Source of the DNA: Anaerolineae bacterium
Lineage (GTDB): Bacteria; Chloroflexota; Anaerolineae; DRVO01
Assembly: GCA_013178015.1 (NCBI GenBank)
Contig: JABLXR010000003.1
Span: 1 to 64,000 of the forward strand
Reading direction: 5' to 3'
Length of the DNA: 64,000 nucleotides
Shown: piece after piece, positions 1 through 64,000 of the stretch
Numbering within the stretch: the stretch's first letter is position 1
Layout: every line of letters begins with the position of its first letter
The notes under the pieces: generated by a model
Seen by the model: only the letters and a program-made list of their open reading frames with translations
Told to the model about the DNA's origin: nothing
Database searches by the model: none
Translations under genes and position numbers: made by a program

Positions 1-465
1 CGGCCTCCTCACATATGGCTGGCCTACTCCGACGACCTCCTGCACTGGGAGGACCATCAGATCATCATCCGTACCCGCCCCGTCAAGTGGGACGCCTGGC
101 GGATAGGCGCCGCCGGCGCCCCCATCTACACCGAGCAGGGGTGGGTGCTGATCTACCACGGGGTGGATGAGCGCCGGGTTTACAGGCTGGGTATTGCGGT
201 GCTGGATCTTGAGGACCCCAGCCGGGTATTGGCGCACCAGGATGACCCCATTCTCGAACCGGTTGAGGGTTGGGAGCTGTACGGAGACGTACCCAACGTG
301 GTCTTCAGCTGTGGCCAGGCCGACTGCGAGTCTGGTATGTACGTGTACTACGGCGCCGCGGACAGCGTCATTGGGGTCGCCAAGCTGGAACGAGAGCAGT
401 TGGAGAGGCTCCTGGACTACGCCGGCGCCGAGAGGCGTGAGCTCGCCGCTGTAGCCGCTGGATGA
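1..465 (+). CDS. GH130-family glycosidase/phosphorylase, C-terminal part (5' cut by window)
   Basis: Open from base 1 in frame 1 to the stop at 463-465; the start lies outside the window. The visible 154 residues read like the end of a GH130 enzyme (beta-mannoside or mannooligosaccharide phosphorylase family, five-bladed propeller): a WLAYSDDLLHWE-like blade, GAAGAPIYTEQGWVLIYHG, then DDPILEPVEGWE and a closing YYGAADSVIGVA blade. Members act on beta-1,4-mannosides or related glycans, usually in the cytoplasm. Substrate cannot be told from this fragment. The family call is from motif memory and is fairly firm; phosphorylase versus hydrolase is open. Confidence 0.75.
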   Translation, partial: RPPHIWLAYSDDLLHWEDHQIIIRTRPVKWDAWRIGAAGAPIYTEQGWVLIYHGVDERRVYRLGIAVLDLEDPSRVLAHQDDPILEPVEGWELYGDVPNVVFSCGQADCESGMYVYYGAADSVIGVAKLEREQLERLLDYAGAERRELAAVAAG

Positions 466-571
466 GCCGCCGCCTCGGGGGCAAGGGCAGGGAGCATGAC
501 AGCAACGGTCGGGGGACGTAGGTTCGGGCTGCACTCATCCATTCCGTTCCTCTGTCGCGTCTAGCCGGTTC

Positions 572-2320
572 GTGCCCATCGACATGACTGCTACCAGCCT
601 GGTCCGGCCATCTCTGCCCCGCGACGACATCCGGCTCACGTTCCCGGACGGCAGCGTCATGGCGGGCCCGAAGGATGCTACTCTGGAGGAGTACGTCCTA
701 GCCTGGCAGGCGCAGACAGAGGCCGCCGAGCGAACCTTCACCGCCGTCCTGCTTGGCGACCAGCTCCGCAGCCTGAGCTTCGTCCCCTCAAGCGACGCCC
801 ACGTGACTCCTCTTGACCTGACTACGCCCTACGGAATGCGAGTGTACAAGCGCTCGCTCACGCTGACCCTGGTAGCTGCCGCTGAACACCTGTTTCCGGG
901 CACCCGCCTCAACGTGGACCACTCCGTCACCGCCAACGGGTTCTACTGCACCGTGAGGGGACGAGAGCCCCTGACGGCCGCCGAACTGCGCGCCCTGGAA
1001 GAGGAGACCCGTAGGCTCGTCCGGGCCGATCTTCCCATTGTGTCGAGAGCCGTACCGCTCGCCGAGGCCATCGCCCTTTTCGACCGCCTGGGCTACGCCG
1101 ATACTGCGGGGCTTCTCCGAACTTACCATGCCGCCACGGTGGAAGTTCACGAAGTGGATGGTGCCTATGGGGCGTTCCTGGGCACGCTCGTCCCTCGAAC
1201 CGGATACCTGAGCCGATTCCGCTTGCAGAAAGAGGACGACGGCTTCCTTCTGCTGTTTCCCCTAATGGAAGACCCGGAGCGCTTCCCGGAGGACACGCAC
1301 TTCCCCAAGCTGACGGCTCAGTTCCGTGTAGCCTCCCGCTGGCTCCGGGCCATCGGCGCAGAGGATGCCGGCTCGCTCAACCTGGCCATCGAGCGCCGTC
1401 GCTTCCGGGAGCTGGTCTTGGTGGCCGAGGCCCTCCATGAGCGGCGCATTGCCACTATCGCCGAGACCATCTCGTCGCTCGAAGACGTGCGCATTGTGTT
1501 TGTCGCTGGCCCTACCTCCTCGGGCAAGACGACCTGGGCTAAGCGACTAGGGATCCAGCTGGCCGCAAGCGGTATCCAATCCTTCGCCGTCGCCATGGAC
1601 GACTACTTCGTCGAGCGCAGCGCCACCCCTCTGAGCGAAGACGGAACGTTCGACTTCGAGGCCTTCGATGCGGTGGACCACGACCTGTTCCAGCGGGACA
1701 TGCTGAAGCTCCTGGCCGGAGAGCGAGTCCGAATGCCCCGGTACGACTTCGTGACGGGCATTCGAGTCCCCGGCCGCGAGGTAGCCTTGCCCAAGGGAAC
1801 GGTGCTTATCGTCGAGGGTCTGCACGGCCTGAACCCCGGACTCTTGCCCCAAGCACCCCGAGAGGCCCTCTACCGGGTGTACGTGTCCTGCCTTACTCAG
1901 CTGAACCTAGACCACCACCACTACGTGCCTACCTCGGACGCCCGGCTGCTGCGAAGGCTAGTTCGGGATGCCAGGACCCGGGGCCATACCGCCGAGTCCA
2001 CCGTATTGCGCTGGCAGTCCGTTCGCCGAGGGGAGAGGCGCTTCATCTTCCCCTACCAGGAGCAGGCCGACGTCTTCTTCAACTCTGCCCTGCCGTACGA
2101 AATAGCCGTGCTCAAGCCTCTGGCCGAGCCCCTGCTTCTGCCTTACGACCACGATTCGCCGGCTGCCTTGGAGGTGCGCCGGCTGCTGGACATGCTGGCC
2201 CTCTTCCTCCCCGCCGAGGCCAGCGCCGTGCCCGACAACTCGCTACTGCGCGAGTTCATCGGTGGCTCTATTATGGAGCACGTCCATCTGGCAGGATCGG
2301 ACACCCTCCGAGATCTCTGA
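572..2320 (+). CDS. Nucleoside kinase with TGS/ThrRS-like N-terminus (uridine kinase family)
   Basis: 582 residues. The first about 60 residues look like a TGS domain (IRLTFPDGSVMAGPKDATLEEYV), followed by a segment like the second domain of threonyl-tRNA synthetase (HSVTANGFYCTV). The C-terminal half is a P-loop kinase: Walker A GPTSSGKTTWAKR near residue 313, AMDDYFVER and VLIVEGLHGLNPGL. This order is typical of the long bacterial 'nucleoside kinase' group related to uridine kinase, which phosphorylates nucleosides for salvage. The role of the tRNA-synthetase-like front half is not known. The ATG at 572 starts the TGS domain cleanly. It stands alone, with an unexplained non-coding stretch after it. 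Confidence 0.85.
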   Translation: MPIDMTATSLVRPSLPRDDIRLTFPDGSVMAGPKDATLEEYVLAWQAQTEAAERTFTAVLLGDQLRSLSFVPSSDAHVTPLDLTTPYGMRVYKRSLTLTLVAAAEHLFPGTRLNVDHSVTANGFYCTVRGREPLTAAELRALEEETRRLVRADLPIVSRAVPLAEAIALFDRLGYADTAGLLRTYHAATVEVHEVDGAYGAFLGTLVPRTGYLSRFRLQKEDDGFLLLFPLMEDPERFPEDTHFPKLTAQFRVASRWLRAIGAEDAGSLNLAIERRRFRELVLVAEALHERRIATIAETISSLEDVRIVFVAGPTSSGKTTWAKRLGIQLAASGIQSFAVAMDDYFVERSATPLSEDGTFDFEAFDAVDHDLFQRDMLKLLAGERVRMPRYDFVTGIRVPGREVALPKGTVLIVEGLHGLNPGLLPQAPREALYRVYVSCLTQLNLDHHHYVPTSDARLLRRLVRDARTRGHTAESTVLRWQSVRRGERRFIFPYQEQADVFFNSALPYEIAVLKPLAEPLLLPYDHDSPAALEVRRLLDMLALFLPAEASAVPDNSLLREFIGGSIMEHVHLAGSDTLRDL

Positions 2321-2550
2321 GAGCAGCCTGTTAGCGGCGTCGAACCCAGCTCACCTCCTCGCCTGCCCCCTCGCCTCGAGCGCATGCCCGCGAGGCCGAG
2401 CAGCAGAGCCTTTCTTGGGGCGTCTTGCCGTGACACCTCGGTGCCTGGGAGGCGGGCCGCGAGATGGCCGCCCCCGCTCAGGTCCTTCGATGCGCTCAGA
2501 CTGCGAGAGCAAGCCCCGGCTGCGTTGCCGCTGCGCTCTCCCTGGAGGAG

Positions 2551-2635
2551 TGCGCACGCCCACGCGCGCGTGCCCCACATGTTGATCGCGCCTAGGTGCA
2601 CCTTCCCTCCGAGCAGTGCGCACGCCCACGCGCGC
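2551..2635. repeat. Two copies of a 19-base direct repeat
   Basis: The 19-mer tgcgcacgcccacgcgcgc occurs at 2551-2569 and again at 2617-2635, 66 bases apart. Similarity continues a little upstream (ccct then an AG-containing spacer before each copy). Each copy contains the palindrome GTGCGCAC together with its preceding base. Role unknown; it could be a protein-binding pair or the remains of a small duplication. Confidence 0.7.
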
Positions 2636-2817
2636 TATGCCTCCGCCTGCCCGCTGCGCCCGGGGACGCTTGCTCCTCAAGGGGCAGCACAACCGCACCG
2701 CCTTGCCCTCGAGCCGGGCGAAGGGCCTGCCCTGGGAGCCCATGAGGGAATCGCTGCCCGGCTCCACCCCGTGCGACTGCCGCCTGCCCACTCTCATTCC
2801 CAACTGAGCCCCACGTT

Positions 2818-2846
2818 TTGCCGGTGCCTCTGCGGGACGCTATATT
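2818..2846 (+). promoter_or_regulatory. Candidate sigma-70-type promoter for prfA
   Basis: TTGCCG at 2818-2823, a 17-base spacer, and TATATT at 2841-2846. A start about 7 bases later would give a leader of about 34 bases to the ATG at 2887. Confidence 0.5.
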
Positions 2847-2886
2847 GAGTAGATGAGCCTCAACTTGAGCATTGGATCGGCATAGC

Positions 2887-3972
2887 ATGTTAGACAAGCT
2901 GGCGGCGATCGAGCGCCGCTTCAATCAGATAGAGGCACGCTTGGCAGACCCTACAGTCGCCACCGACCCGACGGCGGTTAGGGAGCTGGCCCAGGAGCGA
3001 GCCGAACTCGAGCCAATCGTGGGCAGCTACCGGCGGCTCCTTGAAGTGGAAGCTCAGCTGGCCCAGGCAGAGCAGATGCTTGAGGACGAGGATCCTGAGA
3101 TGCGAGCTTTGGCAGAGGCTGAAGTCGAGGACCTCGAGGCGACTCGCAAACGGCTGGAGCGGCAGCTCCAGGTGATGCTCCTCCCGCCCAATCCGTTGGA
3201 CGAGAAGGACGTGATCCTAGAGATCCGCGCTGGTACCGGGGGCGATGAGGCGGCCCTGTTCGCAGCTGATCTGGCTCGCATGTATATGCGCTACGCTGAA
3301 GAGCGGGGCTGGGAGAGCGAAATCGTCAGCGCTAACGAGATCGGTATCGGTGGCTACCGGGAGATCGTCCTCACCATCCGCGGCAAGGGTGCCTACTCGC
3401 GCCTCAAGTACGAGAGCGGTGTCCACCGAGTTCAGCGCATCCCCCGCACTGAGTCTAGCGGCCGCATACACACATCCACCGCCACTGTGGCGGTGCTTCC
3501 CGAGCTAGAAGAGATCGAGCTCGACCTGGACCCCGACGACATCGAGATGGAAGTGTACCGCTCCTCGGGTCCGGGTGGGCAGCACATGCAGAAGAACGCT
3601 ACCGCGGTACGCCTGATCCACAAGCCGACGGGCATGGTGGTGGCTTGCCAGAGCGAACGCTCACAAGCCCAGAACCGAGCCAGAGCCCTCGCTGTCCTCC
3701 GCTCTCGGCTCTATGCCGCGGAGGAAGAGAAGCGGTCCAGCGCCGTCGACGCCGAGCGACGGGCTCAGGTAGGAACCGCCGAGCGCAGCGAGAAGATCAG
3801 GACCTACAACTTCCCTCAGAGCCGGGTCACCGACCACCGGTTGGGAATGACCAGCCACCGACTCACCTACTTCCTCGACGGAGACCTGGACGAGTTCGTG
3901 GACGCTCTGTTGGAGCGGGAGGAGGAGCAGCGCCTCAAAGAGATCGCGTCCGGGCAGTCGGCTGCGGCCTGA
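2887..3972 (+). CDS. prfA: Peptide chain release factor 1
   Basis: 361 residues. Releases finished proteins at UAA and UAG codons. The class I release factor signature GPGGQHMQKN is present, with GGQ at about residues 230-232, which places water in the peptidyl-transferase centre. EIRAGTGGDEAALFA and GVHRVQRIPRTES are further RF1/RF2 blocks. RF1 rather than RF2 is suggested by length, by the MLDKLAAIERRF start, and by prmC as the next gene. An in-frame TTG at 2872 would add five residues (LDRHS); ATG 2887 matches the usual family start and is chosen. No strong ribosome site is seen at either. Confidence 0.95.
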   Translation: MLDKLAAIERRFNQIEARLADPTVATDPTAVRELAQERAELEPIVGSYRRLLEVEAQLAQAEQMLEDEDPEMRALAEAEVEDLEATRKRLERQLQVMLLPPNPLDEKDVILEIRAGTGGDEAALFAADLARMYMRYAEERGWESEIVSANEIGIGGYREIVLTIRGKGAYSRLKYESGVHRVQRIPRTESSGRIHTSTATVAVLPELEEIELDLDPDDIEMEVYRSSGPGGQHMQKNATAVRLIHKPTGMVVACQSERSQAQNRARALAVLRSRLYAAEEEKRSSAVDAERRAQVGTAERSEKIRTYNFPQSRVTDHRLGMTSHRLTYFLDGDLDEFVDALLEREEEQRLKEIASGQSAAA

Positions 3973-4820
3973 GCATAGCAGAGCTCCTCCGGAGCGGCGC
4001 CCGCCGCTTGGCGCGAGCTCAGCCAGAGAGCCAGGCCCGCCTGGAGGCGGAGGTTCTACTGGCCCACGCCGTCGGCCATCCCCGTGCCTGGCTCTACGCT
4101 CGCCCCGAAGAGTGCCCTCAACAGGCCGAGGCTGAGCGCTACCTGCTACTCGTCGAGCGCCGCCTCCGGGGAGTGCCGCTGGAGTACCTTACCGGCCGAG
4201 CTTTCTTCCACGGCATCCAGCTCGAGGTGACGCCCGACGTGCTGGTGCCTCGCCCTGAGACAGAGCTGCTGGTCGGGGAAGCGATGGCTGCCCTACAGGG
4301 GGCACCGCAGCCCTGGTTGGCAGACGTCGGCACCGGATCGGGCGCGGTAGCCCTAGCTCTGGCTCATGCCCTGCCGGAGCTCAGGGCAGTGGGAACCGAC
4401 ATCTCGTTGGCGGCCCTACGGGTCGCGGCACGCAACGTGCAAGCCCTAGGTCTAGAGAGCCGAGTGTCACTGGTGAACTGCGACCTGCTGAGCGCCATCA
4501 GCTCCCGATTTGCTGTGGTTGTGGCCAATCTCCCGTACGTCTCCAGCGAAGACCTGACCGGCGCCTCTGCCGATGTGGTCCGTCACGAGCCCCGCCAAGC
4601 CCTGGACGGGGGCTCTGATGGGCTGAGCGTCGTGCGGCGGCTTCTGGCTCAGCTAGCCGACCATCTCCAGCCGAACGGCTTGGCTTTGCTGGAGATCGGC
4701 AGCGACCAGGGACGGGCGGCCACACAGGCAGCGCACGCGCTGTTGCCCGGCACCGACGTGGCCGTGATCCCGGACCAGTGGGGACGGGAGCGAGTCTTGC
4801 GGCTGAGGGTGCCAGGTTGA
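3969..4820 (+). CDS. prmC: Release factor glutamine methyltransferase
   Basis: About 283 residues. Methylates the GGQ glutamine of release factors, so it acts on the product of the gene before it. SAM-binding motif I is LADVGTGSGAVALALA, and the catalytic N-[LP]-P-Y motif is NLPY at about residue 187. An N-terminal helical domain (EVLLAHAVG, PLEYLTGRAFFHG, VLVPRPETELLV) is complete. The start is uncertain: the natural family start (SIAELL) would use CTG at 3969, giving a CTGA overlap with the prfA stop; the next usual codon is TTG at 4008. Followed directly by the Sua5/YrdC gene with a 4-base overlap. Confidence 0.9.
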   Translation: MSIAELLRSGARRLARAQPESQARLEAEVLLAHAVGHPRAWLYARPEECPQQAEAERYLLLVERRLRGVPLEYLTGRAFFHGIQLEVTPDVLVPRPETELLVGEAMAALQGAPQPWLADVGTGSGAVALALAHALPELRAVGTDISLAALRVAARNVQALGLESRVSLVNCDLLSAISSRFAVVVANLPYVSSEDLTGASADVVRHEPRQALDGGSDGLSVVRRLLAQLADHLQPNGLALLEIGSDQGRAATQAAHALLPGTDVAVIPDQWGRERVLRLRVPG

Positions 4821-5464
4821 ACGCCGTGGCAGTCGTGCTGCCGCCTTCAGAGGACAGCCTGCAGCTGGTCGTGCAGGCGCTCGCACGAGGCGAGTTGTGC
4901 ATCATTCCGACCGATACCGTCTACGGTGTTGCCGCTCAGGTGGCACCGGATCCAGTAGCCCGGCTGTACCGAGTCAAGGGCCGCCCCGAGGGTCGCCCCA
5001 TTCCGCTGCTTGTGTCCGACATCGAGGCCGCCAGGGCATTGGCAACCGAATGGACGTTCGAGGTCGACAAGTTGGCCCGCACTTTCTGGCCCGGAGCTCT
5101 GACTTTGGTGGTACCCGCTGTGCCCGGGCTCCCGCAGGAGGTTACGGCGGGCACGGGGACCGTGGGAGTGCGCTGGCCGGCCTGCCCCCTGGCCGAGAGC
5201 GTCATCGAGCGGTCCGGGGGAGTGCTGGCCGTCACCAGCGCCAACCGGTCTGGCGAGCCGCCGGCGGCCTCCGTTGAGGACGCCTTTCGCGCTCTAGGCA
5301 CGTCAGTGCCCTACATCCTCGACGGCGGCAGCCTAGGAGGGGGGCTTCCCTCCACGGTAGTACGGGTGGTAGGGAAGGAAATCGAGGTCATCAGGGAGGG
5401 AGCCATCGCCCCCGAAGCGATTCGCCGGGCACTGGATTCCCTCCACCAGTCCGACCATCCATGA
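4817..5464 (+). CDS. L-threonylcarbamoyladenylate synthase (Sua5/YciO/YrdC family)
   Basis: About 215 residues. Makes threonylcarbamoyl-AMP from threonine, bicarbonate and ATP for the t6A37 modification of ANN-decoding tRNAs. Family blocks: GELCIIPTDTVYGVAA, the KGRPEGRPIPLLV loop and AVTSANRSGEPP. Length fits a YrdC-type protein without the C-terminal Sua5 domain. The start chosen is TTG 4817, which overlaps the prmC stop as TTGA; GTG 4826 is the alternative. The prfA-prmC-sua5-rpiB order is common in many bacteria and supports a single translation-linked operon. Confidence 0.9.
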   Translation: MNAVAVVLPPSEDSLQLVVQALARGELCIIPTDTVYGVAAQVAPDPVARLYRVKGRPEGRPIPLLVSDIEAARALATEWTFEVDKLARTFWPGALTLVVPAVPGLPQEVTAGTGTVGVRWPACPLAESVIERSGGVLAVTSANRSGEPPAASVEDAFRALGTSVPYILDGGSLGGGLPSTVVRVVGKEIEVIREGAIAPEAIRRALDSLHQSDHP

Positions 5465-5474
5465 GGCTTGTTCA

Positions 5475-5945
5475 GTGAGAGTAGCGTTGGCTTCGGACCA
5501 CGCCGGGGCAGCCCTCAAGGCTGACCTGGTAGACTATGTGGCTTCCCTCGGTCACGAGGCCGTGGACCTGGGGGCCGATGGTAGCTGTTCTGTGGACTAC
5601 CCCGACTTCGCGCGCGCGGCCGCCGAGGGGGTGGCCGACGGTCGTTACCATCGGGCCATACTGGTGTGCGGCACGGGGCTGGGGATGAGTATAGCCGCAA
5701 ACAAGGTGACCGGCATCCGGGCTGCACTCTGCCACGAGTGCTACTCCGCCCGCATGAGCCGCGAGCACAACGACGCCAACGTCCTGTGCCTCGGCCAGCG
5801 GGTCGTGGGCACGGGCCTGGCACGAGACGTGGCTCGGGTATTCCTGGAAACCGAGTTCTCGCAGGGGCCGAACCACAGGCGCCGGATCGAGCAGATCGCC
5901 GCCTACGAGACCGGAACCCGGTCGCCAGGCGGCAGCCGGCCATGA
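5475..5945 (+). CDS. rpiB: Ribose-5-phosphate isomerase B
   Basis: 156 residues. Interconverts ribose 5-phosphate and ribulose 5-phosphate in the non-oxidative pentose phosphate pathway (some relatives act on other sugar phosphates). Motifs: VALASDHAGAALK at the N-terminus, DYPDFA, the CGTGLGMSIAANK active-site loop and SREHNDANVLCLG. Starts with GTG at 5475, ten bases after the previous stop. Its TGA overlaps the ATG of the next gene as ATGA. Confidence 0.93.
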   Translation: MRVALASDHAGAALKADLVDYVASLGHEAVDLGADGSCSVDYPDFARAAAEGVADGRYHRAILVCGTGLGMSIAANKVTGIRAALCHECYSARMSREHNDANVLCLGQRVVGTGLARDVARVFLETEFSQGPNHRRRIEQIAAYETGTRSPGGSRP

Positions 5946-6460
5946 GATCGGAAAGCGCTATCGCTCCGGCCTCCGTGGTGATGCTATTGGGGCTCTGGCT
6001 CTCCGCCGAGGGCCTGTCACTGCCCTGGTTCGAGGGCGATAAGCTCTGGCCCCTCCTCATCGCCGCGGCCGGTGGTTGCTTCGTGCTCGGTTACCTATGT
6101 GGAGGCGGGGCGTGGCAGCTGTTCCTTGGCCTGCTGGCGTCGGGCAATGGCCTCGTTCTGTATGGCTTCACCGCAGGGGCCTACGGTTGGGAGAAGCTAC
6201 CACAGCTCTGGCCGCTGTTCCTCGTAGTATCCGGGGCCGCCGGCCTTGCCTATCTGGTGGCTTCTCCCGATGCTCCCTGGCCCCTGCTGGTTCCTGCGCT
6301 AGGGACCCTTCTCAGCGGCACCACCGGCCTCCTCTATGGGCTGGGCCTTCTGTCTCTGGACCCGATCGCTCAACTTCGAATGCTCTGGCCCGCTTTGCTT
6401 GCCCTCACCGGGTTCCTCGGGTTCATTCAGGCTATCTGGCACGGGATCTCCGACCGCTGA
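5942..6460 (+). CDS. Small multi-spanning membrane protein, function unknown
   Basis: 172 residues, almost wholly hydrophobic, with about five or six predicted membrane helices (for example SVVMLLGLWLSAEGLSL, LWPLLIAAAGGCFVLGYL, LWPLFLVVSGAAGLAYLV). Repeated LWPL-G pattern resembles LiaF/DUF5668-type transmembrane repeats, but this is only a likeness. ATG at 5942 overlaps the rpiB stop, so it is probably translated with it. No catalytic motif is visible. It sits at the junction between the translation genes and the polysaccharide block. Confidence 0.6.
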   Translation: MRSESAIAPASVVMLLGLWLSAEGLSLPWFEGDKLWPLLIAAAGGCFVLGYLCGGGAWQLFLGLLASGNGLVLYGFTAGAYGWEKLPQLWPLFLVVSGAAGLAYLVASPDAPWPLLVPALGTLLSGTTGLLYGLGLLSLDPIAQLRMLWPALLALTGFLGFIQAIWHGISDR

Positions 6461-6467
6461 GGCGACC

Positions 6468-7556
6468 ATGCTCCTTGGCCTAGACGCCTCCCGCGCCGAT
6501 CTGTCCCTGGCCGGCGTGGGACGTTACTCCGTCGAGATGATCCGGCACCTGATCGACTGCGAGAGGCATCGTTTCCGGCTTTATGCTAACGGGACGCCGC
6601 GCCCTTTCTGGTCCGTGCGTCCCCACGTTGAGTGGCGTGACCTGCCCTTTCCCCGGCTTTGGACTCACATCCGGCTCTCCGTCGAGATGGCCCGGCATGC
6701 TCCCGACGTCCTTTTCGTGCCAGCGCATGTCCTTCCTCTTGTGCGACCACCGCTCGCCACCGTGACCATACACGACCTGGGTTTCCTCCGCTTTCCCCAC
6801 TGCCACCCTGGGCGCCAGCGGCTCTACCTGCGCCTCAGCACCATGTGGAACGTGCGCGTCGCCTCCGCCATCCTGGCGGACTCCTGCGCTACCCGAGCCG
6901 ACCTGCAGAGCCTCTTGGGTGTGCCATCGCAGCGTGTCACGGTGGTCTACCCCGGTGTCTCGGAGGCTTTCTTTCCCCAGCCCGCACAAAAGGTTGCCCG
7001 GGTCACCGCTCGCCACCGCCTGCCATCGCAGTACCTGCTCTTCGTGGGCACCCTCCACCCCCGCAAAAACCTCCTCCGCCTGCTGGCAGCTCACGCCCAG
7101 GTGGGCCAGGCGCCTACCCTCGTCCTGGCTGGCAGACCAGGCTGGATGAGCGAGCCTATCCTGCGACGCGCCCGGTCGGCGGCCCCCCGCGTGCGCCTGC
7201 TGGGGCCAGTGGCAGAGGAAGACCTTCCCGCGCTCATGAGCGGAGCCACAGCGCTCATGCTGCCCTCGCTCTACGAGGGCTTTGGCATTCCTGTGCTCGA
7301 GGCCATGGCCTGTGGTACTCCGGTCATAGCCTCTGCCACCTCCTCCCTTCCGGAGGTAGTCGGCGACGCTGGCCTTCTCGTGGATCCCCTCTCCCCGGAG
7401 GACATCGCTTCTGCTATGCGAAGAGTGTGCCAGGAGCCGGAGTTGGTGCAGGACCTGCGCCAGCGGGGTCGTGCCCGCGCCCGCCAGTTCACCTGGAGGG
7501 CCGCAGCAGGCCAGGCACTCCGCACCATGGAGGACCTCAATGAGCGCCCCTCCTGA
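6468..7556 (+). CDS. Glycosyltransferase family 4 (GT-B, group 1)
   Basis: 362 residues. N-terminal acceptor half begins LGLDASRADLSLAGVGRYS; the donor half has FVGTLHPRKNLLRLLAA, the PSLYEGFGIPVLEAMACGTPV block containing the E-x7-E motif (EGFGIPVLE), and DAGLLVDPLSPEDIA. Such enzymes are retaining transferases using nucleotide sugars, on the inner face of the membrane. Mannose is a common donor for this subgroup, but the sugar is not known here. ATG 6468 has GAGGCGA before it. It overlaps the next gene by 17 bases, in a run of five sugar-related genes. Confidence 0.88.
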   Translation: MLLGLDASRADLSLAGVGRYSVEMIRHLIDCERHRFRLYANGTPRPFWSVRPHVEWRDLPFPRLWTHIRLSVEMARHAPDVLFVPAHVLPLVRPPLATVTIHDLGFLRFPHCHPGRQRLYLRLSTMWNVRVASAILADSCATRADLQSLLGVPSQRVTVVYPGVSEAFFPQPAQKVARVTARHRLPSQYLLFVGTLHPRKNLLRLLAAHAQVGQAPTLVLAGRPGWMSEPILRRARSAAPRVRLLGPVAEEDLPALMSGATALMLPSLYEGFGIPVLEAMACGTPVIASATSSLPEVVGDAGLLVDPLSPEDIASAMRRVCQEPELVQDLRQRGRARARQFTWRAAAGQALRTMEDLNERPS

Positions 7557-8637
7557 GCGCATCCTGGTGGTGAAGCTCGCCGATCTGGGCGACGCACTGA
7601 CCGCCACGCCAGCCCTCCGGGCACTGCGCGAGACCTACCCTCAGGCTCGGGTGGACGTGCTCACCTCCCCGGCCGGAGCTGTGGTGTTGGGCAACCTGCC
7701 CGGCGTGGCTCACATCATCGAAGCAGATCGCCATCTCCTCGACTCTCCCGCCGCCTGGGTTCGCCCGCGCACGTGGCAACGCGTAGCAGCGCTGGCCCGG
7801 GGCCTTAGCCGGGCGGACTACGACTGTCTTCTGCTCATGCATCACCTCTCGAGCACAGTGGGGGCGCTCAAGTGGCGCGTTCTGGTGGCAGCCGTCGCCG
7901 GAGCTCGGAGCGTCGGCCTGGACAACGGCCGCGGGCGGTTCCTCGATGTCCGGGTCGAGGATCGGGGCTTTGCAGCGTTACACGAAGTTGAGTACGGGCT
8001 CCAGTTGGCCGCGGCCGTGGGCGCTTCCTGCAGCGACCATTCGCTCCAGTTGCAGCTCCCCCAGGACGCAAGCGAGCGGGCGGACGCGCTCTTGGCGCCA
8101 ATCAAGGGCTACCGCTACGTGACCATTCACCCCGGATCGGGCGACTACAGCCCGGCACGCCGATGGTTTCCCGAGCGTTTCGCTGCGGTCGCGGACGAGC
8201 TGTCCAGCCACCTCGGCCTAGCAGTTGTGCTGGTCGGCGGGCCCCGAGACGATGTCGAGTCGGTACGAGCGCTCATGAGCGAGCCCTCGCTTGATCTCTC
8301 CCGGCGCACCGACATCCCCACTCTGGCCGCCATTCTGAGCCGAAGTGCGCTGTTCCTGGGCGGTGACAGCGGGGTAATGCATCTGGCCACCGCTGCCGGG
8401 GCCCCTGTTCTGGCGCTCTTCGGCCCCACCGACGCGCGGGCATGGGGTCCCTGGCGTCCCCCTATGCCCGGAGCTGCTCCGGTGTCCGTGTTGCAGGGGG
8501 TCTGCCCTTGGCGCGGTCCGTGCCTCTATGTGGGACACTCCGTGGGCCGCCGACATGGTTGCCCCACCCGAGACTGCCTCCGTTCCATCCAGGTCCAGGA
8601 CGTATTGGAGCGGGCCGATGCTATCGTTCACCGTTGA
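7540..8637 (+). CDS. Glycosyltransferase family 9 (heptosyltransferase-like)
   Basis: 365 residues. GT9 pattern: ILVVKLADLGDALTATPALRALR at the start, HPGSGDYSPARRWFPERFA in the middle, and FLGGDSGVMHLATAAGAPVLALFGPTDARAWGPW at the end. Classical members add ADP-heptose to lipopolysaccharide core; here the genes 9408-10897 for making a heptose nucleotide follow closely, so a heptose-type donor is plausible. The extra CPTRDC cysteines near the C-terminus are common in the family. Start ATG 7540 lies inside the end of the GT4 gene. Acceptor unknown. Confidence 0.87.
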   Translation: MSAPPERILVVKLADLGDALTATPALRALRETYPQARVDVLTSPAGAVVLGNLPGVAHIIEADRHLLDSPAAWVRPRTWQRVAALARGLSRADYDCLLLMHHLSSTVGALKWRVLVAAVAGARSVGLDNGRGRFLDVRVEDRGFAALHEVEYGLQLAAAVGASCSDHSLQLQLPQDASERADALLAPIKGYRYVTIHPGSGDYSPARRWFPERFAAVADELSSHLGLAVVLVGGPRDDVESVRALMSEPSLDLSRRTDIPTLAAILSRSALFLGGDSGVMHLATAAGAPVLALFGPTDARAWGPWRPPMPGAAPVSVLQGVCPWRGPCLYVGHSVGRRHGCPTRDCLRSIQVQDVLERADAIVHR

Positions 8638-9403
8638 CGCACCGCCGGGCAGCCTTCGCGTCCTCGGGGTCAGGGTAGACGCAGTGACCTACCGAGACGT
8701 CCTGGAGCGGGCAGCAGCCATCTTCGGCGGAGCTGGGGCCAGACAGATCGTTACCCTGAACCCCGAGATGCTGCTTCAAGCCCTGCGGGACGCCGATCTG
8801 GCGAGCGCTATAGACTCCGCCGAACTGGTGGTTCCGGATGGTGTGGGCCTTCTCCTGGCCGGACGCCTACTGGGCCGGCCGTTGCCAGGGCGAGTCACCG
8901 GAGTGGATCTAGTACCGCGCCTATGCCAACTGGCTGCTGAGCGTGGGTGGAGCGTCTACTTCCTGGGAGCCGCCCCGGGCGTGGCGGAGCTCTGTGCCAC
9001 AGTCCTCCGCTCACGCCTTCCCGCGCTGCGTGTGGCGGGCTGCTACTCCGGTTCGCCAGCGCTCGAGGAGCAGGACGCCATTCTGGCTCGATTGGCGGAG
9101 GCGCGCCCCGACCTTCTCCTGGTAGCCTACGGCGTCCCCGCCGAGGAGAAGTGGATTGCCCGCAACCTGGACCGACTGCCAGCGCGTCTGGCAATGGGGG
9201 TGGGGGGTGCCTTCGACTTCATCGCTGGAGTGGTGCCTCGGGCACCGGTTTGGATGCGGCGCTGGGGACTGGAATGGCTCTACCGTCTCTATCGCCAGCC
9301 CTGGCGTTGGCGAAGGATGCTGGCCCTACCGGTCTTTCTCCTCCGGGTCCTTGCCGAGGCCGCACGCACTCAGCTAACATGCCGGCACCGGGGTGGAGGG
9401 TGA
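8618..9403 (+). CDS. WecG/TagA/CpsF-family glycosyltransferase (GT26)
   Basis: 261 residues. Family members move N-acetylmannosamine or related sugars onto an undecaprenyl-linked acceptor during wall teichoic acid, enterobacterial common antigen or capsule synthesis. Visible blocks: VTLNPEMLLQAL, LVVPDGVGLLLAGRLLG, RVTGVDLVPRLC, VYFLGAAPGVAE, VAYGVPAEEKWIARN and GVGGAFDFIAG, then WGLEWLYRLYRQPWRWRRM. ATG 8618 overlaps the GT9 gene by 20 bases. With GT4, GT9 and MurJ, it indicates a lipid-linked surface glycan. Confidence 0.9.
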   Translation: MLSFTVDAPPGSLRVLGVRVDAVTYRDVLERAAAIFGGAGARQIVTLNPEMLLQALRDADLASAIDSAELVVPDGVGLLLAGRLLGRPLPGRVTGVDLVPRLCQLAAERGWSVYFLGAAPGVAELCATVLRSRLPALRVAGCYSGSPALEEQDAILARLAEARPDLLLVAYGVPAEEKWIARNLDRLPARLAMGVGGAFDFIAGVVPRAPVWMRRWGLEWLYRLYRQPWRWRRMLALPVFLLRVLAEAARTQLTCRHRGGG

Positions 9404-9407
9404 GATA

Positions 9408-10415
9408 GTGGGGCTGGCTACGCGAGACGAGGTCTTGCCCCGGCTGCGCGAGGCGGCCGGGCACCGCATTCTGGTCGTCGGAGACGTGGTGCTGGACCGT
9501 TACGTCATTGGTTGTGCCAGCCGGCTCTCTCGCGAGGCCCCAGTTCCCGTGCTGGTACACGAAGAGTCCTTCTCCCTGCCAGGATCCGCCGCCAACCCCG
9601 CCCTCAATATACGTGCCCTGCAGAGCCAGGCGGTGCAGGTGGCGGTCATCGGCGACGATGACGCCGGCAGTGAGCTGCTAGGTCTTCTAGAGAGCGCCGG
9701 AGTCGAAGCCAGCAGCGTGCTGCGAGTACAGGGCCGCCGCACCACTGTCAAGCAGCGCATCCTCGCCCGCGCCTCCCTACTCTACCCGCAACAGATGGCA
9801 AGGGTGGACTACCTGGAATCCCGCCCCATCCCTGCTCCCGTCCTGGATCGGCTGGCCGAGGAGGTGACGGCCCGGTCCACGGAGGTGGAGGCCATACTGA
9901 TCTCCGACTACCAGGGTGGTACTGTCGGCGAGGCCGTCCTGGCCGCCTGCCTGCGCGCCCGCAGCGAGAGCGGCCTGCCCCTCTGCGTGGACGCGCAGGA
10001 CAACCTGTGGCGATACCGGGGTGTCACTCTGGTGAAGTGCAATCGGGACGAGGCCTCGCGGGCTCTGGGGCAGTCCCTCACCGACGAGGCCGGATTTCGC
10101 GACGCCACTGCCAGGATAATGGACCGCATCGAAGCGGACGTGGTCGCCATCACCCGCGGCGGCGACGGCATGTCCCTACGCGATGCCAGGGGCGGGTACT
10201 ACCATCTCCCGGCGCCCAACCGCAGCGATGTGTACGACGTGGTCGGCGCCGGCGACACCGTCATAGCGATCATGACGCTCGGAGTGGTAGCCGGATGGCC
10301 CCCTCGCCTCGCTGCCACGGTGGCCCAGTTGGGCTCTGGTATCGTGATCCAGCGCCTGGGCAATGCCACGCCCTCCTACGAGGAACTCGAGGAGGCTGCC
10401 AACCGATGGCTATGA
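9408..10415 (+). CDS. PfkB-family sugar kinase, HldE kinase-domain type (heptose 7-phosphate kinase)
   Basis: 335 residues from GTG 9408. Likely phosphorylates D-glycero-D-manno-heptose 7-phosphate at O-1, the first half of HldE (RfaE1). Motifs: ILVVGDVVLDRYVIG, GSAANPALNIRAL, TTVKQRILA and the PfkB signature DVVGAGDTVIA near the end. GTG 9408 has GGAGGG seven bases before it and is preferred; GTG 9393 in the same frame would add five residues. In Escherichia coli the two HldE domains are fused; here they are two adjacent genes. Confidence 0.82.
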   Translation: MGLATRDEVLPRLREAAGHRILVVGDVVLDRYVIGCASRLSREAPVPVLVHEESFSLPGSAANPALNIRALQSQAVQVAVIGDDDAGSELLGLLESAGVEASSVLRVQGRRTTVKQRILARASLLYPQQMARVDYLESRPIPAPVLDRLAEEVTARSTEVEAILISDYQGGTVGEAVLAACLRARSESGLPLCVDAQDNLWRYRGVTLVKCNRDEASRALGQSLTDEAGFRDATARIMDRIEADVVAITRGGDGMSLRDARGGYYHLPAPNRSDVYDVVGAGDTVIAIMTLGVVAGWPPRLAATVAQLGSGIVIQRLGNATPSYEELEEAANRWL

Positions 10416-10897
10416 ACCCTGCTCCACTGCTCAGCTTGGGCGAGGCAGCCGACCTGGCCCGGTCGCTCCGCGCCTCGGGCCAGACAATTGTGCTCACCAA
10501 CGGGCACTTCGACTTGCTCCATCTGGGTCATGTGCTCTACCTCGAGGCTGCTCGCTCCATGGGCGAGGCTCTCTTCGTGGGCGTGAACGACGACGCCACC
10601 ACAGCCGCACTCAAGGGCCGGGGCCGGCCCCTAGTGCCGGCGCAGGACCGGGCCGCCTTGCTCACCCACCTCAGGTGGGTGGACTGTGTAGTCATCTTCT
10701 CCGACCCCACCGCCGATGCCCTGCTGGAGCGCATTCGTCCGCACATCTACGTCAAGGGCAGCGACTACAACCTGGCGTCTCTGCCTGAGGCAGGCACCGC
10801 TCGCGCCATCGGCGCGGAGATCCGCTTCGTGCCGCTTGTCCCCGGTCGCTCCACTAGCAGCCTGCTCCAACGGATTCTGGAACACTGCCGCGGATGA
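10406..10897 (+). CDS. Nucleotidyltransferase, HldE C-domain type (heptose 1-phosphate adenylyltransferase)
   Basis: 163 residues. Cytidylyltransferase-like fold: NGHFDLLHLGHVLYLE carries the HxGH nucleotide-binding motif, followed by VGVNDDATTAALKGRGRP, AALLTHLRWVDCVVIF, YVKGSDYNL and PGRSTSSLLQRI. This is the RfaE2 pattern, forming an ADP-heptose from heptose 1-phosphate and ATP. Overlaps the kinase gene by ten bases from ATG 10406 (ATG 10412 is also possible) and ends in an ATGA overlap with murJ. The sugar is inferred from the family and from the GT9 gene; gmhA and gmhB are not in the window. Confidence 0.84.
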   Translation: MAMNPAPLLSLGEAADLARSLRASGQTIVLTNGHFDLLHLGHVLYLEAARSMGEALFVGVNDDATTAALKGRGRPLVPAQDRAALLTHLRWVDCVVIFSDPTADALLERIRPHIYVKGSDYNLASLPEAGTARAIGAEIRFVPLVPGRSTSSLLQRILEHCRG

Positions 10898-12504
10898 GCG
10901 CCGAGCCCGCCCCCGCCCTCCCCCCAGTGGATCGCAGGGGCATCGCCGGGGCGGCTGCCCTCCTCTCGGTGGGCAACGTTTCCAGCCGCTTGCTGGGCCT
11001 CGCCCGCGAGACCTTCATCGCCAACCTGTTCGGGGCCGAGGGTCCGGTCAGCGCCTTCCGCGTGGCCAGCCGGACCTATAACCTCCTGTACGAGCTGATG
11101 GTAGGGGGTATCGTCGCGTCGGCCCTGGTGCCCGTGCTCAGCGAGTACGCCGAGCGAGACCGCCTTGAGTTTCGACGAGTCCTCACTTCGCTATCCGCGG
11201 CCCTCACCGTGATGGTGGGCATCTGCGTGGTGGCGCTGGAGCTCGCCGCCCCGGCAGTCACGCAGATCATGGGCACTGGATACGGGCCGGAACTGCAGAG
11301 CCTGATCATCGCGATGCTTCGCCTCGTCCTGCCAGCCGTCCTGCTCACCAGCCTGGCTGGGCTGCTTTCTGCTGCCCTCTACTCGCTCAAGCGATTCCTC
11401 TTCCCCTCTTTCATGGCCGCTCTGTTCAACCTGTCGCTGATCGGCTGTGGAGCTCTGCTGGCCCGACAGTATCACGTCCGGGCCTTGGCGCTAGGAGTCC
11501 TGGTCGGGGCGGCCGCGCAACTGGCTCTGCAGTTGGCTGGCGTATGGCGGGCCGGCATCCGGCCCACCCGCTGCCTCTATCACCCGGCCCTGAAGCGAAT
11601 CGCGATCCTGGCACTGCCGGTGCTGGGAAGCTTGCTGGTGGGCCAGGCTCAGGTAGTGATTGACACCAATCTGGCTTCGCGCACCGGCGATCAGTCGGTG
11701 GCCTGGATGGCCAATGCTACTACGCTCATCCAGTTCCCCCTGGGGCTGGTCGCCATGGCCGTGTCGGTCGCCAGCCTGCCCGAGCTCTCTCGCCTGGCAG
11801 CTCTAGCCGACGGCCGGGCGCCGTTCGCCGCCACTCTTTCCTTCGCCCTGCGGCTCGTGGTGATCCTTATGTTGCCTGCCACGGCCGCGCTGGCGGCCCT
11901 GGGGCTCCCTGTCATCCGGCTGCTGTTCGAGCACGGCAGCTTCACTCCCCGCGACGCCGCCGCCGTCCACGGGGCCCTGGGCCTCTATCTGCTGGGGCTG
12001 CCGGCGGCGGCAGTGGACCAGGTCTTCATACTGGCCTTCTATGCCAGGGGCGACACCTGGCGACCGGCCGCGGTGGGGGTGGCCGCAGTCGGCATCTATC
12101 TTGCAGTCGCTCTCGCCACTATGCGAGACATGGGGATGCTCGGCCTGGTGCTGGCCAACTCCTGCCAGTGGGTCACCCACGCCGGGCTTATGGCTTGGTT
12201 GACACACCACAGGATCGCTCCTCTTCGGGGCCATGGCCTGGGAAGGGCTGCAGCACAGGCTGGCCTGGGATCAGCGCTGGCGGCGCTGGCCATGGCTGCC
12301 GCTTTGCGAGCGACGGAGCACTTGGTTCCCCTGTCTCTAGCGGGCGAGATCACCTCCGTCCTGGTGCCCGGGCTAGCCGGGGTGGCAGTCTATGTCGCCA
12401 CCCTGCGTGCCGGTAGAAGCCCGGAGTACACCGCGCTCGCTGCCCTCATCCAGGGCCGACTGCGCCGTATCTGGGGCACCGGACAGACCGAGGTCGGCCG
12501 ATGA
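10894..12504 (+). CDS. murJ: MurJ/MviN-family lipid flippase
   Basis: 536 residues with about 14 predicted membrane helices. Opening ALLSVGNVSSRLLGLARETFIANLFG and the YELMVGGIVASALVPVLSEY block are typical of MurJ of the MOP superfamily, which flips lipid II across the membrane for peptidoglycan synthesis. In this position, after glycosyltransferase genes, it could instead move another undecaprenyl-linked glycan; a second murJ elsewhere in the genome would favour that. Overlaps neighbours by ATGA on both sides. Confidence 0.88.
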   Translation: MSAEPAPALPPVDRRGIAGAAALLSVGNVSSRLLGLARETFIANLFGAEGPVSAFRVASRTYNLLYELMVGGIVASALVPVLSEYAERDRLEFRRVLTSLSAALTVMVGICVVALELAAPAVTQIMGTGYGPELQSLIIAMLRLVLPAVLLTSLAGLLSAALYSLKRFLFPSFMAALFNLSLIGCGALLARQYHVRALALGVLVGAAAQLALQLAGVWRAGIRPTRCLYHPALKRIAILALPVLGSLLVGQAQVVIDTNLASRTGDQSVAWMANATTLIQFPLGLVAMAVSVASLPELSRLAALADGRAPFAATLSFALRLVVILMLPATAALAALGLPVIRLLFEHGSFTPRDAAAVHGALGLYLLGLPAAAVDQVFILAFYARGDTWRPAAVGVAAVGIYLAVALATMRDMGMLGLVLANSCQWVTHAGLMAWLTHHRIAPLRGHGLGRAAAQAGLGSALAALAMAAALRATEHLVPLSLAGEITSVLVPGLAGVAVYVATLRAGRSPEYTALAALIQGRLRRIWGTGQTEVGR

Positions 12505-13292
12505 CCGCGCGCCGATGGGCAGGAGGCGTCGCTGGCTCGACCGGGTCGTCCCCGATCCGGCACACGTCGCCCACGACGCCCTTTCGGCCGCTCCAGGCCA
12601 GGCCCCTGAACAGGCGGAGCCGGCGCATCACCGCGGGCAGGTTGGGCAATCTGGTCCTCCTACTGGTGGAGCTGACCGCCATCGCCGGGCTGGCGTGGTG
12701 GGGCATTCGAGCCGTGGCGGAGTGGCGGGCACTCGCTGAGCCCCAGCCCCTGTCCGCAGCCGAGAACGCCGCGAACGCGCTGGCGTCAATGGGGTCCGGC
12801 GTGCTGCCCGGCGGGCATGCCGCCCCCAGCTCAGCTGAAGTCCCCGCTCATCTCCGCTCTCTCATCAAGCCCGTCCCTGGCATGGTCCTCCCGACACCGG
12901 GACCGGGCCGACCCTCTCGGATAGTCATTGACAAGCTCGGGGTGGATGCCCCCGTCGTTGCCGGCGACGGCCCCGAGCAGCTGAAGATGGGAGTCGGCCA
13001 CCGTCTGGGAACCGCCGGGCCGGGCCAGCCCGGAAACATGGTACTCTCGGGCCACAACGACATCTACGGAGAAGTCTTTCGCCACCTGGACCGGCTGGCC
13101 GAAGGCGACCGGATCACGATATACTCTGATGGTGAGCCGTTCACCTACGTGGTGAAACGCAAGCTCATCGTCGAGCCCACGGACCTATCGGTCCTGGAGC
13201 CCACCCAAGAGCCGGTCGCCACGCTGATCAGCTGCTACCCCTACCTAGTGGATAGCCATCGGATCGTGATCGTGGCGGAGCTGGCTCAGTGA
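12501..13292 (+). CDS. Sortase (cysteine transpeptidase)
   Basis: 263 residues. Cytoplasmic N-terminus, one membrane helix (LVLLLVELTAIAGLAWWG, about residues 52-70), then the sortase beta-barrel. The catalytic triad is visible: His185 in SGHND, Cys245 in LISCYPY and Arg254 in HRIVI. Sortases cut an LPxTG-like signal and join the protein to the cell wall or to another protein. The class is not certain; the single-pass form and SCYPY motif resemble class D to F enzymes. An LPDTG protein lies at 32458. ATG overlaps the murJ stop. Confidence 0.92.
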   Translation: MTARRWAGGVAGSTGSSPIRHTSPTTPFRPLQARPLNRRSRRITAGRLGNLVLLLVELTAIAGLAWWGIRAVAEWRALAEPQPLSAAENAANALASMGSGVLPGGHAAPSSAEVPAHLRSLIKPVPGMVLPTPGPGRPSRIVIDKLGVDAPVVAGDGPEQLKMGVGHRLGTAGPGQPGNMVLSGHNDIYGEVFRHLDRLAEGDRITIYSDGEPFTYVVKRKLIVEPTDLSVLEPTQEPVATLISCYPYLVDSHRIVIVAELAQ

Positions 13293-13308
13293 GCACCGAG
13301 GAGTTCCA

Positions 13309-13539
13309 TTGGCCAGAAGGAAGACTCACCGGCAGCGACGTCCACCCGCGCCTCGTTCCCGGCGCCCCGCGGGTCCGGCCCCATCTCATAGCCCGCCGGA
13401 CTCAGGCGGGACGAGCCAGCCGTCCTCCGCCGATCTGCGTCAGGAGTATCACTACGTCATTACCGACCTGAAGAGGATCGGCCTGACCGCGGCTGCCATG
13501 TTTGCCCTGCTGGCGGTTCTGGCCCTTACCCTGACCTAG
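13309..13539 (+). CDS. Small basic membrane protein following the sortase
   Basis: 76 residues. A basic, Pro-rich, Arg-rich front (about 45 residues) is followed by DLRQEYHYVITDLKRIGLT and one C-terminal membrane helix (AAAMFALLAVLALTLT). Proteins with a D-L-x2-E-Y-x-Y-V-x2-D-L-[KR]-R-I segment before a tail helix recur in Chloroflexota; function unknown to me. The TTG start at 13309 is decided by GAGGAG at 13298-13303, five bases before it. Last gene of the forward run that began at prfA. Confidence 0.7.
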   Translation: MARRKTHRQRRPPAPRSRRPAGPAPSHSPPDSGGTSQPSSADLRQEYHYVITDLKRIGLTAAAMFALLAVLALTLT

Positions 13540-13573
13540 CTGCAAGTACCGCCGTCCTCCGTCGCCGAAGCGG

Positions 13574-13601
13574 TTGACGTTGGCACGGATCCTGCAATAC
13601 T
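13574..13601 (+). promoter_or_regulatory. Overlapping sigma-54-like and sigma-70-like promoter before rpoN
   Basis: TGGCACG at 13581-13587, four bases, then CTGCA at 13592-13596. The GG at 13582-13583 and GC at 13594-13595 have exactly the spacing of -25/-24 and -13/-12 elements, with one mismatch to the TTGCA half. The same DNA also reads TTGACG at 13574-13579, 16 bases, then AATACT at 13596-13601, a fair sigma-70-type match. A sigma-54 start would be near 13607, about 62 bases before the rpoN ATG. Which one works cannot be told from sequence. Confidence 0.5.
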
Positions 13602-13668
13602 GTCTCGCGCGACCCGATTATGTCATTGCGTAGCGCGAGTGCAGCGTGCAGTAAGTCCGGAGGCGTCA

Positions 13669-15135
13669 ATGTACTTTCAGACGACGGTGGATGTTCAGCC
13701 CTCCATCACGCCCCAGGCGATCATCGCCAACACCCTGCTACAGATGTCGGCGGCTGAGTTGGAGCAGGCGGTGAGCGAGGCGCTGGCAGAGAACCCCGCC
13801 CTGGAGATGCCATCTCCCATCGTCTGCCCTCGCTGTGGCTCTCCCCTCGCCAACGGGACCTGCCCTCTCTGCACTGCTCACGGCCGTAATGCCACCATCC
13901 GGCGCGATGACGAGGGGTGGTGGAATGAGGACTCGCGCTGGCAGACGCGCAATGTCCCCATCGGGGAAGAGGAGGATTTCGACCCCCTCGCCCTGGTCGC
14001 CGCCGAGACCACTTTGGCGGACCATCTGCAGCTCCAGGTGGCGCCCCTGTTGGAGCCCGGCGAGGAAGAGGTAGCCACTTTCATCATAGACTCGCTGGAC
14101 GAGCGCGGGTACTTTACCCTCTCCCTGGAGGAAACTGCCCATCACCTCGGCTGCGACACCGACCTGGTGGAGCGAGTCCTGGCCAAGATCCAGTCACTCG
14201 ACCCGCCCGGGGTGGGCGCCCGGTCCGTCCAGGAGTGCCTACTGATCCAGCTGGCCCAGCTGGAGAACCCGAACGGGCATGCCGCCAAAGCTCGCCGAAT
14301 GATCTCTGAGTGCTGGGATTCCCTTTCACGTCTCAGCCTGGACGCCATCGCCCGGCAGCTTAAGTACAGCGAGTCAGAGATCTCGGAGGCTATCGAGTTC
14401 ATCGGCCGCAACCTGAATCCCTTCCCCGCCAATGCCAACTGGAGCGGTCCGGGACCGCGCCACGACTCGACAGCCGTGCGGCCTGATATCATCGTCCGTC
14501 GCAGGCCCTCCGATGGAACCTACGAGATCGAGATACCCGATAGCCGCAAGTACAGACTTCGGGTGAATGGACTGTACCAGCAGATGGCTCGCGACCTTCG
14601 GGCCGGGAATTGCCGGGCCACCTTTGGCGAAGCCGAGCACCTGCGAGAACACCTGGCCCAGGCCAGGCTGTTCATCAACTGCGTCCGTCAGCGATGGCAG
14701 ACGCTGGAGCGCATCGCCCTCGTCTTGGTAGACCTTCAGGAGGACTTCCTGGAGAAGGGCTATCGGTACCTGAAGCCATTGACGCGCTCGGAACTGGCGG
14801 ATATAGTCGGGGTACACGAGTCCACGGTAGGCAGGGCGGTGGCCAACAAGAGTATCATGCTCCCCAACGGCCGTATCATCCCCCTGTCGGATATGTTTGA
14901 CGGTTCCCTGGCGGTGAAGTGCGTCATCGAGGAGATAGTGCTCCAGGAGAGCGAGCCTCTCAGCGATCAGAGGATAGCCGACCTGCTGCAGCAGCGTGGC
15001 TACGACATCGCCCGGCGCACGGTGGCGAAATACCGGGACGCCGTCGGCATTCCTCCGGCGAGGGTACGGTCCGCGCTCAGGACGCGAGCCTGGCGGCCTC
15101 TCTGGGTGCCGCCGGAGCACGCCCAGGCGTTCTGA
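13669..15135 (+). CDS. rpoN: RNA polymerase sigma-54 factor with a zinc-ribbon insert
   Basis: 488 residues. Region I is present (QTTVDVQPSITPQAIIANTLLQMS, ALAENPALE). Between region I and the core-binding domain there is a four-cysteine CPRC/CPLC element (Cys53, 56, 65, 68), likely a zinc ribbon. A helix-turn-helix (RSELADIVGVHESTVGRAV) lies near residue 372 and the RpoN box ARRTVAKYR near residue 447, which reads the -24 element. ATG 13669 has CCGGAGG before it and begins region I; an upstream in-frame GTG at 13639 would add ten residues. Followed by its likely sensor and activator genes. Confidence 0.93.
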   Translation: MYFQTTVDVQPSITPQAIIANTLLQMSAAELEQAVSEALAENPALEMPSPIVCPRCGSPLANGTCPLCTAHGRNATIRRDDEGWWNEDSRWQTRNVPIGEEEDFDPLALVAAETTLADHLQLQVAPLLEPGEEEVATFIIDSLDERGYFTLSLEETAHHLGCDTDLVERVLAKIQSLDPPGVGARSVQECLLIQLAQLENPNGHAAKARRMISECWDSLSRLSLDAIARQLKYSESEISEAIEFIGRNLNPFPANANWSGPGPRHDSTAVRPDIIVRRRPSDGTYEIEIPDSRKYRLRVNGLYQQMARDLRAGNCRATFGEAEHLREHLAQARLFINCVRQRWQTLERIALVLVDLQEDFLEKGYRYLKPLTRSELADIVGVHESTVGRAVANKSIMLPNGRIIPLSDMFDGSLAVKCVIEEIVLQESEPLSDQRIADLLQQRGYDIARRTVAKYRDAVGIPPARVRSALRTRAWRPLWVPPEHAQAF

Positions 15136-15143
15136 ACCGCTCC

Positions 15144-17498
15144 ATGGCGAGGGGCTTACTCGCTTCTGGCACTGTCCTGCTCGTGCTGGCGCTGCTGGGC
15201 TTAGGCTACCTGGCCCAGGGCAATAGCGTCATGGTCGCCCCCGTCGGCGACCCCAACTGGGGGCACAATCCGCTCACCGTCGCTGTCGGGCTACAGGCTG
15301 TGCCTCTATTCTACCAGGCTGAGGGTAAGCCCGCTGGTCTCCTGGACGACCTCTTCCGTCAGGCGCCTCTGGGAGAGCGTTCCTGGCTCCCCACAGCAGT
15401 CTCGGAGAGAGATGCCGTGGCCGCCGTAAACGCTGGTGCCGCTGATCTCGCCCTCCTCGCCATCACGCGCGGCAGCCCGGCTTCCGGCCTGGGCACTTCG
15501 GGCCCCTTGCTCAGCCACCCGGCTTCGCTGCTTGCCCCGGCACCCCCGCTGCCTCCCCAGGCCCTTCAGGGCCAGAGGGTAGCCTGGTCCGGCCCTGAGG
15601 GGCTAACCCACGCCCTGCTCCGGCTAGGGGCAGAGCCCGTTGGCACCACGTCAGTGGCCGATTGCCTGACCCGGGCTCTGGACGGTGGTGTCGTGGCCTG
15701 TGCCGTCGACGAGCTTGTGGGCGCAGCGAGCGTCCGTCAGCTCGGCCTAGGAAGCCAGTTAGCTATCGTCGGCGATCCGATCGCCACCATAGACTACGTG
15801 CTGGCTTGGCGCCCGGGCGATCGGGCAGCCCCCGGCATCGTAAGCCGCTGGATAGGCCAGGTCACCGCCAACGGCCTGCTCGAGAGCCTGCGTCGGCGCT
15901 GGTTGGGCATGTCACCCGCGGGTGTGGAGCGCGCCGGCCCGAGCGACACCGTCGTGGGGTTGGTAGTGGCCCTGGCGGCCACGGGCGGAACCTCCCTCAT
16001 TCTCGGTGCTTCCAATCTGGCCCTACGGCGGAGGGTCCGAGAGGAGCGAGGACCGGGCAGCCAGGCCCAAGGAATACATGCTGCCCTCATCGAGCAGTCC
16101 GAGGACGCCATGTTCGTGCTCGACGCGGGGCAGCTGGGAATCCTGGATGCCAACCCTCGGGCATACGCCCTCACCGGGTACGGGCCCGGCGAGCTCGTGG
16201 GCATGCGGTTTCAGCAGTTGGTCCCGTCGCGACACCGGCGCCTGCTGCGCCAAGCGTTCCTGGAGGACGAGGCTGGCGGCGCGCTGCCTGACGTGCCCCT
16301 GGTCCACCGCGACGGGACTGTGGCCACCGTCAGCATTCGCAGCCGAATGGTAGAAACCGATGCCGGACCGGTTCGCCTCTGTGTAGTCCGAGATGTGACG
16401 GAGCAGAGACTCATGCAGCGGGAGATCAGGCGGCTCTCGGAGTTCGCCGAGCGCGTCCTCGACAGCATACCGGATGCGGTGGTGACCGTGAATGCCGCCG
16501 GATACGTGACTTCCGCCAACCGCGCTTTCATCGCTAGCTTGGGCCTGCAGGAGGCGCCGGAGGGGCGGCACATTGATCGGGTCGTACCCTGCCATGGTTT
16601 CCGCCTCAGCCAGCTAGTGAACGCCGTAGCCGAGGGCGAGAGCCGCGAACCCGAACCTGTCACCGTCGGGCGCGAGGACGGGCGCGATCTGGCGTACTCC
16701 GTTACTGCCGCGCCGATGGAGGAGGACGGCCAAGTGTCGGGCGTGGTCCTGGTGCTGAGCCAGCCAGCGGAGCAGAGTGGCTCCAGCGCCGAATACCAGC
16801 GTCTGGCCATGCTCAGTACCCTGGGCCAGGTGTCAGGCGTGCTGGCCCATGACATACGCAACCGCGTCACCGGCGTGCACGTCGGGGTTCAGTATCTGGC
16901 CGAGAAGTTCCCCCAGGACGACCCGCGCCGGCGCTCCATGGAGTTCATCCGAGCCGAGACAGAGCGCGTCATGGAGGTCGTAGACGACATACTGATGCTC
17001 ATCCGACCCGGCAAGGTCGAGAGGCACTCCTGCCGCGTGAGTGACATCCTGGACCGGGTCATCCGCGCCCATGCCCCTCTCAGCCAGGCCAGTAAGGTCC
17101 AAGTTACCGCCAGCATGCCGGCCTCGCTCCCCCAGATCAACGGAGATCCGGTGCAGCTGGAGAGAGCGCTGGGGAATCTGGTGAAGAACGGCATAGAGGC
17201 TGCGCCCGAGGGAGGACGAGTGCGCATATCGGTCCAGGCTGCACTGTCGCAGTCCAACGGCCAGCCCACTTCCCAGGTGCGTATAAGCATTAGCGACAAT
17301 GGCCCCGGCATCCCGCCCAACATCCGAGCCAAGCTGTTCCAGCCGTTCGTGAGTGAGAAGCTGGAGGGCACCGGGCTAGGCCTATCCGTGGCCAAGAGGA
17401 TCATTGACGAGCACGGCGGTTGCATAGAGGTGGACACCAGCCCGAACCAGGGCACAACCTTCACCGTAGTCTTGCCCGCCGTCACAGAGCGAGGATAG
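15144..17498 (+). CDS. Sensor histidine kinase (NtrB-like) with solute-binding-like ectodomain and two PAS domains
   Basis: 784 residues. N-terminal membrane helix, then about 220 residues outside the membrane that look like a family 3 solute-binding domain (NPLTVAVGLQAVPLFY, AAVNAGAADLALLAITR), a second helix near residues 273-292 (TVVGLVVALAATGGTSL), PAS about 311-425, PAS about 435-540, H-box with His569 in LAHDIRN, and an HATPase domain (NLVKNGIEAAPEGG, DNGPGIPP, EGTGLGLSVAKRI). It probably phosphorylates the next gene's receiver in response to a small external ligand; the ligand is not known. Starts eight bases after rpoN. Confidence 0.88.
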   Translation: MARGLLASGTVLLVLALLGLGYLAQGNSVMVAPVGDPNWGHNPLTVAVGLQAVPLFYQAEGKPAGLLDDLFRQAPLGERSWLPTAVSERDAVAAVNAGAADLALLAITRGSPASGLGTSGPLLSHPASLLAPAPPLPPQALQGQRVAWSGPEGLTHALLRLGAEPVGTTSVADCLTRALDGGVVACAVDELVGAASVRQLGLGSQLAIVGDPIATIDYVLAWRPGDRAAPGIVSRWIGQVTANGLLESLRRRWLGMSPAGVERAGPSDTVVGLVVALAATGGTSLILGASNLALRRRVREERGPGSQAQGIHAALIEQSEDAMFVLDAGQLGILDANPRAYALTGYGPGELVGMRFQQLVPSRHRRLLRQAFLEDEAGGALPDVPLVHRDGTVATVSIRSRMVETDAGPVRLCVVRDVTEQRLMQREIRRLSEFAERVLDSIPDAVVTVNAAGYVTSANRAFIASLGLQEAPEGRHIDRVVPCHGFRLSQLVNAVAEGESREPEPVTVGREDGRDLAYSVTAAPMEEDGQVSGVVLVLSQPAEQSGSSAEYQRLAMLSTLGQVSGVLAHDIRNRVTGVHVGVQYLAEKFPQDDPRRRSMEFIRAETERVMEVVDDILMLIRPGKVERHSCRVSDILDRVIRAHAPLSQASKVQVTASMPASLPQINGDPVQLERALGNLVKNGIEAAPEGGRVRISVQAALSQSNGQPTSQVRISISDNGPGIPPNIRAKLFQPFVSEKLEGTGLGLSVAKRIIDEHGGCIEVDTSPNQGTTFTVVLPAVTERG

Positions 17499-17500
17499 TC

Positions 17501-18859
17501 ATGCCTGGTAGCATACTGATAGTGGAGGACGAGCCAGCCACCCGCTTCTTCCTGTCTCAGGCTCTCCTGGACGAGGGTCACGACGTGCATGAAGCCGGGA
17601 CCGCCGGCGAAGCCCTTGACCGCCTGAACCAGCTGCCAGTGGATCTGGTGATTCTGGACCTGCGCCTCCCGGATCGCTCCGGCATGGAGCTGCTCCCGGA
17701 GATCATGGCTCACGACCCCGACCTGCCGGTGATATTCCTCACCGCCCACGGTAGCGTGCAGGAAGCGGTTCAGGCGATGAAGCTGCGCGCCTGCGACTTC
17801 ATCTCCAAGCCCCCGGATCTGCCCACCTTGAAGCGCACCATTGCCCACCTGCTCCGCAACACCCAGTTGCAGAGAGAGGTGGAGCGATTGCGATCCAGTC
17901 CCTCCGACTCCGCCCATCCCTTCGTCACGGGCAAGACCCGGCCCATGATCCGCATTCTGGACATGGTCGAGCGGGTAGCCCCTACGTCGACCAGCGTTCT
18001 CATCTGTGGCGAGAACGGGACCGGAAAGGAGCGCATAGCCAACCTTATCCACGCACGAAGCCCACGGGCCGGTAAGCCCTTCGTGCCCATCAACTGCGCC
18101 GCCATCCCGGAGAATCTCTTGGAGAGCGAGCTTTTCGGTAGCGTCAGGGGCGCGTTCACCAATGCCACCGCGCGCAAGGGCCTCATCGAACAGGCCCACG
18201 GGGGCACCTTGTTCCTCGATGAGATCAGCGCCATGAAGCCCGACATGCAAGTCAAGCTTCTGCGAGTTCTCGAGGACAGGACGGTCCGGCGCCTGGGCGC
18301 GACAAGCGACATCAACGTCGATGTCCGCATCATCGCTGCCTCCAATCGGGACCTCAAGGCTATGATCGAACAGCGGACCTTTCGAGAGGATCTGTACTAT
18401 CGGCTGGCCGTGTTCACCATCGTCCTGCCGCCCCTCCGCGAGCGCGTGGAAGACATCCCCGATATCGCCGCCGCCTACATTGACTACTTCAACCGACAGA
18501 CAGGCCGCTTCGTGCAGGGGCTCACGCCGGAGGCGCTCGCCTGCCTGGAGGCGCACTCCTGGCCTGGCAACATCCGCGAGCTTCGCAACGTGATAGAGCG
18601 AGCCGTGATCCTGGCTGAGGGCGATGAGATAGGCCTGGAGCATCTACCGCCGGAGGTAACCAGGCTCAGCCTCGCTGCAACTAGGAGAGACCGCAGCAGC
18701 TCAGGCAAGAGCGAGCCTCTAGCTGGCTCGCTGTGGGACGTGGAGCGGCGGCTCATTGCGGAAGCCATGGAGCGCTGTGGCGGCGATCGCGCCGCAGCGG
18801 CCCGGGCCCTGGGCATCACCGAAGACGAGCTCTGTCGCCGGATGACCACCCAGTACTGA
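17501..18859 (+). CDS. NtrC-family sigma-54-dependent response regulator
   Basis: 452 residues. Receiver with phospho-acceptor Asp53 (VILDLRLPD), then an AAA+ domain with Walker A GENGTGKE near residue 170, the sigma-54 contact loop, Walker B GGTLFLDEI, and a FIS-like helix-turn-helix at the end (GGDRAAAARALGITEDELCRRM). The contact loop reads GAFTNA (residues 217-222) where GAFTGA is usual, so the glycine at position 5 is asparagine. Such proteins remodel sigma-54 polymerase from an upstream site. ATG 17501 follows GAGGA; it lies two bases after the kinase gene, so they are surely a pair. Confidence 0.93.
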   Translation: MPGSILIVEDEPATRFFLSQALLDEGHDVHEAGTAGEALDRLNQLPVDLVILDLRLPDRSGMELLPEIMAHDPDLPVIFLTAHGSVQEAVQAMKLRACDFISKPPDLPTLKRTIAHLLRNTQLQREVERLRSSPSDSAHPFVTGKTRPMIRILDMVERVAPTSTSVLICGENGTGKERIANLIHARSPRAGKPFVPINCAAIPENLLESELFGSVRGAFTNATARKGLIEQAHGGTLFLDEISAMKPDMQVKLLRVLEDRTVRRLGATSDINVDVRIIAASNRDLKAMIEQRTFREDLYYRLAVFTIVLPPLRERVEDIPDIAAAYIDYFNRQTGRFVQGLTPEALACLEAHSWPGNIRELRNVIERAVILAEGDEIGLEHLPPEVTRLSLAATRRDRSSSGKSEPLAGSLWDVERRLIAEAMERCGGDRAAAARALGITEDELCRRMTTQY

Positions 18860-18942
18860 CCTCTGCCTGGCATACGAATTGCAGTAGCCCTCGGGTGACG
18901 CCGCCTGGCACCCACATCATCGCCCGAGGGTTGGCTGCACTC

Positions 18943-19338
18943 ATGGCCCCACAGCGCATTCTCCTGGTTGACGACCAGCCCAGTATCCTGCACTTCCTAC
19001 GTTGCGGCCTGGAGGAGCACTGGCCCGCTTGCCTTGTCGACGTGGCCGGCAGCGCCGAGCAAGCGCAGCCACTCCTCGCTAGCCAGACCTACGATGCCAT
19101 CGTTACCGACTATCACCTCGGCGATGGGGACGGCGTGCAGTTGGCCCGCCTGGCCAAACAGTACTTGCCCCGGGTCTCCATCGTCTTGGTCAGCGCATCC
19201 AGACACACCCTCGCAGCGGCCGAGGCCGACGCCCGCCGGGCCGGAGTTGGCCTCCTGCTAGCCAAGCCCTTCGACCTCAGCCAGCTCGTGCGTGCGCTGG
19301 AATGCCCCGCCTCGGTCACCCAATGCCATTCGCGATAG
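18943..19338 (+). CDS. Stand-alone response regulator receiver domain
   Basis: 131 residues containing only a CheY-like receiver: RILLVDDQPSILHFLR, phospho-acceptor Asp56 in IVTDYHLGDGDG, conserved Ser in VLVSAS and Lys in LLAKPFD. There is no output domain, so it may relay phosphate or act by binding a partner. ATG 18943 is chosen; in-frame TTG 18931 touches the GAGGG site. Its place directly after the NtrC-type gene suggests it belongs to the same signalling path, perhaps as a phosphate sink or branch. Confidence 0.82.
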   Translation: MAPQRILLVDDQPSILHFLRCGLEEHWPACLVDVAGSAEQAQPLLASQTYDAIVTDYHLGDGDGVQLARLAKQYLPRVSIVLVSASRHTLAAAEADARRAGVGLLLAKPFDLSQLVRALECPASVTQCHSR

Positions 19339-19655
19339 ACGCTACCACGCTCCAGTTCGCCATGGGCGTAACCCTCTTCCTCCTGGGTGTAATCTGCCTC
19401 ATCGCTGGTCTCCGGCTAATCACCACCAGGGAGTACAGAGAGGGCATGAAGGAGTTGGTGGCCCAGTCAGCCAGGGTTGGGCGACGAGGCGTCACTGAGC
19501 ACAGTGTGGCGCCTGTGATAGACGCCACCTCGCGCCTGATAGAGTCGGTGGCCTCACTGGTGCGCACCGCCTTCGGAATGGGCGCCTTCCTCTGCCTGCT
19601 CGGGCTGGCCCTCTGCTGCTTCGGCGTCTGGATTACCGGACTAACGTCAATCTGA
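19323..19655 (+). CDS. Small two-helix membrane protein, function unknown
   Basis: 110 residues from ATG 19323 (ATG 19302 in frame would add seven). Helix 1 is about residues 8-32 (FAMGVTLFLLGVICLIAGL); helix 2 is near the C-terminus (FGMGAFLCLLGLALCCFGVWI). Between them is a soluble stretch with basic and polar residues (TTREYREGMKELVAQSARVG). It overlaps the receiver gene by 16 bases and precedes the TPR gene by 11 bases, so it may be co-translated with either. I do not recognise the family. Confidence 0.6.
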   Translation: MPFAIDATTLQFAMGVTLFLLGVICLIAGLRLITTREYREGMKELVAQSARVGRRGVTEHSVAPVIDATSRLIESVASLVRTAFGMGAFLCLLGLALCCFGVWITGLTSI

Positions 19656-19666
19656 CGGGAGGATTC

Positions 19667-22600
19667 ATGGCCGACGTAAGTGCGGTCCCCGGGGCCCTGC
19701 CCCTCAACCTGAGGGACCCGCGAACCAAGGCAACTACCATCGTCGCCAGCGATGCCGACCTGTTGGCACTGTGGGACGAGACGTCTCCTCTGCTCCTATG
19801 CGGAGCCACGGGAGAGGCACCTTCCATCCCCCATTGGCTCTCGCGCACTCCAGAGCTGCGGTGCCTGCGGCTCCTCAGCGCGCCCGATGGCGAGACTGAG
19901 CCTGCGGATGGGGCGCGGCGCCTGGTCGTCTTCGCCCCTTCCGACCTCATGAGGGAGCTGACCCGTCTGTGGCCAGACAGCCGGCAGTTGGTGGTCGAAC
20001 CCGCGGAGGACGCTCAGCTGGTTCAGGCCATGGCCTCGGCCCTTCCCCAGGCACTGGCCGAGGATCTGACCAACGCCGCCATGCGCGACCCCAAGCTGTG
20101 GAGTGCCCTCCGCCAGGAGCAGTTCCTGGGTGCTGCGGTGCGCGTGACACGCCAGGAGGGCAGCCCCGATTGGCTGTGCCGGGGTGCCCTGGTGGTCGAG
20201 GCGGCTGCGGTAGGCGGAGTGGCCGAGAGTCACCTCACCTGGCTGGGCCGACAACTGGAGAGTGGTGGCCCCTTGAAGTGCTGGCACACCGAGGCACCCA
20301 CCCTACACGCCATAGCCTCCGGCCGCTCCGATGCCTTCGCCCTCCATGAGCTGTGGCACGACTATGCCCTGGCGCTGGCCTGCGCCGGTCGCGGTCTCCA
20401 GCCCCGGGCTGCGGTGCCCCACCTCCTGGCCTCCGGCCGACCGGACGTGCTGGCGATGCTGTACTCCCTGGCCGATTCGCACCTCGACTGGATGCAGGCC
20501 CTCATGGCCGAGGGCCCTCAAGGAGCGGCTGTCCTGGCCCGGTGCATTGCGTGGCAGAACGACCCAGGAGCTCGGCATGGCTGTGTGGCCGCGGCCGTGG
20601 CCGGCGTGCGGCATGCCCCTACCTTGGCTACCTTCGTAGCTCATCTGGAGCCATTGGTGGATGCGGAGGTCCTCGAGCCTGCGCTGCAGGCCCTGTGCAG
20701 CCTGCCGCAACGCGACATCCCGGAGGCCCTGCACATCCTGGCTGGCACGGCTGCAGTCGCCAGACTGTTCGAGCGCCCCGGGGCTGGCCTGTCTCAGGCG
20801 CTGAGCGCCACCGACGCCGGTGGCGCCGAGGCCGGCATTCAGGCCGCTCTGAGCAACGCCGAGACCATCCGGGCCAACCTGCTCTTCCGGCTGGGCCAGA
20901 CCGCCGAGGCGCAGCGATCTTGGGACGAGGCGGCCGAGCGCTACCGAGCCGCCCTCGAGGCTGGCCCCTCAGTGGCCCTCTACGCCGCCGCGGCGGCACG
21001 AGCGCTGAACCGCGGTGGGCGCCACGACGAAGCCATAGAGGTCCTGGACGGAGTGGCGCCGGAGACTGGTCGGACACCGCGGCTCATGGTGGAGCGGGCA
21101 TACGCGTACCTCGGCCTCGGGTGGCTGGACGAGGCGGTTGACGTGGCCACCGGGGTGGTACGAGCAGCTCCGGACCTGCCCAAGGCCCACGCCGCGGCCG
21201 GTGCCGCCCTGCTGGCCGCCGGCAGGGCGGCGGAAGCGGAGACTGCCTTGCGCCGAGCAGTGGAGCTGTCTCCCAGCGACGCCGATGCACACCTGGAGCT
21301 CGGTCACTGCCGAGGCACCCTGAGAGATGGGGCGCTGGCGCGGCTAAGCCTGGAGCGGGCACTGTCTCTGGATCCCGATCACCCCGAGGCGCGCAAGGCC
21401 CTCGCCTCCTTACTGCTACGTCAGGGCGATTACAGCGCCGCCCTCCAGCATCTCGAGCGGCTGGCGGACCTTGAGCCCTCCGACGCCCTGGTGCGGCTGC
21501 AATATGCTGAGGCCCTGGACCGGGCGGGCCAGGCCGACCGGGCTCAGGCAGAATGGCAGGGCATTATGGCTCAGGTTAGCCGTGATTGGAGTGGCCTGGT
21601 GGCTGCCGGATCAGCCCTCCGGCGGGCCGGCCGCTACGACGAGGCCGTGAAGACGCTCAAGCGTGCTATCGCCGCTAACCCCGCTAGCGTGGAGGCCAGC
21701 ATCGAGCTCGCCCGGACACTGGAAAGCGCCGGGGACTCTGAGCAGGCCCTGGAGGAGTTCCGCTCCGCTTGTCAGCGGTTCCCTCACGATGCCCGATCGC
21801 ACTACCACTTGGGTCGGGCCTGTGCCCGGATGGGTTACGCTGATGAGGCTGTCGCCGCCCTTGGCGCTGCCATCGAACGGGATGCATCGCTGGCGGAGGC
21901 GCACTTCGAGCTGGGGCAGATCCTTGAGTCGCGAGGTGAACTCGAACCTGCCCTGGAAGCCTACCGCTCCGCTGCTCTCTGCTCCGGGGGCAACCCCACC
22001 TACGATGCCTGCGCTGGGCGACTGTGCCTCGCCCTGGGGCGCTATGAGGAGGCGGTGCAGCATCTGCGCACCGCTTCCTCCCGCGCTGCAGTCGAGCCCG
22101 AAGTGCACGCAAACCTGGGAGAGGCCCTGCGCCATCGCGGTGCGCTGGAACAGGCCATGGCCGCTTACCGCAACGCCGTGGATGCCGCCCCCTCTAGTCC
22201 CCATTACCATGCCCGTTTGGCGGAGTGCGCGGCCGCGCTAGGACGCACCAATCAGGCCGTACGCGAGGCGGAAGAGGCGGTGAGGCTGGCACCACACGAC
22301 CCGGAGTTCCTGGCGCTCAAGGCCAGGCTGCTCATGGACCTCCAGAGGCCTCTCAGCGCCGCGGAGGTGCTGCGCAAGGCAGTGGCACTACCCGGAGGGG
22401 ACCAGTACCGTGCCAACCTTGGTGCCGCCTACCGACGCGCCGGCAACCTCCAGGCGGCAGAAGAGGAGCTGGCTGCAGCCATCGGCCTCCGACCCAATGA
22501 CCCCGAGATCCACGAGGAACTTGCGGCCCTCTTCGCCGCTCGAGGCGATCTCGAGGGGGCAGTCCGCGAGATTCGGCATGGGCTCAGCCTCGAGCCCGAA

Positions 22601-25600
22601 AGCCTTGACACCCGCGTGCGCCTGGCGCGGGCCTTAGCCCAATACGGCCACGAGGAAGAAGCGTGCGAACAGCTGACCAGAGCGGCGTCGCTGGCCCCGG
22701 AGAAGGGACCCGTGCACCTGGCTCTGGGCGAGGTGCTGGAGAAGCTGGGCCGGCTCTCCGAGGCCCGGGCTTCGCTGGAGCGGGCCACCAGCCTCGACGA
22801 GCGCTCCGCCGCATCACTGCTGTCGCTCGGCCGTGTGTGCCGTCGCCTCGGCGACTGGCGCGCGGCCCTGGAGGCGCTTCAGGCGGCCATGGCTCAGGCT
22901 CCTGAAGACGCTCAGATACACCTTGAGCTCGGCCGGGCCTGGCTAGAGGCACAGCGACCGCAAGAGGCCCAGAAACACTTCCAGGATGCCATCCGCCTCT
23001 CGGGGCCTTCGGCGGCCAGCCTGGATGCGCTCGGTCGCGCCCAGCTGGCCAGCGGGGAGGTGGACGCCGCCATTGCCACCTTCGAGAAGGGGATCGGATT
23101 GGCTCCGGAAGCCGACGGACTCAGGGAGGGTCTGGCCCGGGCCTTCGCTGCCAAAGGCTGGATCCAGGAAGCGGTCGATCAACTCGCAGCTGCAGCAGAA
23201 AGGCACCCGCGTTCTGTCCGGCTGCGGCTGGCACTGGCGGAGCTACTGCAACGTCGCGGCATGCACACTCCGGCGATCGCCGCTCTGCGCCAGGCCATCC
23301 ACTTGGCGCCAGAGGATCCCGACGTGCTCCTGCCTCTGGGGCAGGCTCTGGCTGATTCGGGCGAGCACGCGGAAGCCCTCCCGCTGTTCGAGCGTGTCCT
23401 CCGGCTTGTGCCCGACTCGCGGGAAGCGCGGATGGCGTTAGCAGACGCCAACCTGAACTTGGGGCGCCGGCCCGAGGCCCGACAGCTCCTCTCCGAACTC
23501 ATGGAGCGCGATCCGGACAGCGCCGAGGCCCACTACCAGATGTCCCGACTTCACGCACAGGAAGAGGAACTCCAAGCAGCTCTGGACGAGGCCACCAAAG
23601 CCGTGTCTCTGGAACCGGACAACGCCCGCATACGCGCCCACCGCGCTCGGCTATTGGCGCGATACGGAGCTACCTCGCAAGCGCTGCAGGAGGCCCAGAG
23701 GGCAGTTGACTGCGCCCCCGATGAACCGGTCGCCGTAACCACACTTGCTGCGCTGCTCTCCGATGCCGGCCGCTACCAAGACGCTCTGAGCTGGTACAAC
23801 CGCGCCGTCGAACTGACCCCAGGCAACGCCGAGCCCTTCAGGGAGCTTGGGCGCCTGGCCCTGCTCTTGGGCGATGCCTCCCGGGCATCCGCCGCCCTCG
23901 AGCACGCAGCCAGCTTGGATCCCACCGATCGCGGCGTTCTCTCCCTGGCAGCCGAGGCCCTCGAGGCCGCCGGCGACCTAGCCCGCGCGACCGACTACGC
24001 CCAGCGGGCCCTCAACCTGGATCCTGAGTGCGTGGAGTGTCGCGTGCGGTTGGCACGCTTGCTTCGTCGCTCCCGCCGGCTGGCCGAGGCCGCCGACGTG
24101 CTCTCCAGCGCCGAGGCAGGGCAACACCGCGACCTCATCCTAGAACAAGCCAGAGTGCTGGCCGCTCGCGGGGACCAGGAGGCCGCACTGCGGCTGTATC
24201 AGCAAACGCTGGACCGGTCCGCCGACCACCTGGAGACCTTGCTGGAGATGGCGGAGTGCGCCATCTCTTGGCACGACGAGGCCGAGGCGAGAGCTGAGTG
24301 CGACCTGCCGGTTCGGGCGCCCGAGCGGCGCTTCCTGGATTCCCTGCATCAATTGCTCACCAAGTTCCGACCCAGTCCGGCTCTGGAGAGTCGGTACCAG
24401 TCTGCGGTGGCGGGCTTACTTACTCTCCTCAATCAGGAGAGAGAGGCACTGGAGCTATGCCGGAGCGCACTCCTCCATGCTCCCGAGGACGCGTCCCTCC
24501 ACCGGCGGCTCGCTCGCTTGCTCCTGCAAGCGGGCAAGCCGAAGGAGAGCCTGCGGGAGTTGGTCCTCGCCGACCGGGCCAATCCGGGCGATGCCGAGAC
24601 CGTGCTGGGCATTGGCCGCCTCCTCGTCCACCTGAACGAAAGTGAGCGCGCAGCGGCCGCTCTCCAGAGGGCTGCCGACTTGGCGGGCGGCGATCCCCTC
24701 ACCCTGGTGAGAGCAGCTCGCCTCCTGGAAGAGGCAGGAAGGCTGGCTGAAGCGGTCGAACTCATGCGCAGGGCGGTGCAGGCCGACGACCGCCATCCTG
24801 CCTGGTGGAACCATCTCGGTGACCTCCATCTCCGCCTCAAGCGCTATCAGTCAGCCCTTGAGGCCTATCAGAAGGCCGCTCGGTTGGACCCTGAGAACCC
24901 GCTGTACCTCCGCAACGCCGGTCTTGCCTATGGGGGCATGCGCCGCTACCAGTCCGCTGCCAGGGCACTAGAGCGTGCCACGGAGCTGGCCCGAGACAAC
25001 GCCACCTGGGTCGCCGAGCTCGCTTCTGCTTACGAGAGGGCCGGCGAGGCCGCGCGGGCAGTGCAAGCATATGAGAGAGCAACCCAGATCGAGCCCGACA
25101 ACCCTTGTCACCATGTTGGCCTGGGCAATGCGCTGTCCAGTCTAGGGCGCCTCAAGGACGCCGGCCGTCATCTGCTCCATGCCCTCGAGCTTCAGCCCGA
25201 CCTGCCGGCGGTCCATGCGGCGCTGGGGCGCCTTCGGTTCCACGAGGGGCACCGGCAAGAGGCTGTGCAGCATTTCCGACGCGCTATCGAAATCGAACCC
25301 ACCAGCCATCGGCACCACCAGGAGCTGGCCACCCTCTTGTACCTATCTGGTGACGCCAGCCAGGCCCTGGAGGAAGCCGAAGTGGCGGCCTCGCTGGACG
25401 GAACTGACCCGGAGACCTACGTCGTGATGGCCCAAGCCTATGCTGCACTGAACCGGCACGACGAGGCCATCCAGGCTCTGCAGCAGGCCCTGGTACTGGA
25501 CAGCAACAACGCCGACATCCACCACGCCATGGGAGAGCTATGTCGTCAGATCGGCTACTACGAGCGTGCCGCTGAGCACTTCCGTCAGGTCATCCACCTT

Positions 25601-25894
25601 AGACCCAAGGACGCCGAAGCTCGCAAGCAGCTGGGGCAGACCTACGAGTACTCCCAGGAGTACGACCGGGCTCTGGCGCAATACATCCGGGCCATAGAGC
25701 TCGACCCCGAGGAGCCCGAGTACTACTTCTGCGCCGGCCGCATGTACAAGAGGCGCAAGGAGTACGGCGAGGCCATAGAAATGTTCCGGCACGTACTCCG
25801 CCTGGAGCCCACCAACGCCGAGGCTTACAAGCAGCTGGCAGCGGTAAGCGCCCTGAATCTGGTGGCGGGGGAAGCGCGTGCGGTCGCACGGTGA
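19667..25894 (+). CDS. Giant TPR-repeat protein (2075 residues)
   Basis: Residues 1 to about 400 form an unrecognised domain with no signal peptide or membrane helix. From about residue 405 to the end it is an almost unbroken array of tetratricopeptide repeats, roughly 45 to 50 by length (estimate), with the usual W/L-G-A-Y-A-P pattern, such as LEAYQKAARLDPENPLYLRNAGLAY. One interruption lies near residues 1535-1600 (AECDLPVRAPERRFLDSLHQLL). TPR arrays bind partner proteins or peptides. ATG 19667 has GGGAGGA before it. The last 17 bases overlap a gene for a C25/caspase-like protease, so the two products probably work together, likely in the cytoplasm. No repeat unit appears frameshifted. Confidence 0.92.
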   Translation: MADVSAVPGALPLNLRDPRTKATTIVASDADLLALWDETSPLLLCGATGEAPSIPHWLSRTPELRCLRLLSAPDGETEPADGARRLVVFAPSDLMRELTRLWPDSRQLVVEPAEDAQLVQAMASALPQALAEDLTNAAMRDPKLWSALRQEQFLGAAVRVTRQEGSPDWLCRGALVVEAAAVGGVAESHLTWLGRQLESGGPLKCWHTEAPTLHAIASGRSDAFALHELWHDYALALACAGRGLQPRAAVPHLLASGRPDVLAMLYSLADSHLDWMQALMAEGPQGAAVLARCIAWQNDPGARHGCVAAAVAGVRHAPTLATFVAHLEPLVDAEVLEPALQALCSLPQRDIPEALHILAGTAAVARLFERPGAGLSQALSATDAGGAEAGIQAALSNAETIRANLLFRLGQTAEAQRSWDEAAERYRAALEAGPSVALYAAAAARALNRGGRHDEAIEVLDGVAPETGRTPRLMVERAYAYLGLGWLDEAVDVATGVVRAAPDLPKAHAAAGAALLAAGRAAEAETALRRAVELSPSDADAHLELGHCRGTLRDGALARLSLERALSLDPDHPEARKALASLLLRQGDYSAALQHLERLADLEPSDALVRLQYAEALDRAGQADRAQAEWQGIMAQVSRDWSGLVAAGSALRRAGRYDEAVKTLKRAIAANPASVEASIELARTLESAGDSEQALEEFRSACQRFPHDARSHYHLGRACARMGYADEAVAALGAAIERDASLAEAHFELGQILESRGELEPALEAYRSAALCSGGNPTYDACAGRLCLALGRYEEAVQHLRTASSRAAVEPEVHANLGEALRHRGALEQAMAAYRNAVDAAPSSPHYHARLAECAAALGRTNQAVREAEEAVRLAPHDPEFLALKARLLMDLQRPLSAAEVLRKAVALPGGDQYRANLGAAYRRAGNLQAAEEELAAAIGLRPNDPEIHEELAALFAARGDLEGAVREIRHGLSLEPESLDTRVRLARALAQYGHEEEACEQLTRAASLAPEKGPVHLALGEVLEKLGRLSEARASLERATSLDERSAASLLSLGRVCRRLGDWRAALEALQAAMAQAPEDAQIHLELGRAWLEAQRPQEAQKHFQDAIRLSGPSAASLDALGRAQLASGEVDAAIATFEKGIGLAPEADGLREGLARAFAAKGWIQEAVDQLAAAAERHPRSVRLRLALAELLQRRGMHTPAIAALRQAIHLAPEDPDVLLPLGQALADSGEHAEALPLFERVLRLVPDSREARMALADANLNLGRRPEARQLLSELMERDPDSAEAHYQMSRLHAQEEELQAALDEATKAVSLEPDNARIRAHRARLLARYGATSQALQEAQRAVDCAPDEPVAVTTLAALLSDAGRYQDALSWYNRAVELTPGNAEPFRELGRLALLLGDASRASAALEHAASLDPTDRGVLSLAAEALEAAGDLARATDYAQRALNLDPECVECRVRLARLLRRSRRLAEAADVLSSAEAGQHRDLILEQARVLAARGDQEAALRLYQQTLDRSADHLETLLEMAECAISWHDEAEARAECDLPVRAPERRFLDSLHQLLTKFRPSPALESRYQSAVAGLLTLLNQEREALELCRSALLHAPEDASLHRRLARLLLQAGKPKESLRELVLADRANPGDAETVLGIGRLLVHLNESERAAAALQRAADLAGGDPLTLVRAARLLEEAGRLAEAVELMRRAVQADDRHPAWWNHLGDLHLRLKRYQSALEAYQKAARLDPENPLYLRNAGLAYGGMRRYQSAARALERATELARDNATWVAELASAYERAGEAARAVQAYERATQIEPDNPCHHVGLGNALSSLGRLKDAGRHLLHALELQPDLPAVHAALGRLRFHEGHRQEAVQHFRRAIEIEPTSHRHHQELATLLYLSGDASQALEEAEVAASLDGTDPETYVVMAQAYAALNRHDEAIQALQQALVLDSNNADIHHAMGELCRQIGYYERAAEHFRQVIHLRPKDAEARKQLGQTYEYSQEYDRALAQYIRAIELDPEEPEYYFCAGRMYKRRKEYGEAIEMFRHVLRLEPTNAEAYKQLAAVSALNLVAGEARAVAR

Positions 25895-27359
25895 TGGCCG
25901 TAGCGCCGCGCCCGTGATTCTAGTGGCCTCACGCCTCCTGCTCTCTCGCCGATTCGGTGTCGCCGGGTGGCAGGCGGTAGATGAGGCTCTGGTGCAGCTG
26001 GCCCAGAGCCTTCGTCCCTTGTCGGCTCACCTCTTGTACGTTGACGACGCCCGCTCCCTCGCCCCTTACGGCCTTAGCCCCGTCACCCCGCGCGACCCGC
26101 AGCTCATTCGCCAGCTCGTCGACCAGCTGGAGCGAAACCTAGGGGGAGCTCCCGCCATCGTGTGGTTGATCGGCGGGGATGAGGTGCTACCTTTCTTTCG
26201 TCTGACCAATCCCGCCGACGATCCGGACGGCGAAATCCTGTCGGATGCCCCCTACGCCTCCTCGGGCGGCGACCCCCTGGTGCCCTCACGGGTGGTGGCA
26301 CGCCTGCCGCACCCGGCCGGTGGAGCGAATGCTTTCCTCCACCTCCTAGCCCGAGCGGCGAGCGCACAACCCATCCAGCCCCGACAGGGCACTCCGGTAG
26401 CAGTCGGCTACACTGCCAGCATCTGGAGGGAGGCCTCCCAAGCAGTGCTGTCCGAAATCCCGGGGGCCGGGCCTCTCAGGATGTCTCCCCCTTGGGAGCT
26501 GCATGACTACCCCTATGTGCGCCGACAACACGCTACCCTCCGCTACTTCAATCTACACGGGACAGCCGAGGGCACCACCTGGCACGGTCAGCTCGATCCG
26601 GTGCTGCCCGCCGACTTCGATGACTTCCCTCCTGCCCTCCGGCAGATAGACATCTCTGCTGACGAAGCTCGGGACTCGGTAGTGGCCGCCGAAGCCTGCT
26701 ACGGGGCCGCCCTGACCCCGACCAGCATCGCCATGCGCTTCCTCCGCCTGGGTGCCGGCGCCCTCTTGGGGTCCACCGCCATGTCCTACGGGGCGCTGGC
26801 CTCCCCCGTATCGGGAGCGGACCTGCTGGTCAAAGACTTCTTGCAGTTGGTCGTGGCCGGTGTTCCCTTGGGTGAGGCCCTTCTGTTGGCCAAGCTCGCT
26901 TTCGCCCGCACCATGATGGACACCCAGGGCTTCCTGGACGCCGAGGACCAGAAGACCCTCCTCACTTTCGTTCTGCTGGGCCATCCTACGCTCCGGCTGG
27001 CCGTCGGGTCCCCACAATCGCAGTCGCATCTGGCCTGCGCAGAAGCGTACCGTCACCTGGACGGGCCACTCGATGTGGTGTGCGCCCACACCGTCGATAG
27101 GTCAGGGGCGCCCATTCCTGAGGGCAGCCTGCTGAAGGAGATAGAGAGCCTGGCCCAATACCATCTCGCTGCCCACCCCCGTTCTCTGGGTTTTAGGCAG
27201 GAAACTTGCAGGATCATGGCCCCTAGCACCCACAGCCGACCCACGTCCGACTCGCACCAGGTGGTGAGTCTGAGCCGACCCCTGTCCAGTGGCGGGACGC
27301 AGGTGGTCCGGTTCACCGTGCGAGAGGGTCGGGTGACCAAGACCGTGGTATCTCACTAG
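25878..27359 (+). CDS. Clan CD cysteine protease, peptidase C25 (gingipain/caspase-like) type
   Basis: 493 residues. The C25-like core shows WLIGGDEVLPFF, LSDAPYASSGGDPLVPSRVVARLP, then the catalytic pair: His227 in YFNLHGTAEGT and Cys274 in AAEACYGAAL, and GAGALLGSTAMSYG after it. C25, caspase and CHAT proteases share this His-Gly / Glu-Ala-Cys-Tyr-Gly layout. Gingipains are secreted, but here no signal peptide is visible. The last about 120 residues are not recognised. GTG 25878 overlaps the TPR gene by 17 bases (GTG 25914 is the alternative start). The pairing suggests the TPR protein senses or delivers substrate for this protease. Confidence 0.8.
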   Translation: MRSHGDGRSAAPVILVASRLLLSRRFGVAGWQAVDEALVQLAQSLRPLSAHLLYVDDARSLAPYGLSPVTPRDPQLIRQLVDQLERNLGGAPAIVWLIGGDEVLPFFRLTNPADDPDGEILSDAPYASSGGDPLVPSRVVARLPHPAGGANAFLHLLARAASAQPIQPRQGTPVAVGYTASIWREASQAVLSEIPGAGPLRMSPPWELHDYPYVRRQHATLRYFNLHGTAEGTTWHGQLDPVLPADFDDFPPALRQIDISADEARDSVVAAEACYGAALTPTSIAMRFLRLGAGALLGSTAMSYGALASPVSGADLLVKDFLQLVVAGVPLGEALLLAKLAFARTMMDTQGFLDAEDQKTLLTFVLLGHPTLRLAVGSPQSQSHLACAEAYRHLDGPLDVVCAHTVDRSGAPIPEGSLLKEIESLAQYHLAAHPRSLGFRQETCRIMAPSTHSRPTSDSHQVVSLSRPLSSGGTQVVRFTVREGRVTKTVVSH

Positions 27360-27401
27360 CCGGGGAGCCTGCGGGCCCCGCGGCAGTTTGGAGCGAGCGA
27401 C

Positions 27402-27848
27402 ATGCAACTCACGGAGCTGCTCGACGAGCTGGAAAACGTCATCTCCGACGCTTACTACATCCCCCTAACCAGCAAGGCTGTCGTGGATCAGAGCCTGTGC
27501 CTCGACCTCATCGACAGGATTCGCTCGGCGCTGCCCGCGGAGCTAGCCGAAGCCCAGCGCATCAAGAACGCGCGAGAGAGGATCCTGGCCCAGGCCGAGG
27601 CGGAGGCGGAGGACTTGAGAAAGCTGGGGCGCCAGCAGCTCGAGCAGGCGGCCGCCGAGAGCGAGGCTGTCGCTCTGGCGCGCGTCCAGGCGGAGGAGAT
27701 AGTGCAGGACGGTGAGCGACGGGCGCGAGAGATGGCGGCGGCCGCCATCGAGTATTCAATGTCGATCTACCAGCGCCTGGAAGAGGACTTGAGCGCTCTG
27801 CTGGAGGATCTTCGCTTCCGCATCCCGGAGCAACTGCAGGCCGACTGA
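27402..27848 (+). CDS. Coiled-coil protein, V-ATPase subunit H / F0-b-like
   Basis: 148 residues. Starts MQLTELLDELENVI, then the block IPLTSKAVVDQSLCLDLIDRIRSALPAEL, followed by a long Ala/Glu/Arg-rich coiled coil (about residues 45-135). This two-part pattern is a conserved bacterial family often annotated as 'ATPase' and found beside coaD or cell-division genes; the true function is not settled. No membrane helix. It lies 20 bases before ftsZ, so a link to cell division or shape is possible but only inferred. Confidence 0.7.
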   Translation: MQLTELLDELENVISDAYYIPLTSKAVVDQSLCLDLIDRIRSALPAELAEAQRIKNARERILAQAEAEAEDLRKLGRQQLEQAAAESEAVALARVQAEEIVQDGERRAREMAAAAIEYSMSIYQRLEEDLSALLEDLRFRIPEQLQAD

Positions 27849-27868
27849 ACCTTCCGGAGGAGACAGAC

Positions 27869-29080
27869 GTGGAGGCTTCCAACGTGACTCAGGCGACACA
27901 AACAAAGCCACTGCGCATCACAGTCGTGGGCGTGGGCGGCGCTGGCTGTAACGCGGTGGACCGCATGATCAGCGTCGACATTCCCGATGTTGACTACCTG
28001 GTGCTCAACACCGACGCCCAAGCCCTGGCCAGGTCCGACGCCGGCCGCAAGATCTGCCTGGGTGGCCCACGCACCCGTGGCCTAGGCGCGGGAGGGGATC
28101 CTGCCAGCGGCGCAGCGGCGGCCAAGCTGTCCGCCGATGAGATCGCCCGAGCGCTGGATGGCTCAGCCCTGGTATTCCTAGCCGCCGGCATGGGGGGCGG
28201 CACCGGGAGTGGCGCCGCCCCCATCGTGGGCGACGTGGCCCGCTCCCTGGGAGCGCTGACCGTGGCCGTGGTGACCAAGCCTTTCTCCTTCGAGGGCTTC
28301 CGGCGCCGCAAGGTGGCAGAAGAGGCGGTTGCCGAGCTGGAAAAGCACGTGGACACCCTCATCGTGGTCCCCAACGACAAGCTCCTGGCCTTCACCTCCG
28401 AGAAAGTGACGCTGGATATCGCCTTCCGCATTGCCGACGATGTCTTGCGGCAGGGCATCCAAGGCATCTCCGAGGTCATCACTCGGCCCGGGCTCATCAA
28501 CGTGGACTTCGCCGACGTCAGGCGCATCATGGCCCAGGGTGGCACCAGCCTCATGTCCATCGCCCAGGCCAAGGGGCCCGAGCGAGCCCTGGAGGCGGCC
28601 CAGTCGGCAGTCTCCAACCCCCTCATCGCCACCGACTCCATCGGAGGAGCCAGGGGAATCTTGGTGAACGTGGTTGGCGGACCGGACATGACCCTGCACG
28701 AGGCCGGCCAGGCGGTGGAGTACATCACCGAGCAGGCCAGCGAGGATGCTGAGGTCATCTTCGGCGCCGCCATAGACAACAGCATGGGCGACAAGCTTCA
28801 GATAACGCTCATCGCCACCGGAGTGGGAGCCGCTGCTCAACCTCAGCGCCGGCCCGCTGCCACGCCGATGCCGGCCCGTCAGGCATGGGCCGATCGGCCT
28901 CAGCCCCAGCGGAGCGGAATCCCAGTCCCGAGGGAGTTCGAAGAGAAGCTAGCCCGGGTGCGCGACAACGGCCACGACGAGCCCCACCGCACCGAGCGTC
29001 ACCTGGAGCCGGCACTCGCCGCTCAGGGTCTCAACCTTGAGATCCCCACTTTTCTGCGCCGTGCTCGCGGCCTGCTCTAG
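27869..29080 (+). CDS. ftsZ: Cell division protein FtsZ
   Basis: 403 residues. Tubulin-like GTPase that forms the division ring. VVGVGGAGCNAVDRMI, the G-box GGGTGSGAAP near residue 110, TVAVVTKPFSFEG, VPNDKLL and NVDFADVRRIM are all present. The glycine loop that is often GAGGNPEIG reads GAGGDPASG. A variable linker ends in LNLEIPTFLRRARG, a good match to the C-terminal peptide that binds FtsA, ZipA or SepF-type partners. GTG 27869 is set by CCGGAGGAG seven bases before it. ftsA and ftsQ are not neighbours; Chloroflexota often have a second ftsZ. Confidence 0.95.
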   Translation: MEASNVTQATQTKPLRITVVGVGGAGCNAVDRMISVDIPDVDYLVLNTDAQALARSDAGRKICLGGPRTRGLGAGGDPASGAAAAKLSADEIARALDGSALVFLAAGMGGGTGSGAAPIVGDVARSLGALTVAVVTKPFSFEGFRRRKVAEEAVAELEKHVDTLIVVPNDKLLAFTSEKVTLDIAFRIADDVLRQGIQGISEVITRPGLINVDFADVRRIMAQGGTSLMSIAQAKGPERALEAAQSAVSNPLIATDSIGGARGILVNVVGGPDMTLHEAGQAVEYITEQASEDAEVIFGAAIDNSMGDKLQITLIATGVGAAAQPQRRPAATPMPARQAWADRPQPQRSGIPVPREFEEKLARVRDNGHDEPHRTERHLEPALAAQGLNLEIPTFLRRARGLL

Positions 29081-29100
29081 CGCCGCCTGGAGGCATGCTT

Positions 29101-29325
29101 ATGGCTGACTGCGAACTAGAGAAGGCCGCCAAAGCCTACCTAGCCCGTCACTTTCCCACCCTGCAGGCGGTCTCCACTGCTCACACCGAACGACAGGCCA
29201 AGACCCCTGGAGCGTCGCGGCAACACGTGTTCGACTTCACCGGCACCATAGGTGACACCATCCAGAGAGTGAGGATCGTGCTCGATGACCGGGGAAAGGT
29301 GGTCAAAGCGGCCATCTCTCGCTAG
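29101..29325 (+). CDS. Small conserved-looking hypothetical protein
   Basis: 74 residues, soluble, no cysteine motif beyond one Cys. Sequence runs MADCELEKAAKAYLARHFP and then FDFTGTIGDTIQRVRIVLDDRGKVVKAAISR, which looks like a small alpha/beta unit ending in two strands. ATG 29101 is chosen because GGAGG at 29089-29093 is seven bases before it; ATG 29095 is too close to that site. Not recognised. Lies between ftsZ and the LysM glycosidase, and the latter's likely start overlaps its end. Confidence 0.55.
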   Translation: MADCELEKAAKAYLARHFPTLQAVSTAHTERQAKTPGASRQHVFDFTGTIGDTIQRVRIVLDDRGKVVKAAISR

Positions 29326-31081
29326 ACGAGGGTGGCACCACAGAGGCCCACGCGCGGCCAGAACCCGCACCGAGACCCGCCTGCGCCTCATTCTCATCGG
29401 AGCCGCGTTCATGGCCAGCCTAGTGCTGGCGCTGATTCCATCATCGGCGGCTGCCCAGCAACCCCAGGAACGCGTCCATGTCGTCTCCTGGGGAGAGACG
29501 TTGAGCAGCATAGCACTCCTCTATGACGTTCCCATCGAGGAACTTCTAAGAGTGAACGGGCTGGCCAACGCCCACCTCATACAGGCTGGCCAGGTGCTCG
29601 TGATCCCGCAGACCCCTGCTTCCGACGACAGCCAGCCCTCACCGGCGCCGCCTGGGGGCGAACGCACTCACGTCGTGACCTACGGGGAATCGCTCTTTGG
29701 CATCGCCCTCCTCTACGGGGTGGACCTGTACCAGCTCGCTGCCGCCAACGGCATCGCCAACGCCGACCTAATACAGCCAGGGCAGATCTTGACCATCCCC
29801 GACGGCCACGGCCCCCTAGCCCCGGGCACCGACTCCCCCGGTCAAGAGGGGCTGCGCGAGCACGTGGTGCGCCCGGGAGAGACGCTCCTCTGGATCGCCC
29901 TGCAGTACGGCCTGTCGGTGGATCGCCTGAGCGCAGCCAACGGCATCTCCAATCCCTCGCTCATCTACCCGGGCCAGCGCCTGATCTTGCCCAATCCCGA
30001 CGGCAATGGAGATCCGATGGCCACGCCGGTGTCACCAGAGCCTGCAACCGGGCCCACGCCCCGGGAGGCCCACGCCACCCCGGGCGTCTGCGTTCACCTT
30101 ATCCATCAGGACATCCCGGCCGTACTCAACGCGGTGGAAGGCCTAGGCTTCGGCTGGATCAAGCAGCAGGTGGAATGGAAACTGGCGGAACCACAGAAGG
30201 GCTCCATCCGCTGGGACCACCTCGATCCGATAGTGGAGGCGGCGTCCGCCCGAGGGCTGAACGTGCTACTGAGCGTGGTCAAGGCGCCGGCATGGGCCCG
30301 GCCGGCCGACAGCGATCTCAACGTTGACGGCCCTCCCGCCAATCCGGGTGATTACGGTGACTTCGTGGCCGCCCTCGCCTCTCGCTATCGGGGCAGAGTA
30401 GCTGCCTACGAGATCTGGAACGAGCAGAACCTGTGGTACGAGTGGGGCGGTAAGGGCCGGTTGTCTGCCGGCCAGTATGTCGAACTGCTCCGCGTCGCCT
30501 ATGAGCGCATCAAGCAGGCCGACCCCGCGGCCCTGGTGGTGAGCGGCGGCCTGACCCCTACTGGGGTGAACGACGGCTATCTCGCCTTCGATGACGTACA
30601 TTACCTCGGCCAGATGTATGCCGCCGGCGCCGCACCCTATTTCGACGTCCTGGGCGCCCATCCCAGCGGCTACAACAACCCCCCGGACGACTCCCCATCG
30701 CTCAACAGCACCGACACTACTGAGTTCAAGGGGCATTGGAGCTTCTACTACCGCCGGTTCGAGCAGCTTCGAGACGTAATGGCACTCAATGGGGACAGCC
30801 ACAAACAGATGTGGTTCACCGAGTTCGGCTGGTCCTCGCAGAAGCACCCGCCCGAGGGTTACGAGTACGCCGCGGACAACTCCGAGGAGCAGCAAGCGCG
30901 GTATCTTCTTCGCGCCTTCCAACTCGCCCGAGAGAGGGACTACGTTGGAGTCATGTTCATCTGGAACTTGAACTTCGCCACCGTGGCGGGCCCGGACGAC
31001 GAGAAGGCGGGCTTCAGTCTCATCCGTTCTGACGGCTACCCACGCCCGGCGTACCTCGCCCTCGCCAGCATGCCCCGGTAG
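29285..31081 (+). CDS. Secreted glycoside hydrolase with three LysM domains
   Basis: 598 residues from ATG 29285. A basic N-terminus and a hydrophobic stretch (LILIGAAFMASLVLALIPSSAAAQ) form a signal peptide or anchor. Three LysM domains follow (about residues 62-107, 128-173, 193-238; each with GETL/GESL and an N-G-I/L-A/S-N core), then a TIM-barrel of the clan A type. Acid/base Glu380 lies in EIWNEQNLWY and nucleophile Glu513 in WFTEFGWSS, as in GH39/GH5-like enzymes. LysM binds N-acetylglucosamine polymers, so it likely acts on the cell wall or a wall-linked glycan. ATG 29411 would cut off most of the signal peptide. Confidence 0.85.
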   Translation: MTGERWSKRPSLARRGWHHRGPRAARTRTETRLRLILIGAAFMASLVLALIPSSAAAQQPQERVHVVSWGETLSSIALLYDVPIEELLRVNGLANAHLIQAGQVLVIPQTPASDDSQPSPAPPGGERTHVVTYGESLFGIALLYGVDLYQLAAANGIANADLIQPGQILTIPDGHGPLAPGTDSPGQEGLREHVVRPGETLLWIALQYGLSVDRLSAANGISNPSLIYPGQRLILPNPDGNGDPMATPVSPEPATGPTPREAHATPGVCVHLIHQDIPAVLNAVEGLGFGWIKQQVEWKLAEPQKGSIRWDHLDPIVEAASARGLNVLLSVVKAPAWARPADSDLNVDGPPANPGDYGDFVAALASRYRGRVAAYEIWNEQNLWYEWGGKGRLSAGQYVELLRVAYERIKQADPAALVVSGGLTPTGVNDGYLAFDDVHYLGQMYAAGAAPYFDVLGAHPSGYNNPPDDSPSLNSTDTTEFKGHWSFYYRRFEQLRDVMALNGDSHKQMWFTEFGWSSQKHPPEGYEYAADNSEEQQARYLLRAFQLARERDYVGVMFIWNLNFATVAGPDDEKAGFSLIRSDGYPRPAYLALASMPR

Positions 31082-31093
31082 GCTCTCTGCAGG

Positions 31094-32428
31094 ATGACTC
31101 GTCGTCGATCGCGCCTGGTCCTTCTTCTGGTGTTGCTTTTCAGCCTGCTCCTGGGCGACTGCTCGCCCTCGGTCGACCCACCGCCGGCAGCCCGTACGTC
31201 CGGGCGCCTGTTGCCGCCCCACTCGGCGGCAGTGCCCGCGGACTCGCTCGGGCTCAGCCCTCGCCTGGCCGCGCCCACAGCGGCTCCAAGGCCACTGCCG
31301 ACGCCGCTGCCGGCCCCCCCTACTCGCGAACGGCGCACCAACATACTACTCCTGGGCGTGGACGAGCGGGAGACCTGGAGCGAGGGCCCGCCTCGCACTG
31401 ACGCCATCATGCTGGTCTCGGCCAATCGGGCCGATGGCACGGTGACTGTGCTCTCCATCCCCCGAGACTTGTGGGTATACATCCCCGGGTTTGGGCCGGA
31501 GCGCATCAACGTCGCCTATCGAGTGGCCGAAATGTCCCGCCCGGGCAGCGGCCCCGAGACGGCAGCGGCCACGGTGGCTCAGTTCCTGGGCGTATCGCTC
31601 GACCGCTATGTGGTGGTCAACTTTCGCGCCGTGCGGCAGATCGTCGATGTCCTCGGCGGGCTGGAAGTGGACGTCCCCTATGAGATCTGGGACCCCCTCT
31701 ACCCTACCGAGAACAACGGGTACATGACCGTGCATTTCCCCGCGGGCCCACAGGTCCTCGACGGGGAGCGGGTTCTGCAGTACGTGCGCACCCGGCATGG
31801 GAGCAGCGACTTCGACCGCATGCGCCGGCAGCAACAGGTGATAGAGTCGCTACAGGCTCGAGTCACTCGACCAGACTTCATCCCCAAGGCTCCCGGATTC
31901 CTGCTGCTGGCACGCGATTGCGTTCACACCAACCTGTCCGTGAGCGACATGCTCAGCCTGTGGTCCGCCTTCCATCACATAGACCGTGAAGCAGTGCGGC
32001 TCGCCGTCCTCGATGAGAACTACACCTATCCCTGGATCACTACCGCGGGTGCGGATGTCTTGCTGCCCAACGACCCGGCGATAGAACGCCTGGTGAGCCA
32101 CCTGGGCCTGAGCGACGAGGCCGACGGTCAAGGGCTGGCACAGGGATTGCAGATAAGGCTCTTCAGCAACAGCAGTCAGGACGCCAACTTCGCCAGCGCG
32201 GCCGAGGCACTCACCCAGTCGGGTTTCAGCATATGGCAAGGAGGCGTAGCCGAGAACGCTACCGGCCACACCGTGGTGATTGACTACGGCGACGGCTCGG
32301 CCGGCGTGGCCTTGGCGAGGGCGCTGGGCCTGGATGACCTGCACGTGCTGACCCAGCCCAAGCCTCCTGGTCTTCCCGAGGGGCTCGTGGCCGACGTCCT
32401 GCTCTGGGCATCCAGCCCCAGTGGCTAA
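31094..32428 (+). CDS. LytR-CpsA-Psr (LCP) family wall glycopolymer ligase
   Basis: 444 residues. N-terminal membrane helix (LVLLLVLLFSLLL), a Pro/Ala-rich linker, then the LCP domain: NILLLGVDERE, RTDAIMLVSAN, VLSIPRDLWVYIPGFG, RINVAYRVAE, LDGERVLQYVRTRHG and DFDRMRRQQQ. The last about 90 residues (IRLFSNSSQDANFASAAEALTQSGF) are a LytR_C domain. LCP enzymes move lipid-linked glycans onto peptidoglycan on the outer face of the membrane. This fits the glycosyltransferase and MurJ block upstream. GDC after the helix is not a proper lipobox. Confidence 0.92.
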   Translation: MTRRRSRLVLLLVLLFSLLLGDCSPSVDPPPAARTSGRLLPPHSAAVPADSLGLSPRLAAPTAAPRPLPTPLPAPPTRERRTNILLLGVDERETWSEGPPRTDAIMLVSANRADGTVTVLSIPRDLWVYIPGFGPERINVAYRVAEMSRPGSGPETAAATVAQFLGVSLDRYVVVNFRAVRQIVDVLGGLEVDVPYEIWDPLYPTENNGYMTVHFPAGPQVLDGERVLQYVRTRHGSSDFDRMRRQQQVIESLQARVTRPDFIPKAPGFLLLARDCVHTNLSVSDMLSLWSAFHHIDREAVRLAVLDENYTYPWITTAGADVLLPNDPAIERLVSHLGLSDEADGQGLAQGLQIRLFSNSSQDANFASAAEALTQSGFSIWQGGVAENATGHTVVIDYGDGSAGVALARALGLDDLHVLTQPKPPGLPEGLVADVLLWASSPSG

Positions 32429-32457
32429 GTAAGATCACACTCCATCCGGAGGATTCA

Positions 32458-32943
32458 ATGGCCCAGTCTGCGAAACCGGCACCGGGAGCGATCCGTCGCC
32501 TCCTCCTCGTCATCGTAGCCAGCGCCGTCACCATAGCCGGGCTGGCCCTGCTCGCCGGAGGTGGCTACATGCTCATCGCCGCACCCGCGGACACCACTCC
32601 AGCACCCTCCCTGGTGCAGGTGTCGGCACAGGAGGCCGAATCTCTGGCGGATGCCACGGCCACGGCGGAGCCCATCGCAGCCACAATCAGCCTTACCCCG
32701 AGCGGGGGCGACGAGGGAGCCGCTACGGTTACCGCGGTTCCGACGCCGACCGCCACCCCTGTCCAGATGGCGCAGGCGGTCTCTCCCACGCCAACGAGGG
32801 TACTGCGGGCCACCGACACCCCGACCCCCATACCGACGAGCGAGCTACCCGACACCGGTTTCGGTGGTTTCCTCCAGCCGCTGGCGGGTTTTGCACTGGT
32901 GGGAGTGGCAGTCACGGCGCGGGCGCTGCGCCATCGGCGCTGA
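32458..32943 (+). CDS. LPDTG-bearing surface protein, probable sortase substrate
   Basis: 161 residues. An N-terminal hydrophobic helix (LLLVIVASAVTIAGLALLAGGG) acts as signal or anchor, followed by an Ala/Thr/Pro-rich exposed stretch (VPTPTATPV, DTPTPIPTS). The end is a full sorting signal: LPDTG at residues 130-134, a hydrophobic helix (FLQPLAGFALVGVAVTA) and the basic tail RALRHRR. It has almost no folded domain, so it may be a short wall stalk or spacer. ATG 32458 follows GGAGGA. The sortase at 12501 is the natural candidate enzyme. Confidence 0.85.
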   Translation: MAQSAKPAPGAIRRLLLVIVASAVTIAGLALLAGGGYMLIAAPADTTPAPSLVQVSAQEAESLADATATAEPIAATISLTPSGGDEGAATVTAVPTPTATPVQMAQAVSPTPTRVLRATDTPTPIPTSELPDTGFGGFLQPLAGFALVGVAVTARALRHRR

Positions 32944-32972
32944 CCGGGCGGTTCGCTGAAGCATAGAACCAG

Positions 32973-32992
32973 GGGGCGTCGACAACCGCCCC
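32973..32992. terminator. Possible weak terminator hairpin between convergent genes
   Basis: GGGGCG (32973-32978) and CGCCCC (32987-32992) can pair around an 8-base loop, between the LPDTG gene (plus) and the cupin gene (minus). There is no clear T-run on either side. Confidence 0.35.
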
Positions 32993-33038
32993 GTTCGCCC
33001 CTCAGTTCGCCCAGTGTCACATCCAGGCGCTGCCCCGC

Positions 33039-33365
33039 CTAGCGAAAATCCTCCCGTGGAGGAGTGAATACCTCCACGAGCCTGGCGGCGGCGCCCAGGG
33101 CCTCGGCCGAGTGCTCCTCTCCGCCCGGCACCGAGTACGTCCCTCCTGGGCCGAGGATCTTCTCGCTTCCCCCAGTCCGGAAGCGCACCCGGCCCTCGAG
33201 GACATAGCCAATCTGCTCGTGCGGGTGCGCGTGCGCGGCCACCGTGCGGTCGGCGTCTATGCGGATCTCCACCAGCATCAGCCGCTCTCCGGCCAGGACC
33301 CGTCGGGATATGCCTGGCGAGGCCTCGACCCAAGGCAGATCGTCCCGGTCATGCAAAGCCCCCAT
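33039..33365 (-). CDS. Cupin-domain protein
   Basis: 108 residues, one cupin barrel. Motif 1 is AAHAHPHEQIGYVLEGRVRF, with His, His and Glu as likely metal ligands; motif 2 is GGTYSVPGGEEHSAEAL with a His. Small single-cupin proteins may be isomerases, dioxygenases or sugar-binding proteins, so the substrate cannot be given. ATG 33365 has a G-rich AGGGGGTAAGG before it. It is 21 bases after the unrecognised gene 33387-34124 and is probably in the same transcript. Confidence 0.85.
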   Translation of the reverse strand: MGALHDRDDLPWVEASPGISRRVLAGERLMLVEIRIDADRTVAAHAHPHEQIGYVLEGRVRFRTGGSEKILGPGGTYSVPGGEEHSAEALGAAARLVEVFTPPREDFR

Positions 33366-33386
33366 CCTTACCCCCTGATCCTGCCC

Positions 33387-34124
33387 TCAGGCCAGATTGG
33401 GCTCGCCGTACACGGCGGCCAGGGCCGCCTCCGCCCGCTTCATCTGCTCCTCGTCACCCTCGTAGGCTAGCCAGATGGCTCCTTCGGCACCAGCAACTCC
33501 CCCCGAGCCAATGTGCGTGGCCCGCACGCCTGCCAGCACCTCCAGAGCCTCGATCTCGGTGAAGATGGAGCCCCACACCGGCATCATTCCCTCACCCCGG
33601 TGCTCGGGGCGCTGAACGTAGTGCACCGCGTCCATTATGCTGCTCGAGATGCACTTCTCCAGTCCCACTGGGATCATCAGGCGCACATGAGACCCGACGG
33701 CACGACGGAGAGCCAGCCCCACCGTGCCCGAGCGCGGGTCGCCAATGAGCACACCCGCCAGCCGCTCTCGATAGTTCAGGGCATTGGCCCCCTTCAGGAT
33801 CAGGTCCCCTCGACCCAGCGTCTCTACCGCTTCGGCGATGTCCACGCCCCAGCGCACTTCGCCCCTCTCCACGAGCACGTCGCTCAGGTCTCGCCCTTGC
33901 ACCGCTCGGCGCCGCTGGCCGTGGGGAAGCGTCAGGCCACGGGCGAAGTTGAGCTTGTCGATGGGTTCACCCGTTAGCTCCTCCACGATGTAAGCGTTGG
34001 TAGTACCCTTGATGATCAGGATGCGCCCCCGGTCATACGCCTCACGGAACACCGGACTGGCCACTACGCCGCGGGCGATGAGCCGTTTGCTTTCGGAGAC
34101 CTTCAGGGCGACGGCGACGGACAT
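33387..34124 (-). CDS. Conserved-looking protein of unknown function
   Basis: 245 residues, soluble, not recognised. Notable segments: RGVVASPVFREAYDRGRILIIKGTTNAYIVEELTGEP near the start, GRGDLILKGANALN, GSHVRLMIPVGLEKCISSSIMDA, and a Gly-rich GSGGVAGAEGAIWL toward the end. The Gly-Thr-Thr-Asn and Lys-Gly-Ala-Asn-Ala patterns look like phosphate or sugar-phosphate loops, but that is only an impression. ATG 34124 follows GGAGGAT and is decided by it. Its ribosome site lies over the end of the flavin oxidoreductase gene, so the two are likely coupled. Confidence 0.75.
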   Translation of the reverse strand: MSVAVALKVSESKRLIARGVVASPVFREAYDRGRILIIKGTTNAYIVEELTGEPIDKLNFARGLTLPHGQRRRAVQGRDLSDVLVERGEVRWGVDIAEAVETLGRGDLILKGANALNYRERLAGVLIGDPRSGTVGLALRRAVGSHVRLMIPVGLEKCISSSIMDAVHYVQRPEHRGEGMMPVWGSIFTEIEALEVLAGVRATHIGSGGVAGAEGAIWLAYEGDEEQMKRAEAALAAVYGEPNLA

Positions 34125-34125
34125 G

Positions 34126-35427
34126 TTATCCTCCTCTGCCGGCAAGAATCCTCTCGGCTATCGAATGGCCATACTGGACCGCGTAGTTCATCCCTCGGTC
34201 CTCGGGGTATATCTGAGCCATGGACGCCAGCCATAAGCCCGGTTGCGGGGTGGTGTAGTCGGGGCGCACCCGGCTGTAATGGCGGGAGATGACCGGTTGA
34301 GCGTAGCGCTCACGCCAGACGTAGGACTCCTGAACCCAGCCGGGCCGGAAGTTGGGGAAGAGCCGCTTCAGGTGGGGCAGGTAGGCCTCTACCAGCTCCT
34401 CTCGCTGCATGTGGTAGTATTCGTCGTCTGGCCCGCAGTAGCGAGTCAGGTACACAAGATGCGAGCCACCATACTCGGACGGTGGCTGAATGTTGGTGTG
34501 CTCCACCAGGCCCACGAACGGCAGGCTGTTGTCACTTATGTTGAGCCAGTACACGTCACTGAGGGAGTGGCTCAATCGCAGGACGCAGCACACGTTGGCC
34601 ATGTACTCGATCGAGCGCAGCCGCTCGCGGTAGTGGCCGGGCAGGGAGGGAGCCATGTCGGCCAGCAGCGCCGGTGCTGTCGTTACCAGGACCTCGCCGA
34701 ACGCTTCCTCCCCTGCCGGGGTACGCACCAGCAATCTCGAGCCCCTCCCAGGCCGGATCTCGCTCACCGGCGAGTCCTTGGCGATCTTCACGCCCAGATC
34801 ATCCAGCCTTCGCTCCAACGCTTCCACCATCAGACCGAAGCCGCCCCGAAGGTAGCCAAGCATCTCCCGGCCCGACTTCCCCCGCGATCCCCCGCGGAGC
34901 TTGACCTTGTTCCAGATCCACACCGCCGACACCTCGTCGGCTCGAGCGCCGAACTTCCCCCGCAACAAGGGCGCCCACGCTTGTTCGTACACACGGCGTC
35001 CCGACAGGCCAATGAGCCACTCGCGCGCCGTCAGGTTCTCTAGCTCGTGCCAATCCCGCACCGCCCGGGCCTGGAACACCAGCATGCCAAACCGAATGCG
35101 GTCCAAGAGAGGAAGAGGCCGAAATCGAAGCACGTCCATGGGAGCGGCGAGACGGTAGATTCGATCGGCGTAGTAGGACGTGGTGGTAGGTTTCCATTCC
35201 AGCCGATCTGCCAGCCCTAGGTCTGCGATCAGGTCGCGGACGGCGACGTCACTGGTGAATATGTGATGGTAGAACTTCTCCAGCCGGGTGCCGTTCACCA
35301 TGAACGACCCGGCCAATCCGCCCAGCGTCTCGTCCCGCTCGTAGAGGGTCACCCGCGCTCCGGCCCTGGCAAGGTCCTGAGCTGCCGTCATGCCGGTGAG
35401 CCCGCCACCCACCACTCCTATCTCCAT
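34126..35427 (-). CDS. FAD-dependent oxidoreductase (amine oxidase / protoporphyrinogen oxidase-like)
   Basis: 433 residues. N-terminal dinucleotide-binding fold IGVVGGGLTGMTAAQDLARAGARVTLYERD, then GGLAGSF and LEKFYHHIFTSD, all typical of the HemY/amine-oxidase superfamily. The C-terminal FAD contact region is GLWLASMAQIYPEDRGMNYAVQYG. Close relatives are often found with polysaccharide or desaturase-like functions, so the substrate is open. ATG 35427 begins the FAD fold; the frame remains open upstream to a TTG-type start at 35544 with no support. Downstream gene 34124 starts one base after its stop. Confidence 0.82.
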   Translation of the reverse strand: MEIGVVGGGLTGMTAAQDLARAGARVTLYERDETLGGLAGSFMVNGTRLEKFYHHIFTSDVAVRDLIADLGLADRLEWKPTTTSYYADRIYRLAAPMDVLRFRPLPLLDRIRFGMLVFQARAVRDWHELENLTAREWLIGLSGRRVYEQAWAPLLRGKFGARADEVSAVWIWNKVKLRGGSRGKSGREMLGYLRGGFGLMVEALERRLDDLGVKIAKDSPVSEIRPGRGSRLLVRTPAGEEAFGEVLVTTAPALLADMAPSLPGHYRERLRSIEYMANVCCVLRLSHSLSDVYWLNISDNSLPFVGLVEHTNIQPPSEYGGSHLVYLTRYCGPDDEYYHMQREELVEAYLPHLKRLFPNFRPGWVQESYVWRERYAQPVISRHYSRVRPDYTTPQPGLWLASMAQIYPEDRGMNYAVQYGHSIAERILAGRGG

Positions 35428-35481
35428 ACCGCTCGCCTCAAACTGGAAGTCTGGCCCATCGATGAAGACGGCGCCCCGGTG

Positions 35482-35510
35482 TCGAAATCGCAACTCACCT
35501 GTGGTATCAT
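35482..35510 (+). promoter_or_regulatory. Candidate promoter for the SH3b gene
   Basis: TCGAAA at 35482-35487, 17 bases, TATCAT at 35505-35510 with TGG before the -10 (extended -10 form). The gene starts 55 bases later. Confidence 0.45.
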
Positions 35511-35564
35511 TAGTCGCGCGAGCCGCTCTAGCCTCACTCATCATCCCTTTGAGAGGTCAATCTT

Positions 35565-36161
35565 ATGTCCCCACAGGAGTTCCCGGAACTGGATCAGGAC
35601 CAGGGACCTTCCAGGAGTCGCCGCACATTGCGGGCCGACAGGCGCAACGTGCAGGCCCTCGCCATCGCCGCGGTCCCCATTGTCGTGCTGCTGGTAGTCA
35701 TCGTCATGGGGATCATCCTGGTCCGCGGACGGTCCGGGGGCACGCCGCCCGAGGCGACGGCCACTCACTTTCCCACCACTGGACCCACCGCCCTGGTCGC
35801 CGCCGTCAGGACCAGCGTCGCCACCGACACGCCGGTGCCCGTCGTGAACACCCCCACGCCCGAGCCCACTTCTAATCCGGTGGAGACACCCACTCCGGCA
35901 GAGCCCACCGCCACCCCGACGCCCTCGGATGAGTTGGTGGAGGGAGCCGTGGCCGTAGTAAGCGACACGGCCGGCCGGGGATTGCGCATGCGCTCCGGGC
36001 CCGGTCTCGACTCGCCCACCCTTAGGGTCATGCCCGAAGGGACCGAGGTCCAGATACTCGGTGGCCCATCGGAGATGGACGGCTACCAGTGGTACCACAT
36101 CCTGGACGACGCCAACACCGAAGGCTGGGTTGCCGGAGACTGGCTAGTCCGGATCCGCTGA
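35565..36161 (+). CDS. Membrane-anchored SH3b-domain protein
   Basis: 198 residues. A short cytoplasmic N-terminus rich in charged residues, one membrane helix (about residues 32-52, AIAAVPIVVLLVVIVMGIILV), a Pro/Thr-rich stalk (about 60-120), and a bacterial SH3 domain (about 127-198: GLRMRSGPGLDSPTLRVMPEGTEVQIL, W-Y-H-I, EGWVAGDWL). Such SH3b domains bind peptidoglycan or cell-wall peptides. It likely sits on the outer face, tethered to the membrane. ATG 35565 follows GAGAGG. It faces rtcB across a long hairpin. Confidence 0.82.
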   Translation: MSPQEFPELDQDQGPSRSRRTLRADRRNVQALAIAAVPIVVLLVVIVMGIILVRGRSGGTPPEATATHFPTTGPTALVAAVRTSVATDTPVPVVNTPTPEPTSNPVETPTPAEPTATPTPSDELVEGAVAVVSDTAGRGLRMRSGPGLDSPTLRVMPEGTEVQILGGPSEMDGYQWYHILDDANTEGWVAGDWLVRIR

Positions 36162-36170
36162 GAGCTGCTG

Positions 36171-36236
36171 GCAGGGAGTAGGTTAGCGGTCCGGGGTCGG
36201 CCGATGCCTCCCCATCCTGTGTAGCCTGCTCCCTGC
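36171..36236. terminator. Long inverted repeat between convergent genes
   Basis: GCAGGGAGTAGG (36171-36182) pairs with CCTGCTCCCTGC (36225-36236) over 12 positions with one G-U pair; the loop is 42 bases. It lies between the SH3b gene and the end of rtcB, so a two-way transcription stop is the simplest reading. No T-run. Confidence 0.5.
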
Positions 36237-36246
36237 AACCCATTCG

Positions 36247-37701
36247 CTACCCTTTGATCACCCCGATCGGGTGGAGCCGGGCCACCTTGGTGGCCAGCCC
36301 TGCACCGTGCACTACCTCCACCACTCGGTGGATGTCCTTGTATGCCTCGGGAGCCTCCTCGGCCAGGCCCTTCATGCTTCCGGCTCGCACCTCCATCCCG
36401 CGGCCCTCCAGCGTCGCCACCAGCTGGCGTGCGTCCACCTGCCCGCGCGCCGCCCTGCGGCTAAGGACGCGCCCCGCCCCATGGCAACTGGAGCCGAAGC
36501 TTCGCTCCATCGCCGCCTGGGTACCCCGAAGCACGTACGAGGCCGTTCCCATGTCGCCGGGCACCAACACGGGCTGACCCACAGACCGGTACGCGACGGG
36601 CACGGCATCGTGCCCGGGAGGGAAGGCTCTTGTGGCTCCTTTGCGGTGCACGCACACTTCCAGGGGCCGTCCGTTCACCCGATGGGTCTCGATCTTGGCC
36701 ACATTGTGCGCTACATCGTAGATCACGACTAGCTCCGCCCGGGGCAGCTTCCCCAGCAGGGCTTCCTCGAACGCCCGCCTGAGGGCATCGGTCATGACCT
36801 GTCGGTTAGCCCAGGCGAAGTTGGCTGCCGCCGACATGGCGGCCAGGTAGTCCTGCCCGTCCTTTGAGGCTATGGGCGCACAGACCAACTCCCGGTCCGG
36901 CAATGAGTAGCCGTACCGTTTCGCAGCCGACTGGAAGCTACGGACGTAGTCAGTGCACACCTGGTGGCCTAGCCCACGCGACCCCGAGTGGATCTGGGCC
37001 ACCAACTGACCCGGCCTCAACCCGAACGCATCGGCCGCCTGAGCGTCGTATACCTCGGCCACCTCGTCCAGCTCCACGAAGTGGTTGCCGGAGCCCAGAG
37101 TGCCGAGCTGGTCCCGGCCGCGGTCCTTGGCCCGGGCACTCACGGCATCAGCCCGAGCCCGCGCGATGGTGCCGCCCTCCTCGCAGTGCTCGGCGTCCTC
37201 TCGCCGCCCGAAGCCGGCCCCTATGGCCCACTGAGCTCCACCCTCGAGGGCATCATCCAGCCGTGCCCGCTGTAGCCGAACGTCGCCACCGCGACCGACG
37301 CCCGCCGGAATGCTCTGAGCCGCCGCGTCCATGAGCCGTGCCAGATAGGGACGGACCTCCTCCGCATCCAGGTTACTGGCCAGCAGCCGCACCCCGCAGT
37401 TGATGTCGTAACCTACGCCGCCGGGCGATACCACCCCCTGGTCCACCCGAGTAGCTGCTACTCCTCCGATGGGGAAGCCATACCCTTCGTGGATGTCTGG
37501 CATCGCCAGAGCATAGCTCACAATCCCCGGCAGCCAGGCCACGTTGGCCAGTTGCTCCAGAGAACGGTCCTCCAAGGCCGCCTGCAGGATCATCTCATCG
37601 GCATACAGGCGTGCCGGCACGCGCATATCGGCGCGATAGGACGCCGGTATCTCGTAGACGTACTCATCCAACTTGACCAGACTACTGATATCGAAAGGCA
37701 T
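36247..37701 (-). CDS. rtcB: RNA-splicing ligase RtcB
   Basis: 484 residues. GTP- and Mn-dependent ligase joining RNA ends with 2',3'-cyclic phosphate or 3'-phosphate to 5'-OH, used in RNA repair. Motifs: PDIHEGYGFPIGGVAAT, GGVGYDINCGVR with the metal-binding Cys, GSGNHFVELDEV, HSGSRGLGH, and SSCHGAGRVLSRRAA, which carries the His that takes the GMP. Length is normal. ATG 37701 has a near-perfect GGAGGTGA five bases before it. The archease gene lies directly upstream; archease speeds RtcB guanylylation. Confidence 0.95.
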   Translation of the reverse strand: MPFDISSLVKLDEYVYEIPASYRADMRVPARLYADEMILQAALEDRSLEQLANVAWLPGIVSYALAMPDIHEGYGFPIGGVAATRVDQGVVSPGGVGYDINCGVRLLASNLDAEEVRPYLARLMDAAAQSIPAGVGRGGDVRLQRARLDDALEGGAQWAIGAGFGRREDAEHCEEGGTIARARADAVSARAKDRGRDQLGTLGSGNHFVELDEVAEVYDAQAADAFGLRPGQLVAQIHSGSRGLGHQVCTDYVRSFQSAAKRYGYSLPDRELVCAPIASKDGQDYLAAMSAAANFAWANRQVMTDALRRAFEEALLGKLPRAELVVIYDVAHNVAKIETHRVNGRPLEVCVHRKGATRAFPPGHDAVPVAYRSVGQPVLVPGDMGTASYVLRGTQAAMERSFGSSCHGAGRVLSRRAARGQVDARQLVATLEGRGMEVRAGSMKGLAEEAPEAYKDIHRVVEVVHGAGLATKVARLHPIGVIKG

Positions 37702-37735
37702 TCACGTCACCTCCGGGGCATCCTCTGTCCCAGCA

Positions 37736-37785
37736 CCGGGCGCCCCGTCCCGCGCCGCCAGCCTCTGTTGCCGTGGGACGCCCGG
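37736..37785. other. Hairpin between archease and rtcB genes
   Basis: CCGGGC (37736-37741) and GTCCC (37747-37751) pair with GGGAC (37775-37779) and GCCCGG (37780-37785), leaving a 5-base bulge. It could reduce or time rtcB expression relative to the genes before it; no T-run, so termination is uncertain. Confidence 0.3.
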
Positions 37786-37791
37786 CCCAGT

Positions 37792-38187
37792 TCAGGTGTC
37801 GAACACTATCGTCGCCGAATAAGCTCCCTGTTTGGCCTCGATTCGCAGGCCGTGATAGGTCGCCGCCTTCACTGCCCCCGTCCGCCTGCCGATGGGCCCA
37901 CCGCGGATGACAGCCTCGAGCTCCCACGATGGAGTGAGGCGGACGTCGAACTGATGGTACGCCTCCTGGTGCGCGTCGCTGAGGTAGATGAGCTCGGTGA
38001 GCCAGTCAACCAACAACGTCTCTAGATCGTCGGCCGACAGCTTGATAATGTGTACCGACCGGTCGGAGTCAGCCTCGCCTATGAGAGAGAACATCCCCCG
38101 TGCAGCGGAGGTGAAGAGCTCCTCCAGGCTATCGCCCCAGGCGCGGATAGCCACGTCGGCAGTGTGCCTTACCTCTTTATACCCCAC
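37792..38187 (-). CDS. Archease
   Basis: 131 residues. Metal-binding helper of RtcB that promotes ligase activation and turnover. Family start GYKEVRHTADVAIRAWGDSLEELFTSAARGMF is textbook, and the C-terminal AATYHGLRIEAKQGAYSATIVFD contains the conserved His and strand. GTG 38187 gives exactly this start and overlaps the ribF end by 11 bases; the frame stays open further upstream but without family sequence. The adjacency with rtcB (90 bases apart, same strand) supports the call. Confidence 0.93.
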   Translation of the reverse strand: MGYKEVRHTADVAIRAWGDSLEELFTSAARGMFSLIGEADSDRSVHIIKLSADDLETLLVDWLTELIYLSDAHQEAYHQFDVRLTPSWELEAVIRGGPIGRRTGAVKAATYHGLRIEAKQGAYSATIVFDT

Positions 38188-39133
38188 GCCTGGCCTCCGC
38201 AGCAGCGCCCACCTCCAGCACGCGTCGTGCCTCCTCCACGTCTCGCGCCAGCTGCGCCACAAGCTCGTGCGCCCCCGGGAACCGCGTCTCTCCTCGAAGC
38301 CGCTCCAAGAAGGCCACCGTCAGCCGCTCACCGTACAGGTCCCCGCCGAAGTCGAGTGCATGCGCCTCCACCGTTCTGGCACTCCCCTCGAAGGTGGGAC
38401 GCACACCGATGTTGACGACAGCCGGCGCCGACCGCCCATTCCACTCCAGACGGGCGCAGTAGACGCCATCTGCCGGAAGCAGCTTGTGCTGGTCCACGGC
38501 CACGTTGGCGGTTGGGTACCCCAGGCTTCTGCCCCGGCCCGCTCCGGGCACTACTGGGCCCGAGACGGTGTAGGCCCGCCCAAGGAGTTCAGCCACCCTG
38601 GCCACCCGACCCTCTGCCAGATAGCGGCGCACCAGAGTGCTGCTCACCACCTCGTCGCCCACCCGGCACCGCGGTACCACACACAGCTCATAGCCCAATT
38701 CGCGGCCAATCGTCGCCAGAGCTTCTAGGTTGCCCTCTCGCTGCCGACCCAGGGCAAAATCCTCTCCTACCCACACCTGGCGGGGGCGAAAGGAATAGCC
38801 CAAGCGCTGCATGAACTCCGCCGCGCCCATGGCAGCCATCTCCGGGCCAAACTTGGTCACGATGATCAGATCCAGGCCCAGAGCGGACATGAGCTCCACT
38901 CTCTCCGTCAGTGGCAGTAGATACCGAGGCTCTTGCCCGCGCAGCACCACATCGGGCGAAGGGAAGAAAGTCAGGCACGCGGCCAGCAGGCCTTGACCAC
39001 GCGCCGAGGCCACCGTCTCCCCAATGAGCGCCTGGTGGCCCACATGCAGCCCATCGAAGACGCCTATGGTGAGCACGGTGGCGTCGGCCACTCGAACCGG
39101 CTCACCGCACCAGCGCACCACTGCTTCCGTCAA
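38177..39133 (-). CDS. ribF: Bifunctional riboflavin kinase / FAD synthetase
   Basis: 318 residues. Makes FMN and then FAD from riboflavin. N-terminal nucleotidyltransferase: LTIGVFDGLHVGHQALIG, FFPSPDVVLRGQEPRYL, WVGEDFALGRQREGN, and SSTLVRRYLAEG. C-terminal kinase: GRGRSLGYPTANVAV, LLPADGVYCARL, VNIGVRPTF, and HALDFGGDLYGERLTV. The TTG at 39133 is chosen as start because it overlaps the truB stop as TTGA; longer starts extend into truB without family sequence. Confidence 0.93.
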   Translation of the reverse strand: MTEAVVRWCGEPVRVADATVLTIGVFDGLHVGHQALIGETVASARGQGLLAACLTFFPSPDVVLRGQEPRYLLPLTERVELMSALGLDLIIVTKFGPEMAAMGAAEFMQRLGYSFRPRQVWVGEDFALGRQREGNLEALATIGRELGYELCVVPRCRVGDEVVSSTLVRRYLAEGRVARVAELLGRAYTVSGPVVPGAGRGRSLGYPTANVAVDQHKLLPADGVYCARLEWNGRSAPAVVNIGVRPTFEGSARTVEAHALDFGGDLYGERLTVAFLERLRGETRFPGAHELVAQLARDVEEARRVLEVGAAAEARRGV

Positions 39134-40029
39134 GGGTCGCACTCCTGAATGAGAACCTTTCGCGGAATCCAGCTCTGCCGCTCCCAGTCCCACTCAGCCA
39201 CGGCAAACGCACGGCCATCGGGGCCGATGGCCAGGTGGAGGTCCTCACTGCTGGGAGGCGGCCCCTCAATCGCCTGCCCCCGGGCCAATCGCTGGGCAGC
39301 ATCACCGTCCAGCAATAGTCGCGGCTGCTCCGGCAAGGCCTCCCCCACGTCTAGCATCCACCCGTGCTCGCCCCTCTCCAACCGAGACACGGCCTCCGCT
39401 AGGGGAAGCGCCTGGCTCACCGAGAATGGGCCCGAAGCCAAACGGCGGAGGGCGGCCACGTGGGCGCCGCAGCCGAGCCGTCTCCCCAGATCCTGAACCA
39501 GGGAGCGCACATAGGTGCCGGCGGAGCAGTGCACCCGCAGCACTAGCCGCTGCGGTTCCGGCCGGCTCCAGCGGATCGAGTGTACCATGACCCGCCGCGG
39601 CCGGGCTTGCACGGGCTTGCCCTGTCGCGCCAGGCGGTACAGGGGCGTGCCACCGACCTTCACGGCCGAGAACACCGGAGGCACCTGAAGCACCTCGCCG
39701 CAGAGAGACGCGATCGCGTCGTCCACCGCCTCATCGGTCGGTAGGGGCTCGGTCCACTCCGCCACCACCTCGCCCTCGGCGTCATAGGTGTCAGTCTCCA
39801 CCCCTAGGCGTGCCTCCACCTGGTACACCTTATCGTGCTGGGTCAGGTACTGGGCCACGCGCGTCGCGGGCCCCAAGCACACAATCAGAAGGCCGCTGGC
39901 CAGTGGATCGAGCGTGCCGGCGTGTCCTACCCTCCTCTGCCCGCTCGCCCGGCGAATGGCGGCCACGACATCGTGTGAGGTGGGACCGACCGGCTTGTCA
40001 ACTAACGCTACTCCGCACAGCTGACTCAT
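39130..40029 (-). CDS. truB: tRNA pseudouridine-55 synthase
   Basis: 299 residues. Converts U55 in the T-loop of tRNAs to pseudouridine. Motif GVALVDKPVGPTSHDVV opens the protein; the catalytic Asp is in RVGHAGTLDPLASGLLIV; KVYQVEARLGVETDTYDAEG, VPPVFSAVKVGGTPLYRLAR and CSAGTYVRSLVQDLG follow. The last about 70 residues look like a PUA-type RNA-binding end (LLLDGDAAQRLARG). ATG 40029 overlaps nrnA by 32 bases. Confidence 0.95.
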   Translation of the reverse strand: MSQLCGVALVDKPVGPTSHDVVAAIRRASGQRRVGHAGTLDPLASGLLIVCLGPATRVAQYLTQHDKVYQVEARLGVETDTYDAEGEVVAEWTEPLPTDEAVDDAIASLCGEVLQVPPVFSAVKVGGTPLYRLARQGKPVQARPRRVMVHSIRWSRPEPQRLVLRVHCSAGTYVRSLVQDLGRRLGCGAHVAALRRLASGPFSVSQALPLAEAVSRLERGEHGWMLDVGEALPEQPRLLLDGDAAQRLARGQAIEGPPPSSEDLHLAIGPDGRAFAVAEWDWERQSWIPRKVLIQECDP

Positions 40030-40966
40030 TCACCGCCCGCCTTAGCCTTGCCAACACTTGGCCACTCACCTCAGCCAGCCCGCCCGAGACAGTGCAGCCG
40101 GCTGCCTGGCGGTGCCCACCACCACCAAAGGCCGCCGCCACTTCGGCCACGTCTATCCCAGGCTGGCTGCGCAGGCTCACATCCACCGATCCGTCGGAAC
40201 GCTCGCTGAAGACGGCAGCGGCGCGAGTCCCTCGAGTGGCAAGCAGGAAGTTCACTATGCCAGCATCCTCGCCCTCCGGTACCTCGGAGGCATGGCGGAC
40301 GCTGAGGGGAATGGTGGACCATACTAGCTCGCCTTCCATCACCGCGCCGGACAGCACCTGACCCCAGAGCACAACATGCCCCCGCGGGCGGCTCCCGAAG
40401 ATGGAGTGGTTAGCCTCCCACAGACTAGCCCCGGCAGCCATCAACGCCTCCGCCGTCCGCAGCGCCCGCCGATCGCTGGCAGGAATGCGAAACCCCTGGG
40501 TATCAGCCACCAGCCCAGCCAGCAGACAGGCAGCCAGATCTGCGGTGAGATCCAGACCCAGGACACCCACCAGCCGGTGGAGGATCTGGGTGGTGGATAG
40601 AGAGTCGGTGTCCACTAGATTGATGTGGCCGAAGTGGGAGTTCGTAGGGTGATGGTCCACGTTCACCAGAGTGACCCCCGACAGCCGCTCGGCCGCGCCC
40701 CCAATGCGCTCCAGTTCGGGGCAATCCACCAGAACTGCCACATCGAAACTGGGTGGCGGCGCAGCCACCACCTCCGATGCTCCGGGGAGGGAGTCGGCCT
40801 CATAGGGAAGGCCGTCCTCCGACAGCAGCGTGCGAGGCACGTTCAGACGGCGGAGGATGATGCCGAGGGCCAGCAAAGAGCCGATTGCGTCCGCATCGGG
40901 CGATACGTGCGTCGCCACCAGAACATGCTCGGCTCTGCGAAGTACCTCAGTCAGCCTGCGCCACAT
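39998..40966 (-). CDS. nrnA: DHH-family oligoribonuclease / pAp phosphatase (NrnA)
   Basis: 322 residues. Degrades very short RNAs and can dephosphorylate 3'-phosphoadenosine 5'-phosphate. DHH motif set: VATHVSPDADAIGS, VAVLVDCPE, VNVDHHPTNSHFG and, in the DHHA1 domain, FGGGGHRQAAG. ATG 40966 overlaps rbfA by 20 bases. The order rbfA-nrnA-truB-ribF is a common bacterial arrangement and supports this name. Confidence 0.92.
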   Translation of the reverse strand: MWRRLTEVLRRAEHVLVATHVSPDADAIGSLLALGIILRRLNVPRTLLSEDGLPYEADSLPGASEVVAAPPPSFDVAVLVDCPELERIGGAAERLSGVTLVNVDHHPTNSHFGHINLVDTDSLSTTQILHRLVGVLGLDLTADLAACLLAGLVADTQGFRIPASDRRALRTAEALMAAGASLWEANHSIFGSRPRGHVVLWGQVLSGAVMEGELVWSTIPLSVRHASEVPEGEDAGIVNFLLATRGTRAAAVFSERSDGSVDVSLRSQPGIDVAEVAAAFGGGGHRQAAGCTVSGGLAEVSGQVLARLRRAVNESAVRSSVS

Positions 40967-41327
40967 CCCCTGATTCCTCGCTGTCGCGGGCCACCTGATC
41001 GAGGAGAGACTCGATACGGCTAGCTCGATCGAACGTCTCGTCTAGATGGAAGCTCAGGGTGGGCACGTATCTGAGGTGGACTCGCTCCGCCAGCTCGCGC
41101 CGGAGAAAGGGCTCCGAGCCTACGAGCGCTTCTACGAGCATGCCCCGATCCTCGGGCGTGACGCTCGAAACGAAGACAGTGGCCTGCCGCAGGTCGCCGG
41201 AGACGCGCACCCCCGTGATGACGACGGCGTGCAGCCGGGGATCCCGGGCCCGCTGCTGCAGTATCACGCTCAGCTCGCGCGCGACTAGGTCCGCCACTCG
41301 ACGCTGTCTGACGCTGGGCTCGGACAC
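40947..41327 (-). CDS. rbfA: Ribosome-binding factor A
   Basis: 126 residues. KH-like protein helping late 30S maturation at the 5' end of 16S rRNA. Blocks: RQRRVADLVARELSVILQQRARDPRL, VVITGVRVSGDLRQATVFVS, and LRYVPTLSFHLDETFDRASRIESLL. The start is GTG 41327, two bases after the infB stop; the frame stays open upstream but runs through infB. The end overlaps nrnA. Confidence 0.92.
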   Translation of the reverse strand: MSEPSVRQRRVADLVARELSVILQQRARDPRLHAVVITGVRVSGDLRQATVFVSSVTPEDRGMLVEALVGSEPFLRRELAERVHLRYVPTLSFHLDETFDRASRIESLLDQVARDSEESGDVAQAD

Positions 41328-41329
41328 TC

Positions 41330-43336
41330 TTACTGAGCCTGCCTCATTACGAATGCCTCCAGCACGTCGCCCTCCCGCAAGTCGCTGAAGCCATCCAGGC
41401 CCACGCCGCATTCGAAGCCTTCCCGCACTTCGCGGACGTCCTCGGTGAAGCGGCGCAGCGAGGCCACACCGCCCTCCCAGATGGCCTCCCCACCTCGGAT
41501 GACCCTGACCTGGGCGTTGCGCGTCAGTCGGCCCGAGGTCACGTAGCACCCGGCGATGGTGCCACTGCGCACCTGGAACACCTGGCGCACTTCGGCTTGC
41601 CCTATTGTCACTGCTTCGTAGGTGGGCTCCGCCATGCCGGCTAGAAGCCTCTCGACGTCCTCGATGAGGTGGTAGATGATGTCGTAGGTACGGATCTCCA
41701 CCCCTTCGCCCTCAGCTACCCTTCTAGCTGTCCCGTCCACCGCCACGTTGAAGCCAATGATGATGGCGTCGCTGGCGATGGCCAGGTTCACATCCGACTC
41801 GCCCACGCTTCCAGTCGAAGCGTGCAAGACCCGCACCCTACGGCCATCGCGCTCCAGTCGTTCCAGCGAGGACACCACCGGCTCGATACTGCCCTGGGCA
41901 TCCGTCTTCACGATGAGGTTCAGTTCCTCGGTCTCACCCGCCTGCAACCGGTCCAGGAGGTCCTCGAGGCTGACGGGCCGGCGCTCCCTCCGGGCGGACT
42001 CGGCCGCTTCTTCTCGCTCGGCCACCAGCTCCTTCGCCTCTCGGTCCGATCCTACCGTCTGGAATATGCTCCCCGCTGGTGGCACGTCGCTGAGGCCCAT
42101 GACTTGCACCGGTGTGGCCGGAGGAGCGACTCTTATCTGGTTGCCGTTCTCGTCGAACATGGCCCGTACCCGGCCCCAGATGGTCCCCACCACCACGACA
42201 TCGCCGCGGTGAAGCGTTCCATTCTGGACCAACAAGGTGGCGAGTGGCCCTCGCGACCGATCAACCGTGGACTCAATGACAGTGCCGGACGCAGGTGCAT
42301 CGGGATTGGCGCGGCAGTTGAGCGCCTCGGCCTGTAGGGTGATGGCCTCCAGGAGCTCGTCTATCCCCTCTCCTCGCAGGGCAGAGACCTCCACCAGAAG
42401 GGTGTCGCCCCCCCACTCGTCGGGAGCCAGGCCGATCTCTGCCAGTTGCTGCTTCACCCGGTCCGGGTTGGCTCCCGGCAGATCCACTTTGTTTAGCGCC
42501 ACCACAATGGGCACCTGGGCCGCTCGGGCGTGATCGATGGCCTCCCGGGTCTGAGGCATGACTCCATCGTCCGCCGCTACCACAAGCACGGCCAGGTCCG
42601 TCGCCTGCGCTCCTCGAGCGCGCATGGCGGTGAAAGCCTCGTGGCCGGGTGTGTCTATGAACGTGATCTTGCTTCCGCCATGCTCCACTTGATAGGCGCC
42701 GATCCGCTGAGTGATACCACCAGCTTCGGAGGCGACCACGTTAGTCTGACGGATGGCATCGAGCAGAGTGGTCTTGCCGTGGTCTACATGCCCGAGTACG
42801 GTCACGATGGGCGGCCTCGGCCGCAGGTTCGCCTCGTCTTCACCGGCGCAGAAGTCGAACTTGGTGCTCTTGGGCCGGACAGGAGCTTCTACTCCCTCCT
42901 CGACGGGCTCTTCCTCCGGCTCCTCCTCCCTCGCCTCGAAGCCCATCTCTGCCGCCACCACGGCGGCGGTATCGAAGTCTATGGGCTGGTTGATGTTGGC
43001 GAGGACGCCATTGGCCATCAGCACCTTTATGACGTCTATGGGGCTGGCCTTGAGCAGATTGGCCAGCTCCCGCACCGTGAGGCTGTCGGGGATTACGACC
43101 TGGGGGCTGACGACTTCCACCGGCCCGGACCGCTGTTCCCCTCCCGGCTCCGGCCGGCGGCTGCGCGGCCGGCGACGCGGCCGTGCCTTGGCCCTTTCCT
43201 CTTCCTCTGGTTCAGCGCCGCTAATGGCGTCGCTCACGTGCGGAGCACGCGGCGACGCAACCAGCCCGCGGCTCATATCCGGCCGGGCCGCCTTCGCGGC
43301 AGTCTTGGCTCTCCTGAGTACCTCGGGTTTCCTCAT
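41330..43336 (-). CDS. infB: Translation initiation factor IF-2
   Basis: 668 residues. GTPase that brings initiator tRNA to the 30S subunit. A short basic and acidic N-terminus (no long repeat region) is followed by the IF2-N-like block [23 protein letters not shown], the G domain ([38 protein letters not shown]), and domains II-IV. It is shorter than enterobacterial IF-2 and close to the compact form seen in many Gram-positive-like bacteria. ATG 43336 follows GGAGGACG and is preferred over a start 24 bases upstream. Confidence 0.96.
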
Positions 43337-43375
43337 ACACGTCCTCCGACGCCACTCCACTGGAACGGCAACACA

Positions 43376-43684
43376 CTACCCGTCTTCCCTGCTCAGAGCC
43401 GAGGATCTCTCGGAAGCAAGCGTCGCCAACTGGTCCGTCAGCCGCTCCCAGTCGGCCTCCCCCAAGCTAACCTGCAGCGCGCGAGACACTGCCTGACGCG
43501 CCCGTCTGCTACCGAAGCACTCCTGACGGACACACAAGTACGCCCCTCGGCCCGAAAGCTTTCCCCTGGGATCCAGGGTAACAGCCCCTTCCGGAGTTCG
43601 CACAATCCGCATAAGGGCTCTCTTGGGCAGCACGGCCCGGCAGACTACGCACGTTCGCTGTGGCACTCTCCGCTGGCGCGGCAT
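43376..43684 (-). CDS. YlxR/RnpM-family RNA-binding protein
   Basis: 102 residues. YlxR (DUF448) pattern: [24 protein letters not shown] and the [13 protein letters not shown] block, both conserved. In Bacillus subtilis the family member RnpM binds and modulates RNase P; whether that holds here is unknown. ATG 43684 has AGGTGAG before it. It lies between nusA and infB, the usual place for this family. Confidence 0.92.
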
Positions 43685-43703
43685 GGCCTACTCACCTGGT
43701 CTC

Positions 43704-44912
43704 TCAAGCCTCATCGGCCGGTGACTCTTCCTCGCCCTCCGTGCCGGCCCCTGCACGAGGCTCCGGGCTCTTTGACTCCCTTGGCCCAGGAACTCCCCGC
43801 AGCAGCGCCTCCGCCGCACGCAGAAGGTCCTCCTCGCTCTCCGGCTCCTCCTCCAGTCCGATGGAGCGGAAGGCTTCCACCGCAGCAGCCGAGGCCGGCT
43901 TTATGTCAATGCGCCAACCAGTGAGGCGGGCAGCCAGTCGGGCGTTCTGCCCTTCCTTGCCGATGGCCAGGGACAGCTGGCGATCCGGCACGATCACTGT
44001 GGCCGTTCGACCGTCCTCGCGCTCCTCGAGAATCACGTTCAGCACCTTAGCTGGGCTCAGAGCGTTGGCGATGAAGGTAGCGGCGTCCGGGCTCCACTCG
44101 ATCACGTCTATCTTCTCGCCCCCCAGCTCGTTCACGATGCTCTGGATGCGCATACCTCGCATGCCCACGCAGCAACCCACCGGGTCCACACCCGCCTGAG
44201 TGGCAGCCACGGCCACCTTCGACCGGCTGCCAGCCTCTCGGGCTATGGCCTTGATCTCCACCGCGCCGCTATGGATCTCAGGCACCTCTAGCTCCAGCAG
44301 GCGGCGAAGCATATCCTTGTGCGCCCGGGACACGATGATCTCCGGGCCGCGACTGGTATCCTTCACCCCGAGCACGTACACCCGCACCCGGTTGTGCGGG
44401 CGCAGGTGCTCGCCACGAATCTGTTCCGATGGGGGCATGATGGCCTCGGCCCGTCCAAGGTTCAGCGTGACCCCGTGTGGGCCCACGCTCTGCACCGTGG
44501 CGCTGGAAATCTCGTTCTTGCGATCGGCGAACTCGTCATACAGCGCGTTCCGCTCCGCCTCTCGGATTCGCTGCATGATCACCTGCTTGGCCGTCTGGGC
44601 AGCGATCCGGCCAAAGTCTTTCGGGGTGGTTTCCTGCTCCACCACGTCGCCGATGGCCGCGTCGGGCTTGATCCGCCGCGCTTCCTCCAGCGATATCTCC
44701 GCGTCAGGGTTCCCTACCTCGCTCACCACCGTCTTGGCCGTGTAGAGGTGAGCCTGTCCGGTCTCGGGGTCAATCCACGCCCGGACCTCGCCCCCATGGT
44801 CTTTCCGGTAAGCGGATACCAGGGCGGCTCCGATGGCGTCCATGATTACCTCGCGCGGCAGTTGCCTCTCCGCACAGAGCTCGTTTATCGCTAGCATGAA
44901 TTCGCTTTTCAT
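43704..44912 (-). CDS. nusA: Transcription termination/antitermination factor NusA
   Basis: 402 residues. N-terminal polymerase-binding domain ([32 protein letters not shown]), an S1 domain ([17 protein letters not shown] through [13 protein letters not shown]), KH1 ([19 protein letters not shown]) and KH2 ([17 protein letters not shown]). An acidic C-terminal tail follows. ATG 44912 is chosen ([12 protein letters not shown]); an ATG 24 bases upstream is also in frame. First gene of the operon; the gene before it is not rimP, which is usual here in other bacteria. Confidence 0.95.
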
Positions 44913-44953
44913 CTTCCGCTCTGTCCTCCGATGCAAACACCCCTACAACAGAA

Positions 44954-44975
44954 GAAGTGGGTTGAGGCCCACTTC
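44954..44975 (-). promoter_or_regulatory. Hairpin in the nusA operon leader
   Basis: GAAGTGGG and CCCACTTC form a perfect 8-base stem (44954-44961 and 44968-44975) with a 6-base loop. On the minus strand it is followed by TTCTGTTGT before nusA, a pyrimidine-rich run. It lies 42 bases before the nusA ATG. A role as an attenuator or NusA-responsive element is inferred. Confidence 0.5.
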
Positions 44976-44998
44976 CCCGGCGATCCTATACAGAACAC

Positions 44999-45027
44999 AT
45001 TCTAACATATCGGCCACTAGGCCGCAA
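44999..45027 (-). promoter_or_regulatory. Candidate promoter for the nusA operon
   Basis: On the minus strand TTGCGG (45022-45027), a 17-base spacer and TAGAAT (44999-45004). It would give a leader of about 80 bases that contains the hairpin. Confidence 0.45.
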
Positions 45028-45322
45028 AGCCAGACCGCCGGCGCCGCCTCTGGCGCCAACCATGCTCACTCGCTCCTCTTCGCCACCCGAGCCCGTGCCA
45101 CTCAAGGCAACGAGCTCACGATCAGAGAGAAGACGCCTGAACCGTAGAATCGCCCAGGTCTCTCGCAGACCTCATGGGGATCCAGCCGCCGCGACAAGAC
45201 GAAGCCGGCCTCGGGCGACTGGCATGGCAACCTAGCGCGCCTCCGTAGGCTCGCTCACCCATTGTCCCGCCGTCGTCGCAGCCCGTCCCCCGATCCTGAG
45301 TCATTGCCACTCAGGCTCTTCG

Positions 45323-45351
45323 TTGACACCAGGCCGCTAGGCTGGTATCCT
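45323..45351 (+). promoter_or_regulatory. Promoter for the thioredoxin gene
   Basis: TTGACA at 45323-45328 (perfect -35), a 17-base spacer and TATCCT at 45346-45351, with TGG before the -10. The ATG is 52 bases later. Confidence 0.65.
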
Positions 45352-45402
45352 CTGCCATACTCCATCCGAGCTTGACAAGTCGTGGTCCGTGGGAGAGATG
45401 GA

Positions 45403-45726
45403 ATGGCAAAACCGGTTGACGTTACTGATGCTAGTTTCGCCCAAGACGTGGAGAAGTCGGAGCAGCCCGTCCTGGTGGACTTCTGGGCCCCTTGGTGCGG
45501 TCCCTGCCTGATGCTAGCGCCCACCGTGGAGCAGATCGCCCAGGAGCAGGAAGGCCGGCTCAAGGTAGTCAAGCTGAATGTGGACGAGAACCCTCAGACA
45601 GCTACCCGCTTCCGGGTCATGAGCATCCCCACTCTGGTTCTCTTCAAGGATGGCCAGCCAGTGGAGCGCTTGGTGGGCGCGATGCCTAAGTCCGGCATCC
45701 TGTCCCAACTGCAGAAGCACCTCTAG
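45403..45726 (+). CDS. trxA: Thioredoxin
   Basis: 107 residues. Small disulfide reductase with the active site WAPWCGPC, the buried Asp before it (VDFWAPW), and the cis-Pro loop [11 protein letters not shown]. Works with thioredoxin reductase on cytoplasmic proteins. ATG 45403 has GGAGAGA before it; a GTG at 45382 in frame is less likely. Single-gene unit with its own promoter and a strong hairpin after it. Confidence 0.95.
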
Positions 45727-45749
45727 CCGGGGCCAGCCTGAGACTACGA

Positions 45750-45774
45750 CGGGGGCACCCATCAGGTGCCCCCG
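45750..45774. terminator. Intrinsic terminator hairpin
   Basis: CGGGGGCACC (45750-45759) pairs perfectly with GGTGCCCCCG (45765-45774) around a 5-base loop. It serves trxA and, read on the minus strand, the zinc-ribbon gene coming the other way. Only a short T-rich run follows. Confidence 0.8.
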
Positions 45775-45808
45775 TTCTGCGTCGCCGATACGGCTCCCCG
45801 CTAGGTCG

Positions 45809-46129
45809 TCACACCGATTCGTCGAACAGAGATCGCATGTCGCCGGTGAAGTCCAGTAGCAGCGAGTGAAAGTCTAGCACGTCGTCCTCGCTCAGGCACG
45901 GGAGGGCATGCGGTTCCTGAACCGATTCCTGAACCACTACCATGACCATGGCCTGGGTATCACACCCGGGACACACCGCCATGAGCATCCAGACATTGTC
46001 GTTGTTCTCTACGATTGCCACGTCCTCGTGTCGGTAGCGCGCCCCGCATGCCCCACACCGGATGTTCTGCATCACCTGACGAAGGATGAAGCGCCTGATG
46101 CTGCCTTCCTCAGGTCGGTAAGAAGACAT
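45809..46129 (-). CDS. Small zinc-ribbon protein
   Basis: 106 residues. Two CxxC pairs, CGAC near residues 25-28 and CPGC near residues 53-56, make a likely zinc ribbon. After it the chain is acidic (SEDDVLDFHSLLLDFTGD). Zinc-ribbon proteins of this size are often seen beside ribosomal genes in Chloroflexota, but no function is assigned. ATG 46129 lies five bases after the rplI stop, so it is in the same transcript. Confidence 0.7.
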   Translation of the reverse strand: MSSYRPEEGSIRRFILRQVMQNIRCGACGARYRHEDVAIVENNDNVWMLMAVCPGCDTQAMVMVVVQESVQEPHALPCLSEDDVLDFHSLLLDFTGDMRSLFDESV

Positions 46130-46134
46130 CGGCC

Positions 46135-46593
46135 CTAGCCCTCCTGGTCCTCCCTCTCCACCACCACTCGTACGTGAGCCACCACCGACTGAGCCAGACG
46201 GATCTCCACCTCGCGCTCCCCCAACTCGCGGATGGGATCCGGAAGAGAGACGCGTCGCCGGTCCACCTCTACTCGGTGCTGTTCCATCAGCTTCTCGGCG
46301 ATGTCGGCCGCGGTGACCGAGCCGTACAGCTTGCCCTGATCGCCCGCGCGTGCCGTAACCGTCACCACCAGTCCCTCTAGCCGACCGGCCTGAGCCTGGG
46401 CCTCGCGCTGCTCCCGCTCCAACTGGCGCTGCCGCGCCTCTCGGATCTCCTCAGCCTGCCGGCGAGCGCCCTCGTCCAGCGGTATCGCCAGCTTCCTCGG
46501 TAGGAGGTAGTTGCGGGCATACCCATCGGCAACACGGACCTCGTCGCCTGCGCGGCCCAGCTTGGGCACATCCTTCAGGAGAAGAACTTCCAT
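46135..46593 (-). CDS. rplI: 50S ribosomal protein L9
   Basis: 152 residues. MEVLLLKDVPKLGRAGDEVRVADGYARNYLLPRKLA is the standard N-terminal domain that binds 23S rRNA; a long Ala/Arg/Glu helix links to the C-terminal domain (GKLYGSVTAADIAE, VEIRLAQSVVAHV). Start ATG 46593. The frame remains open upstream but without family sequence. Confidence 0.96.
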   Translation of the reverse strand: MEVLLLKDVPKLGRAGDEVRVADGYARNYLLPRKLAIPLDEGARRQAEEIREARQRQLEREQREAQAQAGRLEGLVVTVTARAGDQGKLYGSVTAADIAEKLMEQHRVEVDRRRVSLPDPIRELGEREVEIRLAQSVVAHVRVVVEREDQEG

Positions 46594-46627
46594 GAGTATA
46601 GCTGCCTCGCCAACCGGATTGGGCGCC

Positions 46628-46656
46628 ATCATACACAACCCACCGCACCCCGACAA
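46628..46656 (-). promoter_or_regulatory. Candidate promoter for rplI
   Basis: On the minus strand TTGTCG (46651-46656), a 17-base spacer and TATGAT (46628-46633), giving a leader of about 28 bases. Confidence 0.45.
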
Positions 46657-46923
46657 GTCCACCACCGGACTGGCCAGCGCCCTCGTCCTGGCCAGATACC
46701 GCAACTGGCAAGGCGGGGCAGGCAGCCACCGGAGCACCCGCCGAGACCCGGCCGCCCAGATGCAGGCCTGAGAGGCGGAGACCCCGCAAGCCGGTCCACA
46801 CCGGGAGCGCGGGCCGCATCCACGCCGCCTTCCCAGTCCGGTTGCCCCACTCAGCCACCCACGTCCACCCCTCACAGCCTACCACCTGCAACCTGTCCCC
46901 CGTAACCTGTAACCTACCCGGCT

Positions 46924-46951
46924 TTGGCCCCCGGCCCCGTCGTGCTATAAT
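46924..46951 (+). promoter_or_regulatory. Candidate promoter for the lipoprotein gene
   Basis: TTGGCC at 46924-46929, 16 bases, and a perfect TATAAT at 46946-46951. The ATG at 46990 follows after a GGGGAGG site. Confidence 0.55.
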
Positions 46952-46989
46952 CCCATCCCGTCATCACCTGCCTGGGGAGGCATCTGCTC

Positions 46990-47745
46990 ATGAGTCCCTC
47001 TTCTGCCCCAACCCGACTGGCTCTGCTTCTGAGTGGGGCGGCTATCCTCGCGAGTTGCAGTGTAGGTACCGCGGCGCCTCCTCCAACGCCGACACCCACC
47101 AAGACACCCAAGCCAACCTACACCGCTACTACCACCGCCACCGCCACCCCCGCCCAGCCGTCCACGGCCACCGCCACCCCGGCGCCAGAAGTGCCGCCCA
47201 CGGACACGGTCACGGCTACTCCCGCTGTGCCGCCCACCGAGACCGATACGCCCACGCCCGAGCCCACCGACACCCCGTCCGTGCCACCTACGGCAACCTT
47301 CACCCCGGGGCCGCCGCCCCCCACCAACACACCGGCCCCGCCGCCGACGCCCACGCCTATGCCCTTCCAGTACACCGGCCAGGTGATCTGGGATGAAGGA
47401 AGCGCCAACTGCGCCTTCCTCGAAATCCGCTCCGCTAGCGTGATCACCGACACGGCTGGCAACCCAGTCAACGATGTATGCGTATGCGTCAACCTCTTCG
47501 ACAATATCCTAAAATCGTGGCCCAGTGGCCCGGCAGCACCGAACTACAAGGACCCTGGGCATTACGACATCTCGCCCGTGTTGCCATATCCTGACAACAT
47601 CTCGGTCAATGCGTACGTCTGCGACTGCTCTTCCGGAGCGCCCGCCAACAGCCAGCAGGTCCAGATACAGTTCGAGTCCCAGAACTGCTCCCCGGGGCAA
47701 GGCGGGCACCAGTCGGCAATCGTAAACTGGACCAAGCACTGGTAA
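46990..47745 (+). CDS. Lipoprotein with Pro/Thr-rich stalk and C-terminal beta domain
   Basis: 251 residues. The signal peptide ends in a good lipobox, ILASC, so Cys23 is probably lipidated. Residues about 28-128 are a Pro/Thr/Ala stalk. The C-terminal about 120 residues hold several Cys (NDVCVCVN, AYVCDCSSG) and end in SPGQGGHQSAIVNW, which resembles the end of the protein at 56380-57414 (QPGEGGRQVAIVDW). It is a membrane-anchored surface protein; ligand unknown. Preceded by its own promoter. Confidence 0.8.
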   Translation: MSPSSAPTRLALLLSGAAILASCSVGTAAPPPTPTPTKTPKPTYTATTTATATPAQPSTATATPAPEVPPTDTVTATPAVPPTETDTPTPEPTDTPSVPPTATFTPGPPPPTNTPAPPPTPTPMPFQYTGQVIWDEGSANCAFLEIRSASVITDTAGNPVNDVCVCVNLFDNILKSWPSGPAAPNYKDPGHYDISPVLPYPDNISVNAYVCDCSSGAPANSQQVQIQFESQNCSPGQGGHQSAIVNWTKHW

Positions 47746-47773
47746 GGCGCTCAGACCAGGCGGGAGGCCGCCG

Positions 47774-50533
47774 GTGCGCGCCGCTATCGGCGTGACCAGC
47801 AGGAGTCGTGCCATCGCGGCAGCGGTCCTTGTGATCGCTGCCGCGATTCGCTCCCTGGAGCTGGGCTTACAGCCGCTGTGGTGGGACGAGGGCTGGAGCG
47901 TGTACTTCGCCAGCCTTCCGGTGGCGGACATGCTGGAGGCCACCGCCGCCGATATCCACCCACCGCTCTACTACCTGGTCCTGCATGGATGGACTGCTGC
48001 CTTCGGCTTCTCCCCTGTGGCCCTGAGGTCCCTGTCGGTGACGGCGGGGCTGGTCGTGGTGCTGGCAGGCTGGCGTCTGGGTCACCGGCTGTTCGGGCCC
48101 AGGGTTGGGCTGGTGGCGGCTTTCCTGCTAGCCCTTTCGCCGCTTCAGGTCTTCTACGCCCAGGAAGCGCGCATGTATTCGCTGGTTACCGCCCTCGGGC
48201 TGCTGTCGTGGCTGGCCTTGGTCGAAAGCGATGTCTCCGCCGCGCACATCCAGGACGCCTCTCAAATACGGAAGCTATGGTTGGCAGCCTACGTGCTGTC
48301 CGCCACGCTGGCACTATACGCTGAGTACTACGCCGTCCTGCTGTGGCTCGGCCAGGCGGCATACGTTGTCGTGGCCTGCTGGAGGGAGCCAGCAGCTCGG
48401 CCGCGGCGCCTGGCTCCGCTGGCAGTACCCCCGTTGCTCTTCGTGCCCTGGCTGGCCTTCGCGGCCCCCCGCCTTCTGCAGTACGTGACCGAAAAGCAGG
48501 CCATAGAAGGGTACCGAGCCCTTGGGCCCCTTGCCTTCGCCTGGGATCACCTCTCCGCTTTCGCCTCTGGCCACGTCCTCTCCCCGGATCTCACCGCCCT
48601 GGCGATCCCCTCCTCCCTGGCGTTCGGGGCGCTGGCCCTCGTCGGATGGCGACGGCCGCGCGGGCAGCCGGCTCCCTCCACCGTGCTGGCCGCCTACGGC
48701 TTGCTGCCCCTGGGGGTGGGGTACCTCCTTCACCTGCTCTTCCCCTTCACCCCCCGGTTTTACGAGCGTATCCTGCTGCCGTTCTCGCCGCCCCTGTACC
48801 TAGCGGCGGCCGGCGGCCTGACGCAGCTTGCCCGCGGAGGAACCCGATGGCGCGCGGCTCGCAGCGCCCTGGCCGCCACGGCCGCGCTCCTTCCTACCCT
48901 CAACTTGCTTCCCCTGTGGACGGTGCCCCGCACCCAGGGGAGCGACTACCGCCCGCTCTTCGACATCATCCGGCGCTCGGGCTCGGCCCGCGACGTCATC
49001 CTATGCGTTCACCCGTGGCAGTACGGCTACGCCATCGCCTATCTACCGCCTCGCCTCCGCCACCCGGTGCTGGTGCCCACCGACCCCTGGGCCGATCCCG
49101 ACATCCGCGCCCGGTCTCTGGCGGAGCTTCTGGCGGGGAGCCGCATCCTATGGTTCCCCAGCCACGAATCGCTCGGGCGCATTCTGGAATCCGACATCGC
49201 GGCCGACCTGAACCGCACCGCCGCCCAGGCCTACGCCGGCTGGCTAGACGGCGAGACCCTCCTGCTCGCCTACGCCGAGGCGGGATCGCAGCTGGCGCAA
49301 GGAGCCTCCGGGGCAATTCGCGACGGGCCCGTCCTGGCCCGGTCCAGCCTGTCCCGCCAGGCCCAGGCCGGCTCGGGGACCGTGATGGTAGAGCTGGACT
49401 GGGCCCCCACTGCTCCTCTCGGTGGGGTCGAGGCAAGCCTTCGCCTGGTGGATCACCTCGGACGGGTCTGGGCCTCCCAGGACTTCGTTCCGACGTACGC
49501 CCGTCAGCGCCGGGCGCTTCTAGTGCCCTGGGGGACACCAGCCACTGCCCTGTCGCTCGCCCTAACGATCTCCCGTGATGGGATCGAGCTGGAGCCCGAG
49601 TCGTCCCGACCGGGCGATCGCTCCCTCGTGCTCGGTACTGTCCAGATCACGCCCTCCGAGGAACCGCCACCCCCGCTGTCCGATCTGGGAGCCCAACCAC
49701 TCGACGTGCCATTTGCAGAAGCGATTGTCCTGAGAGGACGGGGAGACTGGCCGACCTTCGTGCCTCAAGGAGGCGAACTCCCCATCGACCTCTGGTGGAC
49801 TGCCATCGGACCTGTCGAGCGCGAACCGGTCCTGTTTGTGCAGGCTCTCAGTCGAGATGGACGGGTGATCGCAGCCGCGGAGAGGAGAATCACCAATGGG
49901 CTGTGGCCTCCAACGCACTGGCCCTCGGGAGTGCTGGTCAGGGATCCGCAGCCGCTCCTGTTCCCGGCAGACGCCCCGTCCGGGCAGTTGACTCTGGTAG
50001 CGGGCCTGCTCGACCCCGAGTCCCGCCAGCGGCTGCCCGCGGGCTCCTCGGACGTGGTCATGCTGGGCGAACTCGAGGTAGTAGCTGTCGAACGGGACTT
50101 CAGGGCCCCGAAGATGCCGAATGCCACCTCGGTCGCCTTTGGCGACCTGGCCACCTTGGTCGGCTTCGAGCTGACGCCGTGCCCGGACCTGAGTCCGGAG
50201 TGTCTAGCGGGCCATGACGAGATGGAGGTACGCCTCGCTTGGCGCGCCGAGCGAACCACGGGCACTCGCTACCGCTCCTTCGTCCACCTCACCTGTGACG
50301 AAGAGATCCGAGCCCAGTCGGACCTGGAGCCAGGCGCGCAGCCAACCACCGCCTGGCTGCCGGGCCAGTACGTGGACGACCGGCACCGGCTCCTCCTGGG
50401 AGGGGTCGGCACCTGCCCGGTCGGTCTGAAGATCCAGGTTGGCCTCTACGACCCGGTAACGGGAACACGCCTCGAGCCCGCGTCGATGGCGGCTGAGCAG
50501 GGCAAGCTGCCACTGGAGAGCAGGGGCCAGTAG
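47774..50533 (+). CDS. GT39/PMT-like membrane glycosyltransferase (GT-C) with extra C-terminal region
   Basis: 919 residues. The N-terminal half is a multi-helix GT-C transferase: LWWDEGWSVYFA carries the Asp/Glu pair after the first helix, HPPLYYLVLHGW and QVFYAQEARMYSLVTALG follow, as in ArnT/PMT-like enzymes that use polyprenyl-phosphate sugars. The last about 400 residues are soluble, likely extracellular beta-rich segments, and not recognised. GTG 47774 has GGGAGG before it. Acceptor may be protein or glycan; the lipoprotein before it, rich in Thr, is a candidate but this is a guess. Confidence 0.82.
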   Translation: MRAAIGVTSRSRAIAAAVLVIAAAIRSLELGLQPLWWDEGWSVYFASLPVADMLEATAADIHPPLYYLVLHGWTAAFGFSPVALRSLSVTAGLVVVLAGWRLGHRLFGPRVGLVAAFLLALSPLQVFYAQEARMYSLVTALGLLSWLALVESDVSAAHIQDASQIRKLWLAAYVLSATLALYAEYYAVLLWLGQAAYVVVACWREPAARPRRLAPLAVPPLLFVPWLAFAAPRLLQYVTEKQAIEGYRALGPLAFAWDHLSAFASGHVLSPDLTALAIPSSLAFGALALVGWRRPRGQPAPSTVLAAYGLLPLGVGYLLHLLFPFTPRFYERILLPFSPPLYLAAAGGLTQLARGGTRWRAARSALAATAALLPTLNLLPLWTVPRTQGSDYRPLFDIIRRSGSARDVILCVHPWQYGYAIAYLPPRLRHPVLVPTDPWADPDIRARSLAELLAGSRILWFPSHESLGRILESDIAADLNRTAAQAYAGWLDGETLLLAYAEAGSQLAQGASGAIRDGPVLARSSLSRQAQAGSGTVMVELDWAPTAPLGGVEASLRLVDHLGRVWASQDFVPTYARQRRALLVPWGTPATALSLALTISRDGIELEPESSRPGDRSLVLGTVQITPSEEPPPPLSDLGAQPLDVPFAEAIVLRGRGDWPTFVPQGGELPIDLWWTAIGPVEREPVLFVQALSRDGRVIAAAERRITNGLWPPTHWPSGVLVRDPQPLLFPADAPSGQLTLVAGLLDPESRQRLPAGSSDVVMLGELEVVAVERDFRAPKMPNATSVAFGDLATLVGFELTPCPDLSPECLAGHDEMEVRLAWRAERTTGTRYRSFVHLTCDEEIRAQSDLEPGAQPTTAWLPGQYVDDRHRLLLGGVGTCPVGLKIQVGLYDPVTGTRLEPASMAAEQGKLPLESRGQ

Positions 50534-50540
50534 CGACCCT

Positions 50541-50572
50541 GAGCCGCCTCGAGCTCTGGCGTCCTGCGGCTC
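50541..50572. terminator. Hairpin between convergent genes
   Basis: GAGCCGC (50541-50547) pairs with GCGGCTC (50566-50572) around an 18-base loop, between the GT39 gene and the nitroreductase gene. Confidence 0.45.
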
Positions 50573-50578
50573 CCGGGC

Positions 50579-51115
50579 CTAGCTCAACACGAGCCCCCGC
50601 TCGTAGGTCTCCTCACCAAAGACCTGGGCGAAGTCCTTCCTCGCTCTAGCCGCGGGCCGGTCGCCCTTGGGGACGCCAATCGGGGTGATGGCAACCACCT
50701 TGGCCTCGGCCGGGATGCCGAGCAGTTCCTTCACCCTGTCCTCATTGAACGCACCGATCCAGCAGGTCCCGTATCCGAAGCTGGTCGCGGCCACGACCAG
50801 GTTCTGCATGGCGATGGCGACATCGACCGCGTACCACTTGGGGCTAACCGAGGGGAGCCCGACGCCTACCACCAACACCGCGGCATCCGCCAGCCACATC
50901 TGACCGTTGCAGGCCTCGGCCAGGGCTCGCCTCCGGTCCGGGTCCCGCACCACTACGAAGCGCCACGGCTGTCGGTTTGCTGCCGAGGGCGCCTGCCGCG
51001 CTGCCTCCAGAATCCGGGCCAGGACGGCGTCCTGTATTGGCTCGGCAGCATAGGACCGCACGCTGCGTCGCCCCAGCAGTACCTCCTCCACTACCTCGTA
51101 AGCCGGCTGGCACAT
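50579..51115 (-). CDS. Nitroreductase-family FMN oxidoreductase
   Basis: 178 residues. LLGRRSVRSYAAEPI, AARQAPSAANRQPWRFVVVRD and the end block IPAEAKVVAITPIGVPKGD are typical of nitroreductases, which bind FMN and use NAD(P)H on nitro compounds, quinones or flavins. True substrate unknown. ATG 51115 has GGAGGAG before it. Last gene of a three-gene minus-strand redox group with the Old Yellow Enzyme and alcohol dehydrogenase genes. Confidence 0.9.
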   Translation of the reverse strand: MCQPAYEVVEEVLLGRRSVRSYAAEPIQDAVLARILEAARQAPSAANRQPWRFVVVRDPDRRRALAEACNGQMWLADAAVLVVGVGLPSVSPKWYAVDVAIAMQNLVVAATSFGYGTCWIGAFNEDRVKELLGIPAEAKVVAITPIGVPKGDRPAARARKDFAQVFGEETYERGLVLS

Positions 51116-51206
51116 GGTTCTCTCCTCCGTCGTCTTCCGTAATGGGCGTGATGTACTGAACGGGCGACACGTGATGCCTGACTGGCCATGTATCGCACCC
51201 CCCTTC

Positions 51207-52304
51207 TCACCACTTGCCACTCACCAGGCTTCCGTTCGCCCAGCAGCGAGTCGGCTCCTGGTTGTTCTTGCTGCACAGGTTGCACGAGACACATGCCGCC
51301 CGGACTGACTCCCCCCGAGCCAGCTTGAGGGGCAGGTCGGGCTCCCGTATGAGAGGCCGAGACAGGCTGATCAGGTCCGCCGCTCCCTCGTCCAGCGCCC
51401 CTTGCATCACAGCCAGCGATCGGAACCCGCCCACCAGGGCCAGTGGAAGGTCGGTCCGCCGCCTGGCCTCCCGTGCCCAAGGCAGGAAGTAGGCCTCATC
51501 CTCCGGGCGACGGATCCCCTCCCGCGCGTTCCCCGCGCCGGCACCGCCACTGATCTCCACCAGGTCCAGGCCCATCTCGGCAAGCTGCTCCACCACTGCC
51601 AGACCTTCCTCCAGCAGCAGCCCCCCTGGGATGAAATCCGCCAGCCCTAGCTTGATCAAGACGGGGTAGCCGGCGCCAACCTGAGCTCGGACCGCGTGCG
51701 CCACCTCACGCAGGAATCGCGACCGGATCTGGAGGCTGCCGCCCCATTCGTCGTTCCGGCGGTTGGCGTGGGGCGAGAGGAACTGGCCGATGAGATAGCC
51801 ATGGGCGCCGTGGATCTGGACGGCATCGAAACCGGCCTCCTTCACTCGACGGGCTGCTTGGGCGTAGGCATCGATCAGCTCGGGTATTTCGCTGGCCTCC
51901 AGGCCTCGGGCGACGGGCGTCCACTCGGACGGCGCCAGAGTACTAGGCGCAATGGGCTGGCCGCCGATCAGCTCTGGATTCGCCTGCCGCCCGGCGTGAT
52001 TGATCTGCACCGCCACCCGACTGCCCTCTTCGTGCGCCGCCTGAGCGACGCGGCTGAAGGCCGGCACCTGATCGTCGCGCCAGATCCCCGCCATCCCTCT
52101 GCTGGCCTTGCCATCCGGGCGCACGAAGGTATGACCCAGTACGATCAGACCAACGCCTCCCCGCGCCAGGGATGCTATCATGTCGGCCAACTGGGGCAGA
52201 GGGGTGCCGTCGGGTTCGGCCAGGCGTTCGGCCGTGGCCGAACGCATCAGACGGTTGCGAAGGCTCATGCCGGCCACGACCACCGGCTCAAGCAGTTCGG
52301 GCAT
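51207..52304 (-). CDS. Old Yellow Enzyme-family NADH:flavin oxidoreductase
   Basis: 365 residues. TIM-barrel with FMN: MSLRNRLMRSATAE, AVQINHAGRQA, AGFDAVQIHGAHGYLIGQFLSPHANRRNDEWGGS and ALVGGFRS. The end has cysteines (CVSCNLCSKN) like those of the 2,4-dienoyl-CoA reductase branch, but the chain lacks the second flavin domain of that enzyme. Reduces activated C=C bonds in general; substrate unknown. Lies 11 bases after the alcohol dehydrogenase gene. Confidence 0.9.
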   Translation of the reverse strand: MPELLEPVVVAGMSLRNRLMRSATAERLAEPDGTPLPQLADMIASLARGGVGLIVLGHTFVRPDGKASRGMAGIWRDDQVPAFSRVAQAAHEEGSRVAVQINHAGRQANPELIGGQPIAPSTLAPSEWTPVARGLEASEIPELIDAYAQAARRVKEAGFDAVQIHGAHGYLIGQFLSPHANRRNDEWGGSLQIRSRFLREVAHAVRAQVGAGYPVLIKLGLADFIPGGLLLEEGLAVVEQLAEMGLDLVEISGGAGAGNAREGIRRPEDEAYFLPWAREARRRTDLPLALVGGFRSLAVMQGALDEGAADLISLSRPLIREPDLPLKLARGESVRAACVSCNLCSKNNQEPTRCWANGSLVSGKW

Positions 52305-52315
52305 CCCATCCTCCC

Positions 52316-53332
52316 TTAGTCAACCGGGTGAACCATCATCTTCATTCGTCCCGGGAACCGGCCGGGGTCAGCGATAGCGGCGGCGGCATCCTCCAGGCCC
52401 ACCCGGTGCGATATCAGCGGCTCGACCTGCACCGCGCCATTGGTCAACAGGTCGCGGGCGTAGTAGAAGGTATAGCGCAGGGCAAAGCTACCGTAGATCT
52501 CGAGATCCCGCTGATACACGTCGAAAGGCGATACCTGGATGGTGGCCTCCTTGGGGCACACGCCGAAGAACATGATCTTCCCGGTAGGCATCACGTACCT
52601 GAAGGTGCTTTCCACCACCTGTGGCACACCGGTTGCATCCACCACTAGGTCGAAGCCCAGCGGAGCCAGCCGCTTGAGCGTAGCATCTTGTTCAGGCCCG
52701 GCCCGGACGGTGTGCCGCGCGCCCAGCTTCAGCGCCTGCTCAAGCCGGTCCTCCTCCAGATCCACCACCGTCACCGCGCTCGTGCCACCGCGCGCCAGGA
52801 GTTGTGTGTGCAGCAGACCGATGGGCCCGGCCCCAAAGACCAGCGCCTGATCGCCCGCCTGCGGCTTCAGGCGCCGAAGCCCATAGACCACGCACGAGAT
52901 CGGCTCGATGAACGCCCCTTGCTCAAAGGTCAACGACTCATCTATCCGGTAGAGGTTGGCGCCGGGCACGGCCACGTACTCGGCCAGGCCTCCGGCTCGG
53001 GTGACCCCGACCCCGTTCCACCTGAGGCAGTGATTGCCGCGGTCACTCTTGCAGAAGAAGCAGTCGTGGCAGAAGACGCTGGGATCCACCGCCACGCGCG
53101 CTCCTGCCTCCCAATCCGTCACCGCGTCGCCCACCTCGGCAACGGTGCCCGCGAACTCATGCCCAGGAATGATGGGATACGAGGACAGGAACTCACCATG
53201 ATAGATGTGAGCGTCGGTTCCACAGAGGCCACAGGCCTCTACCTTGATCGTAACCTCATTGGGGCCGGGTGCCGGGAACGGCACCTCCCGCACCGAAATC
53301 TCGCCCAAGCCGTCAATGACCACCGCTCTCAC
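52316..53332 (-). CDS. Zinc-dependent alcohol dehydrogenase (MDR superfamily)
   Basis: 338 residues. Catalytic zinc ligands sit in ACGLCGTDAHIYHG and IIPGHEFAG; the structural zinc has four Cys in CHDCFFCKSDRGNHC. Rossmann fold GAGPIGLLHTQLLARGG with VVDLEEDRL suggests NAD(H). It resembles sorbitol, threonine or galactitol-type dehydrogenases; the polyol is unknown. GTG 53332 with GGGGAGG six bases before it is the chosen start; the frame runs further upstream without support. First gene of the redox group. Confidence 0.9.
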   Translation of the reverse strand: MRAVVIDGLGEISVREVPFPAPGPNEVTIKVEACGLCGTDAHIYHGEFLSSYPIIPGHEFAGTVAEVGDAVTDWEAGARVAVDPSVFCHDCFFCKSDRGNHCLRWNGVGVTRAGGLAEYVAVPGANLYRIDESLTFEQGAFIEPISCVVYGLRRLKPQAGDQALVFGAGPIGLLHTQLLARGGTSAVTVVDLEEDRLEQALKLGARHTVRAGPEQDATLKRLAPLGFDLVVDATGVPQVVESTFRYVMPTGKIMFFGVCPKEATIQVSPFDVYQRDLEIYGSFALRYTFYYARDLLTNGAVQVEPLISHRVGLEDAAAAIADPGRFPGRMKMMVHPVD

Positions 53333-53449
53333 AGCAAACCTCCCCGCCCGTTCCGGACGCTCGCCGAGGATAGCATAGCAGACCGGCCCGGGCCAGCGGT
53401 TGGCCGGTCCAGTGCAGACGTACTCCCGCCGCAACGGCGCGGCGGTCGG

Positions 53450-53478
53450 TTGCCCAGGCTAAGGTGTGACTCTACAAT
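53450..53478 (+). promoter_or_regulatory. Candidate promoter for the BY-kinase gene
   Basis: TTGCCC at 53450-53455, a 17-base spacer and TACAAT at 53473-53478; the ATG follows 40 bases later. Confidence 0.45.
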
Positions 53479-53517
53479 TGCTCATGTCCTCATATCTGCC
53501 CACAGGGGCGCGAAAGT

Positions 53518-55203
53518 ATGAGCCCGAGCTACATTTGGCAAGCTCTCAGACGCAGGGCCTGGCTGTTGGCCCTCACGCTGCTTGTGGGCGCCGCCATCGC
53601 ACTCTGGTACACCCTGGCTCAGCCGCCCACCTACTCCGCCGAAGCCACCGTCTCTATCGTCAGCACCAATCCTACCGCCGATCCTCAGGTCGCCGTTGAG
53701 CTGGCCGATGCCTTGGCGCCCACTCTGGTGGCCTACATGGGCACCCAGACCTTCGCTGGCGAGGTGATCCTGCGTTCGGAACTGACCATGACGCCGGCCG
53801 ATCTCCTCCGTCACGTGGTGGTCTGGCACGTGCCCGGCACTCACTTGCTGCGCATCCGCGCCTCGTCGCAGTATCCCCAGCAGGCCGAGAGAGTGGCTAA
53901 CGGAGTGGCCCACACCCTCATTGCACAGACTAGCGGCCCTACCCGGGCTGTCACGGGGGTGCAGCCGGCCTACTCCCAGGAGCTGGCGGGCCTGGCCGCC
54001 AGCGCCCGCGACGAGCTCAACTTCTACCTCGACTTGGCCGAGGAGCTGAGGGTACGTCTGGCCGAGTACCGCTCTCAGCCCCCGTCGCCCAGTCGCGACC
54101 AGGGCCTGGCCGATTTGTCGGCCCAGCTTCTCTCTGTTCAGGAGACCGTCAACTCGCTTCGCCAATGGCTCCTGCAGCTGAACGGTTCCGGCGCAGCCGA
54201 ATCCCCCTATGTCGTGTCGGTGCTGGACCCGGCTGCAGTCCCTCTGGCGCCGGTGCCTCGCCCCTTCATGACCAACCTTCTGCTGGGCCTGGGCGTTTCG
54301 CTGGTGATAGGGCTGGCCTTAGCTCTAGTTCCCGAGTCGCTAGACTACACCGTGGCCACCCCGGAGGAGCTGGAAGACACTCTGGGGGTTACTGTGCTGG
54401 GTGCCGTGGCTCGCATCGGCGGTCAGGACACCGAAGACGACCCTATCGAGCGGCTGGTGGCCCGCAACTACCCTCGCTCGCCGGTGGCCGAGGCTTTCCG
54501 CACCCTCAGAACCAACATCCGCTTCGCTCGTCCTGACATGCGCCGTGGCAGTCTTCTCATCACCAGCGCTCAGCCAGGTGAGGGGAAGAGCCTCGTGGCC
54601 TCCAACCTGGCCGTCGCCGTAGCCCAGGAAGGCCGGACGGCCATTCTCATCGATGCTGATCTCCGCCGCCCGAGCTTGCATCGCTTCTTCGGCCTGCCCA
54701 ACCGGGTCGGCTTCACTAGCCTCATCATGGACGAAAACCTGCGCCTGACCGATGCCCTCCACGACACCGATGTTCCCGGTCTGCGTGTCATCACTAGCGG
54801 GCCGCTGCCGCCCAATCCGCTGGACATGCTTGCCTCCCAACGGGCTCAGGAGTTGTTGTCCGGAGTGAAAGAGCTGTGCGACATGCTCATCCTAGATAGC
54901 CCGCCGGTGTTGTCGGTGACTGATGCGCTTCTGCTGGCCACACACGCCGACGCCGCTCTGCTGGTCACCGCCGCACGCACTACCAGGCGCGACCTGGTGG
55001 TCAAGGCGTACCAGACCCTGCGGCGCAGCGCCGTGGACATCATCGGAGCTGTACTCAACAAGGTCCGCCAGTCCGACCTGGGTTACTACTACTCCCACTA
55101 CTACTACGGCTACTACTACGGCGCTCCCGGAGAAGTCCCCGAGGAGATCCCGGTGGTAGGCCGCATGCACGAACCCGGGGAGAAGGCAGCCCAAAGCCGA
55201 TGA
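53518..55203 (+). CDS. Wzz/Wzc-type polysaccharide co-polymerase with BY-kinase domain
   Basis: 561 residues. N-terminal Wzz module between two membrane helices (LLALTLLVGAAIALWY near residue 17; LLLGLGVSLVIGLALALVP near 258). The C-terminal tyrosine kinase has Walker A SAQPGEGKS (about 349-357), Walker A' ILIDADLRRP and Walker B MLILDSPP. It ends in a Tyr cluster, YYYSHYYYGYYYG from residue 523, the usual autophosphorylation site. These proteins set chain length and export of surface polysaccharides. The next two genes encode membrane surface proteins, starting in an ATGA overlap. Confidence 0.92.
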   Translation: MSPSYIWQALRRRAWLLALTLLVGAAIALWYTLAQPPTYSAEATVSIVSTNPTADPQVAVELADALAPTLVAYMGTQTFAGEVILRSELTMTPADLLRHVVVWHVPGTHLLRIRASSQYPQQAERVANGVAHTLIAQTSGPTRAVTGVQPAYSQELAGLAASARDELNFYLDLAEELRVRLAEYRSQPPSPSRDQGLADLSAQLLSVQETVNSLRQWLLQLNGSGAAESPYVVSVLDPAAVPLAPVPRPFMTNLLLGLGVSLVIGLALALVPESLDYTVATPEELEDTLGVTVLGAVARIGGQDTEDDPIERLVARNYPRSPVAEAFRTLRTNIRFARPDMRRGSLLITSAQPGEGKSLVASNLAVAVAQEGRTAILIDADLRRPSLHRFFGLPNRVGFTSLIMDENLRLTDALHDTDVPGLRVITSGPLPPNPLDMLASQRAQELLSGVKELCDMLILDSPPVLSVTDALLLATHADAALLVTAARTTRRDLVVKAYQTLRRSAVDIIGAVLNKVRQSDLGYYYSHYYYGYYYGAPGEVPEEIPVVGRMHEPGEKAAQSR

Positions 55204-56375
55204 CCGACTTCGAAGCCATGGACTACATCCACTGCCCCTACCTGGGCAAGGCGGATGACCGCAACTCCTTCTATCACCAAGCCACCAGACGGCACCGCTG
55301 CTACCGGTGGGAGCAGCCCTTGCTCGTTCGGAGGCAGGATCAGGAGCAGTACTGCCTCTCCTCTCTGCACGTTTCTTGCCCCCGTTTGACAGACGCTTCG
55401 GCCTTACCAGTTCCGACGGACCGCGCCCGTCGCCGCCGGCGCCGTTCGCTCCGCATCCTGGGGCTTCCAGCTCGGCGATTCATGGCCTACGTCACGCCCA
55501 TGGTCTTGCTGTTCGTGGCTGCAGTCGTCGCGGCCGGACTCCTCGTGCGCCATATGATCTCGCCGCCGCTGCCCACTGCCCTGGCCGCTGCCGCGGGCGG
55601 AGAGGATGCGTCCACAGCCACCGCTACCGCCACGCTTTTCCCCACCTGGACGGCAACTGCGCCTTCCACTCCGGAGCCAGCCGAGGCCAACCTGCCGCCT
55701 TCATCGCCCGCCGCGCCACCGACCAGCACGCCCACCTCGGCAGCCCTCAGCCCTGCCCCGCCCAGTGCCGTCACGGTCCCGGCCTTCACTCCCACCTGGA
55801 CCGCGGTGCCGACGCGCAGCGTCGCCACCACCACCTTCGAGTCGCCCCTGTTCGAGTCCCCTCTGTCTTCGCCTACGGCTGGCCTGGCTCAGGCCACCCC
55901 GGGGCCGGGGGCAGCTGCACGGACGCCGGCGCCTCCGGGGACCTCGGCCGCGGGCACCGACTATCAGGCGCCCACCTACACCCCCTATCCCACCTACACG
56001 CCCTATCCCACCCAGCGTCCGCCTTCGCCCTACGACTTCGTCCAGCTGGGGGAGCCGGTCAAGACTCTGCTCCCCGGAGGCGTGGACGTGTGCGCGCGCG
56101 TGTTCGGCCGAGTCTTCGATCAGGACGGGAACAACATCACCCCAGGGGTAGCCGTTGCCGTCGACTGGTGGCCCGACAACCGCTTGGTTGTGGGGCAGGA
56201 GGGATGGCCACCGATCAATCCGGATGGAACCTACGAGTTCTGCCTCAGCCGGGGGCAGTTCAACCTCTCCGTGGTGGCCCCGAAGACCACGTCCGAGCAG
56301 GTGTGGATAGACACGGACGAACCCGACTTCACCGGTCAGGTCGTGATCGAGGTCAACTTCCAGTTGGTGAAGTGA
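55200..56375 (+). CDS. Membrane protein with N-terminal four-Cys module, Pro/Thr stalk and C-terminal beta domain
   Basis: 391 residues. Residues about 9-63 are a module with Cys12, 34, 52 and 60 around CPYLG, HRC, YCLS and CPRL. A basic stretch (RARRRRRRS) and one membrane helix (about 99-116) follow, so the Cys module is inside the cell. After it come a Pro/Thr/Ala stalk, a YTPYPTYTPYP repeat, and a C-terminal domain with GRVFDQDGNNITPG and NPDGTYEFCL, like a carboxypeptidase regulatory-type fold. It is paralogous to the next gene. ATG overlaps the BY-kinase stop. Confidence 0.78.
   Translation: MTDFEAMDYIHCPYLGKADDRNSFYHQATRRHRCYRWEQPLLVRRQDQEQYCLSSLHVSCPRLTDASALPVPTDRARRRRRRSLRILGLPARRFMAYVTPMVLLFVAAVVAAGLLVRHMISPPLPTALAAAAGGEDASTATATATLFPTWTATAPSTPEPAEANLPPSSPAAPPTSTPTSAALSPAPPSAVTVPAFTPTWTAVPTRSVATTTFESPLFESPLSSPTAGLAQATPGPGAAARTPAPPGTSAAGTDYQAPTYTPYPTYTPYPTQRPPSPYDFVQLGEPVKTLLPGGVDVCARVFGRVFDQDGNNITPGVAVAVDWWPDNRLVVGQEGWPPINPDGTYEFCLSRGQFNLSVVAPKTTSEQVWIDTDEPDFTGQVVIEVNFQLVK
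55971..56009 (+). repeat. Short tandem repeat coding for YTPYPT units
   Basis: Two near-identical units of about 18 bases (cccacctacaccccctatcc, then the same with one change) encode YTPYPT repeats in the stalk. Confidence 0.6.
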
Positions 56376-56379
56376 GGCG

Positions 56380-57414
56380 ATGGCCCAGCGAGACTCCCGG
56401 TACTGCCCCTATCTCGGGCTCCCACAGGACCACAACTCCTTCTTCGTGTACGCCACGCCTATCCACCGCTGTCACCGTGCTGGGGACCCGCTGCCCATCC
56501 ACCCTGACGACCAGGAGAGCTACTGCCTCTCACCCAGGCACGTCGAGTGCCCGCGCTTCAATGACCCGGGAGTCCGGCTGCCTGCACCCATCTCGGGGCG
56601 CCGCCTGCCCGAGTTGTACGAGCGCTACGGCTGGGAGGCGGCCGTAGTGCCGGAGGAGGGCAGGCGACGTTGGGTTCGCCTCGGCGCGCTGGGGCTGGCT
56701 CTCGTCACTCTTCTCTCAGCGGTCATCATAGTCCTCAGCAACCAGGCTCGAATCCGCCAGGCGCTGAGTTCAGGTTGGCAGCCTCCCCAGGGGCCGGGCA
56801 GCGTCTCAGGGCTCGACGCCACTCGTCCCCCGGGGATAAGCCTGGCCGGCGGCCGGCCCACCTCCACCTCAACTCCCTTCGCCACCTGGACTCCCACGCC
56901 GACGGTAACACCTACGCCGACGGACACCCCGCCGCCTCCCACCGTGACGCCTACTTTCACCATAACGCCTACGCCGACGGACACACCTACCATCACCCCG
57001 ACGGCCACCGACACTCCTGTGCCCTCTCCGACGCCCACCCCTAAGCCTCAGTACGTGCCTCGCGGGCCCATCCGCTACGAGCCCAATTGCGAGCGCACTG
57101 CGGTGCAGGGCTTCGTATATGACGCTTACGGCAATCTCGTCCCCGGCCAGACGCTCAAGCTGTGGAACGACTATGGTTTCGAGAGGGTAGTCAGCTCGGA
57201 GGCAGCCGGGGAGGGACACGGCGAGGGATACTATGAGTTCTACCTCTACCCGGGCCCATATGAGAAGACGGAGAGCTTCCACCTGGCCCTGACAGATCAG
57301 GCAACCGGGACGATAATATCGCCTCGCCTTACCGTGGAGTTCACTCCCGATCGCTGCCAGCCGGGCGAGGGTGGCCGGCAGGTGGCCATCGTGGACTGGG
57401 TGTACAATCCCTGA
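56380..57414 (+). CDS. Paralogous membrane protein with four-Cys module, Pro/Thr stalk and C-terminal beta domain
   Basis: 344 residues. The same layout as the gene before: Cys9, 31, 49 and 57 (YCPYLG, HRC, YCLS, CPRF) with exactly the same spacing, a basic region, one membrane helix (about 107-122, LALVTLLSAVIIVLSN), a Pro/Thr stalk (about 155-225) and a C-terminal domain with VQGFVYDAYGNLVPGQ and YYEFYLYPG, ending QPGEGGRQVAIVDW. The module is probably a metal or iron-sulfur site on the cytoplasmic side. Lies five bases after its paralogue, so the two came from a duplication. Confidence 0.78.
   Translation: MAQRDSRYCPYLGLPQDHNSFFVYATPIHRCHRAGDPLPIHPDDQESYCLSPRHVECPRFNDPGVRLPAPISGRRLPELYERYGWEAAVVPEEGRRRWVRLGALGLALVTLLSAVIIVLSNQARIRQALSSGWQPPQGPGSVSGLDATRPPGISLAGGRPTSTSTPFATWTPTPTVTPTPTDTPPPPTVTPTFTITPTPTDTPTITPTATDTPVPSPTPTPKPQYVPRGPIRYEPNCERTAVQGFVYDAYGNLVPGQTLKLWNDYGFERVVSSEAAGEGHGEGYYEFYLYPGPYEKTESFHLALTDQATGTIISPRLTVEFTPDRCQPGEGGRQVAIVDWVYNP
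56911..56984 (+). repeat. 17-base repeat inside the stalk coding region
   Basis: cctacgccgacggacac occurs at 56911-56927 and 56968-56984, both in frame and coding for P-T-P-T-D-T. It is a by-product of the Pro/Thr-rich linker. Confidence 0.6.
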
Positions 57415-57450
57415 TCCCAGCTCCGCCAATTGCGGCTTAAGGAGGTTATC

Positions 57451-58407
57451 ATGAGACTGTGCCGCATCCGGCCAGTAGGCACTGAGCCCGCCCTGTGTTT
57501 CTATTACGACGACTGGGCCGTGCCAGTATCCAACATGCACCTGCTCAACCACATGGCAGCCTACGGGTCGCTGCCGCTGCTACCCGATCCCTCTCGAGAA
57601 GTGCTGAGCTACCTGCCTCCTCACTGGGCCAATTACCAGATCCTCCAGCAGCTGGAGCTTCTGGCAGACACCAGTGAGTCAGAGGAGGAACTGCGCATCT
57701 CCCTGGACGACGTATGGTTGGATCTGCCGGTGCCCATGCCCCATAAGGTCCTCTGTCTAGCCGGGAACTACGCCGAGCACGTCCAGGAGAGCGGTGGGAC
57801 GCCAATTGGCAAGGAGCAGACCTTTCCGTTCTTCTTCATGAAGCCGCCGACGACCACAGTGCGGCCGGCCGGGTATGCCATCGCTCTCCCGGCAAACTCC
57901 CCCGACCACATAGACTGGGAGGTAGAGCTCACCGTGGTCATCGGGGCCTACGCCAAGGACGTGGACGCAGAAGACGCCAGCGACATCATCGCCGGGTACA
58001 CCGTAGGGCTGGATATCAGCAACCGCCGGCTCCGGCTGAACCCGAATCGTGTAGAACAGGAACGCACCGCCTTCCACGAGTGGCTGTGCGGCAAGTGGCA
58101 CGATGGCTTCGCCCCGGTGGGCCCCTGCATCGTCCCCAACGATGGCACCTTCGACCCCACCCAGGCAGACATCTCCCTCTCCGTCAATGGCGAGGTGATG
58201 CAACAGAGCAATACGGCCAACATGGTGTTCGACGTGTATGAGATCGTCTCCTATGCCTCCAAGATCATGACCCTCGAGCCGGGCGACCTCATCATGACCG
58301 GGACGCCCTCAGGCGTCGGAAGCGCCCGAGGAGTGTTCCTCAAGAGCGGCGATCAACTCGCCGCCCGCATTGACGGTATCGGTACCCTGGAGGCAACCAT
58401 CAGCTGA
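57451..58407 (+). CDS. Fumarylacetoacetate hydrolase (FAH) family protein
   Basis: 318 residues. FAH fold: LCLAGNYAEHVQESG, PFFFMKPPTT, IDWEVELTVVIGAYAKDV with metal-binding Glu residues, AGYTVGLDISNRRLR, and the end IMTLEPGDLIMTGTPSGVG. The family covers hydrolases, decarboxylases and isomerases of beta-keto or enol acids, so substrate cannot be given. ATG 57451 follows GGAGG. It stands alone, with a strong hairpin after it. Confidence 0.88.
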   Translation: MRLCRIRPVGTEPALCFYYDDWAVPVSNMHLLNHMAAYGSLPLLPDPSREVLSYLPPHWANYQILQQLELLADTSESEEELRISLDDVWLDLPVPMPHKVLCLAGNYAEHVQESGGTPIGKEQTFPFFFMKPPTTTVRPAGYAIALPANSPDHIDWEVELTVVIGAYAKDVDAEDASDIIAGYTVGLDISNRRLRLNPNRVEQERTAFHEWLCGKWHDGFAPVGPCIVPNDGTFDPTQADISLSVNGEVMQQSNTANMVFDVYEIVSYASKIMTLEPGDLIMTGTPSGVGSARGVFLKSGDQLAARIDGIGTLEATIS

Positions 58408-58436
58408 GACCAGCACAACTGCTGGATCCCCGGAAG

Positions 58437-58460
58437 AGCGCCCACCGGCCGGTGGGCGCT
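58437..58460. terminator. Terminator hairpin after the FAH gene
   Basis: AGCGCCCACC (58437-58446) and GGTGGGCGCT (58451-58460) form a perfect 10-base stem with loop GGCC; the whole 24 bases are a palindrome. No good T-run follows. Confidence 0.65.
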
Positions 58461-58615
58461 TAGCCTTCCTGCGTCGCGCATGGTCCCCCTCGCCATTGCC
58501 TAGCGCTTGTCGGCGCCGACCGCCGCCATCAGAACCCACCTCTGGACCTGGCACTTCCCGGCGTCGCTTCCTCGCTCACCGAACAAGACCCCGGACTGCT
58601 CCCCCACAGCGCCTG

Positions 58616-58624
58616 TGGTATACT
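58616..58624 (+). promoter_or_regulatory. Candidate extended -10 promoter for der
   Basis: TGG followed by TATACT (58619-58624). The -35 region is poor. The der ATG lies 17 bases later, so the leader would be only about ten bases. Confidence 0.4.
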
Positions 58625-58641
58625 CGTCGTTTGGTGAGGCA

Positions 58642-60015
58642 ATGGTGAGACCTATCGTGGCTCTAGTGGGACGGCCCAACGTGGGCAAGTCCACCCTGTT
58701 CAACCGACTGGTCGGGCGCCGGCAGGCTATCGTCGAGGACACCCCCGGCACCACCCGGGATCGTCTGTACGGCGAGGCCGAGTGGGCCGGCGTCGAGTTC
58801 GTGCTGGTTGACACCGGCGGCATGGAGGTCATCCCCGCCTCGGGCGCTGAAGGCCAGTGGCAGCCCCTGGCGGCTGGCTCTGTACCCTACGTCCAGGCCA
58901 TGAAGGCCCAGGCCGAGATCGCCATCCAAGAGGCCGACCTGGTGGTGCTCGTGGTGGATGCCGCCGCCGGGCTCACCGCCGCCGACGAAGCAGTAGCCGA
59001 GATACTCCGCCGCACCGACAAGCCCGTCCTGCTGGCCGCCAACAAGGCCGACAGCCCAGCGGTGAGGCAATCGGCCGCCGAGTTCTACGCCCTCGGCCTG
59101 GGTCACCCCTTTCCCGTCTCTGCCATCCACGGCACCGGCACCGGGGATCTGCTGGATGAGATCGTGGCCCGGCTGGCAAGCACGGCTCCCACCGAGGAGG
59201 CCGAGGCGGAAGGGATCCAGATCGCTATCGTCGGGCGGCCCAACGTGGGCAAGTCCTCGCTCCTGAACTGCATCCTGGGAGAGGAACGGGTCATCGTCAG
59301 CGACATACCCGGAACCACGCGCGACGCCATCGACACCCAGGTTTCCTTCCAGGGCCAGACTCTCACCCTGATAGACACAGCGGGCATACGCCGCCGAGGC
59401 AAGGTCGAGCCCGGCATCGAGAAGTACAGCGTCCTCCGAGCCCTGCGCGCTGTCGAGCGGGCCGACGTGGCCTTGCTGCTGCTGGACGCCACCCAGATGG
59501 TCACCGCTCAGGATGCTCACGTGGCGGGGTACATCTTGGAGGCCCGCAAGAGCGTGGTCGTAGTAGTCAACAAGTGGGATCTGGCCCCCGCGGGAGAGCA
59601 GGCGCGCGCCGATGCTCTACGACAGATTCGGGCCGAGCTTCGCTTCCTCGACTATGCACCCGTTCACTTTGCCTCCGCCCTGACCGGCAAGGGTGTCTTC
59701 CAGGCACTGGCGACGGCCGTGGAGGTCTACCAGCAACGGCACCAGCGCGTGCCCACGGCTGCCCTCAACCGGCTCATCCGGGAGGCCGTTACCCGCATCA
59801 ACCCCCCGTCCAAGGGAGGGCGGCGCCTGCGTATCTACTACGCCACCCAGGCGGACGTGGACCCGCCCACCTTCGTGCTCTTCGTGAACGACCGCCGCCT
59901 GGCACATTTTGGCTTCACCCGCTTCATCGAGAACCGCATCCGGGAGCAGTACCCCTTCACTGGCACTCCCATAGTTATCGAGTACCGGCATGACGAGCGA
60001 AAAGAGAACCGGTGA
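58642..60015 (+). CDS. der: Ribosome-assembly GTPase Der (EngA)
   Basis: 457 residues. Two G domains in tandem: VALVGRPNVGKSTLFNRLVG near the start and IAIVGRPNVGKSSLLNCILG near residue 195, each followed by DTPGTTRDR or DIPGTTRDA and its own NK[AW]D. The C-terminal KH-like domain has NRLIREAVTRINPPSKGGRRLRIYYATQ. Needed for late 50S assembly. The chosen ATG 58642 begins the first G domain; the frame remains open upstream to 58507 without family sequence. Confidence 0.95.
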   Translation: MVRPIVALVGRPNVGKSTLFNRLVGRRQAIVEDTPGTTRDRLYGEAEWAGVEFVLVDTGGMEVIPASGAEGQWQPLAAGSVPYVQAMKAQAEIAIQEADLVVLVVDAAAGLTAADEAVAEILRRTDKPVLLAANKADSPAVRQSAAEFYALGLGHPFPVSAIHGTGTGDLLDEIVARLASTAPTEEAEAEGIQIAIVGRPNVGKSSLLNCILGEERVIVSDIPGTTRDAIDTQVSFQGQTLTLIDTAGIRRRGKVEPGIEKYSVLRALRAVERADVALLLLDATQMVTAQDAHVAGYILEARKSVVVVVNKWDLAPAGEQARADALRQIRAELRFLDYAPVHFASALTGKGVFQALATAVEVYQQRHQRVPTAALNRLIREAVTRINPPSKGGRRLRIYYATQADVDPPTFVLFVNDRRLAHFGFTRFIENRIREQYPFTGTPIVIEYRHDERKENR

Positions 60016-61063
60016 CCTCGATTACCTGCTCACCATGCCCATGGGCCTGGACGTGGTAGCAGTGGAGGAACTGCCCGCTCGCGCTCCCGGCTCCTCCCTC
60101 AGAGCCCGGAGAAGCACCGAGATCCGGGTCTCCTACGCCGGCCCTCCCGCCGACCTGGCCGCCATGCGCTCCATCTCCGACGCCTGGGTCGTGGTCCGGG
60201 AGGTTGGCGGCATTGGCCCTTACTACCGAGACCTACGCGCGCTCGCTGCCGCGGTGGCCCGCACCGACCTAGGACCGGCGATAGCCCGCTTGAGGCAGGT
60301 TGGGCTCAGCACGCGTCGCCCCCTTACCTTCGGCGTCACCTGCTCCATGCGGGGCCGGCGCGCCTACAGGCGTGCCGATGTGCTTCAGGTCACCCGAGAG
60401 GGACTTGCAGCCCATCTCTATCTGCGGCCGGCTCGAGGTTCCTCCCCAGCCCTGCGCTTCTGGCTCCACCTGGAGGGGGAGCAGGCTCGACTCTGCCTGG
60501 CCCTCACGTCGCGACCGGTCGGCCTCCGGGAGCGAGCTGTCAGCCTCCCTGCTTCCCTTCCCGGACCCGTCGCCTACGCCATGGCCCACCTGACCAGGCC
60601 CCAGGCGCGGGACCTGTTCGTGGATCCGGTCTGCGGCTCGGGCAGCATCCCCCTAGAGAGGGCTGAGAACTGGCGCTACGCCATCATCCTGGCAGGCGAT
60701 TCGGACCACCAGGCCGTGATGGCCGCTCGTGCCAACTTCGGCCCCCGGCACAAGCCACGGGGCATCCTCCGGTGGGATGCCACGTCGCTCCCTCTCTCTG
60801 CCGGTTCCGTGGACGCCATGGCCTGCAACCCGCCCCACGGCATCCGGATGCGGCCGGAGCAGGACCTCGGCACCCTGTACCGCGGCATCCTGGCCGAGGC
60901 CGCCCGCGTCCTCTGCCGGGACGGCCGCCTCACCTTCCTTACCCCGTTGCGGGACGTGACGGACGGAGCTCTGAGGGACTTGGCCTGCCTGCGTATCGAG
61001 CGCTGTTTCGTGATAGACCTGCTCGGACAGCGACCCTATCTGTACATCATCCGAAGGAGCTGA
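59990..61063 (+). CDS. THUMP/Trm14-RlmL-type RNA methyltransferase
   Basis: 357 residues. The front (residues about 10-190) fits a THUMP-type RNA-binding region, and the back is a Rossmann methyltransferase: DLFVDPVCGSGSIPLERA (SAM motif), AGDSDHQAVMAARANF, and the catalytic NPPHG. Related enzymes make m2G in tRNA or 23S rRNA. Overlaps the end of der by 26 bases, so translation is probably coupled. Target nucleotide not known. Confidence 0.85.
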   Translation: MTSEKRTGDLDYLLTMPMGLDVVAVEELPARAPGSSLRARRSTEIRVSYAGPPADLAAMRSISDAWVVVREVGGIGPYYRDLRALAAAVARTDLGPAIARLRQVGLSTRRPLTFGVTCSMRGRRAYRRADVLQVTREGLAAHLYLRPARGSSPALRFWLHLEGEQARLCLALTSRPVGLRERAVSLPASLPGPVAYAMAHLTRPQARDLFVDPVCGSGSIPLERAENWRYAIILAGDSDHQAVMAARANFGPRHKPRGILRWDATSLPLSAGSVDAMACNPPHGIRMRPEQDLGTLYRGILAEAARVLCRDGRLTFLTPLRDVTDGALRDLACLRIERCFVIDLLGQRPYLYIIRRS

Positions 61064-61065
61064 TC

Positions 61066-61881
61066 TTGCCTCAGTCGTCTCACACCTCCCCGCTGCAGCG
61101 CGTCAAAGGCTGGATCATAGACATGGACGGGGTCCTGTACCGCGACACCGAGCCCATCCCCGGAGCTCGCGAGTTGTTGGCCGCCTTCTCGGAGGAGGGC
61201 GTGCCCTTCCTGCTGCTCACCAACAACTCGGCGCTTACGCCAGGCCAGTACGCCCGGAAGATCTCCGCCATGGGCATTACCGTGCCCGAGGAGCAGATTC
61301 TCACCTCTGCCTTGGCCACCGCCGCCTACCTGGACGAGAACGCCGAACCAGGCTCGCCCGTATACGTGATCGGGTCCGACGGCCTGCTCCAGGCCCTGCG
61401 GCGAAGCCGGGTACGGATCACCGAGGACTACCGGGAGGCCCGCTACGTGACCGTCGGGCTCAACCGGAAGCTAACCTTCCAGCACCTCCAGGATGCGACC
61501 CTGGCGATTCGCCGGGGCGCTCAGTTCATAGGCACCAACCCCGACCGCACCTTGCCCACCCCGGCAGGCGAGATCCCGGGCAACGGCGCCATACTGGCCG
61601 CCCTTCAGGCGGCCACGGACGTCGAACCGCTGGTCATCGGCAAGCCCCAGCCGGGCATCTTCGACTGGGCTCGCTCCCAGCTCGGCCTTCCCGCCCAGGA
61701 GGTCGCCTGCCTGGGAGACCGTCTCGAGACTGACGTGTTGGGAGGCCACCGCGCCGGGCTGGTGACCGTATTCGTGCTCTCGGGCGTGAGCACCGAAGAG
61801 GACCTGGCCGGTTTCGCACCCAAGCCTGACGCCGTGTTTGCCGATTCCTTCGATCTCTTGCGCGCGTGGAAGGCCCGGTGA
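61066..61881 (+). CDS. HAD-superfamily phosphatase, NagD/class IIA type
   Basis: 271 residues. Nucleophile Asp in GWIIDMDGVLYRD, motif II LLTNNSA, the class IIA cap (QILTSALATAAYLDENA), motif III Lys in VIGKPQPGIF, and motif IV CLGDRLETDVLGGHRAG. Dephosphorylates small phosphates such as glycerol phosphate, p-nitrophenyl phosphate or nucleotides in relatives; true substrate unknown. TTG 61066 is decided by AAGGAG; it lies two bases after the previous stop. It ends in a GTGA overlap with rlmN. Confidence 0.9.
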   Translation: MPQSSHTSPLQRVKGWIIDMDGVLYRDTEPIPGARELLAAFSEEGVPFLLLTNNSALTPGQYARKISAMGITVPEEQILTSALATAAYLDENAEPGSPVYVIGSDGLLQALRRSRVRITEDYREARYVTVGLNRKLTFQHLQDATLAIRRGAQFIGTNPDRTLPTPAGEIPGNGAILAALQAATDVEPLVIGKPQPGIFDWARSQLGLPAQEVACLGDRLETDVLGGHRAGLVTVFVLSGVSTEEDLAGFAPKPDAVFADSFDLLRAWKAR

Positions 61882-63020
61882 TCCTGCCTGACCAGGGCAC
61901 ACGACCGAGCGACAGCCAGACCGGGCATCCGGCCAGTTTCTACGATCTGTCCCAGGAAGAACTGCAACCGGTACTCAGGGATCTGCGAGCGCCCCAGTAT
62001 CGCGTCCGCCAGGTGTGGAGCTGGGCCTACCGGCACCTGGTGTCCGACTTCGAAGCCATGACCAACCTCCCGGCTGCCCTTCGACGGGAGCTGGCCCGGC
62101 GTTACACCCTCAGGCCTGCCGAGCTGGTGGACTCCACGGCGGATCAGGCTTCGCGCACCCGCAAGGACTTGCTTCGCCTGCTTGACGGAGAGACCATCGA
62201 GACGGTGCTGATGGAGGAGCCTCACGGACATACCGTGTGCGTCTCTACCCAAGTGGGCTGCCCGATGCGCTGCACCATATGCGCCACGGGTCGGGCCGGG
62301 TTCCGCCGCAACCTCACTGCCGGCGAGATCGTGTACCAGGTGGTGCACTTCGGTCGGCTCCTGGCCCCGCGCGCGCTCCGGGTCACCAATGTGGTGTTCA
62401 TGGGCATGGGCGAGCCCCTGCTCAACTACGACGCTACGCTGCTGGCCATCGCTCGGCTGGCCGACCCTTCCGGCCTCTCCATCAGCCCCCAACGCATCAC
62501 TGTGTCCACCGTCGGCTTCCCCGACCGCATCGTGAGCCTGGCCAGCCAGCCCTATCCGGTGAGGCTGGCCATCTCCCTGCACGGGGCTGACGAGGAGACG
62601 CGGCGGGGGCTGATGCCGCTGGCTGGGGACGTACCGCTCCCCCAGCTGATCTCAGCCTGTCAGACCTACGCCCGAGTGCGGCGCCAGCGGATCACTTTCG
62701 AGTACGTCATGGTGGCCGGAGTCAACGACTCCGTCGAGCACGCTCGTCGGTTGGTCTCCCTCATCGGGGCGCTTCCCGCCCACGTCAACCTGATTCCCCT
62801 GAACCCTGTGCCGGGGTGCGACCTGCGGCCATCTTCACCGGACGCCATCGAGCACTTTCGCAATGTGCTGCGGCGGTCTAGAATACCTTGTACTGTTCGC
62901 TATAGCCGCGGGGTCCGCATCCGGGCCGGCTGCGGCCAGCTTCGCTCGCAAGCCAGTGGCAGAGCCAAGAGAAAGGAGAACCTGCCGCGTCGTCCTGGAA
63001 CACGGCCCAAACGGGAGTAG
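61878..63020 (+). CDS. rlmN: Dual-specificity 23S rRNA/tRNA adenine-C2 methyltransferase RlmN
   Basis: 380 residues. Radical SAM enzyme methylating C2 of A2503 in 23S rRNA and A37 in tRNAs. The iron-sulfur motif is CPMRCTIC (CxxxCxxC) in VSTQVGCPMRCTICATGRAGF; VVFMGMGEPLLNYD, ISTVGF-like VSTVGFPD and LAISLHGADEETRRGLMP follow. A C-terminal Cys in IRAGCGQL is the methyl-carrying residue. GTG 61878 overlaps the HAD stop as GTGA (GTG 61866 is the alternative). A basic tail of about 30 residues is longer than usual. Confidence 0.95.
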   Translation: MILPDQGTRPSDSQTGHPASFYDLSQEELQPVLRDLRAPQYRVRQVWSWAYRHLVSDFEAMTNLPAALRRELARRYTLRPAELVDSTADQASRTRKDLLRLLDGETIETVLMEEPHGHTVCVSTQVGCPMRCTICATGRAGFRRNLTAGEIVYQVVHFGRLLAPRALRVTNVVFMGMGEPLLNYDATLLAIARLADPSGLSISPQRITVSTVGFPDRIVSLASQPYPVRLAISLHGADEETRRGLMPLAGDVPLPQLISACQTYARVRRQRITFEYVMVAGVNDSVEHARRLVSLIGALPAHVNLIPLNPVPGCDLRPSSPDAIEHFRNVLRRSRIPCTVRYSRGVRIRAGCGQLRSQASGRAKRKENLPRRPGTRPKRE

Positions 63021-63088
63021 CATGGCCCGCCGGAGGGCCCACGCGCATTCGGCCGTGGCGTCGGCGCCGACAGGGTGGTACGGCCTAG

Positions 63089-64000
63089 ATGCCCGCACAG
63101 ACAGAAACTGCTGTGGCCACACCGGTCAGGCCCGCTCGCCGGGTGGCCGTCCCCGAGTCGGCCGACCGGGTCGGGCGCGCGGTTAACTCGCTGGCCTGGC
63201 CTGTCATCCTCGAGAACCTCTTTCAGACTGCACTCGGCACCGCCAACATGATGATGGTGGGAAGCCTGGGCGCAGCCGCCATCGCCGGTGTGGGTTCAGC
63301 TACCCAGATCGTCTTCGTTCTCCAGGCCGCCTTCGGGGCCGTTACCACCGGCACTACCGTCCTCATCGCCCGAGCCATCGGGGCCCATCAGGACGAGGAA
63401 GCCAACCTGATCACCAAGCAGTCCATGGTGCTGGGGCTGATACTGGCAGTTGCCCTGGGCGTGGTCGGGTATTACTACTCGTACCAGCTCATTGCCCTGT
63501 TGGGTGCCGAGCCGGAGGTAGTGCGGCTCGGTGGGGGCTATCTGCGGATCACCATGGTCTCCGGGGTGGTGCTGCTGGGCATGTTCGTCATCAGCGGCGC
63601 GCTACGTGGGGCGGGGGACACTCGGACCCCCATGGTGGTTACCGGCCTCATCAACCTGGTCAACATCGCCATCTCGTACGTCCTCATCTTCGGCAAGCTG
63701 GGGCTGCCCACTCTGGGCGTCGACGGAGCCGCCTGGGGCGCGGCTGTCTCTCGTACCATAGGGACTGCCATCCTGGTGGGGATTCTGGTCCGGGGCAAAG
63801 GTGCCCTCAACATTCGCGGCCTTGACGGCTGGCTGCCCCATCCCAGGACGTGCTGGCGCATCACTCGGCTAGGCACGCCCTCTATGATCGAGCAGCTGGC
63901 GATGAGCGGCGGCATGCTCATATACGGCGTCATCGCCATCTCGTTGGGCACCACTGTGTATGCTGCCCAGCGCATCACCTTCCAGGCTCTCTCCATCTCC
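63089..64000 (+). CDS. MATE-family multidrug/toxin efflux transporter, N-terminal part (3' cut by window)
   Basis: 304 residues visible from ATG 63089 to the window end, still open. Typical MATE start after a short soluble tail: SLAWPVILENLFQTALGTANMMMVGSLGAAAIAGVG, then TGTTVLIARAIGAHQDEEAN, SGALRGAGDTRTPMVV and LGVDGAAWGAAVSRTIG. About eight of the usual 12 helices are seen. It exports drugs or metabolites in exchange for H+ or Na+. The frame is complete to the end of the window. No strong ribosome site. Confidence 0.9.
   Translation, partial: MPAQTETAVATPVRPARRVAVPESADRVGRAVNSLAWPVILENLFQTALGTANMMMVGSLGAAAIAGVGSATQIVFVLQAAFGAVTTGTTVLIARAIGAHQDEEANLITKQSMVLGLILAVALGVVGYYYSYQLIALLGAEPEVVRLGGGYLRITMVSGVVLLGMFVISGALRGAGDTRTPMVVTGLINLVNIAISYVLIFGKLGLPTLGVDGAAWGAAVSRTIGTAILVGILVRGKGALNIRGLDGWLPHPRTCWRITRLGTPSMIEQLAMSGGMLIYGVIAISLGTTVYAAQRITFQALSIS

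Follow-up and report, generated by a model that had tools for sequence, protein, structure and literature searches.

In a genome of the Chloroflexota class Anaerolineae, the gene for a giant TPR protein runs into the start of a cysteine protease gene, which raises the question of what a bacterium does with such a pair. The locus lies in the window, that is, the whole 64-kb stretch of DNA analysed here. A preliminary description had proposed a split, cytoplasmic TPR/C25 protease unit that might serve signalling, defence or cell death and might be controlled by the sigma-54 genes just upstream. Because a second FtsZ and cell-wall enzymes are co-regulated with the pair, we place a role in septation or envelope remodelling before these readings.

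Both open reading frames are present where they had been described, one of 2075 aa (19667..25894) and one of 493 aa (25878..27359), the protease gene starting with GTG and overlapping the TPR gene by 17 nt. They belong to a co-directional run on the forward strand that is longer than the coordinates first given, with rpoN (from 13639) as its first gene and the gene for a second FtsZ, FtsZ2 (to 29080), included. The rpoN gene (13639..15135; Pfam Sigma54_CBD 9.4e-47, Sigma54_DBD 8.8e-38), encoding the only sigma-54 of the genome, is followed by genes for a PAS-PAS histidine kinase (15144..17498, with an approximate start; HATPase_c 1.4e-29 together with PAS domains), an NtrC-type sigma-54 activator (17501..18859; Sigma54_activat 1.5e-67), and a lone receiver-domain protein (18943..19338; Response_reg 9.2e-15). 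The stop of the receiver gene is overlapped by the gene for a small membrane protein of about 110 aa (19323..19655), whose sequence contains two hydrophobic segments. Downstream of the protease gene, a coiled-coil protein of 148 aa (27402..27848), with no confident Pfam family, is kept between the protease and FtsZ2 (27869..29080); it may resemble mycobacterial SepIVA. Genes for a secreted 3xLysM and glycoside hydrolase (GH)-like protein (29285..31081; LysM 1.3e-42) and a LytR-CpsA-Psr protein (31094..32428; PF03816 4.7e-39) come next and probably share a transcript with the module. The unit as originally drawn stands as far as the TPR/protease pair is concerned, but it lacked FtsZ2 and the small membrane protein and did not recognise a NACHT domain in the TPR protein.

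The window protease on its own matched nothing in single-sequence searches of Pfam and NCBIfam, nor among PDB sequences when searched as a single sequence or as a 10-row family profile, so its family was assigned via relatives and fold. Seven of ten protease-family members matched Peptidase_C25 (PF01364; best 1.3e-17), and none of those searched matched the CHAT Pfam domain. When the structure model (pLDDT 89) was compared with the PDB by Foldseek, the gingipains Kgp (1.4e-11) and RgpB (4.9e-11) ranked at the top, followed by Csx29/CHAT and then separase (1.1e-4); the modelled fold is that of a C25 peptidase. The proposed dyad, His227 within NLHG and Cys274 within EACYG, is retained in 94 of the 95 aligned proteases, the one exception having lost both residues (R/G), the NLHG peptide used in the search favours His to some extent but has no bearing on Cys. 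No hydrophobic N-terminus is visible by eye, in keeping with the cytoplasmic location suggested earlier, and TPRs open most relatives. The protease closes with a C-terminal tail domain, which ends in ...VSH in the window copy. A search of phages gave no match, nor did a viral fold library at E <= 0.001, and plasmid matches were stand-alone Rhizobium-type relatives, whose neighbour of about 80 aa is distinct from the tail protein.

The partner had been read as mostly TPR, which holds for the repeats (TPR_2 4.7e-141) but is incomplete for residues 1 to about 390, which look like a degenerate NACHT/NLR-like domain. Long relatives match the NACHT Pfam profile (7.6e-14, 1.9e-11) and carry an intact Walker A together with Walker B, whereas the window copy does not match in this way and its Walker A is degenerate. 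For the latter, the best 40 Foldseek matches of the N-terminus are all NLRs, although at E 1.5e-3 and with NACHT relatives within the modelling alignment. We read the N-terminus as a NACHT (NLR-type) domain, probably a degenerate one in the window copy, and the giant protein as a NACHT-derived TPR alpha-solenoid. Judged by pattern matching, Walker A has been lost in most lineages, with 26 matches in 79 TPR proteins, two of them well downstream.

The pair stays together across Chloroflexota. Of 72 related loci that could be assessed, 70 have the TPR gene immediately 5′ of the protease gene (median gap -4 nt), a figure that counts locus L171, with an open reading frame overlap of 195 nt, and that is 69 of 72 in the script tally; in 63 of 64 loci, the gene directly ahead of the TPR gene encodes a homologue of the small membrane protein. 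The two remain separate genes, as the idea of a split unit implied. The module is vertically inherited in the phylum, its core consisting of the small membrane protein, the giant alpha-solenoid, and the cytoplasmic C25-fold protease. Outside Anaerolineae, the core is found with neither FtsZ2 nor local sigma-54 sites, so FtsZ2 is not essential to core activity. Since cultured strains carry the module (Anaerolinea thermolimosa, Bellilinea caldifistulae, Thermanaerothrix daxensis, and Leptolinea), it is open to direct testing. The module hosts are filamentous Chloroflexota bacteria.

Control by the upstream sigma-54 genes is borne out far more strongly than had been guessed, by the co-occurrence of rpoN and by predicted -24/-12 promoters. 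Within the class, rpoN is present in 31 of 38 unit-bearing and 0 of 22 unit-free genomes (p about 1e-10, or 8e-6 by family in one of the genome sets surveyed), and most unit-bearing genomes have a single rpoN, usually close to the module. In the window genome, the NtrC-type protein is the sole full-strength activator, the other three Sigma54_activat matches reaching only 26-29 bits. A promoter-like site with one mismatch, TGGCACGGATCCTGC (13581..13595, forward strand), lies ahead of rpoN and suggests autoregulation; in five relatives (G201, G262, G242, G356, and G288), strict sites lie about 1 kb 5′ of the RpoN DNA-binding-domain match, near the gene start. A strict consensus match, TGGCATACGAATTGCA (18868..18883, forward strand), is placed 75 nt 5′ of the receiver gene, a position conserved in relatives. 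Across the loci, 80 strict sites fall on the coding strand versus 3 on the opposite strand, and promoters are predicted 5′ of the membrane-protein operon as well as before the GH gene in all ten unlinked GH-FtsZ2 loci. Group f50 has neither rpoN nor sigma-54 sites and yet keeps FtsZ2. A broad sigma-54 regulon was also considered, but low genome-wide motif counts speak against it; because these counts only modestly exceed those of module-negative genomes, individual extra targets are uncertain, and the apparent cell-wall theme of the genes downstream of other sites (sortase, LysM, Amidase_3, M23, GH25, and deacetylase) comes from a raw tally without background comparison. From these sequence patterns, the module looks as if it were under a near-private sigma-54 switch.

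FtsZ2 of the window (TIGR00065 3e-118) retains the GTPase motifs, including the GGGTGSG G-box, and the C-terminal peptide EIPTFLRR. That it might be the only FtsZ of the genome was dropped, as a canonical FtsZ sits on another contig. At least two FtsZ proteins are encoded in 35 of 38 module-positive versus 3 of 22 module-negative genomes, and in a quick tree all 39 stand-alone FtsZ from the class group together (SH-aLRT 99) in a clade that holds no module FtsZ. By this placement, FtsZ2 is a paralogous FtsZ, distinct from the canonical (dcw) one. The second T7-loop Asp is absent in 42 of 57 FtsZ2 versus none of 39 canonical FtsZ; the filament is probably non-hydrolysing in many lineages, while the window copy retains the catalytic Asp. 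Besides FtsZ2, the Anaerolineae module often gains a GH-like protein, a coiled coil, MraZ, and a copy of the protease tail (72-113 aa). FtsZ2 co-occurs with the unit even when apart from it, as in family f53, where the protease and FtsZ2 operons are far apart, and unlinked FtsZ2 still stands in a GH-FtsZ2-tail triad. The tail protein 3′ of FtsZ2 is homologous to the C-terminal domain of the protease (hhalign 98.4%, E 4e-15), which links the two halves of the module molecularly.

Taken together, we lean, with slightly better than even confidence, towards a programme of septation or envelope remodelling that is switched by sigma-54 and employs a scaffolded protease in the cytoplasm. The kinase/NtrC/sigma-54 relay would turn on this specialised programme, and the TPR protein, tethered to the membrane by its small partner, would act as a ligand-sensing scaffold that restrains and positions the protease. 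FtsZ2 would build a second filament, in many lineages probably a non-hydrolysing one, and restricted cleavage of FtsZ2 or of a protein associated with it, along with co-induced wall hydrolases, would complete or end the event, for which cell separation in filaments is a candidate. The Ser-Arg/Lys-ending tail domain may serve as a docking or product-like inhibitory element. A bolder version, which we regard as rather unlikely, would see a convergent bacterial separase logic, in which the alpha-solenoid restrains a clan CD protease that, by cleaving FtsZ2 or its anchor, sets off an irreversible step in an alternative division under sigma-54 command. In that case, the tail proteins ending in Arg/Lys would be securin-type or product-like inhibitors, and given the repeated loss of the GTPase Asp in FtsZ2, filament disassembly would need proteolysis rather than hydrolysis.

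The occurrence of the core without FtsZ2 in other Chloroflexota classes, the distant operons of f53, and the varied envelope proteins in the sigma-54 regulon would also suit a TPR/C25 unit unrelated to FtsZ2, acting for example in envelope-stress proteolysis or protein quality control, with FtsZ2 as one more gene under sigma-54 control that was added to the locus in Anaerolineae. This is possible but, in our judgement, doubtful, as FtsZ2, GH, and tail partners persist together with the protease even when unlinked, and the homology of the tail protein to the protease would have to be accounted for. An NLR-caspase-like unit, in which the NACHT/TPR protein senses an invader, the freed protease kills the cell, and FtsZ2 is target or effector, draws on the resemblance of a NACHT-TPR protein beside a clan CD protease to NLR-caspase logic, and on the enrichment of conflict systems, including caspase-like and rare FtsZ domains, in filamentous, multicellular bacteria (PMC7159879). 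We consider it improbable: PADLOC defence models gave only generic TPR-type matches on the repeats and none for the protease, no phage match was found, each genome carries one strong match in fixed order, Walker A is lost in most lineages, and both the targets and the co-regulated genes belong to the envelope. The kinship with TPR-CHAT and type III-E CRISPR that had been suggested fares worst. Although the clan CD fold is shared and Csx29 is the third-ranked fold match, a split, Csx29-like protease partnering a CRISPR effector is extremely unlikely, as the gingipain matches are better by some five orders of magnitude, the Pfam family is C25, PADLOC CRISPR-associated models found nothing on the protease, and the gene lists of the inspected loci contain no CRISPR genes.

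The component domains belong to known families, whereas their combination appears new: in the literature, we found no earlier description of a system in which an NLR-derived TPR giant and a cytoplasmic protease of gingipain fold come together with a second FtsZ under a sigma-54 switch that is nearly private. Should the septation or envelope-remodelling reading be correct, controlled proteolysis by a clan CD enzyme enters these processes in bacteria, NLR-type receptors have been put to use outside immunity, and a reason is offered why some Anaerolineae retain sigma-54.

Among known systems, the gingipains RgpB and Kgp (C25) have the fold and the His/Cys dyad in common with the module protease, relatives of which match C25 in Pfam. 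They are, however, secreted virulence proteases, whereas the window protease has no visible signal peptide and a giant TPR partner, and the family is TPR-extended in most relatives with a conserved C-terminal tail domain; this fits secretion being a mark of the known gingipains rather than of the C25 fold family. Separase (C50) likewise joins a huge alpha-solenoid to a caspase/gingipain-like protease in a division-related context, but it is a single chain with a cohesin substrate and a weaker fold match, while the module consists of two genes, has the C25 fold, and is bacterial, presumably without cohesin or securin; the analogy is purely architectural. Csx29/TPR-CHAT (Craspase, type III-E CRISPR) also pairs TPRs with a clan CD protease in bacteria, yet its protease is CHAT, fused, and CRISPR-linked, unlike the C25 protease separate from its giant TPR partner, and no Cas7-11-like gene was recognised in the gene lists of module loci. 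As in NLR/STAND NACHT proteins and caspases, an N-terminal NACHT domain on a repeat protein stands beside a clan CD protease, but the module has lost Walker A in many lineages, uses C25 instead of a caspase, and is tied to FtsZ2 and sigma-54. Extra ftsZ genes outside the dcw cluster have been reported in bacteria, with Bipolaricaulota named (PMC9871819), the parts of that work available to us describing no Anaerolineae FtsZ2, T7-loop losses, or protease partner. Finally, sigma-54 regulons are known to control envelope genes of the bacterial exterior, and sigma-54 has been noted in some Chloroflexi (Francke et al. 2011, PMC3162934); by comparison, the window genome has one rpoN and one full-strength activator, and their best-supported targets are the protease/TPR/FtsZ2 module itself.

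Both reading frames of the pair, a giant TPR protein (2075 aa, 19667-25894, + strand) and a protease (493 aa, 25878-27359, + strand) overlapping by 17 nt, are borne out as the preliminary description had them, and the pairing extends well beyond one genome. A scan of genome contigs yielded 80 loci, every record title being a Chloroflexota name; most belong to Anaerolineae, and some come from cultured strains. Among the 72 loci with at least 2.5 kb upstream of the protease, the TPR gene directly precedes it in 69 by script and in 70 once L171, where the two ORFs overlap by 195 nt, is included, the true exceptions being two closely related loci (L056 and L066). The median gap between the two genes is -4 nt, which suggests translational coupling. 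The TPR gene is itself directly preceded by a small membrane protein gene in 63 of 64 loci, and 3′ of the protease lie, in varied combinations, genes for a GH-like protein, a coiled coil, MraZ, FtsZ2 (a second FtsZ; 27869..29080 in the window), and a tail protein. The coiled-coil protein (27402-27848) may resemble mycobacterial SepIVA/DivIVA-like proteins. Outside Anaerolineae, the core triad occurs without FtsZ2 and without a sigma-54 site.

By itself, the window protease matched no family in Pfam or NCBIfam and no PDB sequence. Peptidase_C25 was matched by seven of ten relatives, and a Foldseek search of the PDB with the AlphaFold2 model (pLDDT 89.4, pTM 0.91; 56-sequence alignment) ranked gingipain K (1.4e-11) and RgpB (4.9e-11) at the top, followed by Csx29, SAVED-CHAT, and TPR-CHAT proteins (about 1e-6 to 1e-5) and then by yeast and human separase (about 1e-4). 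Because its relatives match Peptidase_C25 and gingipains rank first by fold, the protease is, as modelled, a C25-fold enzyme. The proposed His227/Cys274 pair is retained in 94 of 95 aligned proteases, the conservation of His being partly conditioned by a search peptide that included NLHG, while Cys lies in no search peptide. In the sole exception, L022, both residues are lost together, the pattern expected of a real His/Cys dyad. This pseudo-enzyme paralogue (L022 / L073, genome G027) adjoins a TPR protein of >3,100 aa. No signal peptide is visible in the window protease, and most relatives are extended at the N-terminus by TPRs (744-996 aa in many), from which we infer a cytoplasmic location. 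Rhizobium plasmids (L259, L260) encode stand-alone relatives, each some 515 aa long and about 30% identical (family-profile score 153-176 bits), with no adjoining giant TPR gene; an unrelated gene of 80-81 aa follows each.

A domain made up of the last ~75 residues of the protease has a free-standing counterpart in relatives, a 72-113-aa protein whose gene lies 3′ of FtsZ2 (hhalign probability 98.4, E 4e-15, between the two). Both the domain and the protein terminate in Ser-Arg or Ser-Lys in most copies; the window protease ends in VSH, and its locus holds no separate tail gene.

Long relatives of the giant protein begin with a NACHT NTPase (Pfam 7.6e-14, 1.9e-11), in which the alignment displays Walker A, Walker B, and then a helical region. 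Among 79 giant proteins, the Walker A pattern is present in 26 (two well downstream and probably spurious) and in nearly all of those above about 2,120 aa; it was not found in the window's lineage or in most of the 1,650-2,000-aa group. For the predicted N-terminus of the window protein (pLDDT 83), the best 40 PDB matches are all NLRs, with a modest E of 1.5e-3 and from an alignment that held NACHT relatives. Given the NACHT domain of long relatives, the absence of Walker A here, and the NLR matches, the giant protein is probably a TPR solenoid of NLR origin whose NTPase has decayed in the window copy.

In addition to FtsZ2, the window's genome encodes a canonical FtsZ, located on a different contig. 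Two or more FtsZ matches occur in 35 of 38 module-positive versus 3 of 22 module-negative genomes of the class (p about 1e-9), and two of these three hold canonical-type duplicates. A quick maximum-likelihood tree places 39 stand-alone FtsZ proteins in one clade (SH-aLRT 99) that includes no module-linked FtsZ; the tree resolves relations within FtsZ2 poorly, and some of its branches are long. FtsZ2 proteins mostly retain the GTP-binding motif and C-terminal peptide. Their T7 loop has lost its second catalytic Asp in 42 of 57 cases (29 to His), versus 0 of 39 canonical proteins; since loss of this residue in an FtsZ predicts slow or absent GTP hydrolysis, such FtsZ2 proteins would be expected to behave likewise. 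The window FtsZ2 keeps this Asp. FtsZ2 and the protease are widely separated in family f53, where a GH-FtsZ2-tail triad is kept in 10/10 loci. Three f37 loci (L024, L171, L172) encode extremely divergent FtsZ2 proteins without the GGGTGTG motif, in otherwise normal modules.

The module is likewise co-inherited with rpoN, found in 31 of 38 module-positive versus 0 of 22 module-negative genomes of the class (p about 1e-10), or in 8 of 10 versus 0 of 20 when a subset of genomes is collapsed by family (p about 8e-6). The seven module-positive genomes without it comprise three of group f50, whose module loci have no strict -24/-12 site, two incomplete assemblies (G043, G156), and G027 (the dead protease) and G322, both also without FtsZ2. 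rpoN is single copy and usually about 6-20 kb from the protease on the same contig, and the one full-strength sigma-54 activator of the window's genome lies within the module locus. In module loci totalling 2.0 Mb, some of them present as overlapping copies, the coding strand has 80 matches to the strict -24/-12 pattern (TGGCAYRNNNNTTGC) and the opposite strand 3. Most sites are just 5′ of the membrane-protein or receiver gene, and one precedes the GH gene in 10/10 unlinked FtsZ2 operons. In the window, the receiver gene has a strict match 75 nt upstream (18868-18883), and rpoN is preceded by a site with one mismatch (13581-13595). The sites and the co-occurrence of rpoN argue, at the level of sequence, for the sigma-54 control that had been put forward as a possibility.

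From the co-inheritance, gene order, promoters, fold, and dyad observed for the module, we propose that a sigma-54 relay would switch it on, that the TPR solenoid would hold the protease and position it at the membrane, and that proteolysis and FtsZ2 may act jointly in septation or wall remodelling. Envelope proteolysis in an unrelated role is a possible but less probable reading, and a defence or death role, also entertained in the preliminary description, is distinctly improbable. The TPR/C25-protease/FtsZ2/sigma-54 module proposed to act in septation or wall remodelling is apparently undescribed, as no earlier description was found in the open-licence literature, preprints excluded, an absence that is not proof.

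Upstream of the module, the window encodes a sortase-like protein (12501-13292) and, downstream, a 161-aa protein (32458-32943) with an LPDTG sorting signal, a TM segment, and a basic tail; another sortase of the window's genome (L219, PF04203 8.8e-26) has a sigma-54 site 67 nt upstream. Further sigma-54 sites are directly followed by genes for a sortase and a LysM protein in the window's genome, and by genes for Amidase_3, M23, GH25, and deacetylase proteins in other genomes. A conserved membrane protein of about 355 aa (GWGIWPVQW...LREDYLRM), whose gene lies 112-115 nt downstream of a site in four Anaerolineae genomes (L226, L232, L240, L241), is a likely further regulon member. At L234 (G270 contig 4), an FtsL-like gene and then a PBP gene lie downstream of a strict sigma-54-like site, with 11 nt between the site and the FtsL-like gene. 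The cell-wall theme among these targets, counted without a background control, is only suggestive, since HDOD, GGDEF/EAL, and subtilase-like proteins are likewise encoded 3′ of such sites; it agrees with the published view that sigma-54 controls the bacterial exterior (PMC3162934).
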